Both the position numbers and the translations under genes were made by a program. This document shows, in pieces, positions 1 to 57,823 of a DNA stretch of 57,823 nucleotides (position 1 is the stretch's first letter; the number at the start of each line of letters is the position of its first letter). Under the pieces are notes generated by a model. That model worked only from the letters and a program-made list of their open reading frames with translations. It had not been told where the DNA came from and ran no database searches. This DNA is from Aeromicrobium sp. (GTDB taxonomy: Bacteria > Actinomycetota > Actinomycetes > Propionibacteriales > Nocardioidaceae): positions 1 through 57,823 of the forward strand of contig JAOPXY010000103.1 of assembly GCA_025964895.1 (NCBI GenBank), read 5' to 3'.

Positions 1-1
1 G

Positions 2-559
2 ATCGGCTTCGGCCCGCTGATGGCGATCAACACCGAGCGGATCGACGCCGCACGAGGGTACGACGAGCACTGGCACGCCGACGTCGAGATCGTGACCTGG
101 GTCCTGGAGGGGGTCCTGCTGCACGAGGACTCGACGGGGGAGCCGGGCCGGATCCACCCCGGCACGGCGCAACGGCTCAGCGCCGGCACGGGAGTGCGGC
201 ACTCCGAGCGCAACGCCTCGGCGGAGGAGCCGCTCGTGTTCGTCCAGATGATGCTGGCGTCCGAGCACGACGGCGAGCCCGAGTACGACCAGGTGGACGT
301 CGACCCCGTCCCCGGCGTCCTGACGCCCACGGTCCCGGTCCACGCGCCCGCCGCACTGTTCGCCGTACGCCTCGACCCCGGGCAGAGCGTGACCGTCCCG
401 GCGGCGCCCCGCAGCCTCGTGATCGTCACGGCGGGCACGATGACGTGCGGCGACACCGATCTGGCAGCTGGCGACGAGGCGCGGTTCACGACCGCCGGTG
501 AGTACGATCTGAGTGCGTCCAGCGCCGCCACCGCGCTGATCTGGCAACTGCAGAGGTGA
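2..559 (+). CDS. Pirin family protein (5' end outside window)
   Basis: This is the 3' part of a pirin-type bicupin gene; the reading frame is open from base 2, so the true start lies before the window. The visible protein begins IGFGPL and carries the pirin N-terminal cupin features: [10 protein letters not shown] (metal-ligand His region), [13 protein letters not shown], and [12 protein letters not shown]. The second cupin half is shorter and weakly conserved. Bacterial pirins are non-haem iron cupins; some act as quercetinases or redox-sensitive regulators, but no substrate can be assigned here. The next gene, aroQ, starts 4 bases after the stop, so the two are probably co-transcribed. Family assignment is firm; the precise activity is unknown. 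Confidence 0.85.
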
Positions 560-563
560 CCGC

Positions 564-989
564 ATGACCGTCCTCGTCCTCAACGGCCCCAACCTGGGCC
601 GCCTCGGCGTGCGCGAGCCGGACGTCTACGGCACCGCGACGTACGCCGATCTCGTGGCTCGGTGCGAGCAGGTCGCGGGGGAGCGGGGTGTCGACGTCGA
701 GGTGCGCCAGACCGACAGCGAGGCCGAGATGATCGGCTGGTTGCACGGCGCCGCCGACGACGGATCCGATGTCGTCATCAACGCGGCTGCCTGGACCCAT
801 ACGTCGGTCGCGATCCGTGACGCCGCCAGCCAGGTCACCGGGACGCTGGTCGAGGTGCACCTCAGCAACGTCCACGCCCGCGAGGCGTTCCGCCACACGT
901 CCTACCTGAGCGACGTCGCGACCGCGGTCGTCGTCGGCATGGGCATCGAGGGGTACGCGGCCGCGATCCGCTTCGTTGCACGGGCCTGA
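564..989 (+). CDS. aroQ: Type II 3-dehydroquinate dehydratase
   Basis: Converts 3-dehydroquinate to 3-dehydroshikimate in the shikimate pathway (cytosol, dodecamer in the family). At 141 residues it has the usual length. Visible motifs are NGPNLGRLG at residues 7-15, the REPDVYG loop with the catalytic Arg17 and Tyr22, THTSVAIRD around residue 78 and [18 protein letters not shown] from residue 97 with the catalytic His99. The usual QSNxEG segment reads RQTDSE, a modest divergence. The ATG follows the pirin stop by 4 bases. No other aro gene is in the window, so it may be an isolated or secondary copy; a role in quinate catabolism instead of biosynthesis cannot be excluded. Confidence 0.93.
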
Positions 990-1084
990 CGGTCGACGGG
1001 GTTGCCGACAGGCCTGAGCGGGCCGGTTGAGCCCTGCCGTCGCAGGACGTTCGATGGTGGTCATGAGCGAAGGAGCCGCCTACC

Positions 1085-1654
1085 ATGACTGCCATGACCG
1101 CCGCTGCGACCTCGCAGCCCCTGGGGCTGCCACGCCGGCCGTTGACCCGTGCCGATCTGGACGCGATGGCCGATGACGGGCACCGCTACGAGCTCATCGA
1201 CGGGGTCCTCGTCGTGAGCCCGGCACCGCGCATCCGTCACCAGGACGTGGCGGCCGCGCTCTTTCTCGTGCTGCGAGCGGCGTATCCGCCGGATCTGAAG
1301 GTCCTGTTCGGTCCGGTCGACGTCGTGCTGTCGGACGACACCGTGATGCAGCCCGATCTGCTGGTCGCGCCGGTCGACGACTTCAGCGAGCGCGACCTGC
1401 CGACCGCGCCGCTGCTGGCCGTCGAGGTGCTGTCGCCGAGCACGCGGGCATTCGACCTGCTGCTGAAGAAGGATCGGCTGCAGCGAGCCGGGTGCCGGCA
1501 CTACTGGGTCGTCGATCCCGATGCTCCGGCGATCTCGGCGTGGACGCTGGTGGACGGTGCCTACGTCCAGGCCGGCACCGCGACTGGCGACCAGGCGTTG
1601 CTGCTGACCGAGCCGTTCGCGATCGAGGTCGTCCCGGAGACGCTGGTGGCGTGA
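1085..1654 (+). CDS. Uma2 family (DUF820) endonuclease-like protein
   Basis: A 189-residue protein of the Uma2/DUF820 family, which adopts the PD-(D/E)XK nuclease fold. Family hallmarks seen are the HRYELIDGVLVVSPAP segment (residues ~36-51), a QPDLLV strand with the metal-binding Asp, LAVEVLSPST with the catalytic Glu, then a Lys-containing K-K-D-R-L-Q-R helix and YWVVDPD. The ATG at 1085 is preceded by a good GAAGGAG ribosome site. These proteins are abundant in cyanobacteria and scattered in actinobacteria, often in many copies, and their cellular target is not known. It stands alone between aroQ and the fatty acid pair. Confidence 0.88.
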   Translation: MTAMTAAATSQPLGLPRRPLTRADLDAMADDGHRYELIDGVLVVSPAPRIRHQDVAAALFLVLRAAYPPDLKVLFGPVDVVLSDDTVMQPDLLVAPVDDFSERDLPTAPLLAVEVLSPSTRAFDLLLKKDRLQRAGCRHYWVVDPDAPAISAWTLVDGAYVQAGTATGDQALLLTEPFAIEVVPETLVA

Positions 1655-1716
1655 TGGTTGCCACACGCAACCGCCCCGGAAACCCTGCTGTCACCCGGTG
1701 GTCCTAGTCTGGGGGT

Positions 1717-3087
1717 GTGAAAGGTTGGCATGCCCACGCCGAGGCGCAGAGGCGTCTGCTGGAGTCCTACCGGACGATCCCGGCAGGTGCCCGCGTACGC
1801 CTCGCCAAGAAGACGTCGAACCTCTTCCGCCCTCGCGCCGATCACACGGTCCCCGGGCTCGACGTCAGCGGGCTCGACGGCGTCATCGCGATCGACCTGG
1901 TCGCCGGCACGGCCGACGTGCAGGGCATCTGCACCTACGAGCAGCTCGTCGCCGAGACCCTGCCGCACGGGCTCATCCCGTACGTCGTGCCGCAGCTGCG
2001 CACCATCACGCTCGGTGGGGCCGTGACGGGCCTCGGCATCGAGTCGACGTCGTTCCGCAACGGGCTGCCGCACGAGTCGGTGCTCGAGATGGACATCCTG
2101 ACCGGGTCCGGCGAGATCGTCACGGCGACGCCCGACGGCGAGCACGCCGATCTGTTCGAGGCCTTCCCGAACTCCTACGGCAGCCTGGGGTACGCGACCC
2201 GGCTCAGGATCAGGCTCGAGCAGGTGCCGCCGTTCGTGCGGCTGCGGCACGTCCGCATGGCCGACGCGGCTGCGGCGGTCCGGGCCATCGAGTCGATCAC
2301 CCTCAGCGGCGAGTGGCATGGCGAGCGGGTCGACGGCCTCGACGGCACGGCGTTCACCCCCGACGAGATCTACCTGACGCTCGCGACGTTCACCGACTCG
2401 TTGTCGTCCACGCGGCAGACGGTCAGCGACTACACGGGCCAGCAGGTCTACTACCGCTCGATCCAGCAGCGCGAGACCGATGCGCTGACGATGAACGACT
2501 ACATCTGGCGCTGGGACACCGACTGGTTCTGGTGCTCGGGCGCATTCGGCGCCCAGACGCCGTGGATCCGTCGGCTGTGGCCGGCGCGGTACCGCCGTAG
2601 CGACGTCTTCCACAAGATCGTCGGGCTCGACGAGAAGCTCGGCATCGTCAAGACGCTCGACCGGATCAAGAAGATCCCCGGCCGCGAGCGCGTCATCCAG
2701 GACATCGAGGTGCCGTTGGCGAAGGTGCCGGAGTTCCTCGAGTGGTTCGACGCCGAGGTCGGCATGCGCCCCGTCTGGCTGTGCCCGCTGCGCACGACCC
2801 GCCGCTGGCCGGCCTATCCGCTCGAGCCGGGCGAGATCTACGTCAACGCGGGCTTCTGGGGCACCGTCGAGGTCCCGGCCGACTCGCCCCCCGGCCTCGT
2901 GAACCGGCGGGTCGAGGACGCCGTGCACGCGATGGGCGGCCACAAGTCGCTCTACTCCGAGGCGTTCTACGACCAGGAGACGTTCGACCAGATGTATGGC
3001 GGTGAGGTGCTGGCCGCCGTTCGCCGGAGGTATGACCCGGAGAGCAGACTCAGCACCCTGTACGAGAAAGCGGTGAGGAATTCATGA
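1717..3087 (+). CDS. FAD-binding oxidoreductase, TmsA/BfaA-like (10-methyl fatty acid synthesis)
   Basis: A 456-residue FAD-linked oxidoreductase of the DHCR24-like/GlcD fold. The FAD domain includes ADVQGICTYEQLVAETLPHG (residues ~69-88), the TLGGAVTGLGIES loop around residue 105 and an NSYGSLGYATRLRIRLE segment. The gene overlaps the next one by ATGA, and that gene is a cyclopropane-synthase-like methyltransferase. This arrangement matches the tmsA-tmsB (bfaA-bfaB) pair of mycobacteria and relatives, where the methyltransferase makes a 10-methylene acyl chain and the FAD enzyme reduces it to the 10-methyl chain (tuberculostearate type). Start chosen: GTG 1717; a TAGTCT -10-like box at 1705-1710 ends six bases earlier, suggesting a leaderless message. 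Function rests on homology and context. Confidence 0.82.
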   Translation: MKGWHAHAEAQRRLLESYRTIPAGARVRLAKKTSNLFRPRADHTVPGLDVSGLDGVIAIDLVAGTADVQGICTYEQLVAETLPHGLIPYVVPQLRTITLGGAVTGLGIESTSFRNGLPHESVLEMDILTGSGEIVTATPDGEHADLFEAFPNSYGSLGYATRLRIRLEQVPPFVRLRHVRMADAAAAVRAIESITLSGEWHGERVDGLDGTAFTPDEIYLTLATFTDSLSSTRQTVSDYTGQQVYYRSIQQRETDALTMNDYIWRWDTDWFWCSGAFGAQTPWIRRLWPARYRRSDVFHKIVGLDEKLGIVKTLDRIKKIPGRERVIQDIEVPLAKVPEFLEWFDAEVGMRPVWLCPLRTTRRWPAYPLEPGEIYVNAGFWGTVEVPADSPPGLVNRRVEDAVHAMGGHKSLYSEAFYDQETFDQMYGGEVLAAVRRRYDPESRLSTLYEKAVRNS

Positions 3088-4373
3088 CCACAGATGTGGG
3101 CGTTCGCCTGTCGATCGCCGATGCCCTGGGCCGACTCATGAAGGACGGCCTGCCGTTCCGGTTCGAGGCCTTCGACGGCAGCTCGGCCGGGCCCGTCGAG
3201 GCCCCCTTTACGCTCCGCCTGCTCAACGAGCGGGGCCTGTCCTATCTCATGACGGCACCCGGCGACCTGGGCTTCGCCCGCGCCTACGTGGCCGGCGACC
3301 TCGAGCTCGACGGCGTCCACCCGGGCGATCCCTACGACGCCATGGTGCTCATCATGAGCCAGCTGCGGTTCAAGGTGCCCTCGGCCGCCGAGATGGTCCA
3401 GATCGTCCGCAGCCTGGGCTTCGGCAACCTCAAGCCTCCGCCGCCCCCAGCCGAGGAGCACCTGCCCAAGTGGCGCCGGGCCCTCGAGGGGTTGCGCCAT
3501 AACAAGAAGCGCGACGCCGAGGCGATCCACCACCACTACGACGTCTCCAACCGCTTCTACGAGCTCGTGCTGGGCGACTCCATGACGTACACGTGCGCGG
3601 TGTACCCGTCGGCCGACGCGACGCTGGAGGAGGCACAGTACGAGAAGTACGACCTCATCGCCCGCAAGCTCGACCTGCAGCCCGGCCAGCGGCTGCTCGA
3701 CATCGGCTGCGGCTGGGGCGGCATGGTGCGCCACGCCGCGAAGCACTACGGGGTCAAGGCGCTCGGCGTGACATTGTCGCGCGAGCAGGCCGCATGGGCT
3801 CAGGAGGAGATCAAGCGCCAGGGCCTCGACCACCTCGCGGAGGTGCGGTTCCTGGACTACCGCGACGTGTCGGAGACCGATTTCGACGCGATCAGCTCGA
3901 TCGGACTGACCGAGCACATCGGCGTCAAGCAGTACGGCGACTACTTCGCCTTCCTGCACAGCAAGCTGCGGGTCGGCGGACGCCTGCTGAACCACTGCAT
4001 CACACGTCCCAACAACAAGACCACGACGACCGGTGCGTTCATCGACCGCTACGTCTTCCCCGACGGCGAGCTGACCGGCGTCGGGCGCATCACGGTGGCC
4101 GCGCAGGACGTCGGCCTCGAGGTGCGGCACGTCGAGAACCTCCGCGAGCACTACGCCATGACCCTCAAGGGCTGGTGCGACAACCTCGTCGAGCACTGGG
4201 ACGAGGCGCTGGCCGAGGTCACGCTGGGCCGCGCGAAGGTGTGGGGCATCTACATGGCCGGCTCGCGCCTCGCCTTCGAGCGCAATGAGATCGAGCTGCA
4301 CCACGTCCTCGCGGTCAAGCCCGACGAGCACGGCAACGCGAGCTGGCCCCTGCGCCCCACCTGGGGCAGCTGA
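3084..4373 (+). CDS. SAM-dependent methyltransferase, cyclopropane-fatty-acid synthase family (TmsB/BfaB-like)
   Basis: A 429-residue class I methyltransferase of the CFA-synthase group, which acts on unsaturated acyl chains in membrane phospholipids. The N-terminal ~130 residues form the lipid-binding segment. The methyltransferase domain begins around residue 145 with HHYDVSNRFYELVLGDSMTYTCA, followed by the SAM-binding LDIGCGWGGMVRHAA (~residue 205) and SIGLTEHIG (~residue 273), all canonical for the family. It is translationally coupled to the preceding FAD enzyme. The pair therefore most likely makes 10-methyl-branched fatty acids, not cyclopropanes. A plain cyclopropane or other branched product remains possible without lipid analysis. 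Downstream, 273 bases separate it from the glycosyltransferase gene. Confidence 0.87.
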   Translation: MTTDVGVRLSIADALGRLMKDGLPFRFEAFDGSSAGPVEAPFTLRLLNERGLSYLMTAPGDLGFARAYVAGDLELDGVHPGDPYDAMVLIMSQLRFKVPSAAEMVQIVRSLGFGNLKPPPPPAEEHLPKWRRALEGLRHNKKRDAEAIHHHYDVSNRFYELVLGDSMTYTCAVYPSADATLEEAQYEKYDLIARKLDLQPGQRLLDIGCGWGGMVRHAAKHYGVKALGVTLSREQAAWAQEEIKRQGLDHLAEVRFLDYRDVSETDFDAISSIGLTEHIGVKQYGDYFAFLHSKLRVGGRLLNHCITRPNNKTTTTGAFIDRYVFPDGELTGVGRITVAAQDVGLEVRHVENLREHYAMTLKGWCDNLVEHWDEALAEVTLGRAKVWGIYMAGSRLAFERNEIELHHVLAVKPDEHGNASWPLRPTWGS

Positions 4374-4528
4374 GCCCGCCGTCCGGACCCGGGGCGCGGT
4401 TTCCCAGGATAACCCCGGGTTCTGCCGCTGGACGGCGGCGCTGGACGACGGCGCTCAACGGGGTTGGCACCGTTCTCCGGCACCTAGCCCCTGTTGCGAC
4501 CGGGGTGGGGTGCCGGTTTCCGGGCATG

Positions 4529-4600
4529 TCCCAGGAAGCTTCCGGGGTTCTCCTGGGAATCCCCCCACGCTCGGGACGCGCGAGCCGCCGCGACTAGGAT
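4529..4600 (+). promoter_or_regulatory. Leader region of glycosyltransferase gene: hairpin plus -10-like box
   Basis: The 273-bp gap 4374-4646 holds an inverted repeat TCCCAGGA (4529-4536)/TCCTGGGA (4551-4558) and, further on, TAGGAT at 4595-4600, a common actinobacterial -10 sequence, 46 bases before the GTG of the next gene. The left part of the hairpin resembles an earlier stretch at about 4401-4422 (TCCCAGGA then CCGGG and GTTCT), so a partial direct repeat is present. No coding potential is seen in this gap. The promoter call is tentative because no clear -35 box is visible. Confidence 0.35.
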
Positions 4601-4646
4601 TTCGGCGACCGCCCACACTGACGGACGAGCCTGACCGGGAGCCTGC

Positions 4647-7115
4647 GTGACCGACGACATCGACGTGCTGCGCGAGCAGGCCACCTACATCGACGTCGAC
4701 CCGTACGCGGTGGCGTCGCACGCCCTGCGGTTCGGGTTTCCCGGTGCGCCTGACCTCCTGGCCCTGATGGCGACGCAGAACCGGGAGGCGTTCGCCGACG
4801 TCCTGGAGGCGTGCGACCGCTTCCTGGCCTCGGGCGCTCCTCGCGCGTCCGCCGAGCTGGCCGCGGCGTACGAGCCGCGTGCGATCGGCGCGCTGGCGCA
4901 GGCCCTGATCGGCAAGCACTACCGCGGCGATGGGGACGGCGGCTACGAGCTCTCGGCCCGTCTGCACCGCTTCGCGCACGCGCTGGGCCCCGTCGACGAC
5001 CAGCCGACCGGCTTCCCGCGCCTGCTGGTCCAGACCAACGAGGCCGCCGGCGAACGGGCGTACGTCGACGCGCTGCTGGCCGCCGAGCCCGAGCTCGCCG
5101 ACGACCACCTGCGCTGGATCATCCGCACCGACCGGCTCGGTCCGCCGGCGACGGGCGCAGCCTTCGACGCGGCCGCGTGGAGCGCGTCGTTCACCGAGAT
5201 CTTCGCGCCGGAGGGCGTGGCGCCCGTCCGCCTCGACGACACGGACCGTCCGCCGTTCGACTGCCTCGAGGTCGCCAGTGCCCCCCGGCCCGTCGACGGC
5301 GAGCCCCTGGTCAGCGTCGTGATGTCGGTTTATGCGCCCGATGCGAGCTTCGAGACCGCGGTGCGCTCGGTGCTGGCCCAGACGTGGACGAACCTGGAGC
5401 TGCTCGTGGTCGACGACTGCTCGCCTGCGCGGTTCACGGCCACGATCGACGCGGTCGCCGACTGGGATGCCCGAATCAGGGTGCTGCGCATGCCGCGCAA
5501 CGGCGGCACGTACCCGATCCGCAACCACGCGATGGCGCAGGCGTGCGGCGAGCTCGTCACGTTCCACGACTCCGACGACTGGGCCCACCCCGAGCGCCTG
5601 GCCCGTCAGGTCACGGCGCTGGCCGCCCGGCCCGACGCGATCGCATCGCTCAGCTCGTGGGTCCGCATGTCGCCGGAGCTGGTCCTGAACCGGGTCGGCT
5701 ACGCCGCGACGCGGGTCAACGCGTCGTCGATGATGTTCCGGCGCGAGGCCGTCATGGCGCGGTTGGGCGGCTTCGACCCCGTCCGCAAGGACGCAGACTC
5801 CGAGTTCCGCGAGCGCCTCGAGTCGACGTACGGCGAGGAGGCGATCGTGATCCTGCCGGACGTCCTCGCGGTGGCCCAGCTGACGTCCGACTCCCTGTCG
5901 CGCGACGACTTTTCCTTCGGCTGGCGCGCGGCGACCCGCGACTTCTACGGGTACTCGTACGACTTCTGGCACGACCGGATCGAGGCCGGCACGGCATCGC
6001 CGGTGCTCGACCCGGCCGGTCCGCGCATCTTCCCGGCTCCCGCCAGCTTCCTGGAGCGCGATCCGGCGACGGTGCGGTGCGACATCGCGTACGTCGCCGA
6101 CTGGCGCATCGGCATCAACCGCTACGACGGGGCGCCGCGGCGCGTACGGGCCCTGCTCGACGCCGGCTTGTCCGTGTACGCGGGACAGTCGCTGAACCTG
6201 CGGCACGCCTACCGGATGCGGCGCGCCTCCCACGACGAGCTGCGGCAGCTGCGCGCCGACGGGGGGCTCGGCTGGCTCGTGTGGAGCGAGCCGGTGCACG
6301 CCGCCGTCACGATGATCGACTCGCCCGAGCTGCTGATGTTCCCGCGCAGCGCGGACGGCGTGCGGGTCACGACCGACCGGCTCGTCGTCGCCGCTGGCAG
6401 CTCACCGCGCAGCCACGACAAGGGCTTCGCGCTGTACGACGTGCCGACGGTCGAGCGGCACGGCCGCGACCTGTTCGGCGTCGACGTCGAGTGGCTCCCG
6501 GCGCACGACGAGGTGGCGTCCGACCTGCGGGCCGCCGGTGCCATGGGTACGATCCTGCCGTCGCGCGGCATCGGGGTCGTCGACGTCGCCGCGGATCGTC
6601 CGGCCGCGCCGCATCGTCCGCCCGTCGTCGGCACGGCGCGGGTCGAGAAGCTCGGCAAGAACCGCCTGCCCGGCGCCAAGCTGCTGCAGTGCCTCCCGCC
6701 CGACGCGGGCTGGGACATCCGGCTGCTCGACGACGACGAGGTTGTCGCGAAGCTGTTCAAGAAGAATCCTATGCCGGCGAGCTGGTCGGTCGTCTCCGGC
6801 GTCCCGCTGGAGGAGTTCCTGGCCGGCCTCGACGTGTACGTCGGGTACGCGCCCGACGCCTGGGGCGCCGGCGCGACCTGGCCCATGCTGTCGGCGCTGG
6901 CGGCCGGAGCCGTGCTGGTCGTCGACCCTCGCCACCGCCCCGTGTTCGGCGATGCCGCGTTGTACGCCGAGCCCGAGCACGTCCGCGCGGTCGTCGACGC
7001 GCTGGTCGCCGACCCGGCCGCGTTCGGAGCGCAGCGGGCCAGGGGCGAGGCCTACGCGCGAGACGTGCTCTCGACGGAGGCGTTCGCCGAGTTCGTCGCC
7101 GGCCTGCGCCGCTAG
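4647..7115 (+). CDS. Large family-2 glycosyltransferase with C-terminal GT4-like domain
   Basis: An 822-residue cytosolic or membrane-associated glycosyltransferase. A helical N-terminal domain (1-~215) is followed by a GT2/GT-A domain starting at VSVVMSVYAPD (~residue 222), with VVDDCSP and the metal-binding DSDDW (~residue 309). The C-terminal third has a GT-B-like nucleotide-sugar region ending in LSALAAGAVLVVDPRHRPVFG, so it appears bifunctional. GTG start at 4647; no better ATG nearby. A second protein of the same architecture lies on the other strand at 13969-16464. The neighbours (UDP-sugar dehydrogenase, acyltransferase, TagF-like enzyme) indicate assembly of a secreted or wall-linked glycopolymer. 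Sugar specificity cannot be read from the sequence. Confidence 0.85.
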   Translation: MTDDIDVLREQATYIDVDPYAVASHALRFGFPGAPDLLALMATQNREAFADVLEACDRFLASGAPRASAELAAAYEPRAIGALAQALIGKHYRGDGDGGYELSARLHRFAHALGPVDDQPTGFPRLLVQTNEAAGERAYVDALLAAEPELADDHLRWIIRTDRLGPPATGAAFDAAAWSASFTEIFAPEGVAPVRLDDTDRPPFDCLEVASAPRPVDGEPLVSVVMSVYAPDASFETAVRSVLAQTWTNLELLVVDDCSPARFTATIDAVADWDARIRVLRMPRNGGTYPIRNHAMAQACGELVTFHDSDDWAHPERLARQVTALAARPDAIASLSSWVRMSPELVLNRVGYAATRVNASSMMFRREAVMARLGGFDPVRKDADSEFRERLESTYGEEAIVILPDVLAVAQLTSDSLSRDDFSFGWRAATRDFYGYSYDFWHDRIEAGTASPVLDPAGPRIFPAPASFLERDPATVRCDIAYVADWRIGINRYDGAPRRVRALLDAGLSVYAGQSLNLRHAYRMRRASHDELRQLRADGGLGWLVWSEPVHAAVTMIDSPELLMFPRSADGVRVTTDRLVVAAGSSPRSHDKGFALYDVPTVERHGRDLFGVDVEWLPAHDEVASDLRAAGAMGTILPSRGIGVVDVAADRPAAPHRPPVVGTARVEKLGKNRLPGAKLLQCLPPDAGWDIRLLDDDEVVAKLFKKNPMPASWSVVSGVPLEEFLAGLDVYVGYAPDAWGAGATWPMLSALAAGAVLVVDPRHRPVFGDAALYAEPEHVRAVVDALVADPAAFGAQRARGEAYARDVLSTEAFAEFVAGLRR

Positions 7116-8383
7116 AGGCGCTCGACGCCGGGGGAGTCCGTGGCGCCCTTGGTGTCGAACAGCTTCTTGGCGGTCGAGGCCAGGTGGGGCAGGTCGTAGG
7201 CGCGGTGGTTCTGCAGCAGCACCGACACGTCGGCCGAGCGCAGGGCCTCGTCGAGGTCGTCGGCGCGTGGCACCGTGGCACCGCCCGGCGTCCACGTCTC
7301 GACATGCGGATCGTGGAACACCAGATGAGCGCCCTTCGCCAGCAGCAGTGCCGCGAGCGGTGTCGCGGGCGACTCGCGCTGGTCGGCGATGTTGGGCTTG
7401 TACGTGACGCCGAGCAGCAGGATCGTCGAGCCACGCAGCGCCTTGCCCTCGTCGTTCAGCAGGTCGGCGATGCGCTCGACGACGTACGCCGGCATCTGCA
7501 GGTTGATCGACTGCGCCAGCTCGACGAACTGGAACGGCCGGCCGAGCGTCGACCGCACCTTGAACGACAGGTAGTTCGGGTCGATCGGGATGCAGTGGCC
7601 GCCGACCCCGGGCCCGGGGTAGAACGCCTGGAAGCCGAACGGCTTGGTTGCCGCGTTGCGGATGACCTCCCACAGGTCGATGTCCATCTCGTGGCAGAAC
7701 TGCGCCATCTCGTTGACCAGCGCGATGTTGATGTGCCGATACGTGTTCTCCAGCAGCTTGGTCATCTCCGCCTCGCGGGTGCCCGTCGACGGGACGACGG
7801 TGTCGATGAAGCGTCCGTAGAACGCCGCCGCGACGTCGGTGCACGCAGGCGTGTGGCCGCCGACGACCTTGGGCGTGTTCGCGATGCCGTAGACCGCGTT
7901 GCCCGGGTCGACCCGCTCGGGGCTGAAGGCGAGGTGGAAGTCCGCACCCGCGACCAGACCGCCCTCAAGACCGTGCCGTTCGAGAATGGGCCGGACTACC
8001 TCGTCGGTCGTGCCCGGGTACGTCGTCGACTCGAGCACGACGAGGTGGCCGGGGCGCAGCTGTCGGGCGATCGTGGTCGTCGCGGAGATGACCGGACCGA
8101 GATCCGGTTCGCCGTCGAGCGACAGGGGGGTCGGGACGCAGATCACGATGGCGTCGGCGCCGGCCAGCACCGACTCGTCGGTCGACGCCGTGAACCCCAG
8201 CTCGAGCATCTCGGCGACGTCGGCGTCCGACAGGTCGTCGATGTGGCTGCGCCCGCTGGTCAACGTCTCGACCATCGCGGCGTCGACGTCGAAGCCCACG
8301 ACGGTCAGGCCCGAGCGGGCAGCCTGCTGGGCGAGAGGGAGGCCGACGTAGCCGAGGCCGATGATCGCCATGTCGATGGACAA
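7112..8383 (-). CDS. Nucleotide-sugar 6-dehydrogenase, UDP-GlcNAc type (WbpA/TviB-like)
   Basis: Oxidises the C6 hydroxyl of a UDP-sugar to a uronic acid with two NAD+, supplying an acidic building block for the surface polymer. The 423-residue protein has the NAD-binding IIGLGYVGLPLA (7-18), the VICVPTPL segment, ESTTYPGTT, the central LLENTYRHINIALVNE helix, and the catalytic Cys264 in GPGVGGHCIPIDPNYLS. The HCIPIDP form of the active site is typical of the UDP-N-acetylhexosamine branch, not of UDP-glucose dehydrogenases. Its stop codon overlaps that of the convergent glycosyltransferase within the single palindrome CTAG (7112-7115). A TAGGAT box at 8426-8431 (minus strand) lies about 43 bases before the ATG. 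Confidence 0.9.
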   Translation of the reverse strand: MSIDMAIIGLGYVGLPLAQQAARSGLTVVGFDVDAAMVETLTSGRSHIDDLSDADVAEMLELGFTASTDESVLAGADAIVICVPTPLSLDGEPDLGPVISATTTIARQLRPGHLVVLESTTYPGTTDEVVRPILERHGLEGGLVAGADFHLAFSPERVDPGNAVYGIANTPKVVGGHTPACTDVAAAFYGRFIDTVVPSTGTREAEMTKLLENTYRHINIALVNEMAQFCHEMDIDLWEVIRNAATKPFGFQAFYPGPGVGGHCIPIDPNYLSFKVRSTLGRPFQFVELAQSINLQMPAYVVERIADLLNDEGKALRGSTILLLGVTYKPNIADQRESPATPLAALLLAKGAHLVFHDPHVETWTPGGATVPRADDLDEALRSADVSVLLQNHRAYDLPHLASTAKKLFDTKGATDSPGVERL

Positions 8384-8549
8384 CGCGGGGTCCTGTTCTG
8401 AGGGGAGCGTGCCGGGGTCGTGCCGATCCTAGCGAGCGGCGCCGTCTCGGAGCCCTTCGCCCGATCGGATAACCTGTGCGAGGCCCACGGCCCACCAGTC
8501 CGCACGCGCTCCAGCCCGCACCCCTCCAGCCCAGATGGGACCGCCGCGC

Positions 8550-10667
8550 ATGACCATTGCTCAGCACCGTTCCGGTGGAGCCGCGACTCCGACGACGAAG
8601 CCCGACCACGGCCGCACGATCCGCCTCGACATCGAGGGGATGCGCACGATCGCGGTCGGCTCGGTGCTGATCGGCCACGCCGGCGTCCCGTTCATGGCCG
8701 GCGGTTTCGTGGGTGTCGACGTGTTCTTCGTGCTGTCGGGCTTCCTGATCACGGGCCTGCTGGCTCGTGAGGTGTCCCGCACGGGCCGGGTCAGCCTCGC
8801 GAACTTCTGGGCCCGCCGCATGAAGCGCCTGCTGCCGGCCAGCGCCACCGTGCTGGCCTTCTCGGCGCTCGTCACCTACCTGTACCTGCCGATCACGCAG
8901 CGCAAGGACTTCGGCGGCGACATCGTCTCGGCGGCGCTGTACGTCGTCAACTGGCGCCTGGCCGATCGCGGGGTCGACTACCTCGCCGAGGACGTCGGCA
9001 AGTCGCCCGTCCAGCACTACTGGTCGCTCGCGGTCGAGGAGCAGTTCTACGTCGTCTGGCCGATCCTGATGCTCGTCATCGGCATCCTCGCGGCCAGGCG
9101 CTGGAAGCAGGGCGCCTTCGTCGTGCTGGGCGTCGCGACGGTCGCATCGTTCGCGTACTCGGTGCAGCAGACGTCCGACAGCCCCGCGACGGCCTACTTC
9201 GTCTCGACGACCCGCATCTGGGAGCTGGGCCTCGGCGCCCTGCTGGCCCTGGCCGCGGTGCGAGTCGAGCGGATCCCGTCGCTGCTGCGCGCGATCGGCG
9301 GCTGGGTGGGCATCGCCATGATCCTGTACGCCGTCTTCGTCTTCGACGAGGCGACGACGTGGCCCGGCACGAACGCGCTGGTGCCGACAGTCGGCGCGGC
9401 CCTCATGATCGCGAGCGGGCTCAGCACGACGCCGTTCTCGCCGCAGCGGCTGCTGAGCCTCGCGCCGATGGTGTGGATCGGTGGCCTGTCGTACTCCATC
9501 TACCTGTGGCACTGGCCGATCCTGATCGCCGCGCAGGCCGAGCGGCCCGACATGCGCCTGCGGTACGTCATCGTGCTGATGATCCTGTCGGTCGTGCCCG
9601 CCTACCTGAGCAACCGCTTCATCGAGAACCCCGTGCGATTCGGGTCGGGGTTCAAGCCGACCGGCCGGGCGATCGGCCTGGGTCTCGCGCTCACCGCGAT
9701 CGGCGTTGGGGTGGGGTACCTGCTGAGCGCGTCGGTCAACGTGGGCTCGGACGTGACGAAAGCCGAGCCCAACGATGCGGTGGGCGCCGCCGCCCTGCTC
9801 GACCCGGCGCGCAAGGACGTCGTCTGGAGCGACATCAAGTCCGTCGACGCGATGCGCCCGCTCGCGACCGAGGCGGTCGACGATCGCCCCGCGTTCTACA
9901 GCGACGGCTCCGGCTGCCAGGTCAAGAACGGCGACGCGACGCCCAAGCCCTGCTACTGGGGTGAGAAGGACGCCGACCGAAAGGTCGTCATCATCGGCGA
10001 CTCGAAGATCGCGCAGTGGCAGACGGCCCTCGACCTGATCGCGAAGGACGAGGGCTTCGAGCTCATCCAGATCACGAAGTCGGCCTGCCCGTTCACCGAC
10101 GCCAGCATCGACCGACCCAACAGGGTCGACTGCCGCGCGTGGGGCAAGGCGGCGCTGCGGGACATCTTGGAGATGAAGCCCGATCTCGTCATCGCGTCGC
10201 ACCGCATGCGGGACGCGCTGCCGGAGGGCAAGACCGACGACAAGGACGCCACGCAGGACGCGATGGCAGCCGGCATGGCGTCCTACTGGTCGACGCTGAC
10301 GCAGGCAGGCATCCCCGTGACGGCACTGCTCGACAACCCCGCACCGTCGACCGAGCCGGTGTACGAGTGCGTCGCGCAGAATCCGACGAACCTGCCGGCG
10401 TGCGCCTTCGACCGCGACAGGGGCATCGCGGCGTCGGGTGCCCCGGCTGCGTTGCAGGCCGCCAAAGAGGTGCCGGGCGTCACGACGATCGACATGACCG
10501 ACACGATCTGCCCCGACGGAGCCCGGTGCTCCGCGGTCATCGGCAACGTCCTGGTCTACCGCCAGGGCACCCACGTCACCAAGTCGTTCGTCGACAGCGC
10601 CCAGGCCCAGCTGGCCGACGCCCTCTACGACGCCACCGACGGCGACTTCGGCGCCAAGCTCCCCTAG
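8550..10667 (+). CDS. Acyltransferase-3 / SGNH-domain surface polysaccharide O-acyltransferase
   Basis: An integral membrane acyltransferase of the OafA/YrhL group with a C-terminal SGNH hydrolase-like domain (705 residues from this start). The membrane part opens with RLDIEGMRTIAVGSVLIGHAG (His in the family's conserved position), has GGFVGVDVFFVLSGFLITGLL, about ten hydrophobic helices, and PVQHYWSLAVEEQFYVVWP. The SGNH part contains VVIIGDSKIAQW (~residue 480) with the nucleophile Ser. Such two-domain proteins move acyl groups across the membrane to modify polysaccharides. ATG 8550 is preferred over ATG 8535 because a GGGA ribosome site (8537-8540) sits at the right distance only for 8550. 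A TAACCT box at 8470-8475 may be the promoter. Confidence 0.9.
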   Translation: MTIAQHRSGGAATPTTKPDHGRTIRLDIEGMRTIAVGSVLIGHAGVPFMAGGFVGVDVFFVLSGFLITGLLAREVSRTGRVSLANFWARRMKRLLPASATVLAFSALVTYLYLPITQRKDFGGDIVSAALYVVNWRLADRGVDYLAEDVGKSPVQHYWSLAVEEQFYVVWPILMLVIGILAARRWKQGAFVVLGVATVASFAYSVQQTSDSPATAYFVSTTRIWELGLGALLALAAVRVERIPSLLRAIGGWVGIAMILYAVFVFDEATTWPGTNALVPTVGAALMIASGLSTTPFSPQRLLSLAPMVWIGGLSYSIYLWHWPILIAAQAERPDMRLRYVIVLMILSVVPAYLSNRFIENPVRFGSGFKPTGRAIGLGLALTAIGVGVGYLLSASVNVGSDVTKAEPNDAVGAAALLDPARKDVVWSDIKSVDAMRPLATEAVDDRPAFYSDGSGCQVKNGDATPKPCYWGEKDADRKVVIIGDSKIAQWQTALDLIAKDEGFELIQITKSACPFTDASIDRPNRVDCRAWGKAALRDILEMKPDLVIASHRMRDALPEGKTDDKDATQDAMAAGMASYWSTLTQAGIPVTALLDNPAPSTEPVYECVAQNPTNLPACAFDRDRGIAASGAPAALQAAKEVPGVTTIDMTDTICPDGARCSAVIGNVLVYRQGTHVTKSFVDSAQAQLADALYDATDGDFGAKLP

Positions 10668-10680
10668 CCCGCGGCCCTTC

Positions 10681-10720
10681 GGTTTACCCGGTTAACCGGG
10701 TAAACCACGACCCCACCGGG
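10681..10720 (+). repeat. Left 40-bp inverted repeat flanking the AbiEi/Vsr-like gene (contains 26-nt perfect palindrome)
   Basis: Bases 10681-10706 are a perfect palindrome: arms GGTTTACCCGG and CCGGGTAAACC around TTAA. It is followed by ACGACCCCACCGGG. The reverse complement of 11886-11925 matches this 40-base block at 38 of 40 positions by my count, and weaker similarity (10/15) continues to 10735. As RNA it would fold into an 11-bp stem with a TTAA loop 13 bases after the acyltransferase stop, so it may also act as a terminator, but no T-run follows. The similarity beyond the palindrome shows this is a repeat family or element end, not only a terminator. Confidence 0.85.
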
Positions 10721-10851
10721 TGACTTTGCCCGGCGAGGTGGTGGGGTGCCCGGTCGAGTCGGCTGTCCACAGGAGGCGGCCGGACGCCGCATCGTCCACA
10801 GCCCAGGCTCTCGACGAAGCGATCACCGTCGGGCCGGACGACGCTCGAGCC

Positions 10852-11880
10852 ATGGACGACATCTTCATGGCCCTGGCCAATCACCGCGGTGGTTACTTCT
10901 TCCGGCACGACCTCCTGGACGCAGGCTTCCGGGACGCCGACATAGCGGCCGCGTGCCGGGACGGGCGCCTGGTGAGGCTCCGCCACGGCACGTACGCGCC
11001 GGCGCCGCTCGTCGGACTGATGACGCCGGAGCAGCGCCACGTCCTCATCGCCTATTCGGTGGCCGACCGCATCGGGCCGGGAGTGGCGCTGTCGCACCAC
11101 TCGGCCGTCCTGGCCCACGACCCCACAGGGACGTTCGGCATCGACCTGCGCACCGTCCACCTCACCCGCCTCGATGGACGTCACGGCAGGCAGGAGGCGG
11201 GGGTGCAGTGGCACGTCGGCGATCTCGACGACGCGGACCTGGTCGAGGTGGACGGGCGACTCGTCGTCCGGGCCGCGCGGGCGTCCTTCGAGTCCGCGTG
11301 CCTGTCGACGACGGAGTCCGGACTCGTCACCGTGAGCTCGATGATGCACGCCGAGAGATGCACCCGCGAGCAGCTCGTCGAGCTGGGCGAGCGCTTCTCC
11401 CGCTGGCCCGGGAGCCGGCACGCCCGCCTGGCACTCCGGCTCGCCGACGAGCGCTGCGAGACCCCGGGTGAGTCGCGGTCGCTGTTCATGTTCTGGCGAG
11501 AAGGCATCCCCCGGCCCGACACGCAGGTCATCGTGACCGACCACGGGGGTCGTCAGGTGGCGCGCACCGACTTCGCGTGGATACCCGACCGGCACACCGG
11601 GGAGTTCGACGGCCGGGTCAAGTACGGACGGCTGAACCCTGATCCCCGCGACCCAGGCATGGTCCTCGTCAGGGAGAAGCGCCGCGAGGACACCGTGCGC
11701 GGCGAGTCGGTGGGGATGTCGAGATGGACATGGGACGACATGCATCCTGCCGTGCGCAGCGCGACCGCCGCACGCATCGAGCGTGACCGCCAGCAGTCCC
11801 GCCGGATCTACGCCAAGAACGTCACGCACATCTCCCTCGCGCCCGCACCGCAACGGGCAAACGTGCGCCGCACCGGGTAA
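10852..11880 (+). CDS. AbiEi-like antitoxin-domain protein with C-terminal Vsr/DUF559-like nuclease motif
   Basis: A 342-residue protein from ATG 10852 (a longer GTG start at 10720 would begin inside the left repeat and adds low-quality sequence). The N-terminus, GGYFFRHDLLDAGFRDADIAAA and GRLVRLRHGTY, resembles the winged-helix of AbiEi-type antitoxins. The middle (SHHSAVLAHD, then VHLTR) fits the same actinobacterial family. The C-terminus has a PD-(D/E)XK-like set: Glu207 (ESRS), Asp240 (TDFAW), Glu251-x-Asp253-Gly with Lys257 (EFDGRVKY), then REKRRED and a closing RWTWDD. That set is intact, so nuclease activity is plausible. No toxin partner (AbiEii) is adjacent. It is bracketed by near-identical inverted repeats and interrupts the glycopolymer genes. 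Function is unknown; the domain call is by motif reading. Confidence 0.72.
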   Translation: MDDIFMALANHRGGYFFRHDLLDAGFRDADIAAACRDGRLVRLRHGTYAPAPLVGLMTPEQRHVLIAYSVADRIGPGVALSHHSAVLAHDPTGTFGIDLRTVHLTRLDGRHGRQEAGVQWHVGDLDDADLVEVDGRLVVRAARASFESACLSTTESGLVTVSSMMHAERCTREQLVELGERFSRWPGSRHARLALRLADERCETPGESRSLFMFWREGIPRPDTQVIVTDHGGRQVARTDFAWIPDRHTGEFDGRVKYGRLNPDPRDPGMVLVREKRREDTVRGESVGMSRWTWDDMHPAVRSATAARIERDRQQSRRIYAKNVTHISLAPAPQRANVRRTG

Positions 11881-11885
11881 AGATG

Positions 11886-11925
11886 CCCGGTGGGGTCGTG
11901 GTTCACCAGGTTAACCGGGTAAACC
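11886..11925 (-). repeat. Right 40-bp inverted repeat flanking the AbiEi/Vsr-like gene
   Basis: Inverted copy of the block at 10681-10720, differing at two positions (both in one arm of the palindrome at 11900-11925). Weaker similarity extends to 11871, across the stop codon of the enclosed gene at 11878-11880. It lies between the convergent AbiEi/Vsr-like gene and the TagF-like gene (ends 11943), where it could also terminate both transcripts. I did not see an obvious short direct target duplication outside the two repeats. Confidence 0.83.
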
Positions 11926-11942
11926 ACGGCCACCGGCAGAGC

Positions 11943-13640
11943 TCAGGTGATGCCGCGGGTGCGGACGAGGTGCTCGATGGCCTCGACGGTGCGGCGGGAG
12001 TTGTCGCGGTCGTGGAAGGTGAAGAGCCGGCGGGCGCGCTCGTCGTACTCGGGCTCGCGGACGTTGCCGGCGCGCACGTAGTGCTCGATCGCGTCGATCG
12101 TCGACTCGATGTCGTGGGTCACGGGTCCGAAGCCGTCGCGCTCGTGGTCGAACCATGACGGCTCGGCGTGGCCGGCGGAGAACTCCTCGCGGTCGAAGTG
12201 CGTGTAGACCAGCGGGGTGCCCAGATAGGCGAGGTCGAAGTGCACCGAGGAGTAGTCGGTCAGGAACAGGTCGCAGCGCCGCATGACGTCCTGGATGTCG
12301 GACGCACCGCCGTCGAGCACCGTGACGCGGTCGCCTCCCAGCGACGGGTCGACGTACTCCTCGCGCAGGTTGTAGTGCGGCATGAACTCGAGCCGGTGGT
12401 CGTGCTCGGCGAGCAGCGCGTGCAGCCGCGGGGACGACAGCAGCCCGTCGACGAAGCGCTGGTACGTCGAGCCGTCGAAGGGCTGCTCGCCGCTGGCACC
12501 GTCGCCGAACAGCTTGGGCGCGAGGTAGCGCCGCCATGTCGGCATGAACAGGATGGTGCGGCTCGGCGGCGTCGGCACCAGCGCGTCGAAGCGCGGCAGG
12601 CCCGTCTCGGCGATCTGCTGGTCGTAGCCCGACGTCAGCCGCACCGCGTCGGACTCGGCGCGGCTCGCCGTCAGGTACAGGTCGTACCCGCCCGTGCGCC
12701 GGCGGACGTCCTTGGTCTTGTCGTTGATGCCGTGCTTGAGGTAGACGCGGTACGCGCCCGTGCGCCAGTTCAGCTGACGCATGTAGTGCTGCTTCTTCCA
12801 CCGTGACGGCACCATGTGCTTGACCGAGTAGGCGTTCGCCAGGACGGTCGCGTGCACCATCAGCACCCGGTGGCGCCACGACGAGTGCCGGACGACCCGC
12901 CCGAGTCGGGACAGCTCCGCGAAGCGGTCGCTGGACGGGTCGAGCACGTAGTACGCGCGCACGTCGGGCCGCTCGCGGCGCAGGTACGTGAACAGGTGGT
13001 AGCCGTTGTCGCGCGCCGTGTCGGCCCGCTCGCCGACGAGCCAGATCTCGCGCCGAAGGAAGAACGGGCGGGTCAGGAGCCGCAGCGGCTGGACGGAGGA
13101 GAACGGGCGCCGGCGGACCGCGTCCTTGGCCCACCGTGCGAACAGCCTGCCCCGCCATCGCATCCCGGAGAGCCCCGCCGGGTACTCCTGCGCCAGGATC
13201 TCCGCGCGCTCGGACGCCGACGGGAACAGCTGCAGGCGGCGACCGGACGCCACGATCGGACGCGATGCCGCGAGGGCTCCCGGAGCGGCCCCGACGGGCA
13301 CGCGGGACGCCTCGCCCGCGCCGTCGGGCGCCAGCAGGGCGACGTCGAGCCCCGTCGTGCCCACCGGGATCTCGTCGATCGGCACGTCGGCGACGAATCC
13401 GGTCCAGCGGTACGCGCCGTCCTCGTAGCGCAGCCGCGGCTCGGTGACGACGTCGACGGCATCCTTGCCATGGGCGTCGAGCCAGTGCAGCACGAGCACC
13501 TGGTCGGCCGGCTGCTCGCCGTCGGTGCCGGGCCGCCGGCACGTGCCAGTCAGCCGCAGCGTGCTGCCGCCACCCGTGACGTCGATCCCGTGGAGGCTCG
13601 CCGCGATGATCTGGACGGGCTCGGGCGCGGGGGAGGTCAC
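11943..13640 (-). CDS. TagF-like CDP-glycerol:polyol-phosphate glycerophosphotransferase
   Basis: A 565-residue enzyme of the CDP-glycerol glycerophosphotransferase family, which polymerises or adds polyol phosphate units to teichoic-acid-like chains at the inner membrane face. The N-terminal ~190 residues form a beta-rich accessory region. The transferase domain contains HLFTYLRRERPDVRAYYV, WRTGAYRVYLKHGIND (catalytic His region), ILFMPTWRRYL and, near the end, CDLFLTDYSSVHFDLAYL and TPLVYTHFD, all family hallmarks. GTG 13640 is chosen since it overlaps the stop of the upstream small gene (GTGA) and the sequence upstream of it is read in another frame. Last gene of a four-gene operon that starts with exonuclease III. 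The polymer is unknown. Confidence 0.87.
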   Translation of the reverse strand: MTSPAPEPVQIIAASLHGIDVTGGGSTLRLTGTCRRPGTDGEQPADQVLVLHWLDAHGKDAVDVVTEPRLRYEDGAYRWTGFVADVPIDEIPVGTTGLDVALLAPDGAGEASRVPVGAAPGALAASRPIVASGRRLQLFPSASERAEILAQEYPAGLSGMRWRGRLFARWAKDAVRRRPFSSVQPLRLLTRPFFLRREIWLVGERADTARDNGYHLFTYLRRERPDVRAYYVLDPSSDRFAELSRLGRVVRHSSWRHRVLMVHATVLANAYSVKHMVPSRWKKQHYMRQLNWRTGAYRVYLKHGINDKTKDVRRRTGGYDLYLTASRAESDAVRLTSGYDQQIAETGLPRFDALVPTPPSRTILFMPTWRRYLAPKLFGDGASGEQPFDGSTYQRFVDGLLSSPRLHALLAEHDHRLEFMPHYNLREEYVDPSLGGDRVTVLDGGASDIQDVMRRCDLFLTDYSSVHFDLAYLGTPLVYTHFDREEFSAGHAEPSWFDHERDGFGPVTHDIESTIDAIEHYVRAGNVREPEYDERARRLFTFHDRDNSRRTVEAIEHLVRTRGIT

Positions 13641-13972
13641 TTCTTCGCGGCGTCGAGCTCGGCGATCGCGTCGAGGATCGACTGGCGGGCGTGCGCGATG
13701 TCGGCGAGCGTGCGGGCCGAGGCCCGGTCGACCGCTGCCTGGGCGTGCGTCGTGCCCGTGGTCGCGGCGCCGGACTCCGGAGCCGTCACGAGGTAGGCGG
13801 CGATGACGGCCTGGAGGAACAAGATGCACACCAGCGCGAGGTCGTACTCATCGGTCAGCACGGCGAGGAGTCCCAGGACGACCAGGACGGCCGTCGCGAC
13901 GGCGAGCACGAGGGTGCGCTGCGCGATCAGTCGGCGCACGATCGCCTTCGCGCTGGTCTGGGTGCTGCTCAT
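13637..13972 (-). CDS. Small two-helix membrane protein of glycopolymer operon
   Basis: A 111-residue protein with a basic N-terminus (AKAIVRRLIAQR), two adjacent hydrophobic helices (about residues 20-40 and 45-65) separated by TDEYD, and a soluble Ala-rich helical tail that is likely coiled-coil (DRASARTLADIAHARQSILDAIAELDAAKK region). I do not recognise the family. It overlaps the upstream glycosyltransferase by ATGA and the downstream TagF-like gene by GTGA, so it is translationally coupled to both. This suggests a membrane anchor or scaffold for the glycosyltransferase/TagF pair, which is an inference from position only. Confidence 0.8.
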   Translation of the reverse strand: MSSTQTSAKAIVRRLIAQRTLVLAVATAVLVVLGLLAVLTDEYDLALVCILFLQAVIAAYLVTAPESGAATTGTTHAQAAVDRASARTLADIAHARQSILDAIAELDAAKK

Positions 13973-16464
13973 CGGGATCCCCCTGGGGTCAGTGACGTGA
14001 TGACGGCGGCGTATGCCTCGGTGGATAGCTCAGTCTGGCAGAAGCGCAGCGACCGCTGCTGCTGCGCGGCGAACGCCGCGGGATCGCCGGTCAGGCCCGA
14101 CACGAGGCGGTCGACGTCGCCCTCGAGGTACAGCGCGGCCTCGCCCAGCAGCGGACGCAGCGCGGGATCGACGATCACGACGCAGCCGCGCGCCATCGCC
14201 TCGATCGCCGGCCGCAGGAGCGTCGAGCCGCTGACGCGAGGGGCAGGGACGATGACGATGTCGCACTGGTCGTAGAACGCCGTCGCGTCGATCTCGTCGC
14301 TGCGGAAGGCCAGCGCATCGGCTCGCAGCGTTGGGCGTGGCTCGTCCTCCAGCACGCGGACGTCGAGCCCCCTGCCGGTCGGGACGAGCGCCTTGAGTCG
14401 GCGCCGGTCGGCCTGCTCGACGCGGTAGGCCGAGCTGTCGACGACGCCGACGACCGGGGTGGTGCCAGGCAGCAGCCGACGTGGGAACCGGGCGACGGTG
14501 GCGACCTCCATGAGGTGGGACGGGTGCACCGTTCCCGTGGCGCCGGCGGCGGCGATCGCGGCGCCGATCTCGTCGGTCGCGGGTATCCACTCGGTCTCGC
14601 GGTCGAACATCGTGCGGACGACGGACTCGACGTGCGCGGGGTCCCACGAGACGCGCGGCGCCTCGCCGGTCACGGGCGGACGGTCGGCGATCACGACGAC
14701 CCGCTCGGGCCGCATCGCGACGGCGTCGGCGGATCTCGGCAGCGCCAGCAGCTCGACGTCGTGCACGAGCAGCACCCGTGGGGTGACGGGAGCACCCAGC
14801 AGCATCCACGACGTGACACCGCGGGCCATCAGCTCGAGGACGTCCGAGCGGGGGTAGTGGCGCTGGCGCGAGGCGAACCGGAGGGTGTCGGCGCGGGCCA
14901 CGCCGACCGTCAGGCCGGCTCCCGCGATCGCGGAGATCTCGTCCGCGAGCCCCGTGAAGGCCTGGAGCCCGGGCCGGGGGTCGGCCAGCACCACGACGTC
15001 GGGCGTGGGGTTCGGGTACGTCGTGCCCTCAAGCTCCGGCGGCGCCGGGAACGCGCGCCGGCCCTGCGCATCGGGCGTCATGGGCGTGGCCCGCCCGGCC
15101 GCGATCGACTGGTGCCAGTGGCGGAACGCCGAGTGGTACGAGACGCGGGCCGGCCGGTGCCAGCTGGGCCGGAAGTCCTCGCGCGAGAGCGATCCGTCGG
15201 TCAGCTGGTAGAGCGACAGGGGTTCCTTGAGCGTCGTGACGGCGTCGCGGCCGAAGACCGCCGCGATGCGCTCGATGTACTCGGTGTCGGCTGCCTTGCG
15301 CATCTCGTCGAAGTAGCCGAGCCGGTCGAGCACGAGCTCGCGGCGGAACAGCAGCGACGGGGCGTTGTGCGCGAACGGCAGGGAGCCGACGCGCGTGATG
15401 TAGAGGTCGGTGTGCAGCCGGATCGACTTCGACAGGGTCGCGACGAGCCGGGGGTTGTCGACGAAGGCGGCCATCTGCCGCTCGAGGCGCTGCGGGTGCG
15501 ACCAGTCGTCGCCGTCCTGGATGCCGGCGAACTCCCCGCGGGCCTTCGACAGGCCGAGGTTGCGGGCGCGGTAGGCACCGCCGTTGACCGGCATGCGGTG
15601 GTACGTGACGCGATCGCTCAGCGCGCGCACCTGCTCGAAGACGTGCTCGAAGCCGGCTGGGCTGTGGTCGTCGACCACGACGATCTCGACGTTGCCGTAC
15701 GTCTGGTCGAGGATCGACCGGGTCGCGGTCAGCAGGCTCTCGGTCGGCGAGTAGACCGGCATGACGATGCTGATGAGCGGCCCGTCGACGGATCCGGCGA
15801 CCGCCCCCTCGGCGCGGACGGTGTCGAAGGGCGAGTCGGTCGCCTCGAAGCGCATGGGTGCCAGGCCTCGATCGACGAACGGCGCGTTGAACGCGGCCTG
15901 CCAGGTCTCCAGCGAGGCGGGCTCCACGCCCCGGAACGGGTTGATGATGTCGGTGTTGACCGCCCAGTGGTACCAGGACTCGGCGCTGTTGGTCGCGACG
16001 TCGGGGTTCTCGTGCGACGTGTGACGGCGGACGTAGTCGATGCGCCCGACCGCGAGGTGGGCCTGGACGTCCTGGCGGTCGTACTCGTACGGCTGGCCGT
16101 CGCGGTCGGCGATCGTCCGTGCCAGGGCGAACAGGTCGGCCGCGGTGCGGAAGTTGCCGTCGCTGCCGAAGGCCTGGCCCAGCACCAGGTACGCGAACGC
16201 GTACAGCGACGGGGCGTGCAGCGGCGCCAGCGCCTCGGCGCCGGGTGCGCGTCCGGCCGTGGCCTCGGCCGCCATGCCGGCGATCTCGTCGACGCCGTAG
16301 TGGCCGCGCGACGCCATGCGGGCCAGCAGCTCGGCTGACTCGACGTACTCGTAGCGCAGCAGCGTCGCCGCGAGCCGGGATCCCGACACGACGCCTGAGT
16401 CGGCGAGGTCGGCGAGGTGGGCGGGCAGCCGGGGTGTCGGCGTGGTCGTGGGCTGGACGGTCAT
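13969..16464 (-). CDS. Large family-2 glycosyltransferase, paralogue of the 4647-7115 gene
   Basis: An 831-residue glycosyltransferase with the same plan as the protein at 4647-7115: helical N-terminal domain, GT2 domain starting at ISIVMPVYSP with VVVDDHSPAGFE and metal-binding IQDGDDW, then a C-terminal GT4-like region with AIEAMARGCVVIVDPALRP. ATG 16464 overlaps the stop of the exonuclease III gene (ATGA); the open frame extends further upstream but that part is read as exonuclease in another frame. The paired presence of two such enzymes in one cluster suggests successive sugar additions in one polymer. Donor and acceptor are unknown. Confidence 0.86.
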   Translation of the reverse strand: MTVQPTTTPTPRLPAHLADLADSGVVSGSRLAATLLRYEYVESAELLARMASRGHYGVDEIAGMAAEATAGRAPGAEALAPLHAPSLYAFAYLVLGQAFGSDGNFRTAADLFALARTIADRDGQPYEYDRQDVQAHLAVGRIDYVRRHTSHENPDVATNSAESWYHWAVNTDIINPFRGVEPASLETWQAAFNAPFVDRGLAPMRFEATDSPFDTVRAEGAVAGSVDGPLISIVMPVYSPTESLLTATRSILDQTYGNVEIVVVDDHSPAGFEHVFEQVRALSDRVTYHRMPVNGGAYRARNLGLSKARGEFAGIQDGDDWSHPQRLERQMAAFVDNPRLVATLSKSIRLHTDLYITRVGSLPFAHNAPSLLFRRELVLDRLGYFDEMRKAADTEYIERIAAVFGRDAVTTLKEPLSLYQLTDGSLSREDFRPSWHRPARVSYHSAFRHWHQSIAAGRATPMTPDAQGRRAFPAPPELEGTTYPNPTPDVVVLADPRPGLQAFTGLADEISAIAGAGLTVGVARADTLRFASRQRHYPRSDVLELMARGVTSWMLLGAPVTPRVLLVHDVELLALPRSADAVAMRPERVVVIADRPPVTGEAPRVSWDPAHVESVVRTMFDRETEWIPATDEIGAAIAAAGATGTVHPSHLMEVATVARFPRRLLPGTTPVVGVVDSSAYRVEQADRRRLKALVPTGRGLDVRVLEDEPRPTLRADALAFRSDEIDATAFYDQCDIVIVPAPRVSGSTLLRPAIEAMARGCVVIVDPALRPLLGEAALYLEGDVDRLVSGLTGDPAAFAAQQQRSLRFCQTELSTEAYAAVITSLTPGGSR

Positions 16465-17258
16465 GCGTCCGCGATCTCGATGACGACGGGGGCGTGGTCG
16501 CTCGCACCCTTGCCCTTGCGCTCCTCGCGGTCGATCCACGCGGTGTCGACGCGGGCGGCGAGCGCGCGGGAGGCCAGGATGAAGTCGATGCGGAGTCCGC
16601 GCTTCTTGGGAAAGGCGAGCTGCTGGTAGTCCCAGTACGTGTAGACGCCGGGACCGGGCGTGTGCGGGCGGACGACGTCGGCGAAGCCCGCGTCGACGAT
16701 CGCGTGGAACGCGTCGCGCTCCGGCTGTGACACGTGGGTGTGGCCCTCGAAGACCGACATGTCCCACACGTCGTCGTCCTGCGGGGCCACGTTCCAGTCG
16801 CCCGTCAGCGCGATCTGGGCGTCGGGGTCGTCGGCGAGCCACGCGGCGGACGCCTGGCGCAGCCGCTCGAGCCACTCCAGCTTGTACGCGTAGTGCGGGT
16901 GGCCGACCTCGCGGCCGTTGGGCACGTAGAAGCTCCACACCCGGACGCCGCCGCACGTGGCACCGATCGATCGGGCCTCGACGATCTCGGGGTCACCGAA
17001 CAGCGGCTGGTCGTCGGCGAACTGCGTCGCGACGTCCTCCAGGCCGACCCGAGAGATCAGCGCGACGCCGTTCCACTGGCTCAGTCCGCGGTGCACGAAC
17101 TCGTAGCCCATCGCGGACAGCTCGAGCCCGGGGAACTGGTCCTCCCGGCACTTGGTCTCCTGGATGGCGAGGACATCGATGTCGTGACGCTCGAGGAAGC
17201 CGGTCACGCGGTCGATGCGGCTGCGGATGGAGTTGACGTTCCAGGTCGCGATACGCAC
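16461..17258 (-). CDS. xthA: Exodeoxyribonuclease III (AP endonuclease)
   Basis: A 265-residue Mg-dependent exonuclease III/AP endonuclease of base-excision repair. Visible hallmarks: MRIATWNVNSIRSRI at the start, LAIQETKCREDQFP with the metal-binding Glu, the LTGDWNVAPQDDDVWD block, and GLRIDFILASRAL and KGKGASDHAPVV at the end, with the catalytic Asp-His. Length is normal. It is the first gene of an operon that continues with cell-envelope genes through ATGA overlaps, an arrangement with no functional link that I can name. Cytosolic. Confidence 0.95.
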   Translation of the reverse strand: MRIATWNVNSIRSRIDRVTGFLERHDIDVLAIQETKCREDQFPGLELSAMGYEFVHRGLSQWNGVALISRVGLEDVATQFADDQPLFGDPEIVEARSIGATCGGVRVWSFYVPNGREVGHPHYAYKLEWLERLRQASAAWLADDPDAQIALTGDWNVAPQDDDVWDMSVFEGHTHVSQPERDAFHAIVDAGFADVVRPHTPGPGVYTYWDYQQLAFPKKRGLRIDFILASRALAARVDTAWIDREERKGKGASDHAPVVIEIADA

Positions 17259-17295
17259 GACACGAACCTATCGCGTCGGGCCACCCAGCCCCGGT

Positions 17296-17634
17296 TCACC
17301 CAGATCTGGGCTGGTCGTCGGCGTCGAACTCGCAGACCGCGAGCCGCTCCGGGTGCGCGAGGCCCGTGCGGAACGCCGCCCGGCCCACCATGTGCGCCGA
17401 CACCGGTGCGGTCAGCAGCTGGAACAGCGCGATGAGCGCCAGGATCGTGATGGCCTTGAGATCCTGCAGCCGCAGCGCCAGACCCGCGAGGATCAGCAGC
17501 AGGCCCACGGTCTGCGGCTTCGTCGCGGCGTGCATGCGGCTCAGGACGTCGGGGAAGCGGACGATGCCGATCGCCGCGACGGTGGCCAGCAGGGCGCCGG
17601 AGATCAGCAGCGTGCCAGCGAGGACGTCGATCAT
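17296..17634 (-). CDS. mrpG: Monovalent cation/H+ antiporter subunit G
   Basis: A 112-residue membrane subunit of the Mrp (Mnh/Pha) complex. It has three hydrophobic helices with the family signature AAIGIVRFPDVLSRMHAATKPQT (residues ~20-42), followed by VGLLLILAG and ALFQLLTAPVSAHMVGRAA. It is the last gene of the operon and overlaps mrpF by ATGA. All Mrp subunits are needed for Na+/H+ exchange in characterised systems. The hydrophilic tail (CEFDADDQPRSG) is not part of the core family. Confidence 0.93.
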   Translation of the reverse strand: MIDVLAGTLLISGALLATVAAIGIVRFPDVLSRMHAATKPQTVGLLLILAGLALRLQDLKAITILALIALFQLLTAPVSAHMVGRAAFRTGLAHPERLAVCEFDADDQPRSG

Positions 17635-17951
17635 CGGGGCCCCTCCCCGTCGCGTTCCTGTTCGCCCGGCCGCTCATCGTCGTGCGCCGAGCGGTCGGTG
17701 TCGGGGGCCGCGAAGCGCGCGATGCTGACCGAGCCGAGGAAGCCCACGAGGGCGAGGACGACGAGGATCGACAGCGTCGTGTCGTGCCGGCCGACCGCCG
17801 CCTCGATGCCGATCGCCCCCGCGCTGGCCGACACGAAGACGTCCGTCGCGACGGTGCGGTCGAGCATCGTCGGCCCGCGGACGATGCGGACGATGCACAG
17901 CACGCCCGTGATCGACATCAGGACGGCGCAGACGGTGCCGACGACGATCAT
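17631..17951 (-). CDS. mrpF: Monovalent cation/H+ antiporter subunit F
   Basis: A 106-residue subunit with three transmembrane helices and the MrpF signature VRGPTMLDRTVATDVF (residues ~24-39) near the first loop. ATG 17951 is selected because it overlaps the mrpE stop (ATGA) and begins with the expected hydrophobic helix MIVVGTVCAVLMSITG; longer upstream frame is MrpE in another phase. The C-terminus after residue ~80 is charged and probably cytosolic. Confidence 0.92.
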   Translation of the reverse strand: MIVVGTVCAVLMSITGVLCIVRIVRGPTMLDRTVATDVFVSASAGAIGIEAAVGRHDTTLSILVVLALVGFLGSVSIARFAAPDTDRSAHDDERPGEQERDGEGPR

Positions 17952-18481
17952 GCGGTTCCTCCTCGGCAGGCGGTCAGCTCGGCATCGGAGCCGAGCGCCG
18001 CGATGACGCGTCGTTCCTGGGCGAGCGCCCGGGCGCGGGCCTGTTCGATCTTCGCCGGCGTGCTGCCGTCGAGCAGGTGCAGCCAGGCGTGCCCGTGCTC
18101 GCTGTCGAGCTCGATCAGCAGCGAGCCGGGCACGAGCGACACGAGCTCGACCGTGAGCGTCAACAGCAGCTCGGACCGGGTCACCATGTCGACGCGGATG
18201 ACCGCGCTGCGTGGGGGAGCGGCCGGACGAATGGCGATCCAGGCCACCTGCACGCTCGCGACGAGCAGGTCGACGACGAAGATCGTGACGAGCGTGACCG
18301 TCGGCCACGGCCGCAGCCGCCCCTTCCAGCCGACGGGCGGAAACGGGAACACCGTCATGACGAGCACCGACACCAGGACGCCGCCGACCACGAGCAGCGG
18401 CGTGATGCCGCCCCACAGCAGCATCCACAGGATCGTGAGGGTCGCGACGGCGGGCAGCCGGACCAGCGCGGCGCGCATCAT
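17948..18481 (-). CDS. mrpE: Monovalent cation/H+ antiporter subunit E
   Basis: A 177-residue MrpE subunit: N-terminal helices (ILWMLLWGGITPLLVVGGV, VSVLVMTVFPFPP) and the conserved cytosolic part with PGSLLIELDSEHGHAWLHLLD. Start taken at ATG 18481, the first of two consecutive ATG codons that overlap the mrpD stop; ATG 18478 is equally possible. The ORF extends upstream only because of high GC. MrpE is the least conserved subunit yet required for full activity in Bacillus. Confidence 0.92.
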   Translation of the reverse strand: MMRAALVRLPAVATLTILWMLLWGGITPLLVVGGVLVSVLVMTVFPFPPVGWKGRLRPWPTVTLVTIFVVDLLVASVQVAWIAIRPAAPPRSAVIRVDMVTRSELLLTLTVELVSLVPGSLLIELDSEHGHAWLHLLDGSTPAKIEQARARALAQERRVIAALGSDAELTACRGGTA

Positions 18482-20079
18482 CCGCCGCCGCCCAGCACCG
18501 CGACGACGTAGGCGCTGCGGCCCTGGAGCTCCTCGGCCGCCCGGGCCGTGAAGGCCAGCAGGGGCCCCGCGACGACCGTGAGGGCGACGGAGCACCCGAC
18601 CAGCATCAGCGTCGGGACGACCATGCCCAGGGGGAGCCGCGGCTGCGTGTCGGCGACCTTCCAGGTGCTGGTGCGCTCGGTCTTGGTCGAGACGCCGGCC
18701 CGCCCGTGCAGCGAGCCGCCGTGCGAGTCGTGACCCAGGTCGTCGCCCGACCCGTCATCCGGCTCGGCGGGCCGCCAGAAGGCGCGGTTCCAGACCTTCG
18801 CGATCGCGTACAGCGTCAGCAGGCTCGTGACGATCGCGGCCGCGACGCCGACGTACGACAGCCAGCGGTCGTCGGCGACGCCGGCCTGCACCAGGGCCAG
18901 CTTGCCCAGGAAGCCCGAGAATGGCGGGATGCCGGCCAGATTCATGGCGGGGACGAAGAACATGATCGACAGCACGGGTGCGGCGCGGGCGAGGCCGCCC
19001 AGCCTGTCCAGCGACGTCGTGCTGCTGCGGTACTCGATGAGGCCCGCGACGAGGAACAGTGTCGTCTGGACCGTGATGTGGTGCGCGATGTAGAAGATCG
19101 CGCCCGACAGCGAGCCCGCGCTGCCGACCGCGACGCCGAAGAGCATGTAGCCGATGTGGCTGACCAGCGTGAACGACAGGATGCGCTTGATGTCGGACTG
19201 CGCGACGGCGCCCAGGATGCCGACGACCATCGTGAACACCGCGGCCCACAGCAGCAGGGTGCGCAGGTCGTTGTCGGGGAAGAGCAGCGTCTGGGTGCGG
19301 ATGATCGCGTAGATGCCGACCTTCGTCAGCAGGCCCGCGAACACCGCGGTGACGGGTGCCGGAGCGGTCGGGTACGAGTCGGGCAGCCACGCCGACAGCG
19401 GGAAGACGGCGGCCTTGATGCAGAACGTCGTGAGCAGCAAGAGCTGCAGGAGGTTGGCGATCTCCGGCGGCAGGTCGGCGATGCGGCCCGACAGCGCCGC
19501 GAGGTTCACGGTGCCGGTCGCGGCGTAGACGCAGGCGATCGCGATGAGGAACACGACCGACGAGATCAGGCTGACGACGATGTAGATGGTTCCCGAGCGC
19601 ACCCGCGCGCCCGTTCCGCCGAGGGTGATCAGCACGTACGACGAGACCAGCAGGATCTCAAAGCCCACGAACAGGTTGAACAGGTCGGCCGACAAGAAGG
19701 CGTTGGAGACCCCGGCGCTCAGCACGAGGAACGTCGGGTGGAACACCGACAGGGGTGCGTCGCGGCCGAACTCCACGATGCCCTGGCCGAAGGAGTAGAG
19801 CAGCACGCACAGCGTCACGATCGTGGAGACCAGCAGCATCAGCGCCGATAGCCGGTCGGCGACGAGGCTGATGCCGATGTCTGCCGGCCAGCCGCCGACG
19901 TTGACGGTCTGCGGGCCGAGCCGGTCGGCGCGCACCAGCAGGACCGCCGAGACCGTGACGACGAGCGCCAGGATCAGCACGCTGATGATGCGCTGGGCGC
20001 GCGCGGAGCGGCCGAAGAGGAGGCACAGCCCCGCGCCGAGGAGGGGCAGGATGACCGGCAGCAGGACGATCTGGTTCAT
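18478..20079 (-). CDS. mrpD: Monovalent cation/H+ antiporter subunit D (NuoN/NuoL-like)
   Basis: A 533-residue proton-conducting subunit homologous to complex I antiporter-like subunits. It starts MNQIVLLPVILPLLGAGLCL at ATG 20079, overlapping mrpC by ATGA, and has some 14 hydrophobic helices. Typical segments are SADLFNLFVGFEILLVSSYVL (with the conserved Glu), FCIKAAVFPLSAWLPDSYP (conserved Lys) and FTLVSHIGYMLFG. A hydrophilic stretch rich in Asp, His and Ser (about residues 430-475) sits before the last helix. Nothing in this subunit looks broken. Confidence 0.95.
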   Translation of the reverse strand: MNQIVLLPVILPLLGAGLCLLFGRSARAQRIISVLILALVVTVSAVLLVRADRLGPQTVNVGGWPADIGISLVADRLSALMLLVSTIVTLCVLLYSFGQGIVEFGRDAPLSVFHPTFLVLSAGVSNAFLSADLFNLFVGFEILLVSSYVLITLGGTGARVRSGTIYIVVSLISSVVFLIAIACVYAATGTVNLAALSGRIADLPPEIANLLQLLLLTTFCIKAAVFPLSAWLPDSYPTAPAPVTAVFAGLLTKVGIYAIIRTQTLLFPDNDLRTLLLWAAVFTMVVGILGAVAQSDIKRILSFTLVSHIGYMLFGVAVGSAGSLSGAIFYIAHHITVQTTLFLVAGLIEYRSSTTSLDRLGGLARAAPVLSIMFFVPAMNLAGIPPFSGFLGKLALVQAGVADDRWLSYVGVAAAIVTSLLTLYAIAKVWNRAFWRPAEPDDGSGDDLGHDSHGGSLHGRAGVSTKTERTSTWKVADTQPRLPLGMVVPTLMLVGCSVALTVVAGPLLAFTARAAEELQGRSAYVVAVLGGGG

Positions 20080-20504
20080 GGCGTGTCGGCTCCTTCCTCG
20101 TCCGGCAGGGTCGCGTCGGCCGCGTCGAACGTCATGGAGGTCTCGTCCTGCTCGGCGCGGCGGCGGATCAGGTCGTCCTCGACGTCGTCCTGCACGTCGT
20201 CGTGGCCGGTCAGCTGCCACGCGCGGTAGGCCAGGGCGAGGCCGAACGACGTCACGCCCAAGGTGATGACGATCGCGGTCAGCACCATCGCCTGCGGGAG
20301 GGGGTCGCTCATCGGCTCGTCCGAGAGGCCGACGATCGGCGCGGTGCCGGCGGGGCCCGAGACGACGAGGTACAGCACGCTGACACCGTTGCCGATCAGC
20401 ACGAAGCCGATGAGGATCCGGGTCAAGCTGCGCTCCAGCACGAGCGTGACCCCGGCGGCGACCATGACGCCGACCAGGATCACGAGCGGGAGGTTGGGCG
20501 TCAT
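20076..20504 (-). CDS. mrpC: Monovalent cation/H+ antiporter subunit C (NuoK-like)
   Basis: A 142-residue NuoK-like subunit with three helices: LVILVGVMVAAGVTLVLE, TRILIGFVLIGNGVSVLYLVVSG and the conserved DPLPQAMVLTAIVITLGVTSFGLAL. The last ~45 residues are acidic and soluble (DDVQDDVEDDLIRRRAEQDE), longer than in many homologues. It overlaps mrpA and mrpD by ATGA, so the whole operon is translationally coupled. Confidence 0.93.
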   Translation of the reverse strand: MTPNLPLVILVGVMVAAGVTLVLERSLTRILIGFVLIGNGVSVLYLVVSGPAGTAPIVGLSDEPMSDPLPQAMVLTAIVITLGVTSFGLALAYRAWQLTGHDDVQDDVEDDLIRRRAEQDETSMTFDAADATLPDEEGADTP

Positions 20505-23376
20505 GCGGGAGCCCCTTCAGCGCGGGTCCGGCCGTCCTCGGCCGCATCGGCGCCGATCTGGGAGTCGATGCCGCCGCCCAGGCTGCGCAGCACGTCGAGC
20601 GACAGGCCGACCACGACGAGGTACACGCCGATGTCGAAGAACACCGACGTCACGAGGTGCAGCGTGCCGAGGACGGGGAGGTGGATGTCGACGATCGCGC
20701 TCTGCAGGACGCCGCCGCCCAGGAGCGTCGGCAGGAGGCCCGAGAGAGCCGCGGTCGCCAGGCCGATGCCGAGCACGACGCCGGCGTCGATCGGTGCCGC
20801 CTCGTCGAGCTCGGCCCGGCCGCCGGCGAGGTAGCGGATCATGAGCGCGAGGCCCGCGACCAGCCCACCGGCGAAGCCCCCGCCGGGCGCGTTGTGGCCC
20901 ACCAGCATCAAGTAGACCGAGAAGACGATGACGGTGTGGAAGATCAGCCGCGTCACGATCTCGAACACGATCGAGCGGCGGGCGTCCGCGATCGCGCGGC
21001 CCGAGCGCAGCCAGCGTCCGGCCGGCTCGTCGCCGGCAGCGTCGATCGCGTGGACGGGGCGGCGCGGACGGCCCGAGCGGTCGGTGATGAGGAAGATGAG
21101 GCTCGCGACGCCTGTCGCGGCCACGACCAGCACCGACAGCTCGCCGAGCGTGTCCCACGCGCGGATGTCGACCAGCGTCACGTTGACGATGTTGTACCCG
21201 CCGCCGTACTCGACGGCGGGCTTCGCGAAGCCGTCCGAGACCGGGCGGGCCGTCCGGGCGTCGGCCGCGACGAGCGCGAAGCCGGACACCACGACGCCCG
21301 TCGCCACGCCGATCGCGACCCGCACCCAGCGGGCCACGTTGAACGGCCGGTCGGAGAAGAACGGCGGGAGGCGGCGCATCACGAGCACGAAGGTGACGAG
21401 CAGGAACGTCTCGACCAGGATCTGGGTCAGGGCCAGGTCGGGCGCCCCGTGTGCGACGAACAGCAGGGCGGTGCCGTACCCCGTCACGCCCACCAGCAGC
21501 ACGGCCCGAAGGCGGCGCCGGGAGCGGACGGTCAGGATCGCGGCGATCGCCATGAGGGCCGCGACGGCGAGCTGGATGCGGCTGTCGGCGCCGCGTACCG
21601 AGACGCCGTCCCATGCCCGCACGAGGGCGGTGCCGGGCACGAGGATCAGCACCAGCAGGATCACGCCGAGGTAGACCGGCAACGAGCCGCGCTGCGTCAG
21701 GCCCGTGACCTCGATCGACAGCCGATCGACGCCGCGCATGACCGCGTTGTACGCGCGCTCGGCGTCGGGCATGCGCACGCGGTCGACGACGGCGTGCTGG
21801 GCGGCGGCGACGGGCCGGCGCCAGGCGAACAGCGCGAGCCCCGCGACGACGATCACGATCGACAGCCCGAGGGCCAGCGTGAAGCCGTGCCACAGCGTCA
21901 GGACGGGCTCGTGGGAACCCGGGGCGAACTGCGCGGCGTACGCCATGAGCCGCGGGGTCAGCCAGCCGCCGGCGAGCCCGGTCACGACGGTCGCGGCGGC
22001 GAGCACGACCGGAACCGACTGGAAGGCCGGCGAGAACTCCTTCGGCTCGCAGATCGCGGTGCCGGGCTTCACCGCGAAGATGCCCCAGACGAAGCGCGCC
22101 GAGTAGGCGACGGTCAGGATGCTGCCCACGACGATGCCGGCCAGCGCGAGCACCCCCCAGCCGTTCCAGTCGAGATCGTGCCCCAGGTCGACGAACGCCG
22201 CGAGGCCGCTCTCCTTGGCCGTGAAGCCGAGGAACGGGGGCAGGCCCGCCATGGAGCCGGCCGCGATCAAGGTGACGACGAACAGCACGGGACGCGCCTG
22301 CCGCAGGCCCGAGAGCTCACGCAGGTCGCGTGTGCCGACCGAGCGGTCGACGATGCCGACGACGAGGAACAGCGCCGACTTGAACAGGCCGTGCGCGCAC
22401 ACGAGTGCGAGGCCCGCGAAGGCCGCCGAGCGGGTGCCGGCTCCGACCATCGCGACGAGGAAGCCGAGCTGGCTGACCGTGCCGTACGCGAGCAGCAACT
22501 TGACGTCGTACTGCCGCAGCGCCCGCAGCCCGCCGAGGATCATCGTCGTGATGCCCAGGACGACCAGGGTGGGCCGCCAGCCCGGGACGTCCGCGAAGGC
22601 GGGGGCGAGCAGCGCGACGAGGAAGATGCCGGCCTTGACCATGGCTGCCGCGTGCAGGTACGCGCTGACCGGGGTGGGTGCGGCCATCGCACCGGGCAGC
22701 CAGAAGTGGAACGGCACGAGGGCCGACTTCGAGATCGCGCCGACCAGCACCAACAGCACCCCGATCGTCACGGCGGTGCCGCTCGGTGCGGCCGCGATGA
22801 TCTCCTGCAGACGCGGCGTGCCGGTCTCGCCGGCCAGCATGACGAGTCCGACGAGCATTGCGAGGCCGCCGAACGTCGTCACGAGCAGGGCGTTCATCGC
22901 GGCGCGCCGGTTGGCCCGGCGCTCAGGGTTGTGGCCGATCAGCAGGAACGACAGGACGGTTGTGAGCTCCCAGAAATGTAGAGCACGTAGACGTTGTCGG
23001 ACAGGACGAGGCCCAGCATGGCACCCGCGAACGCGGTGAGGACGCCGGAGAACCGCCAGATCTCGGTGTCGGACGGGCGGAAGTACCAGGTGCAGTACAC
23101 CAGCACGAGCGCGCCGACGCCCGTCACGACGAGGGACAGCACGCCGCTCAGCGGCGTGATGACCAGGTCGAGGTCCAGCCCGATCGTGGGGATCCAGGCG
23201 ACGTGCTGCTCGTGGACCCCGCCGCCGTCCGTCACGCGGGCGACGTGGGGCACCAGCCACGCGAAGGACGCGGCGGGCACGAGCGCGAGGAGGAGGAAGG
23301 CGCGGCGGCCCACCAGCTTCACGAGGACAGGCGCCGCCCCTGCTGCAAGAAAATGGAGCAGGACGAGATAGATCAT
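20501..23376 (-). pseudogene. mrpA: Mrp antiporter large subunit A fused to B, frame broken by a 1-nt deletion
   Basis: The region encodes an MrpA with a C-terminal MnhB domain, about 958 residues if the frame is restored, but it is read in two frames. The N-terminal part (ATG 23376, MIYLVLLHFLAAGAAPVLVK) runs to SDNVYVLYI and then goes off into SGSSQPSCRSC, stopping at 22939. The expected continuation FWELTTVLSFLLIG is in the -1 frame from about 22976. Reading a fourth A in the AAA run at 22974-22976 restores the family sequence, and the total length (2876 nt) is one short of a multiple of three. Everything else is intact: proton-channel segments, NIVNVTLVDIRAWDT, and the MnhB part (GHNAPGGGFAGGLVAG). 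Either a genuine knockout or a homopolymer sequencing error; identity is certain, status is not. Confidence 0.85.
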
Positions 23377-23489
23377 GGCGTGCCGCCATGGTACCGGAGC
23401 CCGCCCGCTCCGGAACAGTCGAGCATTCGGGGGACAGACGAGGCCCGTGGGGCGACGATGGAGCCTGTTGCCTCGGGAGTGGACGTGCC

Positions 23490-24647
23490 ATGCGCAGGAT
23501 CTGGATCATCGTCGCGGCCCTCGCCATCGGCGCGGGCCTCATGGGCGCGCCCGGTCTCCTGGACTCGCCTGCTGCCGCGGGGCAGCCGCCGGTCACGCTG
23601 CCGGCGATCCCGACCGGCCTGACGTCGCCGGTCACACCTCCCGCTGGTCTCGATCCGGTGTCGCCGTACCTGCCGCAGGTGTCGTGCAGCCCCGTCGACA
23701 TGCCCGGACCCATGATGCTGCGCGATCTCGTGATCGCGACGTACGGCGTGGGTGGCCGCGGCAACATCTCTCGCGGGTGCACCGAGGGCGTCTCCGAGCA
23801 CAGCGAGGGCCGGGCCTGGGACTGGATCGTCAACGTCAAGGACCCCGTCGAGAAGGCCGCGGCGGCCGACTTCATCGCTTGGGTCACGCAGGACGCCGGC
23901 CGCAACGCCCGCCGCCTCGGCATCATGTACGTCATCTACAACGAGAAGATCTGGTCGGTCTACAACATCCCGGCGGGCTGGCGGGCGAGCTCGGGGCACA
24001 CCGATCACGTGCACGTCTCGTTCGCGTGGAACGGCGCCCGCGGCAACACGTCGTTCTGGACCGGCCGGGTCGGCACGATCGACTACGGTTCGTGCGCCCG
24101 ATTCGCGGGCTCCTACGCCGAGCGGACCGACACCCCGCGCGCGAAGCCGTGCGGCCGGCCGACGTCCGCGCTGGTGAAGACGTCGCGCGGCGATCGCCAG
24201 TACGGGCGCACCGGCGGCACCGTGACGCGGGCGCAGTCGCTGCTGGGCGTCGCGCGGACGGGACGGTTCGACGCCGCGACGTGGTCGGCCGTGCGCACCT
24301 ACCAGCGCGCGCACGACCTGCCGGGGACCGGCGTGCTCGACCAGCCCACGTGGGCCTCCCTCGACCGGGCCAGCATCACCCGCCGCGTCGTCATTGGGTA
24401 CACACCGGCCCGGGCCGCGAAGCAGGGTCTCGCGAGCTACGCGCGAAGCACCCTCGCGAAGGGCCGCGCCGCCAAAGCGGTCGTCTTGCTGCAGACGGCG
24501 CTGCGCCTGCCGCTGGCCGATCGCAACGGCTATCTGGGCTCCGTCACGGTGGCGGCCGTCCAGCGCCTGCAGTCCGCGTCCGGGCTGGAGCCGGACGGTG
24601 TCGTGCGGGCCGAGGAGTGGCAGGCGCTGCGGGCGGCGACGCGCTGA
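23490..24647 (+). CDS. Secreted protein with HxH peptidase-like domain and peptidoglycan-binding repeats
   Basis: A 385-residue exported protein. ATG 23490 has a CGGGAG ribosome site and starts a signal peptide (MRRIWIIVAALAIGAGLMG, cleavage likely near AAAG, residue ~30). The next ~200 residues hold SEHSEGRAWDWIV and SSGHTDHVHVSF, a His-rich arrangement like that of LAS-type D-Ala-D-Ala/ARB_07466-like domains in actinobacteria, so zinc-dependent wall hydrolase activity is plausible. Two peptidoglycan-binding-type repeats follow (about residues 247-290 and 330-378; GVARTGRFDAATWSAVRTYQ and the VAAVQRLQ segment). It is divergent from the mrp operon with 113 bases between the starts. The wall-binding role is well supported; the enzymatic one is inferred. 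Confidence 0.8.
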   Translation: MRRIWIIVAALAIGAGLMGAPGLLDSPAAAGQPPVTLPAIPTGLTSPVTPPAGLDPVSPYLPQVSCSPVDMPGPMMLRDLVIATYGVGGRGNISRGCTEGVSEHSEGRAWDWIVNVKDPVEKAAAADFIAWVTQDAGRNARRLGIMYVIYNEKIWSVYNIPAGWRASSGHTDHVHVSFAWNGARGNTSFWTGRVGTIDYGSCARFAGSYAERTDTPRAKPCGRPTSALVKTSRGDRQYGRTGGTVTRAQSLLGVARTGRFDAATWSAVRTYQRAHDLPGTGVLDQPTWASLDRASITRRVVIGYTPARAAKQGLASYARSTLAKGRAAKAVVLLQTALRLPLADRNGYLGSVTVAAVQRLQSASGLEPDGVVRAEEWQALRAATR

Positions 24648-24684
24648 CCCCGCCGACCACGTCCGGTGCTGCCATGATGGGCCG

Positions 24685-25296
24685 ATGAGCAACGAGGGAT
24701 CGGCCGCACACAACCCCGAGCACGAGGACGACCAACTCGAGCGCCGGATCGCCGAGCAGCCCGAGACGAAGCCGCACAGCTGGGTCAACCGGATCGTGCT
24801 GGCGATCGTCATCGTCGGCATCGCGTACATCGCCTACCTGCTGTCGGCCGCGTTCTTCCCGCGGTGGTGGGCGCAGCGCGTCGCCGACCAGGTCGACGGC
24901 AGCGTGTCCCGCGGCACGATGTGGGGCCTGTTCTACGGCTTCGTGTTCAGCGTCTTCCCGCTGCTGCTGCTGGCCCAGGTGCGGCGGTCGTTCTTCAGCT
25001 GGACGTGGCGCGGCATCGTCACGATCGTCGCCATCGCCCTCGCGGCGCCCAACTGGCTGACCCTGTCGGTCGTCGCGGGCAACAGCAGCGCCGCCCATGC
25101 CGGCGAGCGCATCCTCGACGTGGACGGCCCGGGCTTCCGCGCCGCGACCCTGATCGGCGTCATCGTCGGCGCGCTCCTCGCCCTCGCGATCACGGCCGCC
25201 GGGATGCGGCTCAGGAAGCGTCGCCTCGAGGTCAAACGCCTCCGCGGCGAGCGCGACGAGCTGCGCCGCGCCCGCCAGGACGATCAGCCCGACTGA
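24685..25296 (+). CDS. Membrane protein of unknown function with charged C-terminal helix
   Basis: A 203-residue protein with an acidic, soluble N-terminus (1-~32), four hydrophobic segments (VNRIVLAIVIVGIAYIAYLL, MWGLFYGFVFSVFPLLLLAQV, GIVTIVAIALAAPNWLTLSVV and LIGVIVGALLALAITAAGM) and a strongly charged, Arg/Glu-rich C-terminal helix (RKRRLEVKRLRGERDELRRA) with coiled-coil character. The motif FPRWWAQRVADQVDG precedes the second segment. I recall similar proteins in actinobacteria annotated only as membrane proteins; no activity is known to me. It follows the secreted peptidoglycan-binding gene by 37 bases and may be co-transcribed. Confidence 0.8.
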   Translation: MSNEGSAAHNPEHEDDQLERRIAEQPETKPHSWVNRIVLAIVIVGIAYIAYLLSAAFFPRWWAQRVADQVDGSVSRGTMWGLFYGFVFSVFPLLLLAQVRRSFFSWTWRGIVTIVAIALAAPNWLTLSVVAGNSSAAHAGERILDVDGPGFRAATLIGVIVGALLALAITAAGMRLRKRRLEVKRLRGERDELRRARQDDQPD

Positions 25297-25327
25297 CGCC
25301 CGTCTGCGTCCCGTATGGGCGCGGGCG

Positions 25328-25425
25328 CGGTGGATTCTCCACCGTATGAGGCCGGATTCGGGTCGAGACGGTGGATTTCCAACCGCTGGCGACGGCGAGC
25401 GGCTGGGACGGTGGGGTATCCACCG
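25328..25425. repeat. Three phased 17-bp palindromes (CGGTGG...CCACCG type)
   Basis: In the 271-bp gap between the membrane protein and the permease, three palindrome-like units occur at 25328-25344, 25369-25385 and 25409-25425. All begin CGGTGG and end CCG; cores are ATTCT, ATTTC and GGTAT. The units start 41 and 40 bases apart, near four helical turns, and the sequences between them are unrelated. Unit 1 is a perfect palindrome with a 3-nt centre; unit 2 has one bulge. Possible roles are a cooperative operator for the permease operon (start 25568, -10-like TAGCAT at 25530-25535) or members of an intergenic repeat family. No cas genes are near and the units are too short for CRISPR. Confidence 0.7.
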
Positions 25426-25567
25426 CTCGACGGATCCCGTTGATACGGCCGTCCAGTATTGCGGTTTCCGTCGTGTGAATTCGCCGATTCATTGAGATCT
25501 GGGGCTGGTCGCCGCAGTCGACGGCGCGCTAGCATGCACCAACTTCTCCTGAGAGTTCGGTGGCTCC

Positions 25568-27103
25568 ATGACGGATCAGCTCAACGACGACGAGCAGCTG
25601 CTCGCCAAGCTCGGATACAAGCAGGAGCTCAACCGCAACTGGTCGAGCTTCTCCAACTTCGCGATCTCGTTCTCGATCATCTCGATCCTCGCAGGCTGCT
25701 TCACGACGTTCGGCCAGGCGTGGAACAACGGCGGGCCCGTGGCGATCTCCTGGGGATGGCCGGTCATCTCGATCTTTATCCTGATCATCGGCTTCACGAT
25801 GTCCGAGCTCGTCTCGGCCTATCCGACGTCGGGCGGCATCTACTGGTGGGCCGCGAAGATGGGCGGACCTGCCACGGGCTTCTTCACCGGCTGGCTCAAT
25901 CTCATCGGCCTGCTCGCCGTGACCGCGTCCGTCGCCTACGGGTGCGCGACGTTCTTCGACCTCACCATCAGCACCCTCAGCAGCAGCTACGCCGACGGGT
26001 ACTCGCTGACGCGGGTGTTCATCACGTTCATCGTGATCTTCGCGCTGGGTGCGGCGATGAACATCTACAGCGGGCACCTGCTCGCGGTGCTGAACAACAT
26101 TTCGGTGTGGTGGCACGTGGCCGGCGCCGCCGCGGTCATCCTGATCCTCGTCATCATCCCCGACTCGCACCAGAGCATCGACTTCGTCTTCACCGAGCGC
26201 ATCAACAACTCCGGCTACCTGGACGGGAAGTACTGGTTCCTCGTCCTCCCGCTCGGCTTCTTGCTGACGCAGTACACGATCACCGGGTTCGACGCGTCGG
26301 CCCACCTGTCGGAGGAGACGCAGGGAGCGGCCGAGGGAGCGGCCAAGGGCATCTGGCGCTCCATCGCGTACTCGGCGATCGGCGGTTACGTGCTGCTGCT
26401 GTCGTTCCTGTTCGCGGTCCAGGACCCCGCCGGTGTCAGCGATGGCTTCGGCGCGGTCGACGTCATCTTCGGCCAGGCGCTGCCTCAGGGCTGGCACGTC
26501 ATGATCCTGCTGATCTCGACCGCCGGACAGTTCTTCTGCACCGTCGCGTGCCTCACGAGTGCGTCGCGCATGACGTTCGCCTTCAGCCGCGACGGCGCGA
26601 TCCCCGGGTCGAGGCTGTGGTCCAAGGTCAACCCCAAGACGAGGGTGCCGGCCAATGCGGTCCTGTTCGTGGCGGTCATCGGCGTGGTCATCACGCTGCC
26701 GGCCCTCAAGAGCATCGGCGGCGTGCCGATCGCGTTCTACGCCGTGACCTCGGTCGCGGTGATCGGCCTGTACCTGGCGTTCGCCATCCCGATCTTCCTG
26801 CGCTGGCGCATGGGCGACGCCTTCGTGCCCGGCAGCTGGCACAACGGCCAGAAGTACAAGTGGATGAACCTGCTCGCGGTCGCCGAGATCGCGATCATCT
26901 CGATCTACTTCATCCTGCCGTTCGTCCCGGCCGGCTGGATCTTCTCGGACGACTTCACGTGGAGCGCGGTCAACTACGCACCGATCCTGACCGGTGGCGT
27001 CCTGATCGCCCTGGCCATCTGGTGGCAGGTGTCGGCCAAGAAGTGGTTCACGGGCCCGAAGACGACGGTCGACACGGCTGTCACGCAGGCGTTCGACGAC
27101 TGA
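25568..27103 (+). CDS. APC-superfamily amino acid/amine permease
   Basis: A 511-residue, 12-helix transporter of the amino acid-polyamine-organocation superfamily, amino acid/choline (ACT) branch. Typical features are the N-terminal GYKQELNRNWSSFSNFAISFSII (residues ~16-38), the GWP-containing helix, SAYPTSGGIYWWAAKMGGP, and the later TGFDASAHLSEET signature. Its stop overlaps the start of the glutamine synthetase-like gene (TGATG), so it probably imports that enzyme's amine substrate. Ethanolamine, GABA or polyamines are the family's usual cargoes; the downstream genes favour an amino-alcohol. A TAGCAT box at 25530-25535 and the phased palindromes upstream may regulate it. Confidence 0.88.
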   Translation: MTDQLNDDEQLLAKLGYKQELNRNWSSFSNFAISFSIISILAGCFTTFGQAWNNGGPVAISWGWPVISIFILIIGFTMSELVSAYPTSGGIYWWAAKMGGPATGFFTGWLNLIGLLAVTASVAYGCATFFDLTISTLSSSYADGYSLTRVFITFIVIFALGAAMNIYSGHLLAVLNNISVWWHVAGAAAVILILVIIPDSHQSIDFVFTERINNSGYLDGKYWFLVLPLGFLLTQYTITGFDASAHLSEETQGAAEGAAKGIWRSIAYSAIGGYVLLLSFLFAVQDPAGVSDGFGAVDVIFGQALPQGWHVMILLISTAGQFFCTVACLTSASRMTFAFSRDGAIPGSRLWSKVNPKTRVPANAVLFVAVIGVVITLPALKSIGGVPIAFYAVTSVAVIGLYLAFAIPIFLRWRMGDAFVPGSWHNGQKYKWMNLLAVAEIAIISIYFILPFVPAGWIFSDDFTWSAVNYAPILTGGVLIALAIWWQVSAKKWFTGPKTTVDTAVTQAFDD

Positions 27104-28461
27104 TGACGTCCCGCAACCCGCGCCTGCTGACCCTGGAGCAGCTGCGCGTCCAGATCGGCGAGGGTCACATCGACACCGTCGTCGTGGCGTTCACCGACAT
27201 GCAGGGACGTCTGCAGGGCAAGCGCCTGCACGCGCAGTACTTCCTGGACGTCGCGGTCGAGCAGGGCGTCGAGGGCTGCAACTACCTGCTCAGCGTCGAC
27301 ATCGACATGAACACCGTCGACGGCTACGCCATGAGCTCGTGGGAGAAGGGGTACGGCGACATGGAGCTCGCCCTCGACCTCGGCACGATCCGCGTCCTCA
27401 CGCACCTGCCCGCGACCGTCATGATCCAGTGCGACCTGGTGTGGCTCGACCACGCGCCCGTCGTGCAGTCGCCGCGGACGATCCTGCAGGCGCAGGTCGA
27501 CCGCGCGGCCGAGGCCGGATTCGTCGCGCTGGCCGGCACCGAGCTGGAGTTCATCGTGTTCGACACGACGTACGAGCAGGCGTGGCGCGACGACTACCGC
27601 GGGCTGCAGGGCGCCAATCAGTACAACGTCGACTACTCGATCCTCGGCACGACCCGCGTCGAGCCGCTGCTGCGCGACATCCGCAACACGATGTACGCCG
27701 CCGGCATGACGGTGGAGGGCGCGAAGGGCGAGTGCAATCTCGGCCAGCACGAGATCGGCTTCCTGTACGACGACGTCGTGGTGACGGCCGACAACCACGC
27801 GGTCTACAAGACCGTCGCGAAGGAGATCGCCGCGCTGCACGGCAAGGCTCTGACGTTCATGGCCAAGTACGACGAGCGCGAGGGCAACTCGTGTCACATC
27901 CACCTGTCGCTGCGCGGCGCGGACGGGTCCATCGCGTTCTGGGACGACGGACGCACCGCCGTCTACGACCGGTTCATCGCCGGGATCCTGACCACGATGC
28001 GCGACTTCACCCTGCTCTACGCTCCGAACATCAACTCGTACAAGCGCTTCGCGGACGGGTCGTTCGCGCCGACGACCGTGGCGTGGGGCCTGGACAACCG
28101 CACGTGCGCGGTCCGTCTCGTGGGGCACGGGCCGAGTGCGCGCCTCGAGAACCGGGTGCCGGGCGGCGACACGAATCCGTACCTGTCGCTCGCGGCGATG
28201 CTCGGCGGGGGCCTGTACGGCATCGAGCACGAGCTGGAGCTGGAGCCCGAGCAGACCGGCAACGCCTACTCCTCGGGAAAGCCGAAGGTGCCGTCGACGC
28301 TGCGCGAGGCCCGCGACGCGTGGGCCGGGTCCGAGATCGCCCGGGCCGTGTTCGGCGAGGACGTCGTGCAGCACTACACGAACATGGCCGATGTCGAGCT
28401 GAAGGCCTTCGACGCCACGGTGACCGACTGGGAGCGCCGCAGAAGCTTCGAGAGAATGTAA
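27103..28461 (+). CDS. Glutamine synthetase-like gamma-glutamyl-amine ligase (GlnA3/GlnA4 type)
   Basis: A 452-residue member of the glutamine synthetase family, of the type that ligates glutamate to amines (PuuA, GlnA3, GlnA4) using ATP. Catalytic and metal-binding segments are intact: GTELEFIVFD (~residue 146), GECNLGQHEIGF (~residue 208), GNSCHIHLSL (~residue 263), NSYKRF, then NRTCAVRLVGHG and ENRVPGGDTNPYLSLAAML. ATG 27103 overlaps the permease stop; the longer upstream frame is permease in another phase. Context (permease, ALDH, SDR, gamma-glutamyl hydrolase) indicates amine catabolism, not nitrogen assimilation. Streptomyces GlnA4 makes gamma-glutamylethanolamide, the closest fitting model; polyamines remain an alternative. 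Confidence 0.87.
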   Translation: MTSRNPRLLTLEQLRVQIGEGHIDTVVVAFTDMQGRLQGKRLHAQYFLDVAVEQGVEGCNYLLSVDIDMNTVDGYAMSSWEKGYGDMELALDLGTIRVLTHLPATVMIQCDLVWLDHAPVVQSPRTILQAQVDRAAEAGFVALAGTELEFIVFDTTYEQAWRDDYRGLQGANQYNVDYSILGTTRVEPLLRDIRNTMYAAGMTVEGAKGECNLGQHEIGFLYDDVVVTADNHAVYKTVAKEIAALHGKALTFMAKYDEREGNSCHIHLSLRGADGSIAFWDDGRTAVYDRFIAGILTTMRDFTLLYAPNINSYKRFADGSFAPTTVAWGLDNRTCAVRLVGHGPSARLENRVPGGDTNPYLSLAAMLGGGLYGIEHELELEPEQTGNAYSSGKPKVPSTLREARDAWAGSEIARAVFGEDVVQHYTNMADVELKAFDATVTDWERRRSFERM

Positions 28462-28571
28462 AAGGACCCACCCAAACCTTCCCCAGTTTTTTTGGACGAG
28501 CTTGCATCGATCCGGGTCGTCCACCGGTACAGAATCGTCCACAGGCTGGGGAGCCCCCCCGAGGAGATCGC

Positions 28572-29933
28572 TTGACCAGCACGTACACCGTCGTGAACCC
28601 GGCGACCGCCGAGGCGGTCGTGGATGTCGCAATGGCCGATCTCGTGGAAACCGACGCCGCGATCGAACGGGCCGCCGAGGCGTTCCCGGCGTGGCGCGAC
28701 ACGGCCCCCGGCGAGAAGGCGCGGTTGCTTCGGCGCTTCGAGGCGGTCGTCGACGACCACGTCGAGGATCTCGACGAGCTGGAGGTCCGCAACTCCGGGC
28801 ACACGTGGGGCAACGCGACGTGGGAGGCGGGCAACGTCCGCGACGTCCTCAACTACTACTCGGCCGCGCCGGAACGGCTTCTCGGCCACCAGATCCCGGT
28901 CGCCGGCGGCATCGACGTGACGTTCCACGAGCCGCTCGGCGTCGTCGGCATCATCGTGCCCTGGAACTTCCCGATGCCGATCGCCGCCTGGGGATTCGCG
29001 CCGGCGCTCGCGGCGGGCAACACCGTCGTCCTCAAGCCCGCCGAGCTGACGCCGCTGACCGCGATCCGCCTCGGTGAGCTGGCGATCGAGGCGGGCCTGC
29101 CCGAGGGCGTGTTCACGGTCATCCCCGGCAAGGGCTCGGTCACGGGCGAGCGGTTCGTGACCCACCCGGCCGTCCGCAAGGTGTGCTTCACGGGCTCGAC
29201 CGCGGTCGGCAAGCGGATCATGGCCGGTGCCGCCGACCAGCTGAAGCGCGTCACGCTCGAGCTGGGCGGCAAGAGCGCCAACATCGTCTTCGCCGACGCC
29301 GATCTCGCCAAGGCGGCCGCCTCGGCCCCGGCGGCGGTCTTCGACAACGCAGGGCAGGACTGCTGTGCGCGCTCGCGCATCCTGGTCGAGCGCTCGGCCT
29401 ACGACGAGTTCGTGTCGTTGCTGGAGCCGGCCGTCAAGGCGGTCAAGGTGCTCGATCCGTCCGACCGGTCCAGCGAGATGGGGCCGCTGATCTCGGCCGG
29501 GCAGCACGCCACGGTGAAGGGCTACGTCGACGCGGCCGAGATCGCGTTCGCCGGCTCCGCGCCGGACGGGCCCGGATTCTGGTTCCCGCCGACCGTCGTG
29601 CTCGCCGACGACCCGGCGGCGACGATCTGGCGCGAGGAGGTGTTCGGTCCGGTCGTGGCGGTCATGCCCTTCGACGACGAGGCGCACGCGGTGCGGCTCG
29701 CGAACGACACCGAGTTCGGGCTGTCGGGCTCGATCTTCACCCGCGACGTCGGTCGGGCGCTGCGCGTCTCGCGGGCCGTCGAGGCCGGCGCGCTGAGCGT
29801 TAACTCGCACTCGTCCGTCCGATACTGGACGCCATTCGGCGGCTTCAAGCAGTCCGGCATCGGCCGCGAGCTCGGCCCGGACGCCCCGCACGCGTTCACC
29901 GACGTCAAGAACATCTTCATTTCAAACGACTAG
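28572..29933 (+). CDS. NAD(P)+-dependent aldehyde dehydrogenase
   Basis: A 453-residue aldehyde dehydrogenase. TTG 28572 is selected since GAGGAG (28561-28566) lies five bases before it and the protein then starts TSTYTVVNPATAEAV as expected; the frame runs far upstream but through glutamine synthetase coding DNA. Motifs: VPWNFPMPIAAWGFAPAL (~residue 132), FTGSTAVGKRIM, catalytic Glu in LELGGKSANIV, catalytic Cys in NAGQDCCARSRI, EEVFGPVVAVMPF and the closing PFGGFKQSGIGRELG. In this operon it would oxidise a gamma-glutamyl-amino-aldehyde to the acid. The 110-bp gap before it (28462-28571) has a poly-T run and no gene. Confidence 0.93.
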   Translation: MTSTYTVVNPATAEAVVDVAMADLVETDAAIERAAEAFPAWRDTAPGEKARLLRRFEAVVDDHVEDLDELEVRNSGHTWGNATWEAGNVRDVLNYYSAAPERLLGHQIPVAGGIDVTFHEPLGVVGIIVPWNFPMPIAAWGFAPALAAGNTVVLKPAELTPLTAIRLGELAIEAGLPEGVFTVIPGKGSVTGERFVTHPAVRKVCFTGSTAVGKRIMAGAADQLKRVTLELGGKSANIVFADADLAKAAASAPAAVFDNAGQDCCARSRILVERSAYDEFVSLLEPAVKAVKVLDPSDRSSEMGPLISAGQHATVKGYVDAAEIAFAGSAPDGPGFWFPPTVVLADDPAATIWREEVFGPVVAVMPFDDEAHAVRLANDTEFGLSGSIFTRDVGRALRVSRAVEAGALSVNSHSSVRYWTPFGGFKQSGIGRELGPDAPHAFTDVKNIFISND

Positions 29934-29965
29934 TCATCTCGAACGAGTAGAACGGACCCATCAGC

Positions 29966-30733
29966 ATGGCAGGACGCATCGCAGGCAAGACCGCCGTCGT
30001 AACGGGAGGCTGCTCCGGGATCGGGCTGGCGACCGTCCGCCGGTTCGCGGAGGAGGGCGCGAACGTCGTCATCGGCGACCTGGACGACGCGAAGGGTGCC
30101 GAGGTCGCGAAGGAGGTCGGAGGCACGTACGTCCACGTCGACGTCACCGACAAGGACGGCGTCGACGCCCTTTTCAGGACGGCGAAGGACACCTATGGCT
30201 CGGTGGACATCGCGTTCAACAACGCCGGCATCAGCCCGCCGGAGGACGACTCGATCCTCGACACCGATCTCGAGGCGTGGAAGCGCGTGCAGGACGTCAA
30301 CCTGACCAGCGTGTACCTGTGCTGTAAGGCCGCCCTGCCGTACATGCTGGAGCAGAAGCGCGGCTCGATCATCAACACCGCGTCGTTCGTGGCAGTCATG
30401 GGCGCCGCGACGTCGCAGATCTCGTACTCGGCCTCGAAGGGCGGGGTGCTGTCGATGTCGCGGGAGCTCGGCGTGCAGTTCGCGCGCGAGGGAGTCCGGG
30501 TCAATGCCCTGTGCCCCGGCCCGGTCAACACCCCGCTGCTGCAGGAGCTGTTCGCGTCCGACCCCGAACGCGCGGCCCGCCGCCTCGTCCACGTGCCGGT
30601 GGGACGATTCGCCGAGCCGGTCGAGATGGCCAACGCCGTGCTGTTCCTCGCCTCCGACGAGTCGAGCTTCATCACGGCATCGACGTTCCTCGTCGACGGC
30701 GGCATCTCCGGGGCGTACGTCACGCCGCTGTGA
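29966..30733 (+). CDS. SDR family NAD(P)-dependent oxidoreductase
   Basis: A 255-residue classical short-chain dehydrogenase. Cofactor motif TGGCSGIGLA (13-22), NNAGISPP (~residue 85), catalytic Ser in TASFVAVMG and Tyr/Lys in SYSASKGGVLSMSRELG, then LCPGPVNTPLL. Asp38 in GDLDDAK favours NAD(H). It sits between ALDH and the gamma-glutamyl hydrolase with short gaps. An alcohol dehydrogenase is what an amino-alcohol route needs: gamma-glutamylethanolamide to its aldehyde. A putrescine route would instead need an amine oxidase (PuuB), which is absent here. The substrate is inferred from the operon only. Confidence 0.9.
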   Translation: MAGRIAGKTAVVTGGCSGIGLATVRRFAEEGANVVIGDLDDAKGAEVAKEVGGTYVHVDVTDKDGVDALFRTAKDTYGSVDIAFNNAGISPPEDDSILDTDLEAWKRVQDVNLTSVYLCCKAALPYMLEQKRGSIINTASFVAVMGAATSQISYSASKGGVLSMSRELGVQFAREGVRVNALCPGPVNTPLLQELFASDPERAARRLVHVPVGRFAEPVEMANAVLFLASDESSFITASTFLVDGGISGAYVTPL

Positions 30734-30735
30734 CC

Positions 30736-31434
30736 ATGCGACCCGTGATCGGCATCTCGACGTACCGCGAACAGGCGCGGTGGGGCGTCTGGGACCAGCC
30801 CGCCGACCTGCTGCCCGTGGGCTATGCGACGTCGATCGAGCGGGCCGGCGGGGTCGCGGTGCTGCTGCCGCCCGGCTCCCCGGACGGTGCCGCGGCGGTC
30901 GTCGCGCGCCTCGACGGGCTCGTGGTCGCCGGGGGAGCCGATATCGATCCGGCGCGCTACGCGGCCGCGGCGCACCCACGGACGACGGTGTGGCGTGAGG
31001 ACCGCGACGCCTGGGAGCTCGCGCTGCTCGCCGCCGCACCGGCCGATCTGCCGGTGCTCGGCATCTGCCGGGGCATGCAGGTCATGGCCGTCCACGCCGG
31101 CGGGACGCTGCACCAACACGTGCCCGATCTCGTCGGTGACGATGCGCACTCGCCCCGCCCCGGGACGTTCGGTGAGGTCGACGTCGACGTCCTGCCGGGC
31201 ACGCGCCTGGCAGCCGCGATCGGCGACAAGGGCCAGGTGCGCTGCCACCACCACCAGGCCGTCCACGAGCACCCGGGCTTCGTGCCGTCGGCCCGTGCCG
31301 CCGACGGCACGCTGGAGGCCATGGAGGATCCGGGCCACCGATTCCGCGTGGCCGTGCAGTGGCACCCCGAGACCAAGGACGATGCCGGCCTCTTCCGGGC
31401 CCTCGTCACCGCGGCCTCGAGCAGCGGTGCCTGA
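30736..31434 (+). CDS. Gamma-glutamyl-amine hydrolase, class I GATase-like (PuuD type)
   Basis: A 232-residue class I glutamine amidotransferase-like hydrolase of the gamma-glutamyl-GABA hydrolase family (peptidase C26). Seen: MRPVIGISTYRE start, GLVVAGGADIDPARY, the nucleophile in LGICRGMQVMAVHAGGTLHQ, and the His-Glu in VQWHPETKDD. It would release glutamate from the gamma-glutamylated acid, regenerating the carrier. ATG 30736 is used; a GTG at 30730 overlapping the SDR stop is also possible. It ends the five-gene operon. Confidence 0.88.
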   Translation: MRPVIGISTYREQARWGVWDQPADLLPVGYATSIERAGGVAVLLPPGSPDGAAAVVARLDGLVVAGGADIDPARYAAAAHPRTTVWREDRDAWELALLAAAPADLPVLGICRGMQVMAVHAGGTLHQHVPDLVGDDAHSPRPGTFGEVDVDVLPGTRLAAAIGDKGQVRCHHHQAVHEHPGFVPSARAADGTLEAMEDPGHRFRVAVQWHPETKDDAGLFRALVTAASSSGA

Positions 31435-31572
31435 GCCCGCCCACCACGATCAGGGGGAGGCGTGCAGATACGGCGCGCGGGGTCGTAGGCCGCGACGTCT
31501 CGAGGCGCTCCCCGCGCGTCGGGACCGGTCCTGTCCGACGGGACGGTTAGCGTGCTGGGCAGGAGGCCATGC

Positions 31573-32415
31573 GTGCGAGTCAACAAACATCCCGGGACGT
31601 GCCTGGAGTGCGAGGTCGAGGTTCTGATGGGCGACGGCCGGCTCATCGGCCTGCCCGGCGAGTGGTACATCGTCTGTGTCACGTGCTCGCCCGCCCCGCC
31701 GCCGCGCGGCGAGCACGACGGCTGGCACCGCACGCCGCTGGCCTCGCTCGACTTCGAGACGACCGGCGTCGACCCGCTCACCGACCGCGTCCTGAGCTTC
31801 GCCCTGCTGGGCGATCGCGGCGACGACCTGTGCGGCCTGATCGACGCGGGTGTCGACATCCCGCCGGCCTCCGCCGCGGTGCACGGGCTGACCGCCGAGA
31901 TGCTTGCCGGTGCGCCGGCACCCCGCGACGCGATCGCCGAGATTGCGACGTGGGTGCAGGGGCTCATCGAGCGCCAGGTCGGGCTGGTCGTGTTCAATGC
32001 CGCGTACGACCTGACGATGCTACGGGCCGAGATCCGGCGGTGGGGTCTGGTCCAGCCCGACTGGGACCGCCTGCTCGTCGTCGACCCGTTCGTCGTCGAC
32101 TGGGGCATCGAGCGCGGCTGGCTCGGCCCCCGCGGGCTCGGCGACGTCGCGGCCTACTATGACGTCGTGCTCGACCACGCCCATGACGCGGCCGCCGATG
32201 CGCGGGCCGCGCGGGAGGTCGCGTACGAGCTCGGCCGGCGGCACCCGGCCGTCGCGACGGGGACGCTGGAGAGCCTCATGGTGCGCCAGCGAGGCTGGTT
32301 CGCCGATCGCGCCGAGGACTGGAACGCCTACGCCCGTACCGCCGACCGCGGCCTCGACGACCCGCTCGGCTGGCCGCTCGCCCGCCCCGCCGTCACCTCG
32401 GCGCAGACCGCCTGA
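31573..32415 (+). CDS. DEDDh 3'-5' exonuclease (DnaQ-like) with N-terminal Cys-rich segment
   Basis: A 280-residue exonuclease of the DNA polymerase III epsilon/RNase T superfamily. Its catalytic residues appear in SLDFETTGVDP (D, E), VVFNAAYDLTML (D) and HAHDAAADARAA (H, D). GTG 31573 is chosen because AGGAGG (31561-31566) lies six bases before it. Unusually, the first ~50 residues carry two CxxC pairs (CLEC and CVTC) 21 residues apart, resembling a zinc ribbon. A DNA- or RNA-binding role for that part is inferred. No polymerase gene is adjacent. Its target is unknown. Confidence 0.85.
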   Translation: MRVNKHPGTCLECEVEVLMGDGRLIGLPGEWYIVCVTCSPAPPPRGEHDGWHRTPLASLDFETTGVDPLTDRVLSFALLGDRGDDLCGLIDAGVDIPPASAAVHGLTAEMLAGAPAPRDAIAEIATWVQGLIERQVGLVVFNAAYDLTMLRAEIRRWGLVQPDWDRLLVVDPFVVDWGIERGWLGPRGLGDVAAYYDVVLDHAHDAAADARAAREVAYELGRRHPAVATGTLESLMVRQRGWFADRAEDWNAYARTADRGLDDPLGWPLARPAVTSAQTA

Positions 32416-32428
32416 GGCCGCTCCGTCG

Positions 32429-33268
32429 TCAGGTGCGCACGCGGGTGATGATCGCCTCCGCGAGGGAGTCGGGTGCCTGCTCCGGCACCCAGTGCCCGAT
32501 GCCGGCCAGCTCCACGAAGCGGTAGTCGGCGTCGACGAAGTCGCCGCACGCCTCGGCAGGCACGCGGCCGATCGCCTGGTCGTGCTCGCCCCACACGAAC
32601 GTCGTGGGCACCTGGGTGCGCGGGGTGTCGGCCAGCTCGGGCCCCATGGCCCGATACCAGTTGAGCGCCGCGGTCAGGGCTCCCGGCTCGGCCAGATGGG
32701 AGACGTACTGCACCACGAGCGCGACCGGCACGTCGTCGCCGTAGATCGCGGTGAGCCGGCGGGCACCGTCCGCGAGCAGCAGCTCCTCGGCCGTGCCGGC
32801 CTCCCGCATGAACGAGATGTACGCGGCCTTCTGCTGCTGCTCGGGGTCGTCGCGCAGGGCGGCGGTGTAGGCCGTGAGGTGCGGCACCGAGACGGCGGTC
32901 AGCGTCCGGACGCGCTCGGGGTACCGGCCGGCCGTCAGCCAGGCCACCGCGCTGCCCCAGTCGTGGCCCACGAGGTGGAACGTAGCGAGCCCCAGCACAT
33001 CGGCAACCCCGACGACGTCGTCGGCTAGCAGCCCGGTCGCGTACGCCGCGACGTCGGTGGGCCGGGCGCCGGGGGAGTATCCCCGCTGGTCGACGGCGAT
33101 GACGCGCAGCCCGGCGTCCGCGAGCCGCGCCGCGACGGACGTCCACGACAGCGACGTCTCCGGGAAGCCGTGCAGCAGCATGACCGGCTCGCCGTCGCCG
33201 GGCCCGCTGGTGCGGACGTCGAAAGTCAGGTCGCCGACCGTGACCGGATGGATGGTCGCGAACGTCAT
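32429..33268 (-). CDS. Alpha/beta hydrolase, epoxide hydrolase-like
   Basis: A 279-residue alpha/beta-fold hydrolase. It has the oxyanion-hole HGFPETSLSW (~residue 31), DQRGYSPGARP, the nucleophile elbow LVGHDWGSAVAW (Asp nucleophile, ~residue 99) and the closing IGHWVPEQAP with the catalytic His. An Asp nucleophile with HGFPE and RGY motifs is the pattern of epoxide hydrolases and fluoroacetate/haloalkane dehalogenases; the first is more likely. ATG 33268 has a GGAGGA ribosome site; an upstream extension is not supported. It converges on the exonuclease gene with 13 bases between stops. Confidence 0.88.
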   Translation of the reverse strand: MTFATIHPVTVGDLTFDVRTSGPGDGEPVMLLHGFPETSLSWTSVAARLADAGLRVIAVDQRGYSPGARPTDVAAYATGLLADDVVGVADVLGLATFHLVGHDWGSAVAWLTAGRYPERVRTLTAVSVPHLTAYTAALRDDPEQQQKAAYISFMREAGTAEELLLADGARRLTAIYGDDVPVALVVQYVSHLAEPGALTAALNWYRAMGPELADTPRTQVPTTFVWGEHDQAIGRVPAEACGDFVDADYRFVELAGIGHWVPEQAPDSLAEAIITRVRT

Positions 33269-33311
33269 GGGGATCCTCCGGTGGTTGATCTGGTGGTCGG
33301 GTGGGTCGTGA

Positions 33312-34073
33312 TCATTCGAAGCTGTCGCCGATCCGGGCCACGGCATCGCGGTCCAGCACGGCGGCCGTCTCCGCGTCCGGCGCGCTGCCGCCGCGATCGT
33401 GCGGCAGCCACCAGCGGTCGGCGTCGTCGCGGGGGCGCTCGGGGTAGGTGTCGACGGCCTCGTCGAGCAGGGCGCTCATGCCGGCGACCAGTCGCAGGTT
33501 GAGCTCGTCGACCGTCTCGCCGTCGAGGGCGACGAGCGGCTCGCCGACCAAGATCGTGACTGGCATGCCGCGCCGCAGCGACCAGTGCCCGTCAACGGTG
33601 AGGATGCGGTGGCCGCCCCACACCACGATGGGGATCAGCGGCACCCGGTGATGCAGCGCGATGCCAGCAGCGCCGCGCCGGAACGGCTTCAGCCGCCACG
33701 ACCTGCTGATCGTCGCCTCCGGGAAGACGCCGATGAGCTCGCCCTCGCGGACGCGGTCGAGCCCCAGCCGGGCGGCATGCCACCCGCCCTGGCGGTCGAC
33801 GGGGATGTGCCCCATCGCCCGCATCAGGCGGCCGACGACGGGCAGCTCGAACACCGTCCGCTTCGCCATGAACCGGATGTGCCGGCCTCGCGGGCGTGCG
33901 GCGTACCCGATGAAGGTGAAATCGAGGAAGCCGATGTGGTTGCCCGCCACGACTCCGCCGCCGTGCGCCGGGATGTGCTCGAGGCCACGGACGTCGAAGC
34001 GGTACCCCATGAGCCGAAACAACGTTCCGAACAGGTGGACGGCCACGCGGTAGGTGCGATCAGGACGTGACAC
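33312..34073 (-). CDS. 1-acyl-sn-glycerol-3-phosphate acyltransferase (PlsC-like)
   Basis: A 253-residue membrane-associated acyltransferase with the HX4D motif in NHIGFLDF (His46, Asp51), RFMAKRTVFELPVVGRLMRAMG and FPEATISRS in the glycerol-phosphate-binding block. It probably acylates lysophosphatidate or a related lysolipid. Its start overlaps the end of the YhhN/lysoplasmalogenase gene by 14 bases, placing two lipid-remodelling genes in one unit. C-terminal ~50 residues are outside the core domain. Confidence 0.9.
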   Translation of the reverse strand: MSRPDRTYRVAVHLFGTLFRLMGYRFDVRGLEHIPAHGGGVVAGNHIGFLDFTFIGYAARPRGRHIRFMAKRTVFELPVVGRLMRAMGHIPVDRQGGWHAARLGLDRVREGELIGVFPEATISRSWRLKPFRRGAAGIALHHRVPLIPIVVWGGHRILTVDGHWSLRRGMPVTILVGEPLVALDGETVDELNLRLVAGMSALLDEAVDTYPERPRDDADRWWLPHDRGGSAPDAETAAVLDRDAVARIGDSFE

Positions 34074-34722
34074 TCAGGCCGCGCCCTTGTCTCTGCCCGC
34101 GGGCAGCCGTGGCCGTCGCCAGCAGGAAGATCGCGAGCAGGTAGAGCGCCATGATCGCGAAGCCCGCCGCGGCCGCGTCCTCGTCGATGCGGCCGGCCTC
34201 GGACAACGCGATGATGCCGTCGGAGACGAGGAACAGCGCTCCGCCGACGCCCGCACGGACGTCGGTCGCCAGCGATGTCGCGGCGGTGCCCACGAGGAGG
34301 GCGGCGTAGACCGGGATGGCGGGCCTCAGGTCCGGCTCGAGCCCGCCCCAGCACCACGCGACCATCGCGATCGCGGCCACGGTGTACGCGACGAGGATCA
34401 GCGGCCGGCCCCTGAGGCGATCGAGCGCGCCGCGTTGGACGAAGAAGGCGATGAATGCGACGTGGGCCACCGCGAAGGCCGCCATGCCGACGATGAACAG
34501 GTCGTCGCCGAGCTCGAGGAACAGGTCGCCGAGGAAGCAGAAGACCAGCGCGAGCACGATGAGGCGTGGCCCCTCCTGCTGCACCACCCAGGCCGCGAGC
34601 AGGGGGGCGAGCAGGCACTTCGTGATGTTGTCCCAGGGGTCGGCGCCGGCACCGTTGAGCGCGAGGTGCACGATCGCGACCGCCCCGAAGGCGATGAGCC
34701 ACGGGCTCCTGATGGCGGTCAT
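34060..34722 (-). CDS. YhhN/TMEM86 family membrane protein, putative lysoplasmalogenase
   Basis: A 220-residue polytopic protein of the YhhN family: about seven or eight hydrophobic helices, with the conserved DPWDNITKCLLAPLLAAWV (~residue 29), FCFLGDLFLELGDDLFIVGMAAFAVAHVAF and LFLVSDGIIAL segments carrying the Asp residues implicated in catalysis. TMEM86 enzymes cleave the vinyl-ether bond of lysoplasmalogens; whether the bacterial members do is less clear. ATG 34722 is used as the first start after the ArsR promoter region. It overlaps the PlsC-like gene. Confidence 0.85.
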   Translation of the reverse strand: MTAIRSPWLIAFGAVAIVHLALNGAGADPWDNITKCLLAPLLAAWVVQQEGPRLIVLALVFCFLGDLFLELGDDLFIVGMAAFAVAHVAFIAFFVQRGALDRLRGRPLILVAYTVAAIAMVAWCWGGLEPDLRPAIPVYAALLVGTAATSLATDVRAGVGGALFLVSDGIIALSEAGRIDEDAAAAGFAIMALYLLAIFLLATATAARGQRQGRGLSVTS

Positions 34723-34745
34723 GACCGTCACCGTACGCGAGGGCC

Positions 34746-34794
34746 TTGACACGGTGGGGATCCTTCGTAATACTTAAGCACATGGTTAAGTATT
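34746..34794 (+). promoter_or_regulatory. Promoter and palindromic operator of the ArsR/SRPBCC operon (leaderless)
   Basis: A perfect -35 TTGACA (34746-34751) is followed after 17 bases by AATACT (34769-34774), which predicts transcription starting at or next to the ATG at 34782. A perfect 9-bp inverted repeat, AATACTTAA (34769-34777) and TTAAGTATT (34786-34794), encloses the start codon in its 8-bp centre. In this GC-rich DNA such an AT-rich palindrome stands out. ArsR-family repressors bind this kind of site, so autorepression by occupying the -10 box and start is likely. Confidence 0.85.
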
Positions 34795-35129
34795 CGGAGC
34801 GTCTCGACGAGATGTTCCACGCGCTCGCGGACGGCACGCGGCGCGCCATGGTCGAACGCCTGGTGCGCAGTCCCGCCTCGGTGAGCGAGCTCGCCCAGCC
34901 GTTCGCGATGTCGATGCCGGCGATCGTCCAGCACCTCCGGGTGCTGGAGGACGCGGGGATCGTGTCGTCGCAGAAGGTCGGGCGGGTGCGCACCGTCCAG
35001 CTCGTCCCGGACGCGCTGGTGGCCGGCGGCGACTGGATCGGGCGGCAGCGACTGCCCGCCGAGCGACAGCTCGACCGTCTGGGAGCCGTCCTGGCCTCGG
35101 CCGACACCACGACAGGAGAACAGACATGA
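34782..35129 (+). CDS. ArsR-family winged-helix repressor (SRPBCC-linked type)
   Basis: A 115-residue ArsR-type regulator. It shows the winged-helix pattern LDEMFHALADGTRRAMVERL, SVSELAQPFAMSMPAIVQHLRVLEDAGIV and KVGRVRTVQLVPDAL. There are no Cys metal ligands, so it is not a metalloid sensor. ATG 34782 is preceded by no ribosome site and lies at the predicted transcription start, so a leaderless message is expected. It overlaps the SRPBCC gene by ATGA. The ArsR-SRPBCC pairing is common in actinobacteria and proteobacteria; the ligand may be bound by the SRPBCC partner, but that is inference. Confidence 0.92.
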   Translation: MVKYSERLDEMFHALADGTRRAMVERLVRSPASVSELAQPFAMSMPAIVQHLRVLEDAGIVSSQKVGRVRTVQLVPDALVAGGDWIGRQRLPAERQLDRLGAVLASADTTTGEQT

Positions 35130-35614
35130 CCGACACCACAACCACCGACACGACGCACACCCAGACCCACGCGACCTTCGTCCTGGAGCGCGACTACGCG
35201 GTACCGCCCGAGCGGGTCTGGGCCGCGTTCGCCGACGCAGAGACCAAGGAGAAGTGGTTCGGCCCGGACGAGATCGCCGATGGGGAGTTCGCCGAAGACT
35301 TCAGGGTCGGCGGCACCGCCGTCAACAACGGGACGATGGAGGGCCGCCGCAGCGAGTTCCGGGCGACGTACACCGACATCGTCGACCTGGAGCGCATCGT
35401 CTACGTCTACGACATGTGGAGCGACGGCGTGCACGCGTCGACGTCGATCACGACCGTCGTGCTGGAGGCCACCGACGCGGGCACGCACCTCACCTTCACC
35501 GAGCAGGGCGTCCACCTCGACGGGGTGCACGGCCCCGGTCCCGAAGCGGCCGCCGGACGCGAGCACGGCACGGGCTGGTTGCTCGACCGCATTCGGGGCG
35601 TCGTCGAGGGGTGA
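35126..35614 (+). CDS. SRPBCC (AHSA1-like) domain protein
   Basis: A 162-residue START/SRPBCC-fold protein of the AHSA1 type with a Thr-rich N-terminus, then FVLERDYAVPPERVWAAFADAETKEKWFGP (residues ~14-43), the diagnostic opening of this family, and FTEQGVHLDG near the end. It probably binds a hydrophobic ligand in a central cavity. It is coupled to the ArsR gene. The stop TGA abuts the minus-strand stop of the diguanylate cyclase, forming TGATCA (35612-35617) with no spacer. Confidence 0.9.
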   Translation: MTDTTTTDTTHTQTHATFVLERDYAVPPERVWAAFADAETKEKWFGPDEIADGEFAEDFRVGGTAVNNGTMEGRRSEFRATYTDIVDLERIVYVYDMWSDGVHASTSITTVVLEATDAGTHLTFTEQGVHLDGVHGPGPEAAAGREHGTGWLLDRIRGVVEG

Positions 35615-36556
35615 TCAGGCGCCGCGGCGCGACTGCTTGGCCGCGTACATGTCGGCGTCGGCCTGGATGAACGCATCGCTCAGGCTCCGCGCGCCCGGGG
35701 CGGTCAGCGAGAAGCCCAGCGATCCGACGACCCCGTGCTCGCGCATGGCGTCGACGAACCGGGTGAAATGCATCGGCAGGTCCGCAGCGGCCACGTTGTT
35801 GCTGAGGATCGCGAACTCGTCGCCGCCGTACCGGGCGACGCGATCGTCGGGCCCGGCCGCCGACAGCAGGGCCAGGGCCGCGCGGCGCAGCAGGTCGTCG
35901 CCGGCGTCGTGCCCGGAGGAGTCGTTGACGACCTTGAGGCCGTCCAGATCCATGACCGCGACTGCGACCGGGTCGCCGAAGGCGTCGACCCGCTCCTGCG
36001 CATCGGCGACCAGCAGGTCCCAGCCGCGCCGGTTGACCAACCCCGTCAGGGCGTCGGTGTTGGCGAGCGCCTCGGCGATCTCGACGGCTCGACGGTCGCG
36101 GTCGATGGCTCTCGACATGACCAGCTGGGTCGACAAGAGCTCGCTCATCAGGCCGATGAGATCCTCGTCCACCGCGGACGGGGTGGACAGCGGCTCGCGT
36201 CCCACGCCGCACAGGACGCCGAACGTCGAGCCGTCGTCATCGGTGATGGGGTACCCCGCGTAGGACCGCACGACACCTGCGTCCGGCAGGTCGGAGTAGT
36301 CGGGGTCGGTCTGCGAGTCGGGGACGACGTGGGACGCGCCGTTGATCATGCGCCGGCAGAACGTGTCGGTCCACTCGTACCGGTCGCCGACGTCGATCAG
36401 GCTCTCGTGGTGGACGTGGACGTGCACCTGCTCGCCGCCGGCGACCCGGGAGACCGACCAGTCCGCGATCGGGGTGTGAGCGTTGAGGTAGTCGACGATG
36501 TGCTGCGCCGAGGCGCTGAAGCGATCCGCTCCGTTGACCTGCTCTCGAGGACTCAC
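35615..36556 (-). CDS. GAF-GGDEF diguanylate cyclase
   Basis: A 313-residue sensor and diguanylate cyclase that would make c-di-GMP from two GTP. A GAF domain (~residues 15-150) is followed by a GGDEF domain with NTDALTGLVNRRGWD (~residue 166) and an intact RYGGDEFAI (GGDEF at 244-248). The product-inhibition I-site RxxD is lost: the four residues at 235-238 read GPDD, so feedback inhibition by that route is unlikely. No transmembrane segment is present, so it is cytosolic. GTG 36556 is used; the ribosome site is weak. An AT-rich stretch before it (36594-36606) may hold its promoter. Confidence 0.9.
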   Translation of the reverse strand: MSPREQVNGADRFSASAQHIVDYLNAHTPIADWSVSRVAGGEQVHVHVHHESLIDVGDRYEWTDTFCRRMINGASHVVPDSQTDPDYSDLPDAGVVRSYAGYPITDDDGSTFGVLCGVGREPLSTPSAVDEDLIGLMSELLSTQLVMSRAIDRDRRAVEIAEALANTDALTGLVNRRGWDLLVADAQERVDAFGDPVAVAVMDLDGLKVVNDSSGHDAGDDLLRRAALALLSAAGPDDRVARYGGDEFAILSNNVAAADLPMHFTRFVDAMREHGVVGSLGFSLTAPGARSLSDAFIQADADMYAAKQSRRGA

Positions 36557-36640
36557 CCGGTCAGTGTGCCGAACGAATGGTCGTCGCGCTCAGTCAATAA
36601 TTTTTCGACCCAGGGGCAGATGGGGGCGGATCAGGGCAGT

Positions 36641-37012
36641 TCACGTCACGAGGCAGAACGGGTGGCCGGCCGGATCGGCGAAGACCTGCCACTCCTCGTC
36701 GCCGGGATCGACGACGTCGGTGAGCCGGCGTGCGCCGATCTCGACGACCCGGTCGGCCGCCGGTGCGAGGTCGTCCACCTCGATGTCGAGGTGGATCTGC
36801 TGCTCGCCGTGGAGGCCCGGCCACGCCGGTGACTCGTACGCATCGACGACCTGGCAGGCGAGCTGGGTGCCGTCCGCGCCCGGCTCGAGGGACCACCAGT
36901 CGTCATCGCGCTGGCGGATCGGCCGGTCGAGCACGGCGGACCAGAACTCGGCGAGCGGACCGGGGTCCGCGCACTCCAGCACGATCGAGCGGAGGGAGCC
37001 GACGGCGCTCAC
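36641..37012 (-). CDS. VOC-family (glyoxalase/bleomycin-resistance fold) protein
   Basis: A 123-residue VOC protein, with LRSIVLECADPGPLAEFWSAVLDRP at the start, IHLDIEVDDLAPAADRVVEIGAR in the second repeat, and the terminal FADPAGHPFCLVT, typical for the actinobacterial 'glyoxalase-like domain' group. GTG 37012 overlaps the stop of the small upstream gene (GTGA). The substrate is unknown; members include metal-dependent isomerases and drug-binding proteins. Confidence 0.88.
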   Translation of the reverse strand: MSAVGSLRSIVLECADPGPLAEFWSAVLDRPIRQRDDDWWSLEPGADGTQLACQVVDAYESPAWPGLHGEQQIHLDIEVDDLAPAADRVVEIGARRLTDVVDPGDEEWQVFADPAGHPFCLVT

Positions 37013-37146
37013 GACGGCTCGTCGATGCCGTCCGCATCGGGGTTGGTGACGCTCGGCTCGAAGGGTTCCGGCTCCGGCGCGTCGTCGGGTGGGGGCACCT
37101 CCCGCTTGCGGGGGACGGTCGTGGGATCGGTCAGTGGTTGGCTCAT
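37009..37146 (-). CDS. Very small Pro/Glu/Asp-rich protein (45 aa)
   Basis: ATG 37146 opens a 45-residue acidic, proline-rich peptide (MSQPLTDPTTVPRKREVPPP start, DADGIDEPS end). It overlaps the VOC gene by GTGA, which supports real translation. No family is recognised and it is likely disordered. It is divergent from another small Pro-rich gene at 37255, with a perfect palindrome between the two. Confidence 0.6.
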   Translation of the reverse strand: MSQPLTDPTTVPRKREVPPPDDAPEPEPFEPSVTNPDADGIDEPS

Positions 37147-37178
37147 CGTGGGCGCGTACCCCGACGGCGCCGGCCCAT

Positions 37179-37200
37179 GCTCCCGCGGCCCCGCGGGAGC
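37179..37200. promoter_or_regulatory. 22-bp perfect palindrome between two divergent micro-genes
   Basis: Arms GCTCCCGCGG and CCGCGGGAGC with a CC centre (37179-37200) lie midway between the divergent starts at 37146 (minus) and 37255 (plus). It could be a shared operator or an RNA hairpin in the leader of either gene. No sequence promoter is clear. Confidence 0.5.
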
Positions 37201-37254
37201 GTAGGGCGGCCCGGTTGCGGGTACCCGGGCAAGCGACACGACGAAGGAGACCGC

Positions 37255-37377
37255 ATGACGACGCAGCCGCACGAGCCCGCCGGAACGCCCCGGCCCGGTG
37301 ATCCGGACGACCACCCCACCGATCCGGCGACCGAGGGCAATCCCGTCACCCCACCGAATCCGGCCGAGGCTCCCTAG
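37255..37377 (+). CDS. Very small Pro/Thr-rich protein (40 aa)
   Basis: ATG 37255 has a strong GAAGGAG ribosome site (37243-37249) five bases upstream, better than most genes in this window. The 40-residue product (MTTQPHEPAGTPRPGDPDDH start) is hydrophilic and dominated by Pro, Thr, Asp and Asn, so it is probably disordered. No homologous family is known to me. It converges on the LCP gene (ends 37399) and is divergent from the similar small gene at 37009-37146. Confidence 0.6.
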   Translation: MTTQPHEPAGTPRPGDPDDHPTDPATEGNPVTPPNPAEAP

Positions 37378-37398
37378 CCCGCAGTCGCCGCTTCGCCG

Positions 37399-38787
37399 TC
37401 AGGTGCAGAGCGAGTCCGCGGCGGTGCGGGACGTGGCCTCGACGGGCTCGGGCTCGACCGGGTCGGTGCCGGCGTCGACCCGGTCGGATCCGAGGATCAG
37501 CCAGACACCCGTGATGTCCTGCTCGACGATCTCGGCGCCGTAGCCGAAGTCGGTGTTGAGCGCCTCCGCCGTGGCCCGCGCCTCCGGCGTGCCGTCGACG
37601 AAGATCCGTGTCTTCTCGGCCGGGTTCTGCGCGTCCTCCAGGCCGCTCACGGTGTAGCCCAGGGCTTGCATCGCGGTCTGCGCCGCTGTCGCCAGGCCGG
37701 GGGTGCGGGCGGCGTTGAGGATCTTGACGACCGCGGACCGGGCGTCGGCGTCCACCTCGGCGGCTTCGTCGTCGGCGCCCGCGACCGGCATCTTCTCGTC
37801 GTTCGCGATGGCCCCGAAGATCGTGTCGGCGTCGTCGGTCTTGACGACCCGGTTGTCGTCCAGGGGATCGGCGCCGTTGGGCATCGTCACGAAGGTGATG
37901 TTCTTGTCGTCGACAGCGCGGGCCCGCTTGGCGAGTCCGGTGAGCTCGCCGATCGATGAGATGCCCTTGTCGACCGTGATCGACTTCGTGAGCGCGTTGA
38001 GGAACTTGAAGAGCCGGTCGGGACGGGTCAGCACGCTGGTGCTGCGCGCCTCGGCGATGATCGACGACATCACGACCTGCTGGTGACCGAGGCGCCCGAT
38101 GTCGCTGCCGTCGCCCACCGCGTGCCGGGTGCGGGCCAGGGCGAGTGCGTCCTTGCCCTTGATCTTCTGCTTGCCGGCCGGCAGGTCGAGCTTCGCCAGA
38201 GGATCGACGAGGGCCTCATCGAGGCACACGTTGACGCCGCCGAGGGCGTTGACCATCGAGGCGAAGCCGTCGAAGTCGAGCTGCACGAAGTGATCGATGC
38301 GGACGTCGCTGATGGTCTCGACCGCGCGCACCGAGCACGCGGGGCCGGCCTCCAGCGCGGAGTTGATCATCAGATGAGTGCCGCCGGCGAAGGAGCCGCT
38401 GCCGGTGTCCTTACAGGCCGGCAGGTCGAGCACCGTGTCGCGCGGGATCTGCACCGCGTCGATGCGGGCGTTGTCCTTCGCGAAGTGCACCAGCATCAGG
38501 GCGTCGGAGCGCTGGCCCTTCTCGCTGCCGTAGCCCTTGGTCTTGAGGTCACGGGAGTCGGAGCCGATGAACAGGATGTTCATGGCACCCTCGGGGGTGT
38601 CGTCCTTGACCACCGAGTCACCGATCTCAGCGGTCTCGATGTTGCCCTGCAGCTTCCACACCGCCGCCGCCGCGCCGACGCCGAGCACCAGGACGAACAC
38701 GAGCATCCCGATCAGCCCGCGCCGGACGATCTTGCGTCGGCGCGTGGGCTCGCGTCGGCGCTTCGGCGCGAGGTCGGGGGTTGTCAC
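37399..38787 (-). CDS. LytR-CpsA-Psr family glycopolymer:peptidoglycan ligase
   Basis: A 462-residue LCP protein that transfers lipid-linked glycopolymers onto peptidoglycan outside the cell. Basic N-terminal cytosolic part (KRRREPTRRRKIVRR), one membrane helix (about residues 25-45), then the LCP domain: MNILFIGSDSRD (~residue 69), QRSDALMLVHF, VQIPRDT with the catalytic-site Arg, and INSALEAGP. A LytR_C-type domain lies at ~330-430 (VVKILNAARTPGLATAAQTAMQALGY). It ends in a short Pro/Glu-rich tail. It fits with the TagF-like and glycosyltransferase genes at 4.6-16.5 kb, which would supply a substrate. Start at ATG 38787. Confidence 0.93.
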   Translation of the reverse strand: MTTPDLAPKRRREPTRRRKIVRRGLIGMLVFVLVLGVGAAAAVWKLQGNIETAEIGDSVVKDDTPEGAMNILFIGSDSRDLKTKGYGSEKGQRSDALMLVHFAKDNARIDAVQIPRDTVLDLPACKDTGSGSFAGGTHLMINSALEAGPACSVRAVETISDVRIDHFVQLDFDGFASMVNALGGVNVCLDEALVDPLAKLDLPAGKQKIKGKDALALARTRHAVGDGSDIGRLGHQQVVMSSIIAEARSTSVLTRPDRLFKFLNALTKSITVDKGISSIGELTGLAKRARAVDDKNITFVTMPNGADPLDDNRVVKTDDADTIFGAIANDEKMPVAGADDEAAEVDADARSAVVKILNAARTPGLATAAQTAMQALGYTVSGLEDAQNPAEKTRIFVDGTPEARATAEALNTDFGYGAEIVEQDITGVWLILGSDRVDAGTDPVEPEPVEATSRTAADSLCT

Positions 38788-38953
38788 GTGGCGTCTCCTG
38801 AGGTGTGGCAGAACTCCCAGAATACGAGCACAACCTGAGCAGAAGATGTGAACGGCGCGTGATGTGCCTTGCAGTGGCCGTATTCGGCCGTGTCACGGGG
38901 TCGTCGCGCCGACCATGCGCAGGGCCCGCCCGGCACGCGGCTGGTCGGAGCCC

Positions 38954-39274
38954 CTACGACGGCGTAGGCAGCTCGCGGTACTGGCCGAGGGTCTGGCCGT
39001 TGCTCTGTCGCAGCACGATCTCGCCGCGCTCCCCGCAGTCGCCGCACCAGTGCGGCAGGACGATGAGGTGGTGACGTCCCGGCTTGGTGCCGTCGGCGAT
39101 CGTCGCGGTCACGACCGAGAGCCCCTCGCCGCCCGCGGCGTGCAGCGGCACGACGTCGGCGCCCGGGTCGATGAGCGAGACCTCGTCGAAGTGCAGGCCG
39201 TCGGCGGACTGGCAGCGGGGGCACCGGACGGGGGTCTGCTTCGTCAGCGAGATGGTGAGGGTCTGGTCAGGCAC
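38954..39274 (-). CDS. Small zinc-ribbon-like protein (CPRC...CGDC)
   Basis: A 106-residue protein with two CxxC pairs: CPRC at residues 18-21 and CGDC at about 77-80, probably a single zinc site. GTG 39274 has an AGGAG ribosome site six bases upstream. The middle reads as beta-strands with an HHLIVLPHWCGDCG segment. I do not recognise a named family. It is monocistronic, between the LCP gene and the XRE-cupin region. Confidence 0.75.
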   Translation of the reverse strand: MPDQTLTISLTKQTPVRCPRCQSADGLHFDEVSLIDPGADVVPLHAAGGEGLSVVTATIADGTKPGRHHLIVLPHWCGDCGERGEIVLRQSNGQTLGQYRELPTPS

Positions 39275-39676
39275 AGGGGGCTCCTGAGGGGTGGTGACCG
39301 TCGAGGGACGGGGGGTCGCAAGGGCCCTCGCAGGCCGATCGCTGATGGAAGGGTTCGATCCAACCTAACGAGCCGTTGTCGCCTGTCAATCGGGGGCCGG
39401 TGTGAGTCATGGTGTCTGCGTTGCTGAAGTGACGGTCTCCCGTGGTGGCCGCGGTCCGGCAGGTGAGCGCTTGCTTGCACTCACCCGAGGGTCAGCTGCC
39501 CGAGGCCTCGCCCTGTGCACCGACGAGCTGCCACGTGCCAAGGACCCTGCCGGGTGGGGAGTTCCCGGTCGTCGGTGACTCCGGCGTCTGATCGGGACCC
39601 GTGATCCAGGACTACTGTTTGGCTTGTCATCGGGCGGCGAACGTCAACGTGTCATCGATTGAGGATGGTGTGAGGC
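39275..39676. other. 402-bp non-coding gap before the XRE-cupin gene
   Basis: No convincing gene is seen here. The left end has the ribosome site of the minus-strand zinc-ribbon gene. The right end, 39601-39676, holds two TGTCATCG copies (39626-39633 and 39650-39657) shortly before the ATG of the regulator gene, which might be an operator or promoter part. The base composition from here to about 42470 is slightly poorer in GC than the neighbours by eye, and the tRNA-Lys gene lies at the far end. No repeat of the tRNA 3' end is seen in this gap. Confidence 0.5.
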
Positions 39677-40267
39677 ATGAGCGAATCCGGCCAGGCGGCG
39701 GGCTCGGCCGAGGATCTCAGCGGCGAGGTCGGCGCCGTCATCCGACGTCATCGAACGGATCGGTCGATGTCGATCGTGGAGCTTGCGCGGAGATCCGGCG
39801 TCTCCGGACCGTTCATCAGCCAGGTCGAGCGTGGACGGTCCTCGATCAGCATCCCCACGCTGTATCGAGTCGCCGAAGCCCTCGGCACGTCCCCGAATCA
39901 ATTGCTTCCGGACCTCTCGAGCCCGGTCTTGGTCACCCGAGCCGGTCATGGTCCTGTCATGTCGTCCACTTCCTCCGCCCGTAGCCAGCGTCCCCGGGTG
40001 CTCTCTCGCCACGGTGACGGAGTCCTGCTGCAGGCCTTTCACTACAGGATCAGCACCGACGACGACGTGCAGGAATGGTTCCAGCATCGTGGCGAGGACT
40101 TCGTCTACGTCATCAGCGGCTCCATCGAGATCGAGTTCCAAGGACGCGAGCCCACCCAGCTGACGGCGGGCGACTCGATGCACCACGACGGTGACTTGCC
40201 GCACCGATGGAGGCTTGTCGGCGACGACTCCGCCGAGGTGATCATCGTGGGCCAGATCGCCACCTAG
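39677..40267 (+). CDS. XRE-family regulator with C-terminal cupin domain
   Basis: A 196-residue two-domain regulator. The N-terminal helix-turn-helix covers about residues 15-75 (SIVELARRSGVSGPFISQVERGRSSISIPTLYRVAEALG). The cupin domain (~100-196) has HRGEDFVYVISGSIEIEF and GDSMHHDGDLPHRWRLVG, with His ligands for metal or small-molecule binding. HTH-cupin proteins of this type control catabolic genes next to them, e.g. PuuR for putrescine. It precedes the oxygenase gene, and a 19-bp palindrome in the gap between the two is a natural target. Confidence 0.92.
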   Translation: MSESGQAAGSAEDLSGEVGAVIRRHRTDRSMSIVELARRSGVSGPFISQVERGRSSISIPTLYRVAEALGTSPNQLLPDLSSPVLVTRAGHGPVMSSTSSARSQRPRVLSRHGDGVLLQAFHYRISTDDDVQEWFQHRGEDFVYVISGSIEIEFQGREPTQLTAGDSMHHDGDLPHRWRLVGDDSAEVIIVGQIAT

Positions 40268-40303
40268 TTGTTTACCGGATCGAAACGAGCGGTAACGGAA
40301 TGG

Positions 40304-40322
40304 TCGTAAGTGTCACTTACGA
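40304..40322 (+). promoter_or_regulatory. 19-bp palindromic operator before the oxygenase gene
   Basis: TCGTAAGTG (40304-40312), a central T, and CACTTACGA (40314-40322) form a perfect odd-length palindrome. It overlaps a -10-like TACGAT at 40318-40323, 33 bases before the ATG at 40356. A second, weaker pair TTACCG/CGGTAA (40272-40277 and 40290-40295) lies just upstream. The most likely binder is the XRE-cupin regulator encoded immediately upstream; repression by blocking the -10 box is inferred. Confidence 0.72.
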
Positions 40323-40355
40323 TTGAGTCTCCACCTGATGGTCCAAGGAGATTCG

Positions 40356-41417
40356 ATGATCAACAGCACGCCCCGGCGCTTCGCCGTCCCCATCGTTGAT
40401 GTCTCGCCCTACGTCCTTGGGGGCGATCCGGCAGACCGAGCCCGTGTTTCGCAGGAGATCGACGATGCGTGCAGGGAGGTGGGCTTCATCCAGATCGTCG
40501 GTCATGGCGTCGCCGCGGACACGCTCGACGGTCTCGCTTCGGCGATGGACGACTTCTTCAGCCTCAAGGCCGACGTCAAGCGTGCGTACCAGGCCGACCC
40601 CTCGGTCAACCGAGGGTACGCTCCGCCCCGCTCGGAGTCGTTGAGCCTGAGTCTCGGCATCGAGTCCAGCACCCGGATGAACGACTTCTTCGAGGCGTTC
40701 AACGTGGGCGCCGGCGCCAGCGACTTCCCCGGACTGGACCTGCCCGACACGGACTACCCCGAGAACCTCTGGCCGGTAGAGGTCGAGACGTTCCGGTCGC
40801 GCGTGCAGTCGTACGTCGACGAGGCCGCGCGCGTCGCCAGGACACTGACCACCATCTTCGCGGACGCCCTCGGGCTGCCTGGCGGATACTTCGATGCGTT
40901 CACCGATCATTCGATCGACGTCCTGCGCATGAACAACTACGCCCTCCCAGAGGGCCTCGTCGTCGGTGACGGCGACCTACTCGGCATGGGAGAGCACACG
41001 GACTACGGCATCGTGACGGTCCTGTGGGCCGACCAGGTTGCCGGACTTCAGGTACTCGGGGCGGACTCCGTCTGGCATGACGTGAGCCCGGCAGACGGAG
41101 CCCTCCTGGTGAACCTTGGAGACCTCATGGCGCGATGGACCAACGAACGATGGATGTCGACTCTGCATCGTGTCAAGCCACCGGTGGTCGACGGGACCGT
41201 GCGGCGCCGCCGCTCGGCGGCCTTCTTCCACGACGGCAACGTCGATGCCATCATCGCGACCCTGCCGACCTGCATCGACGAGGAGACGCCCATGCGGTAC
41301 GAACCCATCACGGTCGAGCAACACATTCGCGCCAAGCTTGCCGGCTCGCGTGCAGGCAGGTCGAACACCAGCGCCACGCGCGAAGCCGCCCGTGTCCTTG
41401 CCGCGCAGGACGCGTGA
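40356..41417 (+). CDS. 2-oxoglutarate/Fe(II)-dependent oxygenase, isopenicillin N synthase family
   Basis: A 353-residue non-haem iron oxygenase. The N-terminal DIOX part (AVPIVDVSPYVLGGDP, then DACREVGFIQIVGHGV) and the jelly-roll core with iron ligands His214 and Asp216 (GEHTDYG) and His271 (TLHRVKPP) are intact. RRRSAAFF supplies the RxS motif that binds 2-oxoglutarate. Start ATG 40356 has an AAGGAG ribosome site. The stop overlaps the adenosine deaminase start (TGATG). In this operon a purine or nucleoside derivative is the likely substrate, for instance an N6-substituted adenine, but that is inference. Cytosolic. Confidence 0.9.
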   Translation: MINSTPRRFAVPIVDVSPYVLGGDPADRARVSQEIDDACREVGFIQIVGHGVAADTLDGLASAMDDFFSLKADVKRAYQADPSVNRGYAPPRSESLSLSLGIESSTRMNDFFEAFNVGAGASDFPGLDLPDTDYPENLWPVEVETFRSRVQSYVDEAARVARTLTTIFADALGLPGGYFDAFTDHSIDVLRMNNYALPEGLVVGDGDLLGMGEHTDYGIVTVLWADQVAGLQVLGADSVWHDVSPADGALLVNLGDLMARWTNERWMSTLHRVKPPVVDGTVRRRRSAAFFHDGNVDAIIATLPTCIDEETPMRYEPITVEQHIRAKLAGSRAGRSNTSATREAARVLAAQDA

Positions 41418-42466
41418 TGGCGCACGATCGAAGTGTTGCATCGCCCGAATACCTGCGGGCGCTGCCCAAAGCGGAATTCCACTGCCACCTGGAAGGGTCG
41501 GTACCCGCGACGACAGCCGTCTCGCTCGCGCGCCGCAACGGCGTGAAACTGCGCACCGCCGATCCTGACGTGCTGTATCAGTTCGACACCTTCGAAGAGT
41601 TCCTCGACGTCTACGTCGCGGTCTCCGCTGCCATGACCACACCGCGGGACTTCGCAGAAGTCGCATACGACTGCCTGACAGATGCGCAGCGAACGGGGAA
41701 TCTTCGCTACCGCGAGATGTCTTTCAACCCGACCAATCACCCGTCCCTGACGTACCCGCAGATGCTCGAAGGACTCCTCGATGGTCTGCGATCGGCCCAG
41801 GCCGACACCGGCGTCGAATGCCGACTCATCGTCGCCATCAACCGCGAACAATCGCCGTCGGTCGCCCGGGACCTGGTGGCGGACGTCATCGCGCACCGAT
41901 GCGACGAGGTCGTCGCGATCGGCATCGATCACAACGAGCGTGCCGGTGCACCCGCGGAGTTCGTCGAGGCGTATCGCGCCGCAGCCGCGGCAGGTCTGCA
42001 CCGCACGGCTCACGCCGGAGAACGTGGCGACAGTCAGGAGGTCCGCGACAGCATCGAGCTCCTCGGGGTCGAACGCATAGACCACGGGTACGCAGTGCTC
42101 AGCGACCCGGACCTGGTCACCAGTGCTCGGTCGGAAGGTATCCACTTCGCGACCTGCTGGTCCACCGGACTTCTTCACCACGGCGGAGACCCGGCCGCCA
42201 TCGAGATCGGTCCCATGATCGCGGCTGGTCTGAGTGTGTCGATCAATTCTGACGATCCTCCGATGTTCAACACGGACATCGGAACCGAGTTCGTCCTCGC
42301 GGGTCAGTCGCTGTCTCTCACCCGGGATCAAGCAGCTGACCTGGCACGGGCCGGCCTTGACAGCGCCTTTGTGGACGACACAGATCGATCGCGTCTCCAC
42401 AAGGTCTTCGCTGCCGAGATCGAACGGCTCGATCGCGAGCTGGATGGCCACGACCCAACGGACTGA
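41417..42466 (+). CDS. Adenosine deaminase family aminohydrolase
   Basis: A 349-residue zinc aminohydrolase of the adenosine/adenine deaminase family. Zinc and catalytic residues: HCHLEGS with His22 and His24, RTAHAGERGD (His), ERIDHGYAVL and the SINSDDPPMFN segment. Length is normal. ATG 41417 is coupled to the oxygenase stop; upstream frame is oxygenase in another phase. The family includes deaminases of adenosine, adenine and N6-modified purines (ADAL type). Linkage to an oxygenase and a XRE-cupin regulator suggests a catabolic, not a salvage, role. Confidence 0.92.
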   Translation: MAHDRSVASPEYLRALPKAEFHCHLEGSVPATTAVSLARRNGVKLRTADPDVLYQFDTFEEFLDVYVAVSAAMTTPRDFAEVAYDCLTDAQRTGNLRYREMSFNPTNHPSLTYPQMLEGLLDGLRSAQADTGVECRLIVAINREQSPSVARDLVADVIAHRCDEVVAIGIDHNERAGAPAEFVEAYRAAAAAGLHRTAHAGERGDSQEVRDSIELLGVERIDHGYAVLSDPDLVTSARSEGIHFATCWSTGLLHHGGDPAAIEIGPMIAAGLSVSINSDDPPMFNTDIGTEFVLAGQSLSLTRDQAADLARAGLDSAFVDDTDRSRLHKVFAAEIERLDRELDGHDPTD

Positions 42467-42507
42467 CTCCCAGCGACCGCGTGATGTCCTGTGACTCGTC
42501 GAGAAAG

Positions 42508-42580
42508 TGGGCCCCGTGGGACTCGAACCCACAACCCGCGGATTAAAAGTCCGCTGCTCTGCCAATTGAGCTAGAGGCCC
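42508..42580 (-). tRNA. tRNA-Lys (UUU anticodon)
   Basis: A 73-base tRNA on the minus strand. The acceptor stem GGGCCTC pairs with GGGGCCC (one G-U pair). The anticodon stem GCGGA/TCCGC encloses loop CTTTTAA with anticodon TTT. The T arm GTGGGTTCGAGTCCCAC is intact. The discriminator is A and CCA is not encoded. The 3' end faces the XRE-cupin/oxygenase/deaminase genes. Confidence 0.95.
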
Positions 42581-42677
42581 GGGACGCGCGATCGTGCCAC
42601 CACGTCCACGAGCGAGTATCGCAGAGGTCTCTGCTGGGTGGGGCGCGGCGACCCCGCCGGCGACGGCGCCCGGTGGC

Positions 42678-43109
42678 TCAGAGGCCGTTGAGGACCGTGA
42701 CCATGTCGTCCTCGGTGTCGCTGCCGATCTTCTCGAAGACGAGCTTGACGACGGGCGCCCCGAGCTTCGCCGCGCCCTTGAGCTCGATGTCGGCGTCGTA
42801 CGTGATCTCGCTGCCGGTGCCGGACGGGAGCACCGTGATCGTGTCGGTGCTGCTCGCGGTGTCGTTGGTGCCCACGAACACGATCCGCTCGTCCGTCAGC
42901 TCCTTGAGCTCGTACTCCAGCTCGGTCGAGACACCGGCGATCTTGGAGGTGTTGTGCCAGCGGCTGCCAACCGCGACGGGTCCGCCGTCGAGGCGCTTGC
43001 ACGACTCGGTGCCGGGGTCCCACGCCTCGGCATGGGAGAAGTCCTTGAGGTAGTCGAGGACCACGGTGGGGGAGGGGGCCACTTTGAACGTCCTGCTGAT
43101 CTTCGTCAT
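42678..43109 (-). CDS. SRPBCC family protein (polyketide cyclase/dehydrase-like)
   Basis: A 143-residue SRPBCC protein of the short Polyketide_cyc2 type: FKVAPSPTVVLDYLKDFSHAEAWDPGT (residues ~8-34), then VAVGSRWHNTSKIAG and GTGSEITYDADIELKG. Such proteins are common stand-alone genes in actinobacteria with unknown ligand. ATG 43109 has no evident ribosome site. It is divergent from the SpoIIE-type phosphatase. Confidence 0.87.
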   Translation of the reverse strand: MTKISRTFKVAPSPTVVLDYLKDFSHAEAWDPGTESCKRLDGGPVAVGSRWHNTSKIAGVSTELEYELKELTDERIVFVGTNDTASSTDTITVLPSGTGSEITYDADIELKGAAKLGAPVVKLVFEKIGSDTEDDMVTVLNGL

Positions 43110-43346
43110 GGAGGGATGGGTACCCAGGGCCGGCGCGACTCAACCGTCGGCGCGGACGCACCGGAGTGAGGAGCGGCACGGTGGTTCGGCCCTCGTCCGG
43201 CGCGCGGGCGAGTAGGATCGAGGGACGAAATCGCGAGGGACACGCCCTCAACCAGGGCGCTCCGGCGCGAGGGAGTGTGGACGGGTGCACGGCAGGTGGG
43301 CCTACGGCCGACTCCAGGACGACACGATGGACGCGACGGTCGCCGC

Positions 43347-46031
43347 GTGACGGCGGACGAGCGGGATCCTCTTCTCGAGCTGCGCGAAGCCATCGACGCG
43401 CGCCAGCACCTCGCGCGACGGCTGGCGGCGCTCGCAGCGGACCAGCCCGCGATGGACCACCTGGCGGGGCTGGCCGCGCGCCTGCTCGGCACGGCATCGG
43501 CGCAGGTGTCGCTGATCTCCGACGTCCAGACCGTGGTCGGCGGCATCGGCAGCTCCGCGCCCTCCGTCGGCGTTTCGACCCCGGTCGAGGAGTCGGTGTG
43601 CTCCGTGACGGTCGGGTCGAGTGCGTCGGTCCTCATCCCGGACGCCACCGCGGACCCGCGCGTCCAGCACATGGAGGCGGTCCGGGCGGGCGTCGTCGGG
43701 GCCTACTTGGGCGTGCCGCTGGTCGTGCGCGACGAGACGGTCGGCGCCCTGTGCGTCTACGACCCCGTGCCACGCGAGTGGACGGAGGAGGACGTCCTGC
43801 TGCTCGAGCAGCTCGCGGCGTCGGCCGTCACCGAGCTGCAGCTCGCGGCCCTGGCCGAGGAGTACGAGGACGAGCGGATGCGGTGGCAGCTCGCCGTCGA
43901 CGCCGCCGAGGTGGGCGCATTCGACTGGAACCTCGTCACCGGGGAGCTGCGGTGGGACGAGCGGCTGGTGGAGCTCTTCGGCCTCGAGCGCGGCGCGTTC
44001 GGGGGCACGATCGAGGCCTTCAACGCCTCCGTCCACCCCGACGACCGGGCACGGGTCGGCGCGGCCCTGTCGGCCGCGGTCGATGCGTGCGGCGTGTTCA
44101 CGTCCGAGTACCGCATCATGCTGCCGAGCGGCGGTACCCGCTGGGTCGCGGCACGCGGACGGGCCCTCGCCGGGTCGGACGGGGGTGCCGTCCGCCTCCT
44201 GGGCGCCGCCTACGACACCACGGCCGTGCAGGACAATGAGGCACGGGTGGCCCGCCTGCTGGAGGCCATGCCCATGGCGTTCTTCCAGCTCGACCGCGAC
44301 TGGCGGTTCACCTTCCTCAACTCCGAAGCGCATCGGCTGCTGGGCGCGATCGGCTCCGACATCGTCGGCGGCATCATCTGGGAGCTCTTCCCCGACGCGG
44401 TCGGCAGCGACTTCGAGACGCACTACCGGGCGGCCGTCGACACGAACGAGCCCGTCGAGTTCGAGGCGTACTACCCGCCTCCGCTCGACCGCTGGTACGA
44501 GATCCGCGGGTGGCCCACGCCCGACGGCCTGTTGGTCTACTTCATCGATGTCTCCGAGCGGCGCAGGGCGCAGCACGCCGCCGAGACCGCCGCCGCGCGC
44601 GCCTCGAACCTGGCCGGCATCACGGCGTCGCTGACCGGGACCCTCGACATCGACGTCGCCGTGGCGCAGCTCGCGGAGGTCGTCGTGGGACCGTGGGCCG
44701 ACTGGAGCATCGTGACCCTCGTCGACCACTCGGTCTCGCAGGTGCCGGGCACCGCGCGCCTGGAGGGCTCCCGCCACCTGTGGCGCCGGGGCCTGCGGGA
44801 CGTCGCGGGCTGGCACGCCGACCCGGAGCGACGCGGTCTGGTCGACCGCTATCTGGAGCACCGGATCCCCGATCTCAACGATGTGTCATTCCTGGCCGAG
44901 GCCATGCGCGAGGACCGTGCCGTCGTCGTGGTCGACGGCGCCGGCGACGCCATCGCGTCGATGCTGCGACCGGGCGCGGCCCTCGACGCGTGGACGCAGC
45001 TGAGCGCTTCGTCCGCCGCCGTCCTGCCGCTGCGGGGGCGTGGGCGCACGATCGGACTGCTCACGGTGTTCCGCGGAATGGACCGTCCACCGTTCAGCGA
45101 CGACGACATGACCGACCTGGTCGACGTCGCGGACCGCGCCGGCGTCGCGCTCGACAACGTCCGCCTCTACGCCGAGCAGCGCGACCTGTCCGAGGGCCTG
45201 CAGCGCAGCCTGCTCACCCCGCCGCCGGCACCCGATCACCTGCACGTGGTGGTCCGGTACGAGCCCGCCGCCAAGGCCGCCCAGGTCGGTGGCGACTGGT
45301 ACGACTCCTTCCTGCAGGGCAGCGGTGCGACGAACGTCGTGATCGGCGACGTCGTCGGGCACGACACCGTCGCGGCCGCGGCGATGGGGCAGATCCGTGG
45401 CCTGCTGCGCGGCATCGCCGTCACGACGGGAGCGGGCCCCGCCGAGGTGCTGCAGCGCCTCGACGAGGCCATGGCGACGCTGCAGATCGAGACGATCGCG
45501 ACAGCGATCGTGGCTCGCCTGGAGCAGACGCCCGACGAGCTCGAGGCGGGGGTCACGCGGCTGCGGTGGTCGAACGCCGGGCACCCACCACCGCTCGTCG
45601 TCGTCCACCCCGAGGCGCCCGAGACCCCCGAGACGGTCGGCGAGCCGCCACGCGTCGATCCCCGCGACGTCGAGGTCACGGCGCTGTGGCCGGACGAGGC
45701 CGACCTGATGCTCGGGCTGGTGCCGTCCGGCGACCGCACCGAGGCGGTGCTGACGCTGACCCGCGGCTCCACGGTGCTGCTGTACACCGACGGACTGGTC
45801 GAGCGCCGCGGCGAGCTCATCGACCGAGGCGTCGACCGCCTCCGCGCCGTCGTGGCCGAGCTCACCGCCGAGGGACGTGACCTCGAGGAAGTGTGCGACG
45901 AGCTGGTGCGGCGCATGCTGCCCGAGCGCCCCGAGGACGACGTCGCGATCGTCGCGGTCCGTCTGCACCCGCAGGATCGTCCCCGGCCCCCCGTCGCCGG
46001 TCCGCCGCGCGTCCCCCCGACCGTCGACTAG
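43347..46031 (+). CDS. GAF/PAS-containing PP2C (SpoIIE-type) serine phosphatase
   Basis: A signalling phosphatase of about 894 residues from GTG 43347 (an earlier GTG at 43275 is possible but adds proline/glycine-rich sequence). Domain order: GAF (~10-155), PAS (~165-285), PAS (~290-400), GAF (~425-590), PPM/SpoIIE phosphatase (~620-870). Metal-binding and catalytic segments are seen in GGDWYDSF, IGDVVGHD, WSNAGHPPPLV, VLLYTDGLVERR and EDDVAIVAVR. In actinobacteria such proteins dephosphorylate anti-sigma-factor antagonists in partner-switching stress control. No anti-sigma kinase or antagonist gene is adjacent, so the target is elsewhere. A TAGGAT box near 43212 could be the -10 element. Confidence 0.9.
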   Translation: MTADERDPLLELREAIDARQHLARRLAALAADQPAMDHLAGLAARLLGTASAQVSLISDVQTVVGGIGSSAPSVGVSTPVEESVCSVTVGSSASVLIPDATADPRVQHMEAVRAGVVGAYLGVPLVVRDETVGALCVYDPVPREWTEEDVLLLEQLAASAVTELQLAALAEEYEDERMRWQLAVDAAEVGAFDWNLVTGELRWDERLVELFGLERGAFGGTIEAFNASVHPDDRARVGAALSAAVDACGVFTSEYRIMLPSGGTRWVAARGRALAGSDGGAVRLLGAAYDTTAVQDNEARVARLLEAMPMAFFQLDRDWRFTFLNSEAHRLLGAIGSDIVGGIIWELFPDAVGSDFETHYRAAVDTNEPVEFEAYYPPPLDRWYEIRGWPTPDGLLVYFIDVSERRRAQHAAETAAARASNLAGITASLTGTLDIDVAVAQLAEVVVGPWADWSIVTLVDHSVSQVPGTARLEGSRHLWRRGLRDVAGWHADPERRGLVDRYLEHRIPDLNDVSFLAEAMREDRAVVVVDGAGDAIASMLRPGAALDAWTQLSASSAAVLPLRGRGRTIGLLTVFRGMDRPPFSDDDMTDLVDVADRAGVALDNVRLYAEQRDLSEGLQRSLLTPPPAPDHLHVVVRYEPAAKAAQVGGDWYDSFLQGSGATNVVIGDVVGHDTVAAAAMGQIRGLLRGIAVTTGAGPAEVLQRLDEAMATLQIETIATAIVARLEQTPDELEAGVTRLRWSNAGHPPPLVVVHPEAPETPETVGEPPRVDPRDVEVTALWPDEADLMLGLVPSGDRTEAVLTLTRGSTVLLYTDGLVERRGELIDRGVDRLRAVVAELTAEGRDLEEVCDELVRRMLPERPEDDVAIVAVRLHPQDRPRPPVAGPPRVPPTVD

Positions 46032-46114
46032 CGGCGGTCGCCGCGAAATCGAGGCCCCGGGCTGCGAGTGCCCGTCCCATGGACAACCCCGCCCGGGCGG
46101 AGTAGGACTTGAGC

Positions 46115-47710
46115 ATGAGGTTCGGACGGGTCCTCGGGGGAGCGGGAGTCGCGCTGGGCGCCGTGGCGGCCCGTGACCTGGTGCAGAAGAAGCATGCGCT
46201 GCTGCGCAACTTCCCGGTGGTCGCGCACGCGCGGTACTGGCTGGAGACGATCGGGCCGGAGCTGCGGCAGTACATCGTCACGTCCAACGACGAGGAGCGT
46301 CCGTTCAGCCGCGACCAGCGGTCGTGGATCTACGCGTCGTCGAAGCAGGAGAACAACTACTCCGGATTCGGCACCGACAACGACATCGAGCACCTGCCGG
46401 GCTACGCGATCATCAAGCACCGCACGTTCGCGGAATCCCTGCCTCACGACCACGCCGAGCACGTGGGCCTGCCGGGCGCCAAGGTGCTCGGCGGCCCCCG
46501 CGGACGAGCGAAGGCGTTCCGGCCGGACTCGCTGGTCAACTTGTCGGGCATGAGCTTCGGCTCGATGTCGGGCAACGCGATCCAGGCGCTCAACCGTGGG
46601 GCGAAGCTCGCCGGCTGCATGCACAACACCGGCGAAGGTGGCCTGTCCCAGCACCACCGCCAGGGCGGCGACATCGTCCTGCAGATCGGCACGGCGTACT
46701 TCGGCTGCCGCAACCCCGACGGCACGTTCTCGCTGGAGCATCTGTTGGACGTCGTGGCGTCGGCGCCGGTCCGTGCGATCGAGATCAAGCTCTCCCAGGG
46801 CGCCAAGCCGGGGCTCGGGGGGCTGCTGCCGGCGGCGAAGGTCACGCGGGAGATCAGCGAGATCCGCGGCATCCCGATGGGCCAGGACTGCGCGAGTCCG
46901 TCGCGGCACACGGCGTTCACGGACGTCGACAGCCTGCTCGACTTCGTCGAGCTCGTCGCGGCCGAGACCGGGGTGCCGGTCGGCATCAAGAGCGCGGTCG
47001 GCGAGATGGGCTTCTGGGACGAGCTCACCGCGCGCATGGCGCGCGAGGACCGCGGCGTCGACTTCGTGACCGTCGACGGCGGCGAGGGCGGGACGGGCGC
47101 GTCGCCGCGCATCTTCGCCGACTCGATCGCCCTGCCGTTCCGGCTCGGATTCGCCCGCGTGTACGGGACGTTCGCAGCGGCCGGGCTGACCGACGACGTC
47201 ACGTTCATCGGGTCGGGCAAGCTCGGCCTACCCGACAACGCGATCGTCGCGTTTGCCCTGGGGGCGGATATGATCAACGTCGCGCGCGAGGCGATGATGT
47301 CGATCGGCTGCATCCAGTCGCAGAAGTGCCACACCGACAGGTGCCCGACAGGCGTCGCCACGCAGGACCCGTGGCTCGCGCACGGCCTCGACCCGGCGTC
47401 GAAGGCCGAGCGCTGCGCACAGTACGTGCGCACCCTGCGCAAGGAGCTCGTCAAGGTGTCGGAGTCCGTGGGCGTCGCGCACCCCGCACTCATCACCGCC
47501 GACGACGTCGACATCCTGTGCGGCGACTACGAGGCGCGCCCACTGCGCGAGGTGTACGGCTACGAGCCGCGATGGGGACGGCTGGGCGACGGCCTCGCCC
47601 GGTCCGTCACCGAGCTCATGGCGCCGGGCGGTTCGCGGCCGGAGTCGCGCTCGATCGAGCAGGGCGAGGGCGAGAAGCCGCTGGGCCACGATGCGGAGAG
47701 CATCACCTGA
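46115..47710 (+). CDS. FMN-binding glutamate synthase-like (GltB domain) protein
   Basis: A 531-residue protein with the glutamate synthase central/FMN domain. Typical stretches are RPDSLVNLSGMSFGSMSGNA (~residue 133), HNTGEGGLSQHH, DFVTVDGGEGGTGASP and the Fe-S motif CIQSQKCHTDRCPTGVATQDP near residue 400. An N-terminal hydrophobic segment may anchor it in the membrane. Single-domain forms of this type exist in many actinobacteria, with uncertain physiological activity. ATG 46115 follows a TAGGAC -10-like box (46103-46108) by six bases, so a leaderless start is proposed; TTG 46109 with a GGAG site is the alternative. Confidence 0.85.
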   Translation: MRFGRVLGGAGVALGAVAARDLVQKKHALLRNFPVVAHARYWLETIGPELRQYIVTSNDEERPFSRDQRSWIYASSKQENNYSGFGTDNDIEHLPGYAIIKHRTFAESLPHDHAEHVGLPGAKVLGGPRGRAKAFRPDSLVNLSGMSFGSMSGNAIQALNRGAKLAGCMHNTGEGGLSQHHRQGGDIVLQIGTAYFGCRNPDGTFSLEHLLDVVASAPVRAIEIKLSQGAKPGLGGLLPAAKVTREISEIRGIPMGQDCASPSRHTAFTDVDSLLDFVELVAAETGVPVGIKSAVGEMGFWDELTARMAREDRGVDFVTVDGGEGGTGASPRIFADSIALPFRLGFARVYGTFAAAGLTDDVTFIGSGKLGLPDNAIVAFALGADMINVAREAMMSIGCIQSQKCHTDRCPTGVATQDPWLAHGLDPASKAERCAQYVRTLRKELVKVSESVGVAHPALITADDVDILCGDYEARPLREVYGYEPRWGRLGDGLARSVTELMAPGGSRPESRSIEQGEGEKPLGHDAESIT

Positions 47711-47728
47711 CGGACGGGGCGCACGTGC

Positions 47729-47742
47729 GGCGGCGATCCGCC
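47729..47742. terminator. Short GC hairpin between convergent genes
   Basis: GGCGG (47729-47733) and CCGCC (47738-47742) around CGAT lie in the 37-bp gap between the convergent glutamate synthase-like gene and the histidine kinase gene. The stem is short with no T-run on either side, so terminator function is only suggested by position. Confidence 0.3.
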
Positions 47743-47747
47743 ACGGG

Positions 47748-48974
47748 TCACGGGCGGCCGGGACGGGGCAGGTGCGGCAGCACGAGCCGGATCTGGGTCG
47801 TGGGGGAGTCGGCCACCGCGACGAACCCGCCCAGCGACTCGGCCTGCGTCGCGGCGTCGCTGAGTCCCGCGTCCGCGCCCGCGGGCGAGGCGTGCACCAC
47901 CCCTGTCTCGAAGGCACGCGGGCCCTCGTCGGAGACGCTGTACTCCAGGCGCCCGTGGGCGCGCCCGAACGCGACCGTGACCGTCCCGGTCCCGTGGCTC
48001 AGGGCGTTCTCGATCAGGATGTCGAGCACGTTGTCGAGCGGAGCGCGGACGACCCGCGCCGGCGCCGGGTCGGAGGCGGCCAGGGCGATGGGGCGTCCCA
48101 GCGACCTCGCTCGGTCCTTCCACCGGTCGACCGCGTCGGCGGCCACCACGTTGAGGTCGACGTCCGACGTGACACCGAGGTGGCGTCCGTCGCCGCGTTC
48201 CAGGAGCGTCGTGATGACATTGCCGAGCCGGTCGACCTCCGCGAGGCTGTGCTGCAGCTCGTCACCGACGTCCGGCGGGGTCTGCGGCCACAGGGTGAGG
48301 TCCTCGAGCGACAGCCGCAGCGCGGTCAGGGGCGTGCGCAGCTCGTGCGACGCGACCACCGCCAGCTCCCGCTCGCGGCGGACGAGAGCGTCGAGCTGAC
48401 CGGCCGCGTTGCGCAGGGCGTCGCCCATGTCCGCGGCCTCGCGGATGGAGGAGCGGTGGACGTCGACGTCGAAGTGCCCGGCACCGATGCGCTGCGCATC
48501 GGCGGCGAGCCGCCGGAACGGGTACGCGAGACGTCGCGCCAGAAGCCAGCCGATGACGCCGGCGATCACCGCGAGCGACAAGGCCAGCAGCACGAGGGGG
48601 AGCAGCTCGGCCGCCAGCCGGTCGGAGCTGACGGAGGCGGACTGTCTCAGAGTGACCCGTCCGTCATCGGCGTCGCGGGTGGCCGAGATGTCGTCGTCGT
48701 GCCGGTCGACCGTGCCCGAGCCGATCGTGGTGCCGTCGGCGGTGACGTAGGTGATGGCCTGTTCGGGGTGAGCCAGCGCGGAAAGAAATTCCTCTGTCAC
48801 GTGGGCGTCTCCTCGCGCCTCGACGGCAGCGGCGACAAGATCGGCGGACTGCTGCACCATCATCCGATCCTGGTCCTCGACGAGGTCGGCGGTGGAGTAG
48901 GCCCGCACGGCGCCGAAGATCGAGATCACGGCGACCGTCATCGCCACCAGCGTCACGACCAGTCGTTCACGCAT
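47748..48974 (-). CDS. Membrane sensor histidine kinase of the TasA/SipW locus
   Basis: A 408-residue kinase with two membrane helices (about 7-23 and 123-145) bordering a small extracytoplasmic sensor, a HAMP domain (~146-200), the phosphoacceptor His210 in ASHELRTPLTALR, and an ATPase domain with N-box ILIENALSHG. The glycine-rich ATP lid is poorly conserved (SDEGPRAFETG region), so its strength as a kinase is open. It overlaps the response regulator gene by 8 bases and is the last gene of an operon that starts with the Ig-repeat secreted protein. It probably senses an envelope condition tied to that protein. Confidence 0.9.
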   Translation of the reverse strand: MRERLVVTLVAMTVAVISIFGAVRAYSTADLVEDQDRMMVQQSADLVAAAVEARGDAHVTEEFLSALAHPEQAITYVTADGTTIGSGTVDRHDDDISATRDADDGRVTLRQSASVSSDRLAAELLPLVLLALSLAVIAGVIGWLLARRLAYPFRRLAADAQRIGAGHFDVDVHRSSIREAADMGDALRNAAGQLDALVRRERELAVVASHELRTPLTALRLSLEDLTLWPQTPPDVGDELQHSLAEVDRLGNVITTLLERGDGRHLGVTSDVDLNVVAADAVDRWKDRARSLGRPIALAASDPAPARVVRAPLDNVLDILIENALSHGTGTVTVAFGRAHGRLEYSVSDEGPRAFETGVVHASPAGADAGLSDAATQAESLGGFVAVADSPTTQIRLVLPHLPRPGRP

Positions 48975-49701
48975 CGGACGGGCTGCTCTCCAGCCTGAAC
49001 CCGACGCCGCGGACCGTCACGATGTGGGACGACGTCCCGCTGTCCTCGAGCTTCTGGCGGAGGCGCCCGACCGTGGTGTCGAGCGTCTTGGTGGAGCCGA
49101 ACCAGTTCTCGTCCCACACCTCGTCCATGACCCGCTCGCGGGTGAAGACCGCGCCGGAGGCGGAGTCGAGCAGGGCCAGGACGTCGAACTCCTTGGCGGT
49201 GAGCACGAGCTCGTCGGCGCCGACCCACACACGGCGGGCATCGCCGTCGACCTGCAGCGTCGTGGTGTCGGCCCCAGCGGCGGCCGACGCCGTGGCAGGG
49301 ACGGGGGCGGCGGGCGCCGGGTCGTCGGCCGACGGTGCCGCGCGACGCAGCAGCGCCCGGGTGCGGGCGAGCAGCTCGGCGAGACCGAATGGCTTGGCGA
49401 GATAGTCGTCGGCGCCCACGTCGAGCCCGACGACGCGGTCCAGCTCGCCGCCGCGGGCGGTGAGGATCAGCACGCCCCCGGTGTAGCCGTTCGCGCGGAT
49501 GCGGCGGCACACCTCGAGTCCGTCGACGTCCGGGAGCCCCAGGTCGAGGAGCACCAGGTCGACACCGCGAGCCTGCACCCGCTCGACCGCCGGGAGGCCG
49601 GCCGCGACGCGTTCGACGACGTAACCCTCCCGCTCGAGCGTGCGGATGAGGGGCGCGGCGATCTGGTCGTCGTCCTCGACGAGCAGCACGAGGTGGGGCA
49701 T
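48967..49701 (-). CDS. OmpR/PhoB-family response regulator of the TasA/SipW locus
   Basis: A 244-residue response regulator. The receiver domain has the acidic pocket VEDDD, phosphoacceptor Asp53 in LLDLGLPDVDG, LTARGG and YLAKPFGLAELLAR. An Ala/Pro-rich linker (~125-150) leads to the winged-helix domain (ELVLTAKEFDVLALL and the recognition helix in STKTLDTTVGRLRQKLE). ATG 49701 is used; ATG 49713 is an alternative. OmpR/PhoB proteins bind direct repeats 11 bp apart, and the three promoters of this locus carry GTGGAGATC repeats 22 bp (2 x 11) apart. It is therefore the best candidate for controlling them, including its own operon. Confidence 0.92.
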   Translation of the reverse strand: MPHLVLLVEDDDQIAAPLIRTLEREGYVVERVAAGLPAVERVQARGVDLVLLDLGLPDVDGLEVCRRIRANGYTGGVLILTARGGELDRVVGLDVGADDYLAKPFGLAELLARTRALLRRAAPSADDPAPAAPVPATASAAAGADTTTLQVDGDARRVWVGADELVLTAKEFDVLALLDSASGAVFTRERVMDEVWDENWFGSTKTLDTTVGRLRQKLEDSGTSSHIVTVRGVGFRLESSPSDA

Positions 49702-49702
49702 C

Positions 49703-50098
49703 TCAGACAGCATACGGCGAGTCGTCCCGCCTCGATGCGGCTCGCCGGGCCTGGTCGATCGCGAGGAGGACCAGGACCGCCGCCGACAGCGCCAGGACGG
49801 ACGCCGCAACGAGGTTCCACCGGCCGCCGCCCATCTGTCCCGGCGGGCCCAGGGTCATCGCGAGGGCGACGCCCCCGCCGTTCGCGGTCGCGAGCAACGA
49901 CACCGCCAGGCGGGACTCCACGCAGTTGTCGCGATGCAGCTTGACCGAGGCGGCCGACGTGCCCAGCACCAAGGCGACGAGCAGTGCGACGACGTACGGC
50001 TCGTGGTCGCCCATGACGAGGTTCAGGACCTGCACGAGCACCAGCAGTGTCGTGGCGGTGTATGCCCCGCGCGAGGTCGGGGTGTGATCGGCGCGCAT
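49703..50098 (-). CDS. Small four-helix membrane protein of the Ig-repeat/two-component operon
   Basis: A 131-residue protein with four hydrophobic segments (TATTLLVLVQVLNLVMG, EPYVVALLVALVLGTSAASV, LAVSLLATANGGGVALAMTL and LVAASVLALSAAVLVLLAI). It has no recognised domain. It overlaps the Ig-repeat gene (TGATG) and precedes the response regulator by a few bases, so it is co-expressed with them. A role in signal sensing or in fibre assembly is conceivable, but nothing in the sequence decides it. Confidence 0.82.
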   Translation of the reverse strand: MRADHTPTSRGAYTATTLLVLVQVLNLVMGDHEPYVVALLVALVLGTSAASVKLHRDNCVESRLAVSLLATANGGGVALAMTLGPPGQMGGGRWNLVAASVLALSAAVLVLLAIDQARRAASRRDDSPYAV

Positions 50099-51900
50099 CA
50101 GAAGTCCAGGTCCGGGGAGCCCGACTCGGCGACCGCGGCGGTGCCGATCGCGTTGCCGGCGAGGTCACGGATCGTCGCGGCCGGCGTCCACGACATGGTG
50201 GCGGGCTCGGACACCTGATTGCCGGTGCTGCCCGTGAACCGTAGCGTCACGACGGTGCGGCTCACACCGTCCTGCACGACGGTGGCGGCGCTCATGACGA
50301 CGTGAACCGAGGACGTGGTGCGGCCCACGAAGTCGGCGTTGAGGCTGACGGTGCCGAGGTCGGCGCCGAAGGGTCGGGTGACGTCAACCACGTCACCCGT
50401 CGACACCTCGACGGTGCCGGAGGTCGCGGCGCCCGAGGACGCGGTGGCCGACCAGACGGAGTAGATCGTGCTGAGGTCCATCTGCTCGCTGAACGTGAAG
50501 ACCATCGTGTCGCCGGTGTCGATCCGCCCGGCGGTGCCGCCGTTGGTCGTCTGGATGTCGACGCCACGGCCCGCGGTGTTGTCGACGACGCGGTTCGCGA
50601 CGACGGGCGACGCCGTCGTCCGGCCGTTCGAGTCGGTGACGACGGCGCGCAGGTCGTACGTGCCGTCCGCGACCCCCGTCGTCGCGAACGAGCACGTGTA
50701 GGGCGAGGCCGTGTCGGCGCAGACCGGGGTCCAGGTCGCCGCGCCGGCGACCGAGCGCTGGAACGCGACCGAGGCGACCGTGCCGTTCGTGGTCACGGTG
50801 GCCGCGAGCCCCACGGTGCCTCGCAGATGGGCGGCCGGTGTCGTCAGGGTGACGGTGGAGACGGTGTTCTGCACGGCGCGGTTGGTGACGGCGGTCGAGG
50901 TGGCCGTGTTGCCGGCGACGTCGGTCGCGACGGCGCGGAACGAGTAGGTGCCGTTGGCGAGCGTGCCGGTGTCGACCAAGCAGCTGTAGGGGGCCGAGGT
51001 GACGGTGCACAGCTCGGTCCAGGCCGTGCCGGTGGCCGACTGGATGACGACCCTCGCGACACCGGAGTGGGCGTCGCCGGCCGTGGCCGCGAACGTCTTG
51101 GTGCCTCGGAGCGGCGTGCCCGGATCGGTCATCGTGACGGTGGGGGCCAGGTTGTCGACGGTGATGTCGCGGACGACGGCGGAGATGTACGTCGTGGTGC
51201 CCGCAACGGCGACCGAGCGGATGTCGTAGGTGCCGTTGGGCCCGGCCGTGGTGGGGACCGAGCACGTGTACGGGGCGGCCGCCACGGTGCAGATGGTCGA
51301 CCACGAGGTCGTGCCGGCGGGTGCGTACTCGACGCGGACCGAGGGGGCGAGCGATCCGGCGTTGCTGACGGTCGTTGTGAGGATCACCGTGCCGCGGATG
51401 ACGTCGGCAGGGGGCGTCAGCACGACGACGAGGGCGTTGGCGACCGTCGCGCGGACCGTGGCGGACGTCGCCGTGTTGCCGGCCTTGTCGACCGCGATCG
51501 CGCGCAGGTCGTAGGCGCCGTCGTCGACCGAGCCCGTGGCCCACGAGCAGGCGTAGGGGGAGGTCGTGGTGGTGCACAACGTCGTCCACGAGGTGGCGCC
51601 GGCGTCCGCGCGCTGGATCGTGACCGTGCCGATGCCGGAGTCGGTGTCGGAGGCTGTGGCGGTGATCGTCGCGGTTCCTTTGAGGGCCGCTGGGGGCGCG
51701 GTGACGGCGACGGCCGGCGGCGTCCAGTCGGCGGCGGCGGTGACCGTGCCGGTCGAGCTCGTGCTGGAGACGTAGGAGGCGGAGGACGATCCGGTGGTGG
51801 CGACTGAGGCCAGGACGGCCAGCAGCACGACGGCGAACAGCAGCAGCCGGCGACCGGCCGGCTTCGTCTCCTCGCGGTGGCGGGGCTGCGTCAACGTCAT
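50098..51900 (-). CDS. Secreted Ig-like repeat protein with SipW-type signal region
   Basis: A 600-residue exported protein. The N-terminus has a basic stretch, a long hydrophobic core (LLLFAVVLLAVLASVATTG) and then SSASYVSSTSSTGTVTAAADW, resembling the SipW-dependent signal regions of TasA-like proteins. Four Ig-like repeats of ~90 residues follow, starting near residues 61, 152, 247 and 339; each begins with a T-x-P strand and a GT pair, and carries a CX8C pair ending in SPYxC or APYxC, probably disulfide-bonded. The last ~170 residues contain a GDTMVFTFSEQM domain. There is no LPXTG or C-terminal helix, so anchoring may come through the TasA-like fibres. Promoter elements immediately precede ATG 51900, suggesting a leaderless mRNA. 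Confidence 0.85.
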   Translation of the reverse strand: MTLTQPRHREETKPAGRRLLLFAVVLLAVLASVATTGSSSASYVSSTSSTGTVTAAADWTPPAVAVTAPPAALKGTATITATASDTDSGIGTVTIQRADAGATSWTTLCTTTTSPYACSWATGSVDDGAYDLRAIAVDKAGNTATSATVRATVANALVVVLTPPADVIRGTVILTTTVSNAGSLAPSVRVEYAPAGTTSWSTICTVAAAPYTCSVPTTAGPNGTYDIRSVAVAGTTTYISAVVRDITVDNLAPTVTMTDPGTPLRGTKTFAATAGDAHSGVARVVIQSATGTAWTELCTVTSAPYSCLVDTGTLANGTYSFRAVATDVAGNTATSTAVTNRAVQNTVSTVTLTTPAAHLRGTVGLAATVTTNGTVASVAFQRSVAGAATWTPVCADTASPYTCSFATTGVADGTYDLRAVVTDSNGRTTASPVVANRVVDNTAGRGVDIQTTNGGTAGRIDTGDTMVFTFSEQMDLSTIYSVWSATASSGAATSGTVEVSTGDVVDVTRPFGADLGTVSLNADFVGRTTSSVHVVMSAATVVQDGVSRTVVTLRFTGSTGNQVSEPATMSWTPAATIRDLAGNAIGTAAVAESGSPDLDF

Positions 51901-51906
51901 GTCTCA

Positions 51907-51961
51907 ACCTTAGGAAAAGGCGATGCACGGGATCTCCACACGATTGCCCCGCGATCTCCAC
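51907..51961 (-). promoter_or_regulatory. Tandem-repeat promoter of the Ig-repeat/two-component operon
   Basis: On the minus strand: GTGGAGATC (51953-51961), again GTGGAGATC (51931-51939), then 18 bases and a -10 box TAAGGT (51907-51912). The two repeats are 22 bp apart start to start. The -10 ends six bases before ATG 51900, so the message is probably leaderless. The layout is the same, to the base, at 52635-52689 and 53972-54026. The proximal repeat covers the -35 region, as expected for an activator. Confidence 0.82.
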
Positions 51962-51991
51962 ATCTGGACGGACCTCCTCCCACGACGAACA

Positions 51992-52018
51992 TGCCGCCGA
52001 CCAGAGCGGTCGGCGGCA
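51992..52018 (-). terminator. Strong hairpin terminating the first TasA-like gene
   Basis: TGCCGCCGACC (51992-52002) pairs perfectly with GGTCGGCGGCA (52008-52018) around a 5-base loop, an 11-bp stem, flanked by a further complementary CGACGA/TCGTCG stretch. It lies 38 bases after the stop of the TasA-like gene 52057-52584 on its transcript and before the promoter of the Ig-repeat operon. It lacks a T-run, which is common in actinobacterial terminators. Confidence 0.75.
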
Positions 52019-52056
52019 CGTCGTCAAGCGGGTCGGGGGGTACCCGCAGGTCTGGG

Positions 52057-52584
52057 TTACTGGTTGGTCGTGGTGGCGTCGGCCTGGATCGAGTCCCACT
52101 GGAAGGCGGCCGAGGCGGTCTTGCTCTGGTCCGCGGTGGTCGTGGCCTGGGCGAGCTTGACGCTGAAGACGTAGTCGTTGCTCACGCCGGGGGCGACGAG
52201 GCCCAGGTCGTTCTTGGCGCCGTCGACGAGGCCGCCGAACGTGCCGGTGTACACGACCTTCTCGGTCGTCGCGTTGGTGATGACCATCGTCAGGTTGCTG
52301 CCCGTGAAGGTGTTGGTCGACGCGGTCTCGGTGAGAGAGAACGTGGCCGGCAGCGTGCCGGTGTTCTTGATCGTGAGGCTGCCGTTGACGACGTCGCCGG
52401 GCTTGACGTTCGTGAGGTTGAAGACCGCGGCGTTGGCCTTGGAGTTGCTCTGGCTCAGGCTGCCCGACGTGACGGAGCTGATCGTGTTGGCGCTGGTCGA
52501 CGTGAAGGTGGCGCCGGATCCGACCGCGACGGCGCCGGCGGCGACGAGGGTGGCGAGCGGGAGGAGGATCTTGGCGGTCTTCAT
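52057..52584 (-). CDS. TasA/camelysin-like secreted fibre protein, copy 1
   Basis: A 175-residue protein with the SipW-dependent signal layout: MKTAKILLPLATLVAAGAVA, then VGSGATFTSTSANTISS. The mature part has the TasA/camelysin (peptidase M73) pattern: NAAVFNLTNVKPGDVVNGSL, TIKNTGTLPATFSL, and a C-terminus rich in Thr/Gln/Asp. TasA forms matrix fibres in Bacillus. It is 147/175 identical to copy 2 by my count; differences lie mainly at residues 90-160, while the signal and the last 20 residues are nearly or fully the same. It has an AAGGAC ribosome site, its own repeat-containing promoter and a strong terminator. Protease activity is unlikely, as no metal-ligand motif is seen. Confidence 0.88.
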   Translation of the reverse strand: MKTAKILLPLATLVAAGAVAVGSGATFTSTSANTISSVTSGSLSQSNSKANAAVFNLTNVKPGDVVNGSLTIKNTGTLPATFSLTETASTNTFTGSNLTMVITNATTEKVVYTGTFGGLVDGAKNDLGLVAPGVSNDYVFSVKLAQATTTADQSKTASAAFQWDSIQADATTTNQ

Positions 52585-52634
52585 CGGGGCGGTCCTTCGA
52601 GTCGGTGGGACGTGCTGAGTTGGCTTGTGACATC

Positions 52635-52689
52635 AATCTAGGGAGCCACGATGCACGGGATCTCCACGCGAGATCCCCACGATCTCCAC
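52635..52689 (-). promoter_or_regulatory. Tandem-repeat promoter of TasA-like copy 1
   Basis: Minus strand: GTGGAGATC at 52681-52689 and 52659-52667 (22 bp apart), an intermediate GGGGATCTC at 52672-52680 in step with an 11-bp period, then 18 bases and a -10 box TAGATT (52635-52640). The predicted leader is about 45 bases and includes the ribosome site. Same geometry as the promoters at 51907-51961 and 53972-54026. Confidence 0.82.
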
Positions 52690-52714
52690 ACTTCGGACGC
52701 AGTTCGCCGGGGGA

Positions 52715-53311
52715 TCAGCGGGCGTGGGCGACGGCACGGCGGACGGTGCGGCCGGCCTTCGCGCGACGGTCGCTGCCCACGGCCCGGGCGAGCTCGACGA
52801 GGCTGGCCAGAGCGATGAGGCCCGCCGGCACGCCGACGATCACCATGCGGGTCTCGCGGTCCGCGAGGGCCACGAACACCCACCCGACGTGCGGGACGGT
52901 GAAGCTCACGACCGCCTGGGTGCCCTCGGTGAGGTTGAACTTCCACGGGTCCGGGTCGGGGTTCGCATCGCCCTGCGTCTGCAGCTGGCGCGAGCCGTCC
53001 GGGAGGATCGTGTCGCTAATGATGCGGTGCGTCACGAGATGGGTCACACCGCTGTCGGCGGGCGGCAGGTACGTGATGACGTCGCCGACACCCACCTGAC
53101 CCACCGGGACGGGCTTCTCGACGGCGACCGAGCCCTTCTCGAAGGTGCCCGACATCGATCCCCCGGTGATGACGTAGCGCTCGTAGCCGAACAGGCTCGG
53201 CGCGACGTACGCGACGCCGGCCAGGGTCACGAGGATCGTGAGGAGGCTGACGAGCCCCGAGCCGATGCGGGCGGCGGGGCTGCGGCGGGCGCGGGGGAGT
53301 CTGCGGCTCAT
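52715..53311 (-). CDS. SipW-type (Ser/His) signal peptidase I
   Basis: A 198-residue signal peptidase of the archaeal/ER/SipW group. After a basic N-terminus and one helix (~17-37) comes the catalytic Ser52 in TGGSMSGTFEKGS, then GDVITYLPP, and VTHLVTHRII with His95 where bacterial LepB enzymes have Lys. A second helix lies at ~158-177. This class in Bacillus and relatives processes TasA, TapA and camelysin, so the two TasA-like proteins and probably the Ig-repeat protein are its substrates. It follows TasA-like copy 2 by 80 bases, with a hairpin between that may reduce its expression. No repeat promoter of its own. Confidence 0.93.
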   Translation of the reverse strand: MSRRLPRARRSPAARIGSGLVSLLTILVTLAGVAYVAPSLFGYERYVITGGSMSGTFEKGSVAVEKPVPVGQVGVGDVITYLPPADSGVTHLVTHRIISDTILPDGSRQLQTQGDANPDPDPWKFNLTEGTQAVVSFTVPHVGWVFVALADRETRMVIVGVPAGLIALASLVELARAVGSDRRAKAGRTVRRAVAHAR

Positions 53312-53365
53312 GATCGTCCTTCGGGATGTCGGGGTGGCTCGGTGGCTGGGGCGGGCTGCCCGGTG

Positions 53366-53385
53366 GGGGTGCGGTCAGGCACCCC
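53366..53385 (-). terminator. Hairpin between TasA-like copy 2 and sipW (possible attenuator)
   Basis: GGGGTGC (53366-53372) and GCACCCC (53379-53385) form a 7-bp stem with a 6-base loop in the 80-bp gap between the two genes. Since no promoter-like element is visible before the peptidase gene, partial read-through here would give much fibre protein and little peptidase, as in related operons. The attenuation role is inferred. Confidence 0.5.
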
Positions 53386-53391
53386 GCGACG

Positions 53392-53919
53392 TCACTGGTT
53401 GGTCGTGGTGGCGTCGGCCTGGATCGAGTCCCACTGGAAGGCGGCCGAAGCGGTCTTGGTCTGGTCGGTGTTCGGGGTCGTGGCGGCGAGCTTGGCGCTG
53501 AACGTGTAGTCGTTGCTCACGCCGGGAGCGACGAGGCCCAGGTCGGTCTTGGTGCCGTCGACGAGGTCGCCGAAGGTGCCGGACCAGACCTTCGTGCCGG
53601 TCGTGGTGTTCGTGATGTCGAGCGTCAGGTTGGCGGCGGTGAAGGCGTTCGCGGACGCGGTCTCGGTGAGCGAGAACGTCGCGGGCAGTGTGCCGGTGTT
53701 CTTGATCGTCAGGGCGCCGTTGACGACGTCGCCGGGCTTGATGTTCGTGAGGTTGAAGACCGCGGCGTTGGCCTTGGAGCTGCTCTGGCTCAGGCTGCCG
53801 GAGGTGACCGAGCTGATCGTGCTGGCGCTGGTGGACGTGAACGTCGCGCCCGATCCGACCGCGACGGCGCCCGCGGCGACGAGGGTGGCGAGCGGGAGGA
53901 GGATCTTGGTCGTCTTCAT
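53392..53919 (-). CDS. TasA/camelysin-like secreted fibre protein, copy 2
   Basis: A 175-residue paralogue of the protein at 52057-52584, same start (MKTTKILLPLATLVAAGAVA) and same last 20 residues. ATG 53919 is chosen by this alignment and its AAGGAC site; upstream frame is non-coding. Substitutions cluster between residues 90 and 160, where surface contacts of fibre subunits would be expected. The N-terminal 89 residues differ at only five positions. It is first in a unit with the SipW-type peptidase. Two close but diverging copies may form a mixed fibre, with one perhaps serving as an accessory subunit like TapA in Bacillus. Confidence 0.88.
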   Translation of the reverse strand: MKTTKILLPLATLVAAGAVAVGSGATFTSTSASTISSVTSGSLSQSSSKANAAVFNLTNIKPGDVVNGALTIKNTGTLPATFSLTETASANAFTAANLTLDITNTTTGTKVWSGTFGDLVDGTKTDLGLVAPGVSNDYTFSAKLAATTPNTDQTKTASAAFQWDSIQADATTTNQ

Positions 53920-53971
53920 GGGGGTGGTCCTTCGAGTCGTGGGGAGGGGCGCCGCATGGACTGATGACCTC

Positions 53972-54026
53972 AACCTACGAAGCGGCGATCCACGCGTTCT
54001 CCACGCGACATCCCGACGATCTCCAC
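53972..54026 (-). promoter_or_regulatory. Tandem-repeat promoter of TasA-like copy 2/sipW
   Basis: Minus strand: GTGGAGATC at 54018-54026, GTGGAGAAC at 53996-54004 (22 bp apart), then 18 bases and a -10 box TAGGTT (53972-53977). The proximal repeat has one change from consensus. The predicted leader is ~46 bases. Same geometry as the two other promoters of the locus. Confidence 0.82.
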
Positions 54027-54063
54027 AGTTCCGCGCCACTGTCGTGGGGGGCGCTGCCGGCGC

Positions 54064-55272
54064 TCAGAGCGGCAGGTCGAACCAGACGCTCGTGCCGCCC
54101 TCGGCGGGTGTGTCCATGCCGATGTTGCCCCCGTGCGCCTCGACGATGCGCTTGGCCGTTGCCAGCCCGATCCCGTGGCCCGGGGCGGAGTCGTCCGCCC
54201 GGGCGAACAGGGTGAACATGGCGTCCTGGCGGGTCTGGGGCACGCCGATGCCGTTGTCGGTGACCCGGATGCGCCAGTGCCGGGGCAGGGGGTCGGCCGA
54301 GATCGACACGACCGGCCGGGTGCCCGGGCGCGCGAACTTGATCGCATTTGTCATCAGGTTCAGCACGACGGAGTACAGCAGGTCGGGGTCGACCGGCACG
54401 CGGGGCATGGAGCCGACCCGCACGTCCACGTCGTCGCGGCGCACCAGGGGAGCGATGTCGACCAGAACGTGGGCGACGATGTCGGTGAGATCGGTGTCCA
54501 CGGGACGCAGCCGCCCGTTCTCCTTCGCGAAGGCCAGCATCTCCTCGATCATGGCGTCCATGCGATGGCCCGCGTCGTTGACCGCGTGAACCATCTCGGA
54601 CACCTCCGGATCGCCCTCGACCGCGGGATGGGACGCGAGCAGCTCGGCGTTGATGAGAATCGCGGTGAGGGGCGTGCGCAGGTCGTGGCTGACCTGTCCC
54701 GCGAAGTGAGTCAGGTGCTCGTTGGTGAGTCGCAGGTCGTCGCGCGCCTGCGTCAGCTCGAGGAGCGAGCGCTCCAGTGCCTGGCTGCGGTAGCCCAGGT
54801 CGAGCAGGTCGGTCACCTGGGCGGCCATGACCCCCAGTGACCGGCGCTGCAGCGCGCTGAGCTCGCGCGGCACGTCGTCGAACACGCACAGCCGCCCGAT
54901 CGCGAGGCCCTCGGGCGTTCGGATCGGGGCCGACGCGTAGAAGCGCACGACACCGATCTCGCCGGTCACGAAGGGATTGTCGCTGAAGCGCGGGTCCTGG
55001 GTGGAGTCGGCGACGACGACCGCGTCCGGCTTGTCGACGACGACGGCGCACATCGAGTCCTCCCGGGCACACACCGACGGCTCGAACCCGTGCGCCACGA
55101 CCTGGTGCTGCCGTTCGCTGCCGATCACGTTGATGGCGGCGTGGGGGACCTCACAGATCGCCGCGATGAGGTCGACGAGCGACTGCAGGTCGCGGCGCGG
55201 GGAGCGATCGAGCATGCCGTAGCGCTCGATCTCGCGGTCGACGAGCGTGGGTTGGTGAACGGACGATGTCAT
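54064..55272 (-). CDS. Soluble GAF-domain sensor histidine kinase (orphan)
   Basis: A 402-residue kinase: GAF domain (~25-155; VVADSTQDPRFSDNPFV and FYASAPIRTPEGLAIGRLCVFD are typical of GAF sensors), a coiled-coil linker, the phosphoacceptor His196 in GQVSHDLRTPLTAI, N-box NLMTNAIKFA, and DNGIGVPQ plus GHGIGLATAKRIVEAHGG in the ATPase domain. There is no membrane helix, so it senses a cytosolic cue. No response regulator gene is next to it. It is immediately upstream of the TasA-like copy 2 promoter; a link to that locus is possible but not shown. ATG 55272 has a GGGGAG ribosome site. Confidence 0.92.
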   Translation of the reverse strand: MTSSVHQPTLVDREIERYGMLDRSPRRDLQSLVDLIAAICEVPHAAINVIGSERQHQVVAHGFEPSVCAREDSMCAVVVDKPDAVVVADSTQDPRFSDNPFVTGEIGVVRFYASAPIRTPEGLAIGRLCVFDDVPRELSALQRRSLGVMAAQVTDLLDLGYRSQALERSLLELTQARDDLRLTNEHLTHFAGQVSHDLRTPLTAILINAELLASHPAVEGDPEVSEMVHAVNDAGHRMDAMIEEMLAFAKENGRLRPVDTDLTDIVAHVLVDIAPLVRRDDVDVRVGSMPRVPVDPDLLYSVVLNLMTNAIKFARPGTRPVVSISADPLPRHWRIRVTDNGIGVPQTRQDAMFTLFARADDSAPGHGIGLATAKRIVEAHGGNIGMDTPAEGGTSVWFDLPL

Positions 55273-55451
55273 GTGCTCCCCGATCACAGCGGTGACGTAC
55301 CGTGGCCATCGTCTCACGACGTCCCGTGCTGTGGATTCTGCTGCGTGGCGCCGATCGACCGGCTAGCCTCGGGTGAGGGAGATCGCGCGACGGCGTCGCG
55401 GGTCTCCCGACGAGACGCCGAAGCCGAACGACACCCTGGAGCACCCCCCTC

Positions 55452-55604
55452 ATGCCCGAACCCTTGGACAGTCGTCTCCGCGACGACCAGGCGCTGGACG
55501 AGATCGAGCTGACAAGCCGGCTCATCATCGCGGCGTCCGCCAGGGACGGGCACCTGTCGCAGCGTGAGGTCGATGAGATCCTCGGGATTGCCACCGCCAG
55601 CTGA
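55452..55604 (+). CDS. Small conserved actinobacterial protein (50 aa)
   Basis: ATG 55452 opens a 50-residue acidic protein (MPEPLDSRLRDDQALDEIEL start; ARDGHLSQREVDEILGI near the end). It resembles small Streptomyces proteins with a DEIDLYGELMIAAS-like helix followed by LS..EID.LLG, which I recall as a widespread uncharacterised family. A two-helix fold is predicted. The ribosome site is weak (GGAG ten bases before). It lies between the orphan kinase and the phosphate transporter pair. Confidence 0.65.
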   Translation: MPEPLDSRLRDDQALDEIELTSRLIIAASARDGHLSQREVDEILGIATAS

Positions 55605-55624
55605 ACGGCAGGTGACACCCGCGA

Positions 55625-55655
55625 TTGACACTCGAGAACACCGTGCCTCTAGCAT
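55625..55655 (+). promoter_or_regulatory. Promoter of the DUF47-Pit operon
   Basis: TTGACA (55625-55630) is followed by TAGCAT (55650-55655), a 19-bp spacer, longer than ideal. Transcription would begin near 55662, giving a ~29-base leader with a GGAG ribosome site at 55681-55684 before GTG 55691. No clear Pho box is seen. Confidence 0.6.
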
Positions 55656-55690
55656 GGGTCTGCCCTACTCAGCAGTGACAGGAGCTAGTC

Positions 55691-56308
55691 GTGCGTCTTC
55701 GCATCCGACCGGTTGAAACATCGTTCTACGAGTTGTTCACCGAGATGGCGAATCACCTCGTCGAGGGAGCCAATCTGCTGGCGCAGATGCTCGACCCCGC
55801 CACCGACAAGACTGCGCTCGGCGAGGAGATGCGCGAGGCCGAGCACCAGGCCGACGAGACGACCCACGCGATCATCCGGCGGGCCAATTCGACGTTCATC
55901 ACCCCGTTCGACCGCGAGGACATCTACCGTCTCGCCAGCAGCCTCGACGACGTCATGGACTTCATGGAGGAGACCGTCGACCTCGTGGGCCTGTACGAGC
56001 TGGGTGACCTGCCCGCCGACTTCGCCCCGCAGGTCGAGGTGCTGCAGCGCGCCACGCAGCTGACCGCCGACGCGATGCCCCGGCTGAGGACCATGAAGGA
56101 CCTCGACGAGTACTGGATCGAGATAAACCGCCTGGAGAACCAGGGCGACCGTTCGTACCGCCGCATCGTGGCGCACCTGTTCAGCGGCAGCTACAAGTCG
56201 CTCGAGGTGCTCAAGCTCAAGGACGTCGTCGACTCCCTCGAGCACGCCATCGATGCGTTGGAATCCGTCGCCAACACGGTGGAGCAGATCGCCGTCAAGG
56301 AGTCCTGA
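55691..56308 (+). CDS. DUF47 family PhoU-like protein, accessory to Pit transporter
   Basis: A 205-residue all-helical PhoU-like protein of the DUF47 family. Seen are SFYELFTEMANHLVEGANLLAQML, EAEHQADETTHAIIRR, FITPFDREDIYRLASSLDDVMDFMEE and LKDVVDSLEHAIDALESVANTVE, the ExxxD metal-binding helices of PhoU-type proteins. It lies 3 bases before the Pit transporter gene, the usual arrangement, and probably modulates its activity. GTG 55691 with a GGAG ribosome site. Confidence 0.93.
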   Translation: MRLRIRPVETSFYELFTEMANHLVEGANLLAQMLDPATDKTALGEEMREAEHQADETTHAIIRRANSTFITPFDREDIYRLASSLDDVMDFMEETVDLVGLYELGDLPADFAPQVEVLQRATQLTADAMPRLRTMKDLDEYWIEINRLENQGDRSYRRIVAHLFSGSYKSLEVLKLKDVVDSLEHAIDALESVANTVEQIAVKES

Positions 56309-56311
56309 GTA

Positions 56312-57325
56312 GTGGACCAGACACTGGCGATGGTCATCGCCGTCGTTGTCATCGCGCTCATCTTCGACTACACGAATGGGTTCCATGACGCCGCCAACGC
56401 GATCGCGACCTCGATCTCGACTCGTGCGCTCACGCCCCGCATCGCCTTGGCGATGGCGGCGGTCCTCAACTTCGTGGGGGCCATGCTGGGCGTCGGAGTC
56501 GCCAAGACGATCCAGGGCATCATCGACATCGACACCGCCCCGGGGGAGGGGTCTGCCCACGCGCTGACCATCGTCTTGGCAGCGCTCGTCGGAGCCATCA
56601 CCTGGAACTTGTTGACCTGGTACTTCGGCATCCCGTCGTCCTCGTCGCACGCCCTCATCGGCGGCATCGTCGGTGCCGGTCTTGCGTCGGCGACGACCGT
56701 CGAGTGGGACACGATGGTCGAGAAGGTCGCGATCCCCATGATCCTGAGCCCGCTGCTCGGATTCCTCGGCGCATTCCTCATCATGACCGCGATCATGTGG
56801 ATCTTCCGGCGTGCCAACCCGTTGCGGGTCAGCCGTGGCTTCCGGCATGCCCAGACGGTGTCGGCAGCGGCGATGTCGCTCGGGCACGGTCTGCAGGATG
56901 CGCAGAAGACGATGGGTGTCATCGTGCTGGCGCTCGTCGCCGGCGGGTATGCCGACGGCGACGACGTGCCGTTGTGGGTCATCTTCGCGGCCGGAACGGC
57001 GATCGCCTTGGGCACCTACTCGGGCGGCTGGCGCATCATGCGCACGTTGGGCCGGCGCATCATCGACCTCGACCCGCCGCGCGGGTTCGCGGCCGAGGCC
57101 ACTGCGGCCACGGTGCTGTACGGCATGGCCATCGGTCTCCAGGCGCCGGTCTCGACCACTCACACGATCACCTCGGCGATCATGGGTTCGGGAGCCACGA
57201 AGCGTTTCAGCGCCGTCCGCTGGGGCGTCGCCAAGGGCATCGTCGTGGCCTGGATCATCACGATCCCGGCAGCGGCCTCCGTCGCGGCGGTCACGTACTT
57301 CGTCGCGCGCATCTTCCTGCCCTGA
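56312..57325 (+). CDS. pit: Low-affinity inorganic phosphate transporter (Pit)
   Basis: A 337-residue, roughly 10-helix phosphate permease of the PiT family, importing metal-phosphate with protons. Duplicated signature: DYTNGFHDAANAIATSISTRAL (residues ~20-41) and the second-half counterpart SAAAMSLGHGLQDAQKTMGVI, plus GIPSSSSHALIGGIVGAGLA. GTG 56312 has an AAGGAG site nine bases before. It is paired with the DUF47 gene and converges on pstB. Confidence 0.95.
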   Translation: MDQTLAMVIAVVVIALIFDYTNGFHDAANAIATSISTRALTPRIALAMAAVLNFVGAMLGVGVAKTIQGIIDIDTAPGEGSAHALTIVLAALVGAITWNLLTWYFGIPSSSSHALIGGIVGAGLASATTVEWDTMVEKVAIPMILSPLLGFLGAFLIMTAIMWIFRRANPLRVSRGFRHAQTVSAAAMSLGHGLQDAQKTMGVIVLALVAGGYADGDDVPLWVIFAAGTAIALGTYSGGWRIMRTLGRRIIDLDPPRGFAAEATAATVLYGMAIGLQAPVSTTHTITSAIMGSGATKRFSAVRWGVAKGIVVAWIITIPAAASVAAVTYFVARIFLP

Positions 57326-57373
57326 TCTCGTAGCGGTCGGGGTAGGGGCCGGGGCCGGCGTCGGGGTGGACCG

Positions 57374-57823
57374 TCACCCGAACCGGCCCTGGATGTAGGC
57401 CTCGGTGGCCGGGTCCTGGGGGTTGGAGAAGATCGTCTCGGTGCGCCCCACCTCGACCAGGCGGCCGGGCTTGCCCACGCCGGACAGGTTGAAGAAGGCC
57501 GTCTCATCGGAGACCCGAGCGGCCTGCTGCATGTTGTGGGTGACGATCACGATCGTGTACTGGCTCTTGAGCTCGTGGATGAGGTCCTCGATGACGCTGG
57601 TCGAGATGGGGTCGAGCGCCGAGCAGGGCTCGTCCATCAGCAGGATCTCGGGCTCGACCGAGATCGCCCGGGCGATGCAGAGCCGCTGCTGCTGACCGCC
57701 CGACAGGCCGGAGCCGGGACGGTCCTGCCGCTCCTTGACCTCGGGCCACAGGCCCGCGCTGCGCAGCGAGCGCTCGACGATGTCGTCGGACTCGGACTTC
57801 TTCATGCGCTTGCTGTTGAGCTT
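57374..57823 (-). CDS. pstB: Phosphate ABC transporter ATP-binding protein PstB (5' part outside window)
   Basis: The last 149 codons of pstB; the frame is open to the window end ([14 protein letters not shown]) so the N-terminus with Walker A is missing here. Seen: the ABC signature [15 protein letters not shown], Walker [15 protein letters not shown]-loop [20 protein letters not shown], and the PstB-specific ending [16 protein letters not shown]. It is part of the high-affinity phosphate uptake system, here tail-to-tail with the low-affinity Pit gene. Confidence 0.96.

Follow-up and report, generated by a model that had tools for sequence, protein, structure and literature searches.

What kind of genetic unit is formed when a single nuclease-like gene lies between two mirror-image repeats in the midst of a glycopolymer cluster? 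The question is raised by positions 10681–11925 of the window, by which is meant the whole stretch of 57,823 nucleotides of Aeromicrobium sp. analysed here (GCA_025964895.1, contig JAOPXY010000103.1). A sequence-only reading had proposed either a minimal self-spreading element with a logic resembling that of REP/RAYT units or an orphan defence gene with operator-like ends. The explanation preferred here, with a probability of about two in three, is that the unit is a gene-bearing, palindrome-bounded mobile element whose protein binds and cuts the ends, repair then copying the unit. Mobility of the element is well supported; that it is driven by the enclosed protein is inferred.

Layout of the element and predicted folds of its protein

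The element spans 1.2 kb, with mirror-image ends around a single nuclease-like gene (Table 1), and this architecture is observed directly. Positions 10681–10720 match the reverse complement of 11886–11925 at 38 of 40 nucleotides, and a repeat search lengthened the arms to 10681–10752 and 11854–11925 (72 nt, 81%). The inverted-repeat score was 77, compared with 35 for the best of 60 shuffles. Each end starts with a palindrome (P); a middle hairpin (M) follows, and then a degenerate half-copy of P, this last judged by eye. The sequence-only reading proved accurate as to the two inverted 40-bp blocks, the single gene that they enclose and the 26-nt palindrome in each, although the right copy departs from the perfect left one at two bases. 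The weaker extension of the right repeat does reach the stop codon (TAA, 11878–11880), and the flanking genes, for an acyltransferase with an SGNH domain and a CDP-glycerol glycerophosphotransferase, agree with the glycopolymer setting. As the gene start, ATG at 10852 is better placed than GTG at 10720, since the latter lies inside the left end and relatives begin at the aligned position. In relatives for which an ATG was chosen, the start was mostly about 55–120 nt inside the left arm.

Table 1. Features of the element at 10681–11925 and of its neighbours, in window coordinates.
Feature	Coordinates	Strand	Evidence or remark
Left neighbour, acyltransferase with SGNH domain	8535..10667	+	stop 13 nt before element
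Left palindrome P, outer part of left end	10681..10706	.	26 nt, perfect
Left middle hairpin M and degenerate inner half-palindrome	10707..10757	.	end alignment, DNA fold; half by eye
Single gene, 342 aa	10852..11880	+	AbiEi-like N-terminal half and Vsr/homing-endonuclease-like C-terminal half (predicted)
AbiEi antitoxin fold (winged helix and second domain), residues 1–199	10852..11448	+	6y8q, Z 10.2, 183 residues
PD-(D/E)XK-type nuclease fold, residues 204–318	11461..11805	+	3r3p (I-Bth0305I), Z 11.5, 97/97 residues
Right inner half-palindrome and middle hairpin M, stop codon included	11845..11899	.	end alignment, DNA fold
Right palindrome P	11900..11925	.	2 bases different from left P
Right neighbour, CDP-glycerol glycerophosphotransferase	11943..13829	-	convergent; stop 17 nt after element

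The structure of the 342-aa protein was modelled with high confidence (pLDDT 93.6, pTM 0.88). The antitoxin-like winged helix noticed earlier is borne out by the match of residues 1–199 to AbiEi; the same residues also match Rv2827c (1zel, Z 8.0). PADLOC labels this half AbiEi (1e-10), Foldseek alone puts AbiEi first for the modelled protein, and Pfam AbiEi_4 scores 22 bits, under its cut-off of 25. For the nuclease half, the closest known structure was that of the homing endonuclease I-Bth0305I, and comparison of residues 204–318 with Vsr gave Z scores of 9.6 (1cw0) and 8.3. Searches by sequence found no relatives of known structure in the PDB, and NCBIfam offered no family name for the protein. 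The nuclease fold has a conserved residue set: residues E207, E251, D253, K257, E275, R278 and E279 were invariant in 58 sequences and D240 was kept in at least 90% of them, in agreement with the intact PD-(D/E)XK-like residue set described from the sequence. For these alignments, 57 of the 77 usable relatives were entered in alignment A2 and locus L021 was left out of alignment A1. That the E/D/K/R set is catalytic is inferred from the modelled fold alone. The protein is accordingly described only as a predicted joining of an AbiEi-like DNA-binding half to a Vsr/homing-endonuclease-like half.

Inverted ends of the gene family in relatives

Relatives of the protein were found in 47 of the 58 genomes searched, a tally that admits weak matches down to E 0.001, and the family was present in 63 of 296 genomes of the phylum at E 1e-20. 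Ends were tested by aligning the 700 nt upstream of each gene with the reverse complement of the 700 nt downstream, in comparison with 60 shuffles. Inverted ends surpassed the shuffles at 31 of 32 gene-family loci; the sole miss (L044) had a mis-placed start and otherwise passes (63 vs 28), and two loci passed narrowly (L048, 41 vs 39; L049, 41 vs 36). A wider set was drawn from Aeromicrobium, Nocardioides, Marmoricola, Mumia, Microlunatus, Pseudonocardia, Blastococcus, Geodermatophilus and Rhodococcus, with L122 and L172 dropped for want of flank. Scores of at least 38 were obtained for 72 of its 78 testable loci, whereas windows shifted within those loci reached that level in 2 of 794 cases, and at the stricter threshold of at least 50 the counts were 67 of 78 and 0 of 794. 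Among the six misses (L146, L157, L177, L181, L182 and L187) were the sole Rhodococcus and Blastococcus loci of the set. The counts of the 32- and 78-locus sets are not independent, because the loci overlap in part, coming from the same genomes.

Twelve more loci yielded inverted ends in 11 cases, although coordinates are unreliable for one pass (L287) and for the miss (L297), both of which lie at contig edges. In a control with the glycerophosphotransferase family, inverted ends were seen at 0 of 26 loci, four short loci being excluded. Among loci taken from the whole phylum, which represent more distant relatives, 15 of 30 had inverted ends at a score of at least 40; the association of ends and gene therefore either weakens or becomes harder to detect with distance. 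The search of relatives for the repeat with and without the gene, which had been proposed as a check, thus shows family and inverted ends occurring together across genera. The repeat is not a simple intergenic one lacking any tie to the gene family, the outcome that would have refuted the proposal: it is dispersed, but associated with the family.

The ends are specific to each element. Over 31 elements, the median score was 95 when the two arms of an element were compared with each other and 15 when the arms came from different elements. The more alike two proteins were, the more alike were their ends (Mantel 0.59 over 435 pairs, a value reached in 0 of 2000 permutations), L044 being excluded from both comparisons. 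Only in 16 of 30 cases was the nearest neighbour by protein the nearest by ends as well. The window protein and a paralog on contig C177 of the same genome are 45% identical and have unrelated ends (score 17), and since paralogs of one genome differ in this way the ends follow the gene, not the host. As far as sequence comparison can tell, this co-variation could arise partly from shared descent. The C177 paralog (L020) is itself a second gene-bearing element, with many dispersed copies of its ends. On contig C48 of the same genome, a distant paralog (L021; 29% over 127 residues) lies between inverted repeats scoring 95 that consist of short tandem units.

These observations bear on whether the nuclease is no more than cargo, possibly with a role in defence, carried between ends that an unrelated transposase moves in trans. 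The naming of the N-terminal half by PADLOC models, and the lack of any evidence here of the protein acting on its ends, would suit such a passenger. However, between inverted ends of differing sequence in many genera the same gene family was found and nothing else, the ends track the protein subfamily even between two paralogs of one genome, and no Y1 transposase was found in the window genome. The passenger explanation is considered improbable.

Gene-less copies and occupancy of sites

Searching the window genome for P with up to three mismatches returned 19 copies on 12 contigs, as against none for a reversed-pattern control. Ten P places were read besides the window: six held two copies of P exactly 62 nt apart around M, forming 88-bp P-M-P units, and in the remaining four the spacing was 82–114. 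The end family of the C177 paralog gave 56 matches on 29 contigs of this genome; one gene-less copy of this type lies within the glycopolymer region of the window itself, at about 4479–4561. A third end family had 35 matches in genome G011, 26 in its close relative G029, 6 in G007 and 1 in G061, and was absent from the window genome (G000) and from G034, G067 and G033. Its miniature is also 88 bp long. Conservation broke off sharply about 6 nt beyond the miniature in an alignment of 20 copies, the flanks of which were unrelated or orthologous; the other six of the 26, partial or degenerate, were left out of this alignment. No target-site duplication was found in the 26 copies, apart from one chance 5-mer off the boundary, and no known transposition chemistry is therefore indicated.

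For two miniatures, folding as single-stranded DNA gave a single long hairpin each (z −8.2 and −13.7). Compensatory changes in the outer stem were limited to one column pair (p 0.028, uncorrected), on which no claim is based, and no known RNA family matched. Gene-less copies mostly lie directly 3' of stop codons. In 7 of 9 places those of the window family had convergent genes on either side, with both stops often 5–15 nt away. Most miniatures of G011 and G029, by contrast, had tandem neighbours (15 of 20, with 4 convergent and 1 at an edge).

The palindromes might instead serve a host regulator, a solitary AbiEi-like autorepressor, as operators and two-way terminators whose dispersal is incidental. 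Binding of AbiEi and of Rv2827c to inverted repeats within the promoters of their own genes is reported (PMC7319586), and the convergent setting of the window-family copies and the conservation of several sites accord with this role. Against it, an operator downstream of the gene is not needed, sharp-edged 88-bp copies adjoin unrelated genes, and repression requires no conserved set of nuclease residues; we regard it as very improbable. An orphan defence gene with operator-like ends, the second of the original proposals, likewise leaves the gene-less copies unexplained.

Comparison of empty and filled sites, also suggested at the outset, demonstrated both presence and absence. At the acyltransferase/glycerophosphotransferase junction the gene was absent from 14 of 14 orthologous loci of other species (1.5 kb examined); in 12 of these both genes are adjacent as in the window, the acyltransferase match being partial in L064 and L065. 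In G011 (L054) a third-family gene-less miniature sits exactly at this junction, where G029 has no third-family miniature. Unrelated repeats or hairpins occur there in L055 (G029, near 1380–1500) and L052 (G034).

The closest relatives of the window protein come from G027 and G023 (64% and 62% identical) and occupy a different location. Both adjoin a fructose-bisphosphate-aldolase-like gene, and the G027 copy has a diacylglycerol-kinase-like gene on its other side (genes named by eye). At this junction G000 and G029 carry a C177-type element instead, in the opposite orientation. One type is therefore found at two sites and one site with two types, so that switching of sites is documented. Invariable position of the gene, which would have counted against mobility, does not hold, though several sites are common to many species.

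Movement of the element is slow. Counterparts in G029 exist for 11 of 16 miniature places in G011, several gene-bearing sites are common to three to seven species, and around one gene-bearing copy one flank is common to seven species and both flanks to six. At one site shared by six species (L029, L030, L035, L039, L040 and L042) the ends differ between species while left still matches right, and from these sequences the two ends appear to change in concert. Clean empty sites are few, because the places at which only G011 has a gene-less copy, other than the acyltransferase junction, are mostly rearranged spots. Where G011 (L228) has a damaged miniature, the counterpart in G029 (L238) is a stretch of about 1.2 kb that includes a glycerophosphodiesterase-like gene (by eye). 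One gene copy of G029 seems frame-shifted, being represented by two adjoining matches. Of 69 gene-bearing elements, 34 had convergent and 6 had divergent genes on their two sides, as against 60 and 78, respectively, of 311 neighbouring gene pairs; these counts rest on simple gene calling, with 3 of 72 elements excluded at contig edges. At the search sensitivity used, plasmid collections held no copies and viral collections no confirmed copies.

Different element types, in both orientations, at one junction would also be expected of a homing process, in which the nuclease cuts gene-less P-M-P units or bare junctions and the gene-bearing copy acts as repair template. The gene would then spread by gene conversion, with the ends as possible homology arms and the miniatures as landing sites or leftovers, and the resemblance of the nuclease half to I-Bth0305I lends this some weight. 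Nevertheless, both ends contain complete M hairpins rather than a split recognition site, and the miniatures outnumber the genes and possess sharp boundaries of their own, for which conversion alone is insufficient. Homing of this kind is unlikely.

The preferred explanation remains a self-spreading element with REP/RAYT-like logic, favoured by the co-occurrence of gene and ends, the gene-less copies, the co-variation and the variable site. In the mechanism proposed, the AbiEi-type half would recognise the terminal palindromes and the Vsr/homing-type half would cleave or nick DNA at these palindromes or close by, possibly once hairpins have been extruded from them. The element would then be copied into intergenic gaps through break repair or strand transfer, the gene-less P-M-P miniature being copied far more often than the gene-bearing element. 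That the protein binds and cuts its own ends, and thereby drives copying, is an inference for which there are no biochemical data.

Relation to known systems and significance

The nearest parallel is the REP/RAYT system (REPtron), comprising TnpA-REP, REP palindromes and REPIN doublets. Both systems border the gene with palindromes, have dispersed gene-less palindrome doublets between genes, display co-variation of protein and repeat with few genes and many repeats, and are chromosomal. The REP/RAYT protein is a Y1 HUH transposase, whereas that of the present element is an AbiEi/PD-(D/E)XK fusion, and the present element additionally has perfect palindromes and a third, middle hairpin. A search gave no sign of a RAYT transposase: Y1 HUH (PF01797) gave no matches in the window genome, the assembly of which is 95% complete, and matches in 5 of 14 control genomes. 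With no Y1 transposase found and other protein folds present, the working is REPtron-like but the element is not a REPtron.

EDxHD/Vsr homing endonucleases such as I-Bth0305I resemble the catalytic half in fold (3r3p, Z 11.5, 97 residues) but lack the fused AbiEi-like half and the palindromic ends around the gene; the present gene, moreover, is outside any intron or intein, sitting between two intact convergent genes. AbiEi antitoxins of type IV toxin–antitoxin systems (S. agalactiae AbiEi, Rv2827c), the family whose reported binding of inverted repeats was cited above, share the fold of only the N-terminal half of the present protein, without the added nuclease half or palindromes on both sides of the gene. 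The DUF1814 nucleotidyltransferase toxin was not among the adjacent genes of the window locus, which encode the acyltransferase and the glycerophosphotransferase. IS200/IS605 elements and MITEs are likewise short and have structured ends and gene-less derivatives; unlike them, the present element is accompanied by no Y1 transposase found in the genome and no target-site duplication was seen.

No literature on such an element was found in open-access PMC, preprints not being covered. This kind of mobile DNA is widespread in actinobacteria and, within that scope, which also omits ISfinder, apparently undescribed. On balance, and with some reserve, it may form a separate class of mobile DNA, in which an AbiEi-headed nuclease of Vsr/homing type spreads its own hairpin ends and seeds P-M-P miniatures.

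Palindromic repeats without a gene are common in bacteria. To our knowledge, the HUH transposase of REP/RAYT is the only gene partner described for them. If the present explanation is true, the REP/RAYT arrangement was invented independently with unrelated chemistry; the existence in actinobacteria of a system built on an unrelated nuclease would mean that the arrangement arose more than once, and would provide a second experimental handle on the spread of palindromic repeats. Many actinobacterial genes annotated as AbiEi antitoxins may then be mobility enzymes, rather than antitoxin or defence genes.

Follow-up and report, generated by a model that had tools for sequence, protein, structure and literature searches.

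A probable TasA-type surface-filament system with its own two-component switch in Aeromicrobium

Fibres of the TasA/SipW kind are known experimentally from Bacillus, and the question raised by a seven-gene locus of Aeromicrobium sp. is whether a soil actinobacterium makes such fibres too, under a switch encoded among the fibre genes themselves. The window, by which we mean the whole stretch of 57,823 nucleotides that was analysed, contains all seven genes, arranged along the minus strand as the first-pass annotation gave them. Judging from the sequences, we consider it probable that they encode surface filaments of the TasA type together with a dedicated two-component switch. If so, TasA/SipW fibres would extend to Actinobacteria, with the switch inside the gene set. 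In the literature searched, no account of a comparable actinobacterial locus was found, nor anything relevant on Aeromicrobium or Nocardioides with TasA/SipW.

The genes and their predicted products

Gene calls and family matches bear out the earlier description of seven genes on one strand in three units: tasA1 (53392..53919) with a signal peptidase gene (52715..53311), tasA2 (52057..52584), and a third unit in which the genes for an Ig-repeat exported protein (50098..51900), a small membrane protein (49703..50098), an OmpR/PhoB-type response regulator (48967..49713, or with its start at 49701) and a membrane histidine kinase (47748..48974) overlap or abut. The grouping needs one correction, namely that the kinase-regulator pair shares its operon with the Ig-repeat and membrane protein genes. 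A chance arrangement is excluded, because the gene order is conserved in relatives. Fold prediction for the same strand gives a GC-rich terminator-like hairpin (51992..52018) between tasA2 and the Ig operon, and a hairpin (53366..53385) between tasA1 and the peptidase gene, which is possibly an attenuator setting the ratio of TasA to peptidase. Hairpin sequences resembling the latter also occur 3' of tasA1 in loci L023 and L024.

The two TasA-like proteins are each 175 aa long and are 84% identical, and both match the camelysin/TasA family (M73, PF12389) above its cut-off of 22.5 bits (TasA1 25.5, TasA2 24.3 bits). TasA1 also matches the PDB profiles 5of1/8aur (E 0.004), and its probable cleavage site, read by eye, is GSGA25↓TF. 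The Bacillus TasA equivalog model NF046066 gives 22 bits, far below its cut-off of 450, and by sequence these proteins share a superfamily with Bacillus TasA but are not that protein itself. Their N-terminal segment can be aligned with TasA up to SGTL and resembles the TasA donor-strand region; residues 1-43 are unordered in the predicted model, which is of middling quality (pLDDT 68.6). A fold search with the model retrieved 8aur (Z 8.3, rmsd 7.1) and 5of1 (Z 8.0, rmsd 3.2, 118 residues), with unrelated jelly rolls scoring equally high.

The peptidase scores 58.7 bits with TIGR02228 (cut-off 51.85), which places it with the SipW/SEC11-type (S26B) enzymes, and 56.7 bits with the Bacillus SipW equivalog model NF046067, below the cut-off of 190. 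Hydropathy gives two hydrophobic helices. Its Ser52, His95 and Asp115 are invariant among 12 orthologues and align with SEC11A, and the predicted catalytic type is Ser/His, not Ser-Lys. All aligned TasA-like and Ig proteins have an Ala at P1 and an aromatic residue at P2' (F or Y after A↓S/T, sites read by eye), a feature linked to cleavage by SipW and not by LepB (PMC10269814).

The Ig-repeat protein (600 aa) has four stretches of Big_7 (PF17957), a signal region SSSA41↓SY, with the site again read by eye, and a C-terminal D.DF that is invariant in the alignment. Its structure model has a pLDDT of 84, a fold search with the protein returned generic Ig-repeat matches only, and with the TapA model TIGR04087 it reaches 12.8 bits, below the cut-off of 80 (E 0.068). 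A TapA-like donor strand at its N-terminus was considered and rejected, the window protein being at background with 131 of 580 scored sequence windows above it. In some species, not including that of the window, the N-terminus of the Ig protein comes first or nearly first in likeness to that of TasA. The protein may be a tip, an anchor or a sensor partner, as was suggested earlier. The small membrane protein (131 aa) has 3-4 hydrophobic helices by hydropathy, and its gene occupies the corresponding slot in relatives.

The shared operator and conservation in relatives

Each of the three unit promoters has an array of four GTGGA-type repeats with 11-bp spacing, and the distance from the array to a -10-like element is constant. 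The candidate operator/promoters lie on the minus strand at 53971..54026 for tasA1 (-10-like TAGGTT, 53972-53977), at 52634..52689 for tasA2, which has the repeat array of tasA1 (-10-like TAGATT, 52635-52640), and at 51906..51961 for the Ig-membrane protein-regulator-kinase operon (TAAGGT, 51907-51912). The last -10-like element is only about 6 nt before the ATG, and the transcript is therefore probably leaderless. Direct repeats with a spacing of about 11 bp are what is expected as binding sites of OmpR/PhoB-type regulators. The three window sites fit the pattern with 0-1 mismatches, and elsewhere in the 3.44-Mb genome nothing matches even with 3 mismatches allowed; the reversed-pattern control gave 0. 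Over 34 loci (628 kb) the window-derived pattern has 53 forward and 2 reverse-strand matches, against 0 for the reversed control and 0 for shuffled sequence, and nearly all matches are directly upstream of a tasA or Ig gene. Relatives thus have the site before tasA and, for the most part, before the Ig gene as well. When 38 other genomes were searched with a strict pattern it was found only in locus-bearing Aeromicrobium, and among the matches listed with coordinates all are at the tasA locus. Phased units exceed shuffles upstream of tasA in all loci tested from other genera, and upstream of the Ig gene in about half of them. Because every promoter carries one rare repeated site, fibre genes and switch lend themselves to testing as a single system, and the shared 11-bp-phased operator offers a direct and cheap test of which genes are under the switch.

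That the genes form one system, as the first-pass annotation had it, is sustained by the conserved order, by the operator before all units, which is otherwise unique, and by the distribution in 25 Aeromicrobium genomes, where tasA and the regulator are both present in 13 and both absent from 12 (Fisher p 2e-7, genomes counted without phylogenetic correction). Three further genera in the family Nocardioidaceae share the gene order TasA-SP-Ig-RR-HK. Independent occurrence had been named beforehand as evidence that would speak against such a system; inside the genus tasA and the regulator always occur together, but outside it two genomes of other genera (L091 and L092) have the membrane protein-regulator-kinase trio without tasA, peptidase and Ig genes. 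One further locus (L080) has tasA beside the kinase, with peptidase, Ig and regulator genes absent nearby, one draft genome (G012) has tasA and no peptidase match at 1e-8, and related regulators occur in many other genomes in which no TasA gene was detected.

The proposed switch and its alternatives

The regulator has a receiver domain (PF00072, 95.3 bits) and a winged helix (PF00486, 82.7 bits). The membrane kinase has two TM helices, a DraK-like sensor region (PDB 2mj6, E 0.005), HAMP, and HisKA with His210; for the DraK sensor family PF18092 it scores 19.6 bits, below the cut-off of 26.4, which several orthologues exceed. Its ATP lid has lost the F and G2 boxes and kept the N box, and HATPase_c gives 18.1 bits, below the cut-off of 26.4. 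The earlier reading called the locus self-contained, which does not strictly hold, both for this reason and since it missed a gene on the same strand (54064..55317) for a soluble GAF-domain histidine kinase (HATPase_c 88.3, HisKA 56.3 bits), which by adjacency and co-occurrence is apparently part of the locus in many species and which we propose as the eighth member of the system.

We suggest that the phosphorylated regulator binds as tandem dimers to the four GTGGA-type half-sites, which would overlap the -35 region of the three promoters, and that it activates rather than represses tasA1-peptidase, tasA2 and its own operon, so that the switch would feed back positively on itself. Signal peptides of the SipW type would be removed from both TasA-like proteins, and from the Ig protein, by the Ser/His peptidase, and this cleavage could free the N-terminal strand of each TasA-like protein for donor-strand exchange with the next subunit, as in TasA filaments (PMC9674648). 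The product would be a filament of two subunit types, and the Ig protein would act as an adhesin or anchor at the surface. Input would come through the DraK-like membrane sensor kinase, for which, with its lid motifs lost in the window, the neighbouring GAF kinase probably provides the phosphate.

It could be objected that the locus is a regulated SipW-type export unit whose TasA-like proteins stay single or loosely associated, at the surface or secreted, as adhesins comparable to early CalY. They are short, with about 150 mature residues, and their likeness to TasA is remote in sequence and not distinctive in fold. We nevertheless find this unlikely, given the family match above cut-off, the alignable N-terminal segment and the two co-regulated paralogues, which recall the TasA/CalY heterofilaments (PMC13082335). 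Still more improbable is that the two-component system is a general DraR/DraK-type sensor of envelope state or pH, a neighbour by chance, and that the operator belongs to another regulator. The DraK-like sensor region, the trio without tasA and the related regulators in genomes without a detected TasA gene would fit this, but the operator is confined to this locus, it also precedes the regulator's own operon with the spacing expected of an OmpR/PhoB-type protein, and within the genus the regulator never parts from tasA. The regulator as a mere bystander was likewise weighed and judged unlikely.

Within the favoured reading of a filament system with its own switch, the division of labour between the kinases is less certain. 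In genomes with the GAF kinase the lid motifs of the membrane kinase are lost in 16 of 17, and in genomes where it is absent they are intact in 13 of 14; the exceptions are an intact lid with an unlinked GAF kinase (G039/L078) and a degenerate lid without a GAF kinase (G188/L093). The lid state changes only three times on the tree, and the 2-3 contrasts that are independent are too few for the link to be significant in the phylogenetic test (sign test p 1). Lineage-specific drift of the lid, with the GAF kinase serving another pathway, is thus a serious possibility that stops short of being probable, since these few changes and both exceptions agree with it, while the association itself (16/1 against 1/13), the adjacency of the GAF kinase, whose side of the locus varies between genera, and the phospho-acceptor His kept in all compared proteins do not. 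A bolder reading, less likely than not, is a natural two-kinase circuit, where a membrane pseudokinase keeps the sensor, the phospho-acceptor His and probably a phosphatase function, the soluble GAF kinase gives the phosphate, and one operator code drives TasA-type fibres across Nocardioidaceae. Filament production would then require both an envelope and a cytoplasmic signal, and the lid loss would be a natural case of a histidine kinase handing its catalytic role to a partner.

Comparison with known systems

The tapA-sipW-tasA operon of Bacillus subtilis is similar in having a Ser/His peptidase beside a TasA-family protein, a SipW-type signal region and an accessory exported protein. It is under SinR control (PMC9674648), whereas the window locus, from a different phylum, has an operon-encoded two-component system, two TasA paralogues and an Ig-repeat protein below the TapA cut-off. 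The sipW-tasA/calY/capP region of Bacillus cereus likewise combines two TasA paralogues with a single SipW and includes a further exported protein (PMC13082335), but there the regulation is by SinR/PlcR, CapP is not an Ig-repeat protein, and the locus has no dedicated two-component system. The archaeal bundling pili of Pyrobaculum (AbpA) and the threads of Sulfolobus, TasA-like or donor-strand filaments, are among the fold matches of the TasA model (7ueg, Z 7.7; 7pnb, Z 6.8), but they are remote and the match is tied with unrelated folds.

For the switch, the nearest likeness is DraR/DraK of Streptomyces coelicolor, an OmpR-type regulator and a kinase with a DraK-type extracytoplasmic sensor, which acts on antibiotic biosynthesis; the abstract of PMC4159317 mentions no link to TasA/SipW. 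A catalytically disabled histidine kinase that cooperates with another, still active one is known from a ChrS variant and from DivL (PMC9491836). The ChrS variant is of laboratory origin, while here the disabled state is natural for a clade and is accompanied by the GAF kinase.

Gene set and exported proteins

All seven genes that the first-pass annotation had assigned to a complete, self-contained SipW/TasA-like fibre locus with its own two-component system are present on the minus strand as it described them, but a proposed eighth, encoding a soluble GAF histidine kinase (54064-55317), had been left out of the set. In transcription order the seven encode TasA1 (53392-53919), the peptidase (52715-53311), TasA2 (52057-52584), an Ig-repeat protein (50098-51900), a small membrane protein (49703-50098), an OmpR-type regulator (48967-49713, or from 49701) and a membrane histidine kinase (47748-48974). 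Because the last four genes overlap or abut, they make up a single operon headed by the Ig gene. Fold prediction places a GC-rich hairpin between tasA2 and this operon, and a second one between tasA1 and the peptidase gene.

TasA1 and TasA2 both score above the Pfam M73 (camelysin/TasA) cut-off, and when their profile was searched against known structures only the TasA entries 5of1 and 8aur came near significance (E 0.004). The model of TasA1 (pLDDT 68.6) is unordered over residues 1-43 and then forms a beta sandwich, for which TasA structures are among the best fold matches (Z 8.0-8.3), tied with unrelated jelly rolls. Pfam recognises four Big_7 domains in the Ig-repeat protein, which scores below the cut-off of the TapA model; its own structural model is confident over the Ig domains (pLDDT 84.4) and matches generic Ig repeats, the top match being an adhesin extender region.

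The peptidase lies above the cut-off of the archaeal/ER-type model TIGR02228 and, in the profile test, below the equivalog cut-off for Bacillus SipW. Its Ser52, His95 and Asp115 are invariant in an alignment of 12 orthologues and line up with human SEC11A. With cleavage sites assigned by eye, the signal regions read GSGA|TF in the TasA-like proteins and SSA|S/T-F/Y in the Ig protein, so that both have Ala in the P1 position and an aromatic residue at P2'. LepB cleaves signal peptides with an aromatic P2' residue poorly, and the Bacillus TasA site has such a residue (PMC10269814); the Trp at P2 that the same study also blames for poor LepB cleavage is, however, absent from the signal regions in the window. 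We suggest that the peptidase would process all three exported proteins, and that TasA1 and TasA2 may polymerise via donor-strand exchange as Bacillus TasA does (PMC9674648), perhaps into heterofilaments like those of TasA and CalY (PMC13082335), with the Ig protein as a putative surface partner.

A shared operator

What the first-pass annotation overlooked is that all three units carry the same operator upstream, GTGGAGATCGN-GKGGANNTCGN-GTGGAGATCNC-GTGNATCG, followed at a fixed distance by a -10-like TAGGTT, TAGATT or TAAGGT. The half-sites repeat every 11 bp, a spacing typical of OmpR/PhoB-type binding sites, and the last of them overlap the -35 region. The Ig transcript in the window is probably leaderless.

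Within the own genome (3.44 Mb) the operator is unique to these three places: 31-base and 40-base patterns with up to three mismatches found exactly those, and no control matches. A pattern derived from the window alone gave 53 forward, 2 reverse-strand, 0 control and 0 shuffled matches over 34 loci (628 kb), and almost all of these matches sit immediately 5' of tasA or the Ig gene. When the other 38 genomes were scanned, only locus-bearing Aeromicrobium had the strict form. In other genera, phased units outscore shuffled sequence ahead of all tasA genes tested (p 0.03 or less), and ahead of the Ig gene at roughly half of the loci. The regulator is predicted to bind and activate all three promoters, its own included.

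Two kinases

The catalytic domain of the GAF kinase, whose gene lies upstream of tasA1, is intact (HATPase_c 88.3 bits). In the membrane kinase of the window, the F and G2 boxes are missing from the ATP lid. Within the genus, no genome without the locus has a strong GAF-kinase orthologue (E 1e-115 or better); where there is one, it lies on the same contig stretch as tasA, except in the fragmented G014 assembly. In other genera the gene is often found on the opposite flank, beyond the membrane kinase gene, or at another place in the genome. Among 31 loci compared, the lid is degenerate in 16 of 17 with a GAF-kinase orthologue in the genome and intact in 13 of the 14 without one, but since three changes on the tree suffice to explain the lid states, this association does not count as statistically independent evidence. 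HATPase_c scores follow the same trend, from not detected to 29.9 bits where the lid is degenerate and 29.5-47.3 where it is intact, and the phospho-acceptor His is retained throughout. In the species of the window the GAF kinase could be the phosphate source.

Elsewhere in the window, a 918-residue ORF (43275-46031) was judged by eye to encode a putative GAF/PAS sensor that ends in a SpoIIE/PP2C-type phosphatase, and 6 kb of the plus strand (18001-24000) stand out from most of the window by their strong AT skew (about 0.2).

Conservation, exceptions and known systems

The nearest named relative is Aeromicrobium endophyticum, which makes Aeromicrobium the most likely genus of the window. All 14 genus loci in the first comparison keep the order TasA-peptidase-(TasA)-Ig-membrane protein-regulator-kinase, except where contigs end and in G012, where the peptidase is missing. 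Of the 25 genus genomes, the window's included, 13 have tasA together with the orthologous regulator and the other 12 have neither (Fisher p 2e-7, uncorrected for phylogeny). A further three genera of the family (g9, g10 and g14) contribute 14 loci with TasA, peptidase, Ig protein, regulator and membrane kinase together, and one further genome has the five divided between two contigs.

Shared order, co-occurrence and operator all speak for one system, but the parts also occur apart in some loci. Two of these, in other genera (L091, L092), hold the membrane protein, regulator and kinase without tasA, peptidase or Ig gene, and in L080 (genome G068) tasA is directly followed by the histidine kinase with no peptidase, Ig gene or regulator nearby, possibly through an internal deletion. 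In a second, diverged lineage, related regulators stand beside a SipW-like peptidase and a strongly diverged TasA-like protein in L097 and L099, where the TasA-like genes also carry an 11-bp-phased upstream array; L102, like these two from another genus of the family, has the peptidase only, and neither protein was detected near the related regulators of L094-L096 and L100.

PhoU-like and phosphate-permease-like genes (55691-57325) adjoin the locus, followed by a stretch resembling a phosphate ABC transporter ATPase (57374-57805), and this neighbourhood is retained in several relatives. Most of the Aeromicrobium genomes G003, G005, G006, G010, G017-G020 and G022-G024 also have separate genes for SipW-type peptidases (30-38% identical), often as clusters of 2-5 copies, whether or not they carry the locus.

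Every single family in the locus is already known, and pseudokinase histidine kinases with an active partner have precedents in DivL and in a ChrS variant with HrrS (PMC9491836). None of the papers searched describes a TasA/SipW fibre set combined, as here, with its own operon-encoded two-component system and a dedicated operator, a combination that is conserved across several actinobacterial genera.
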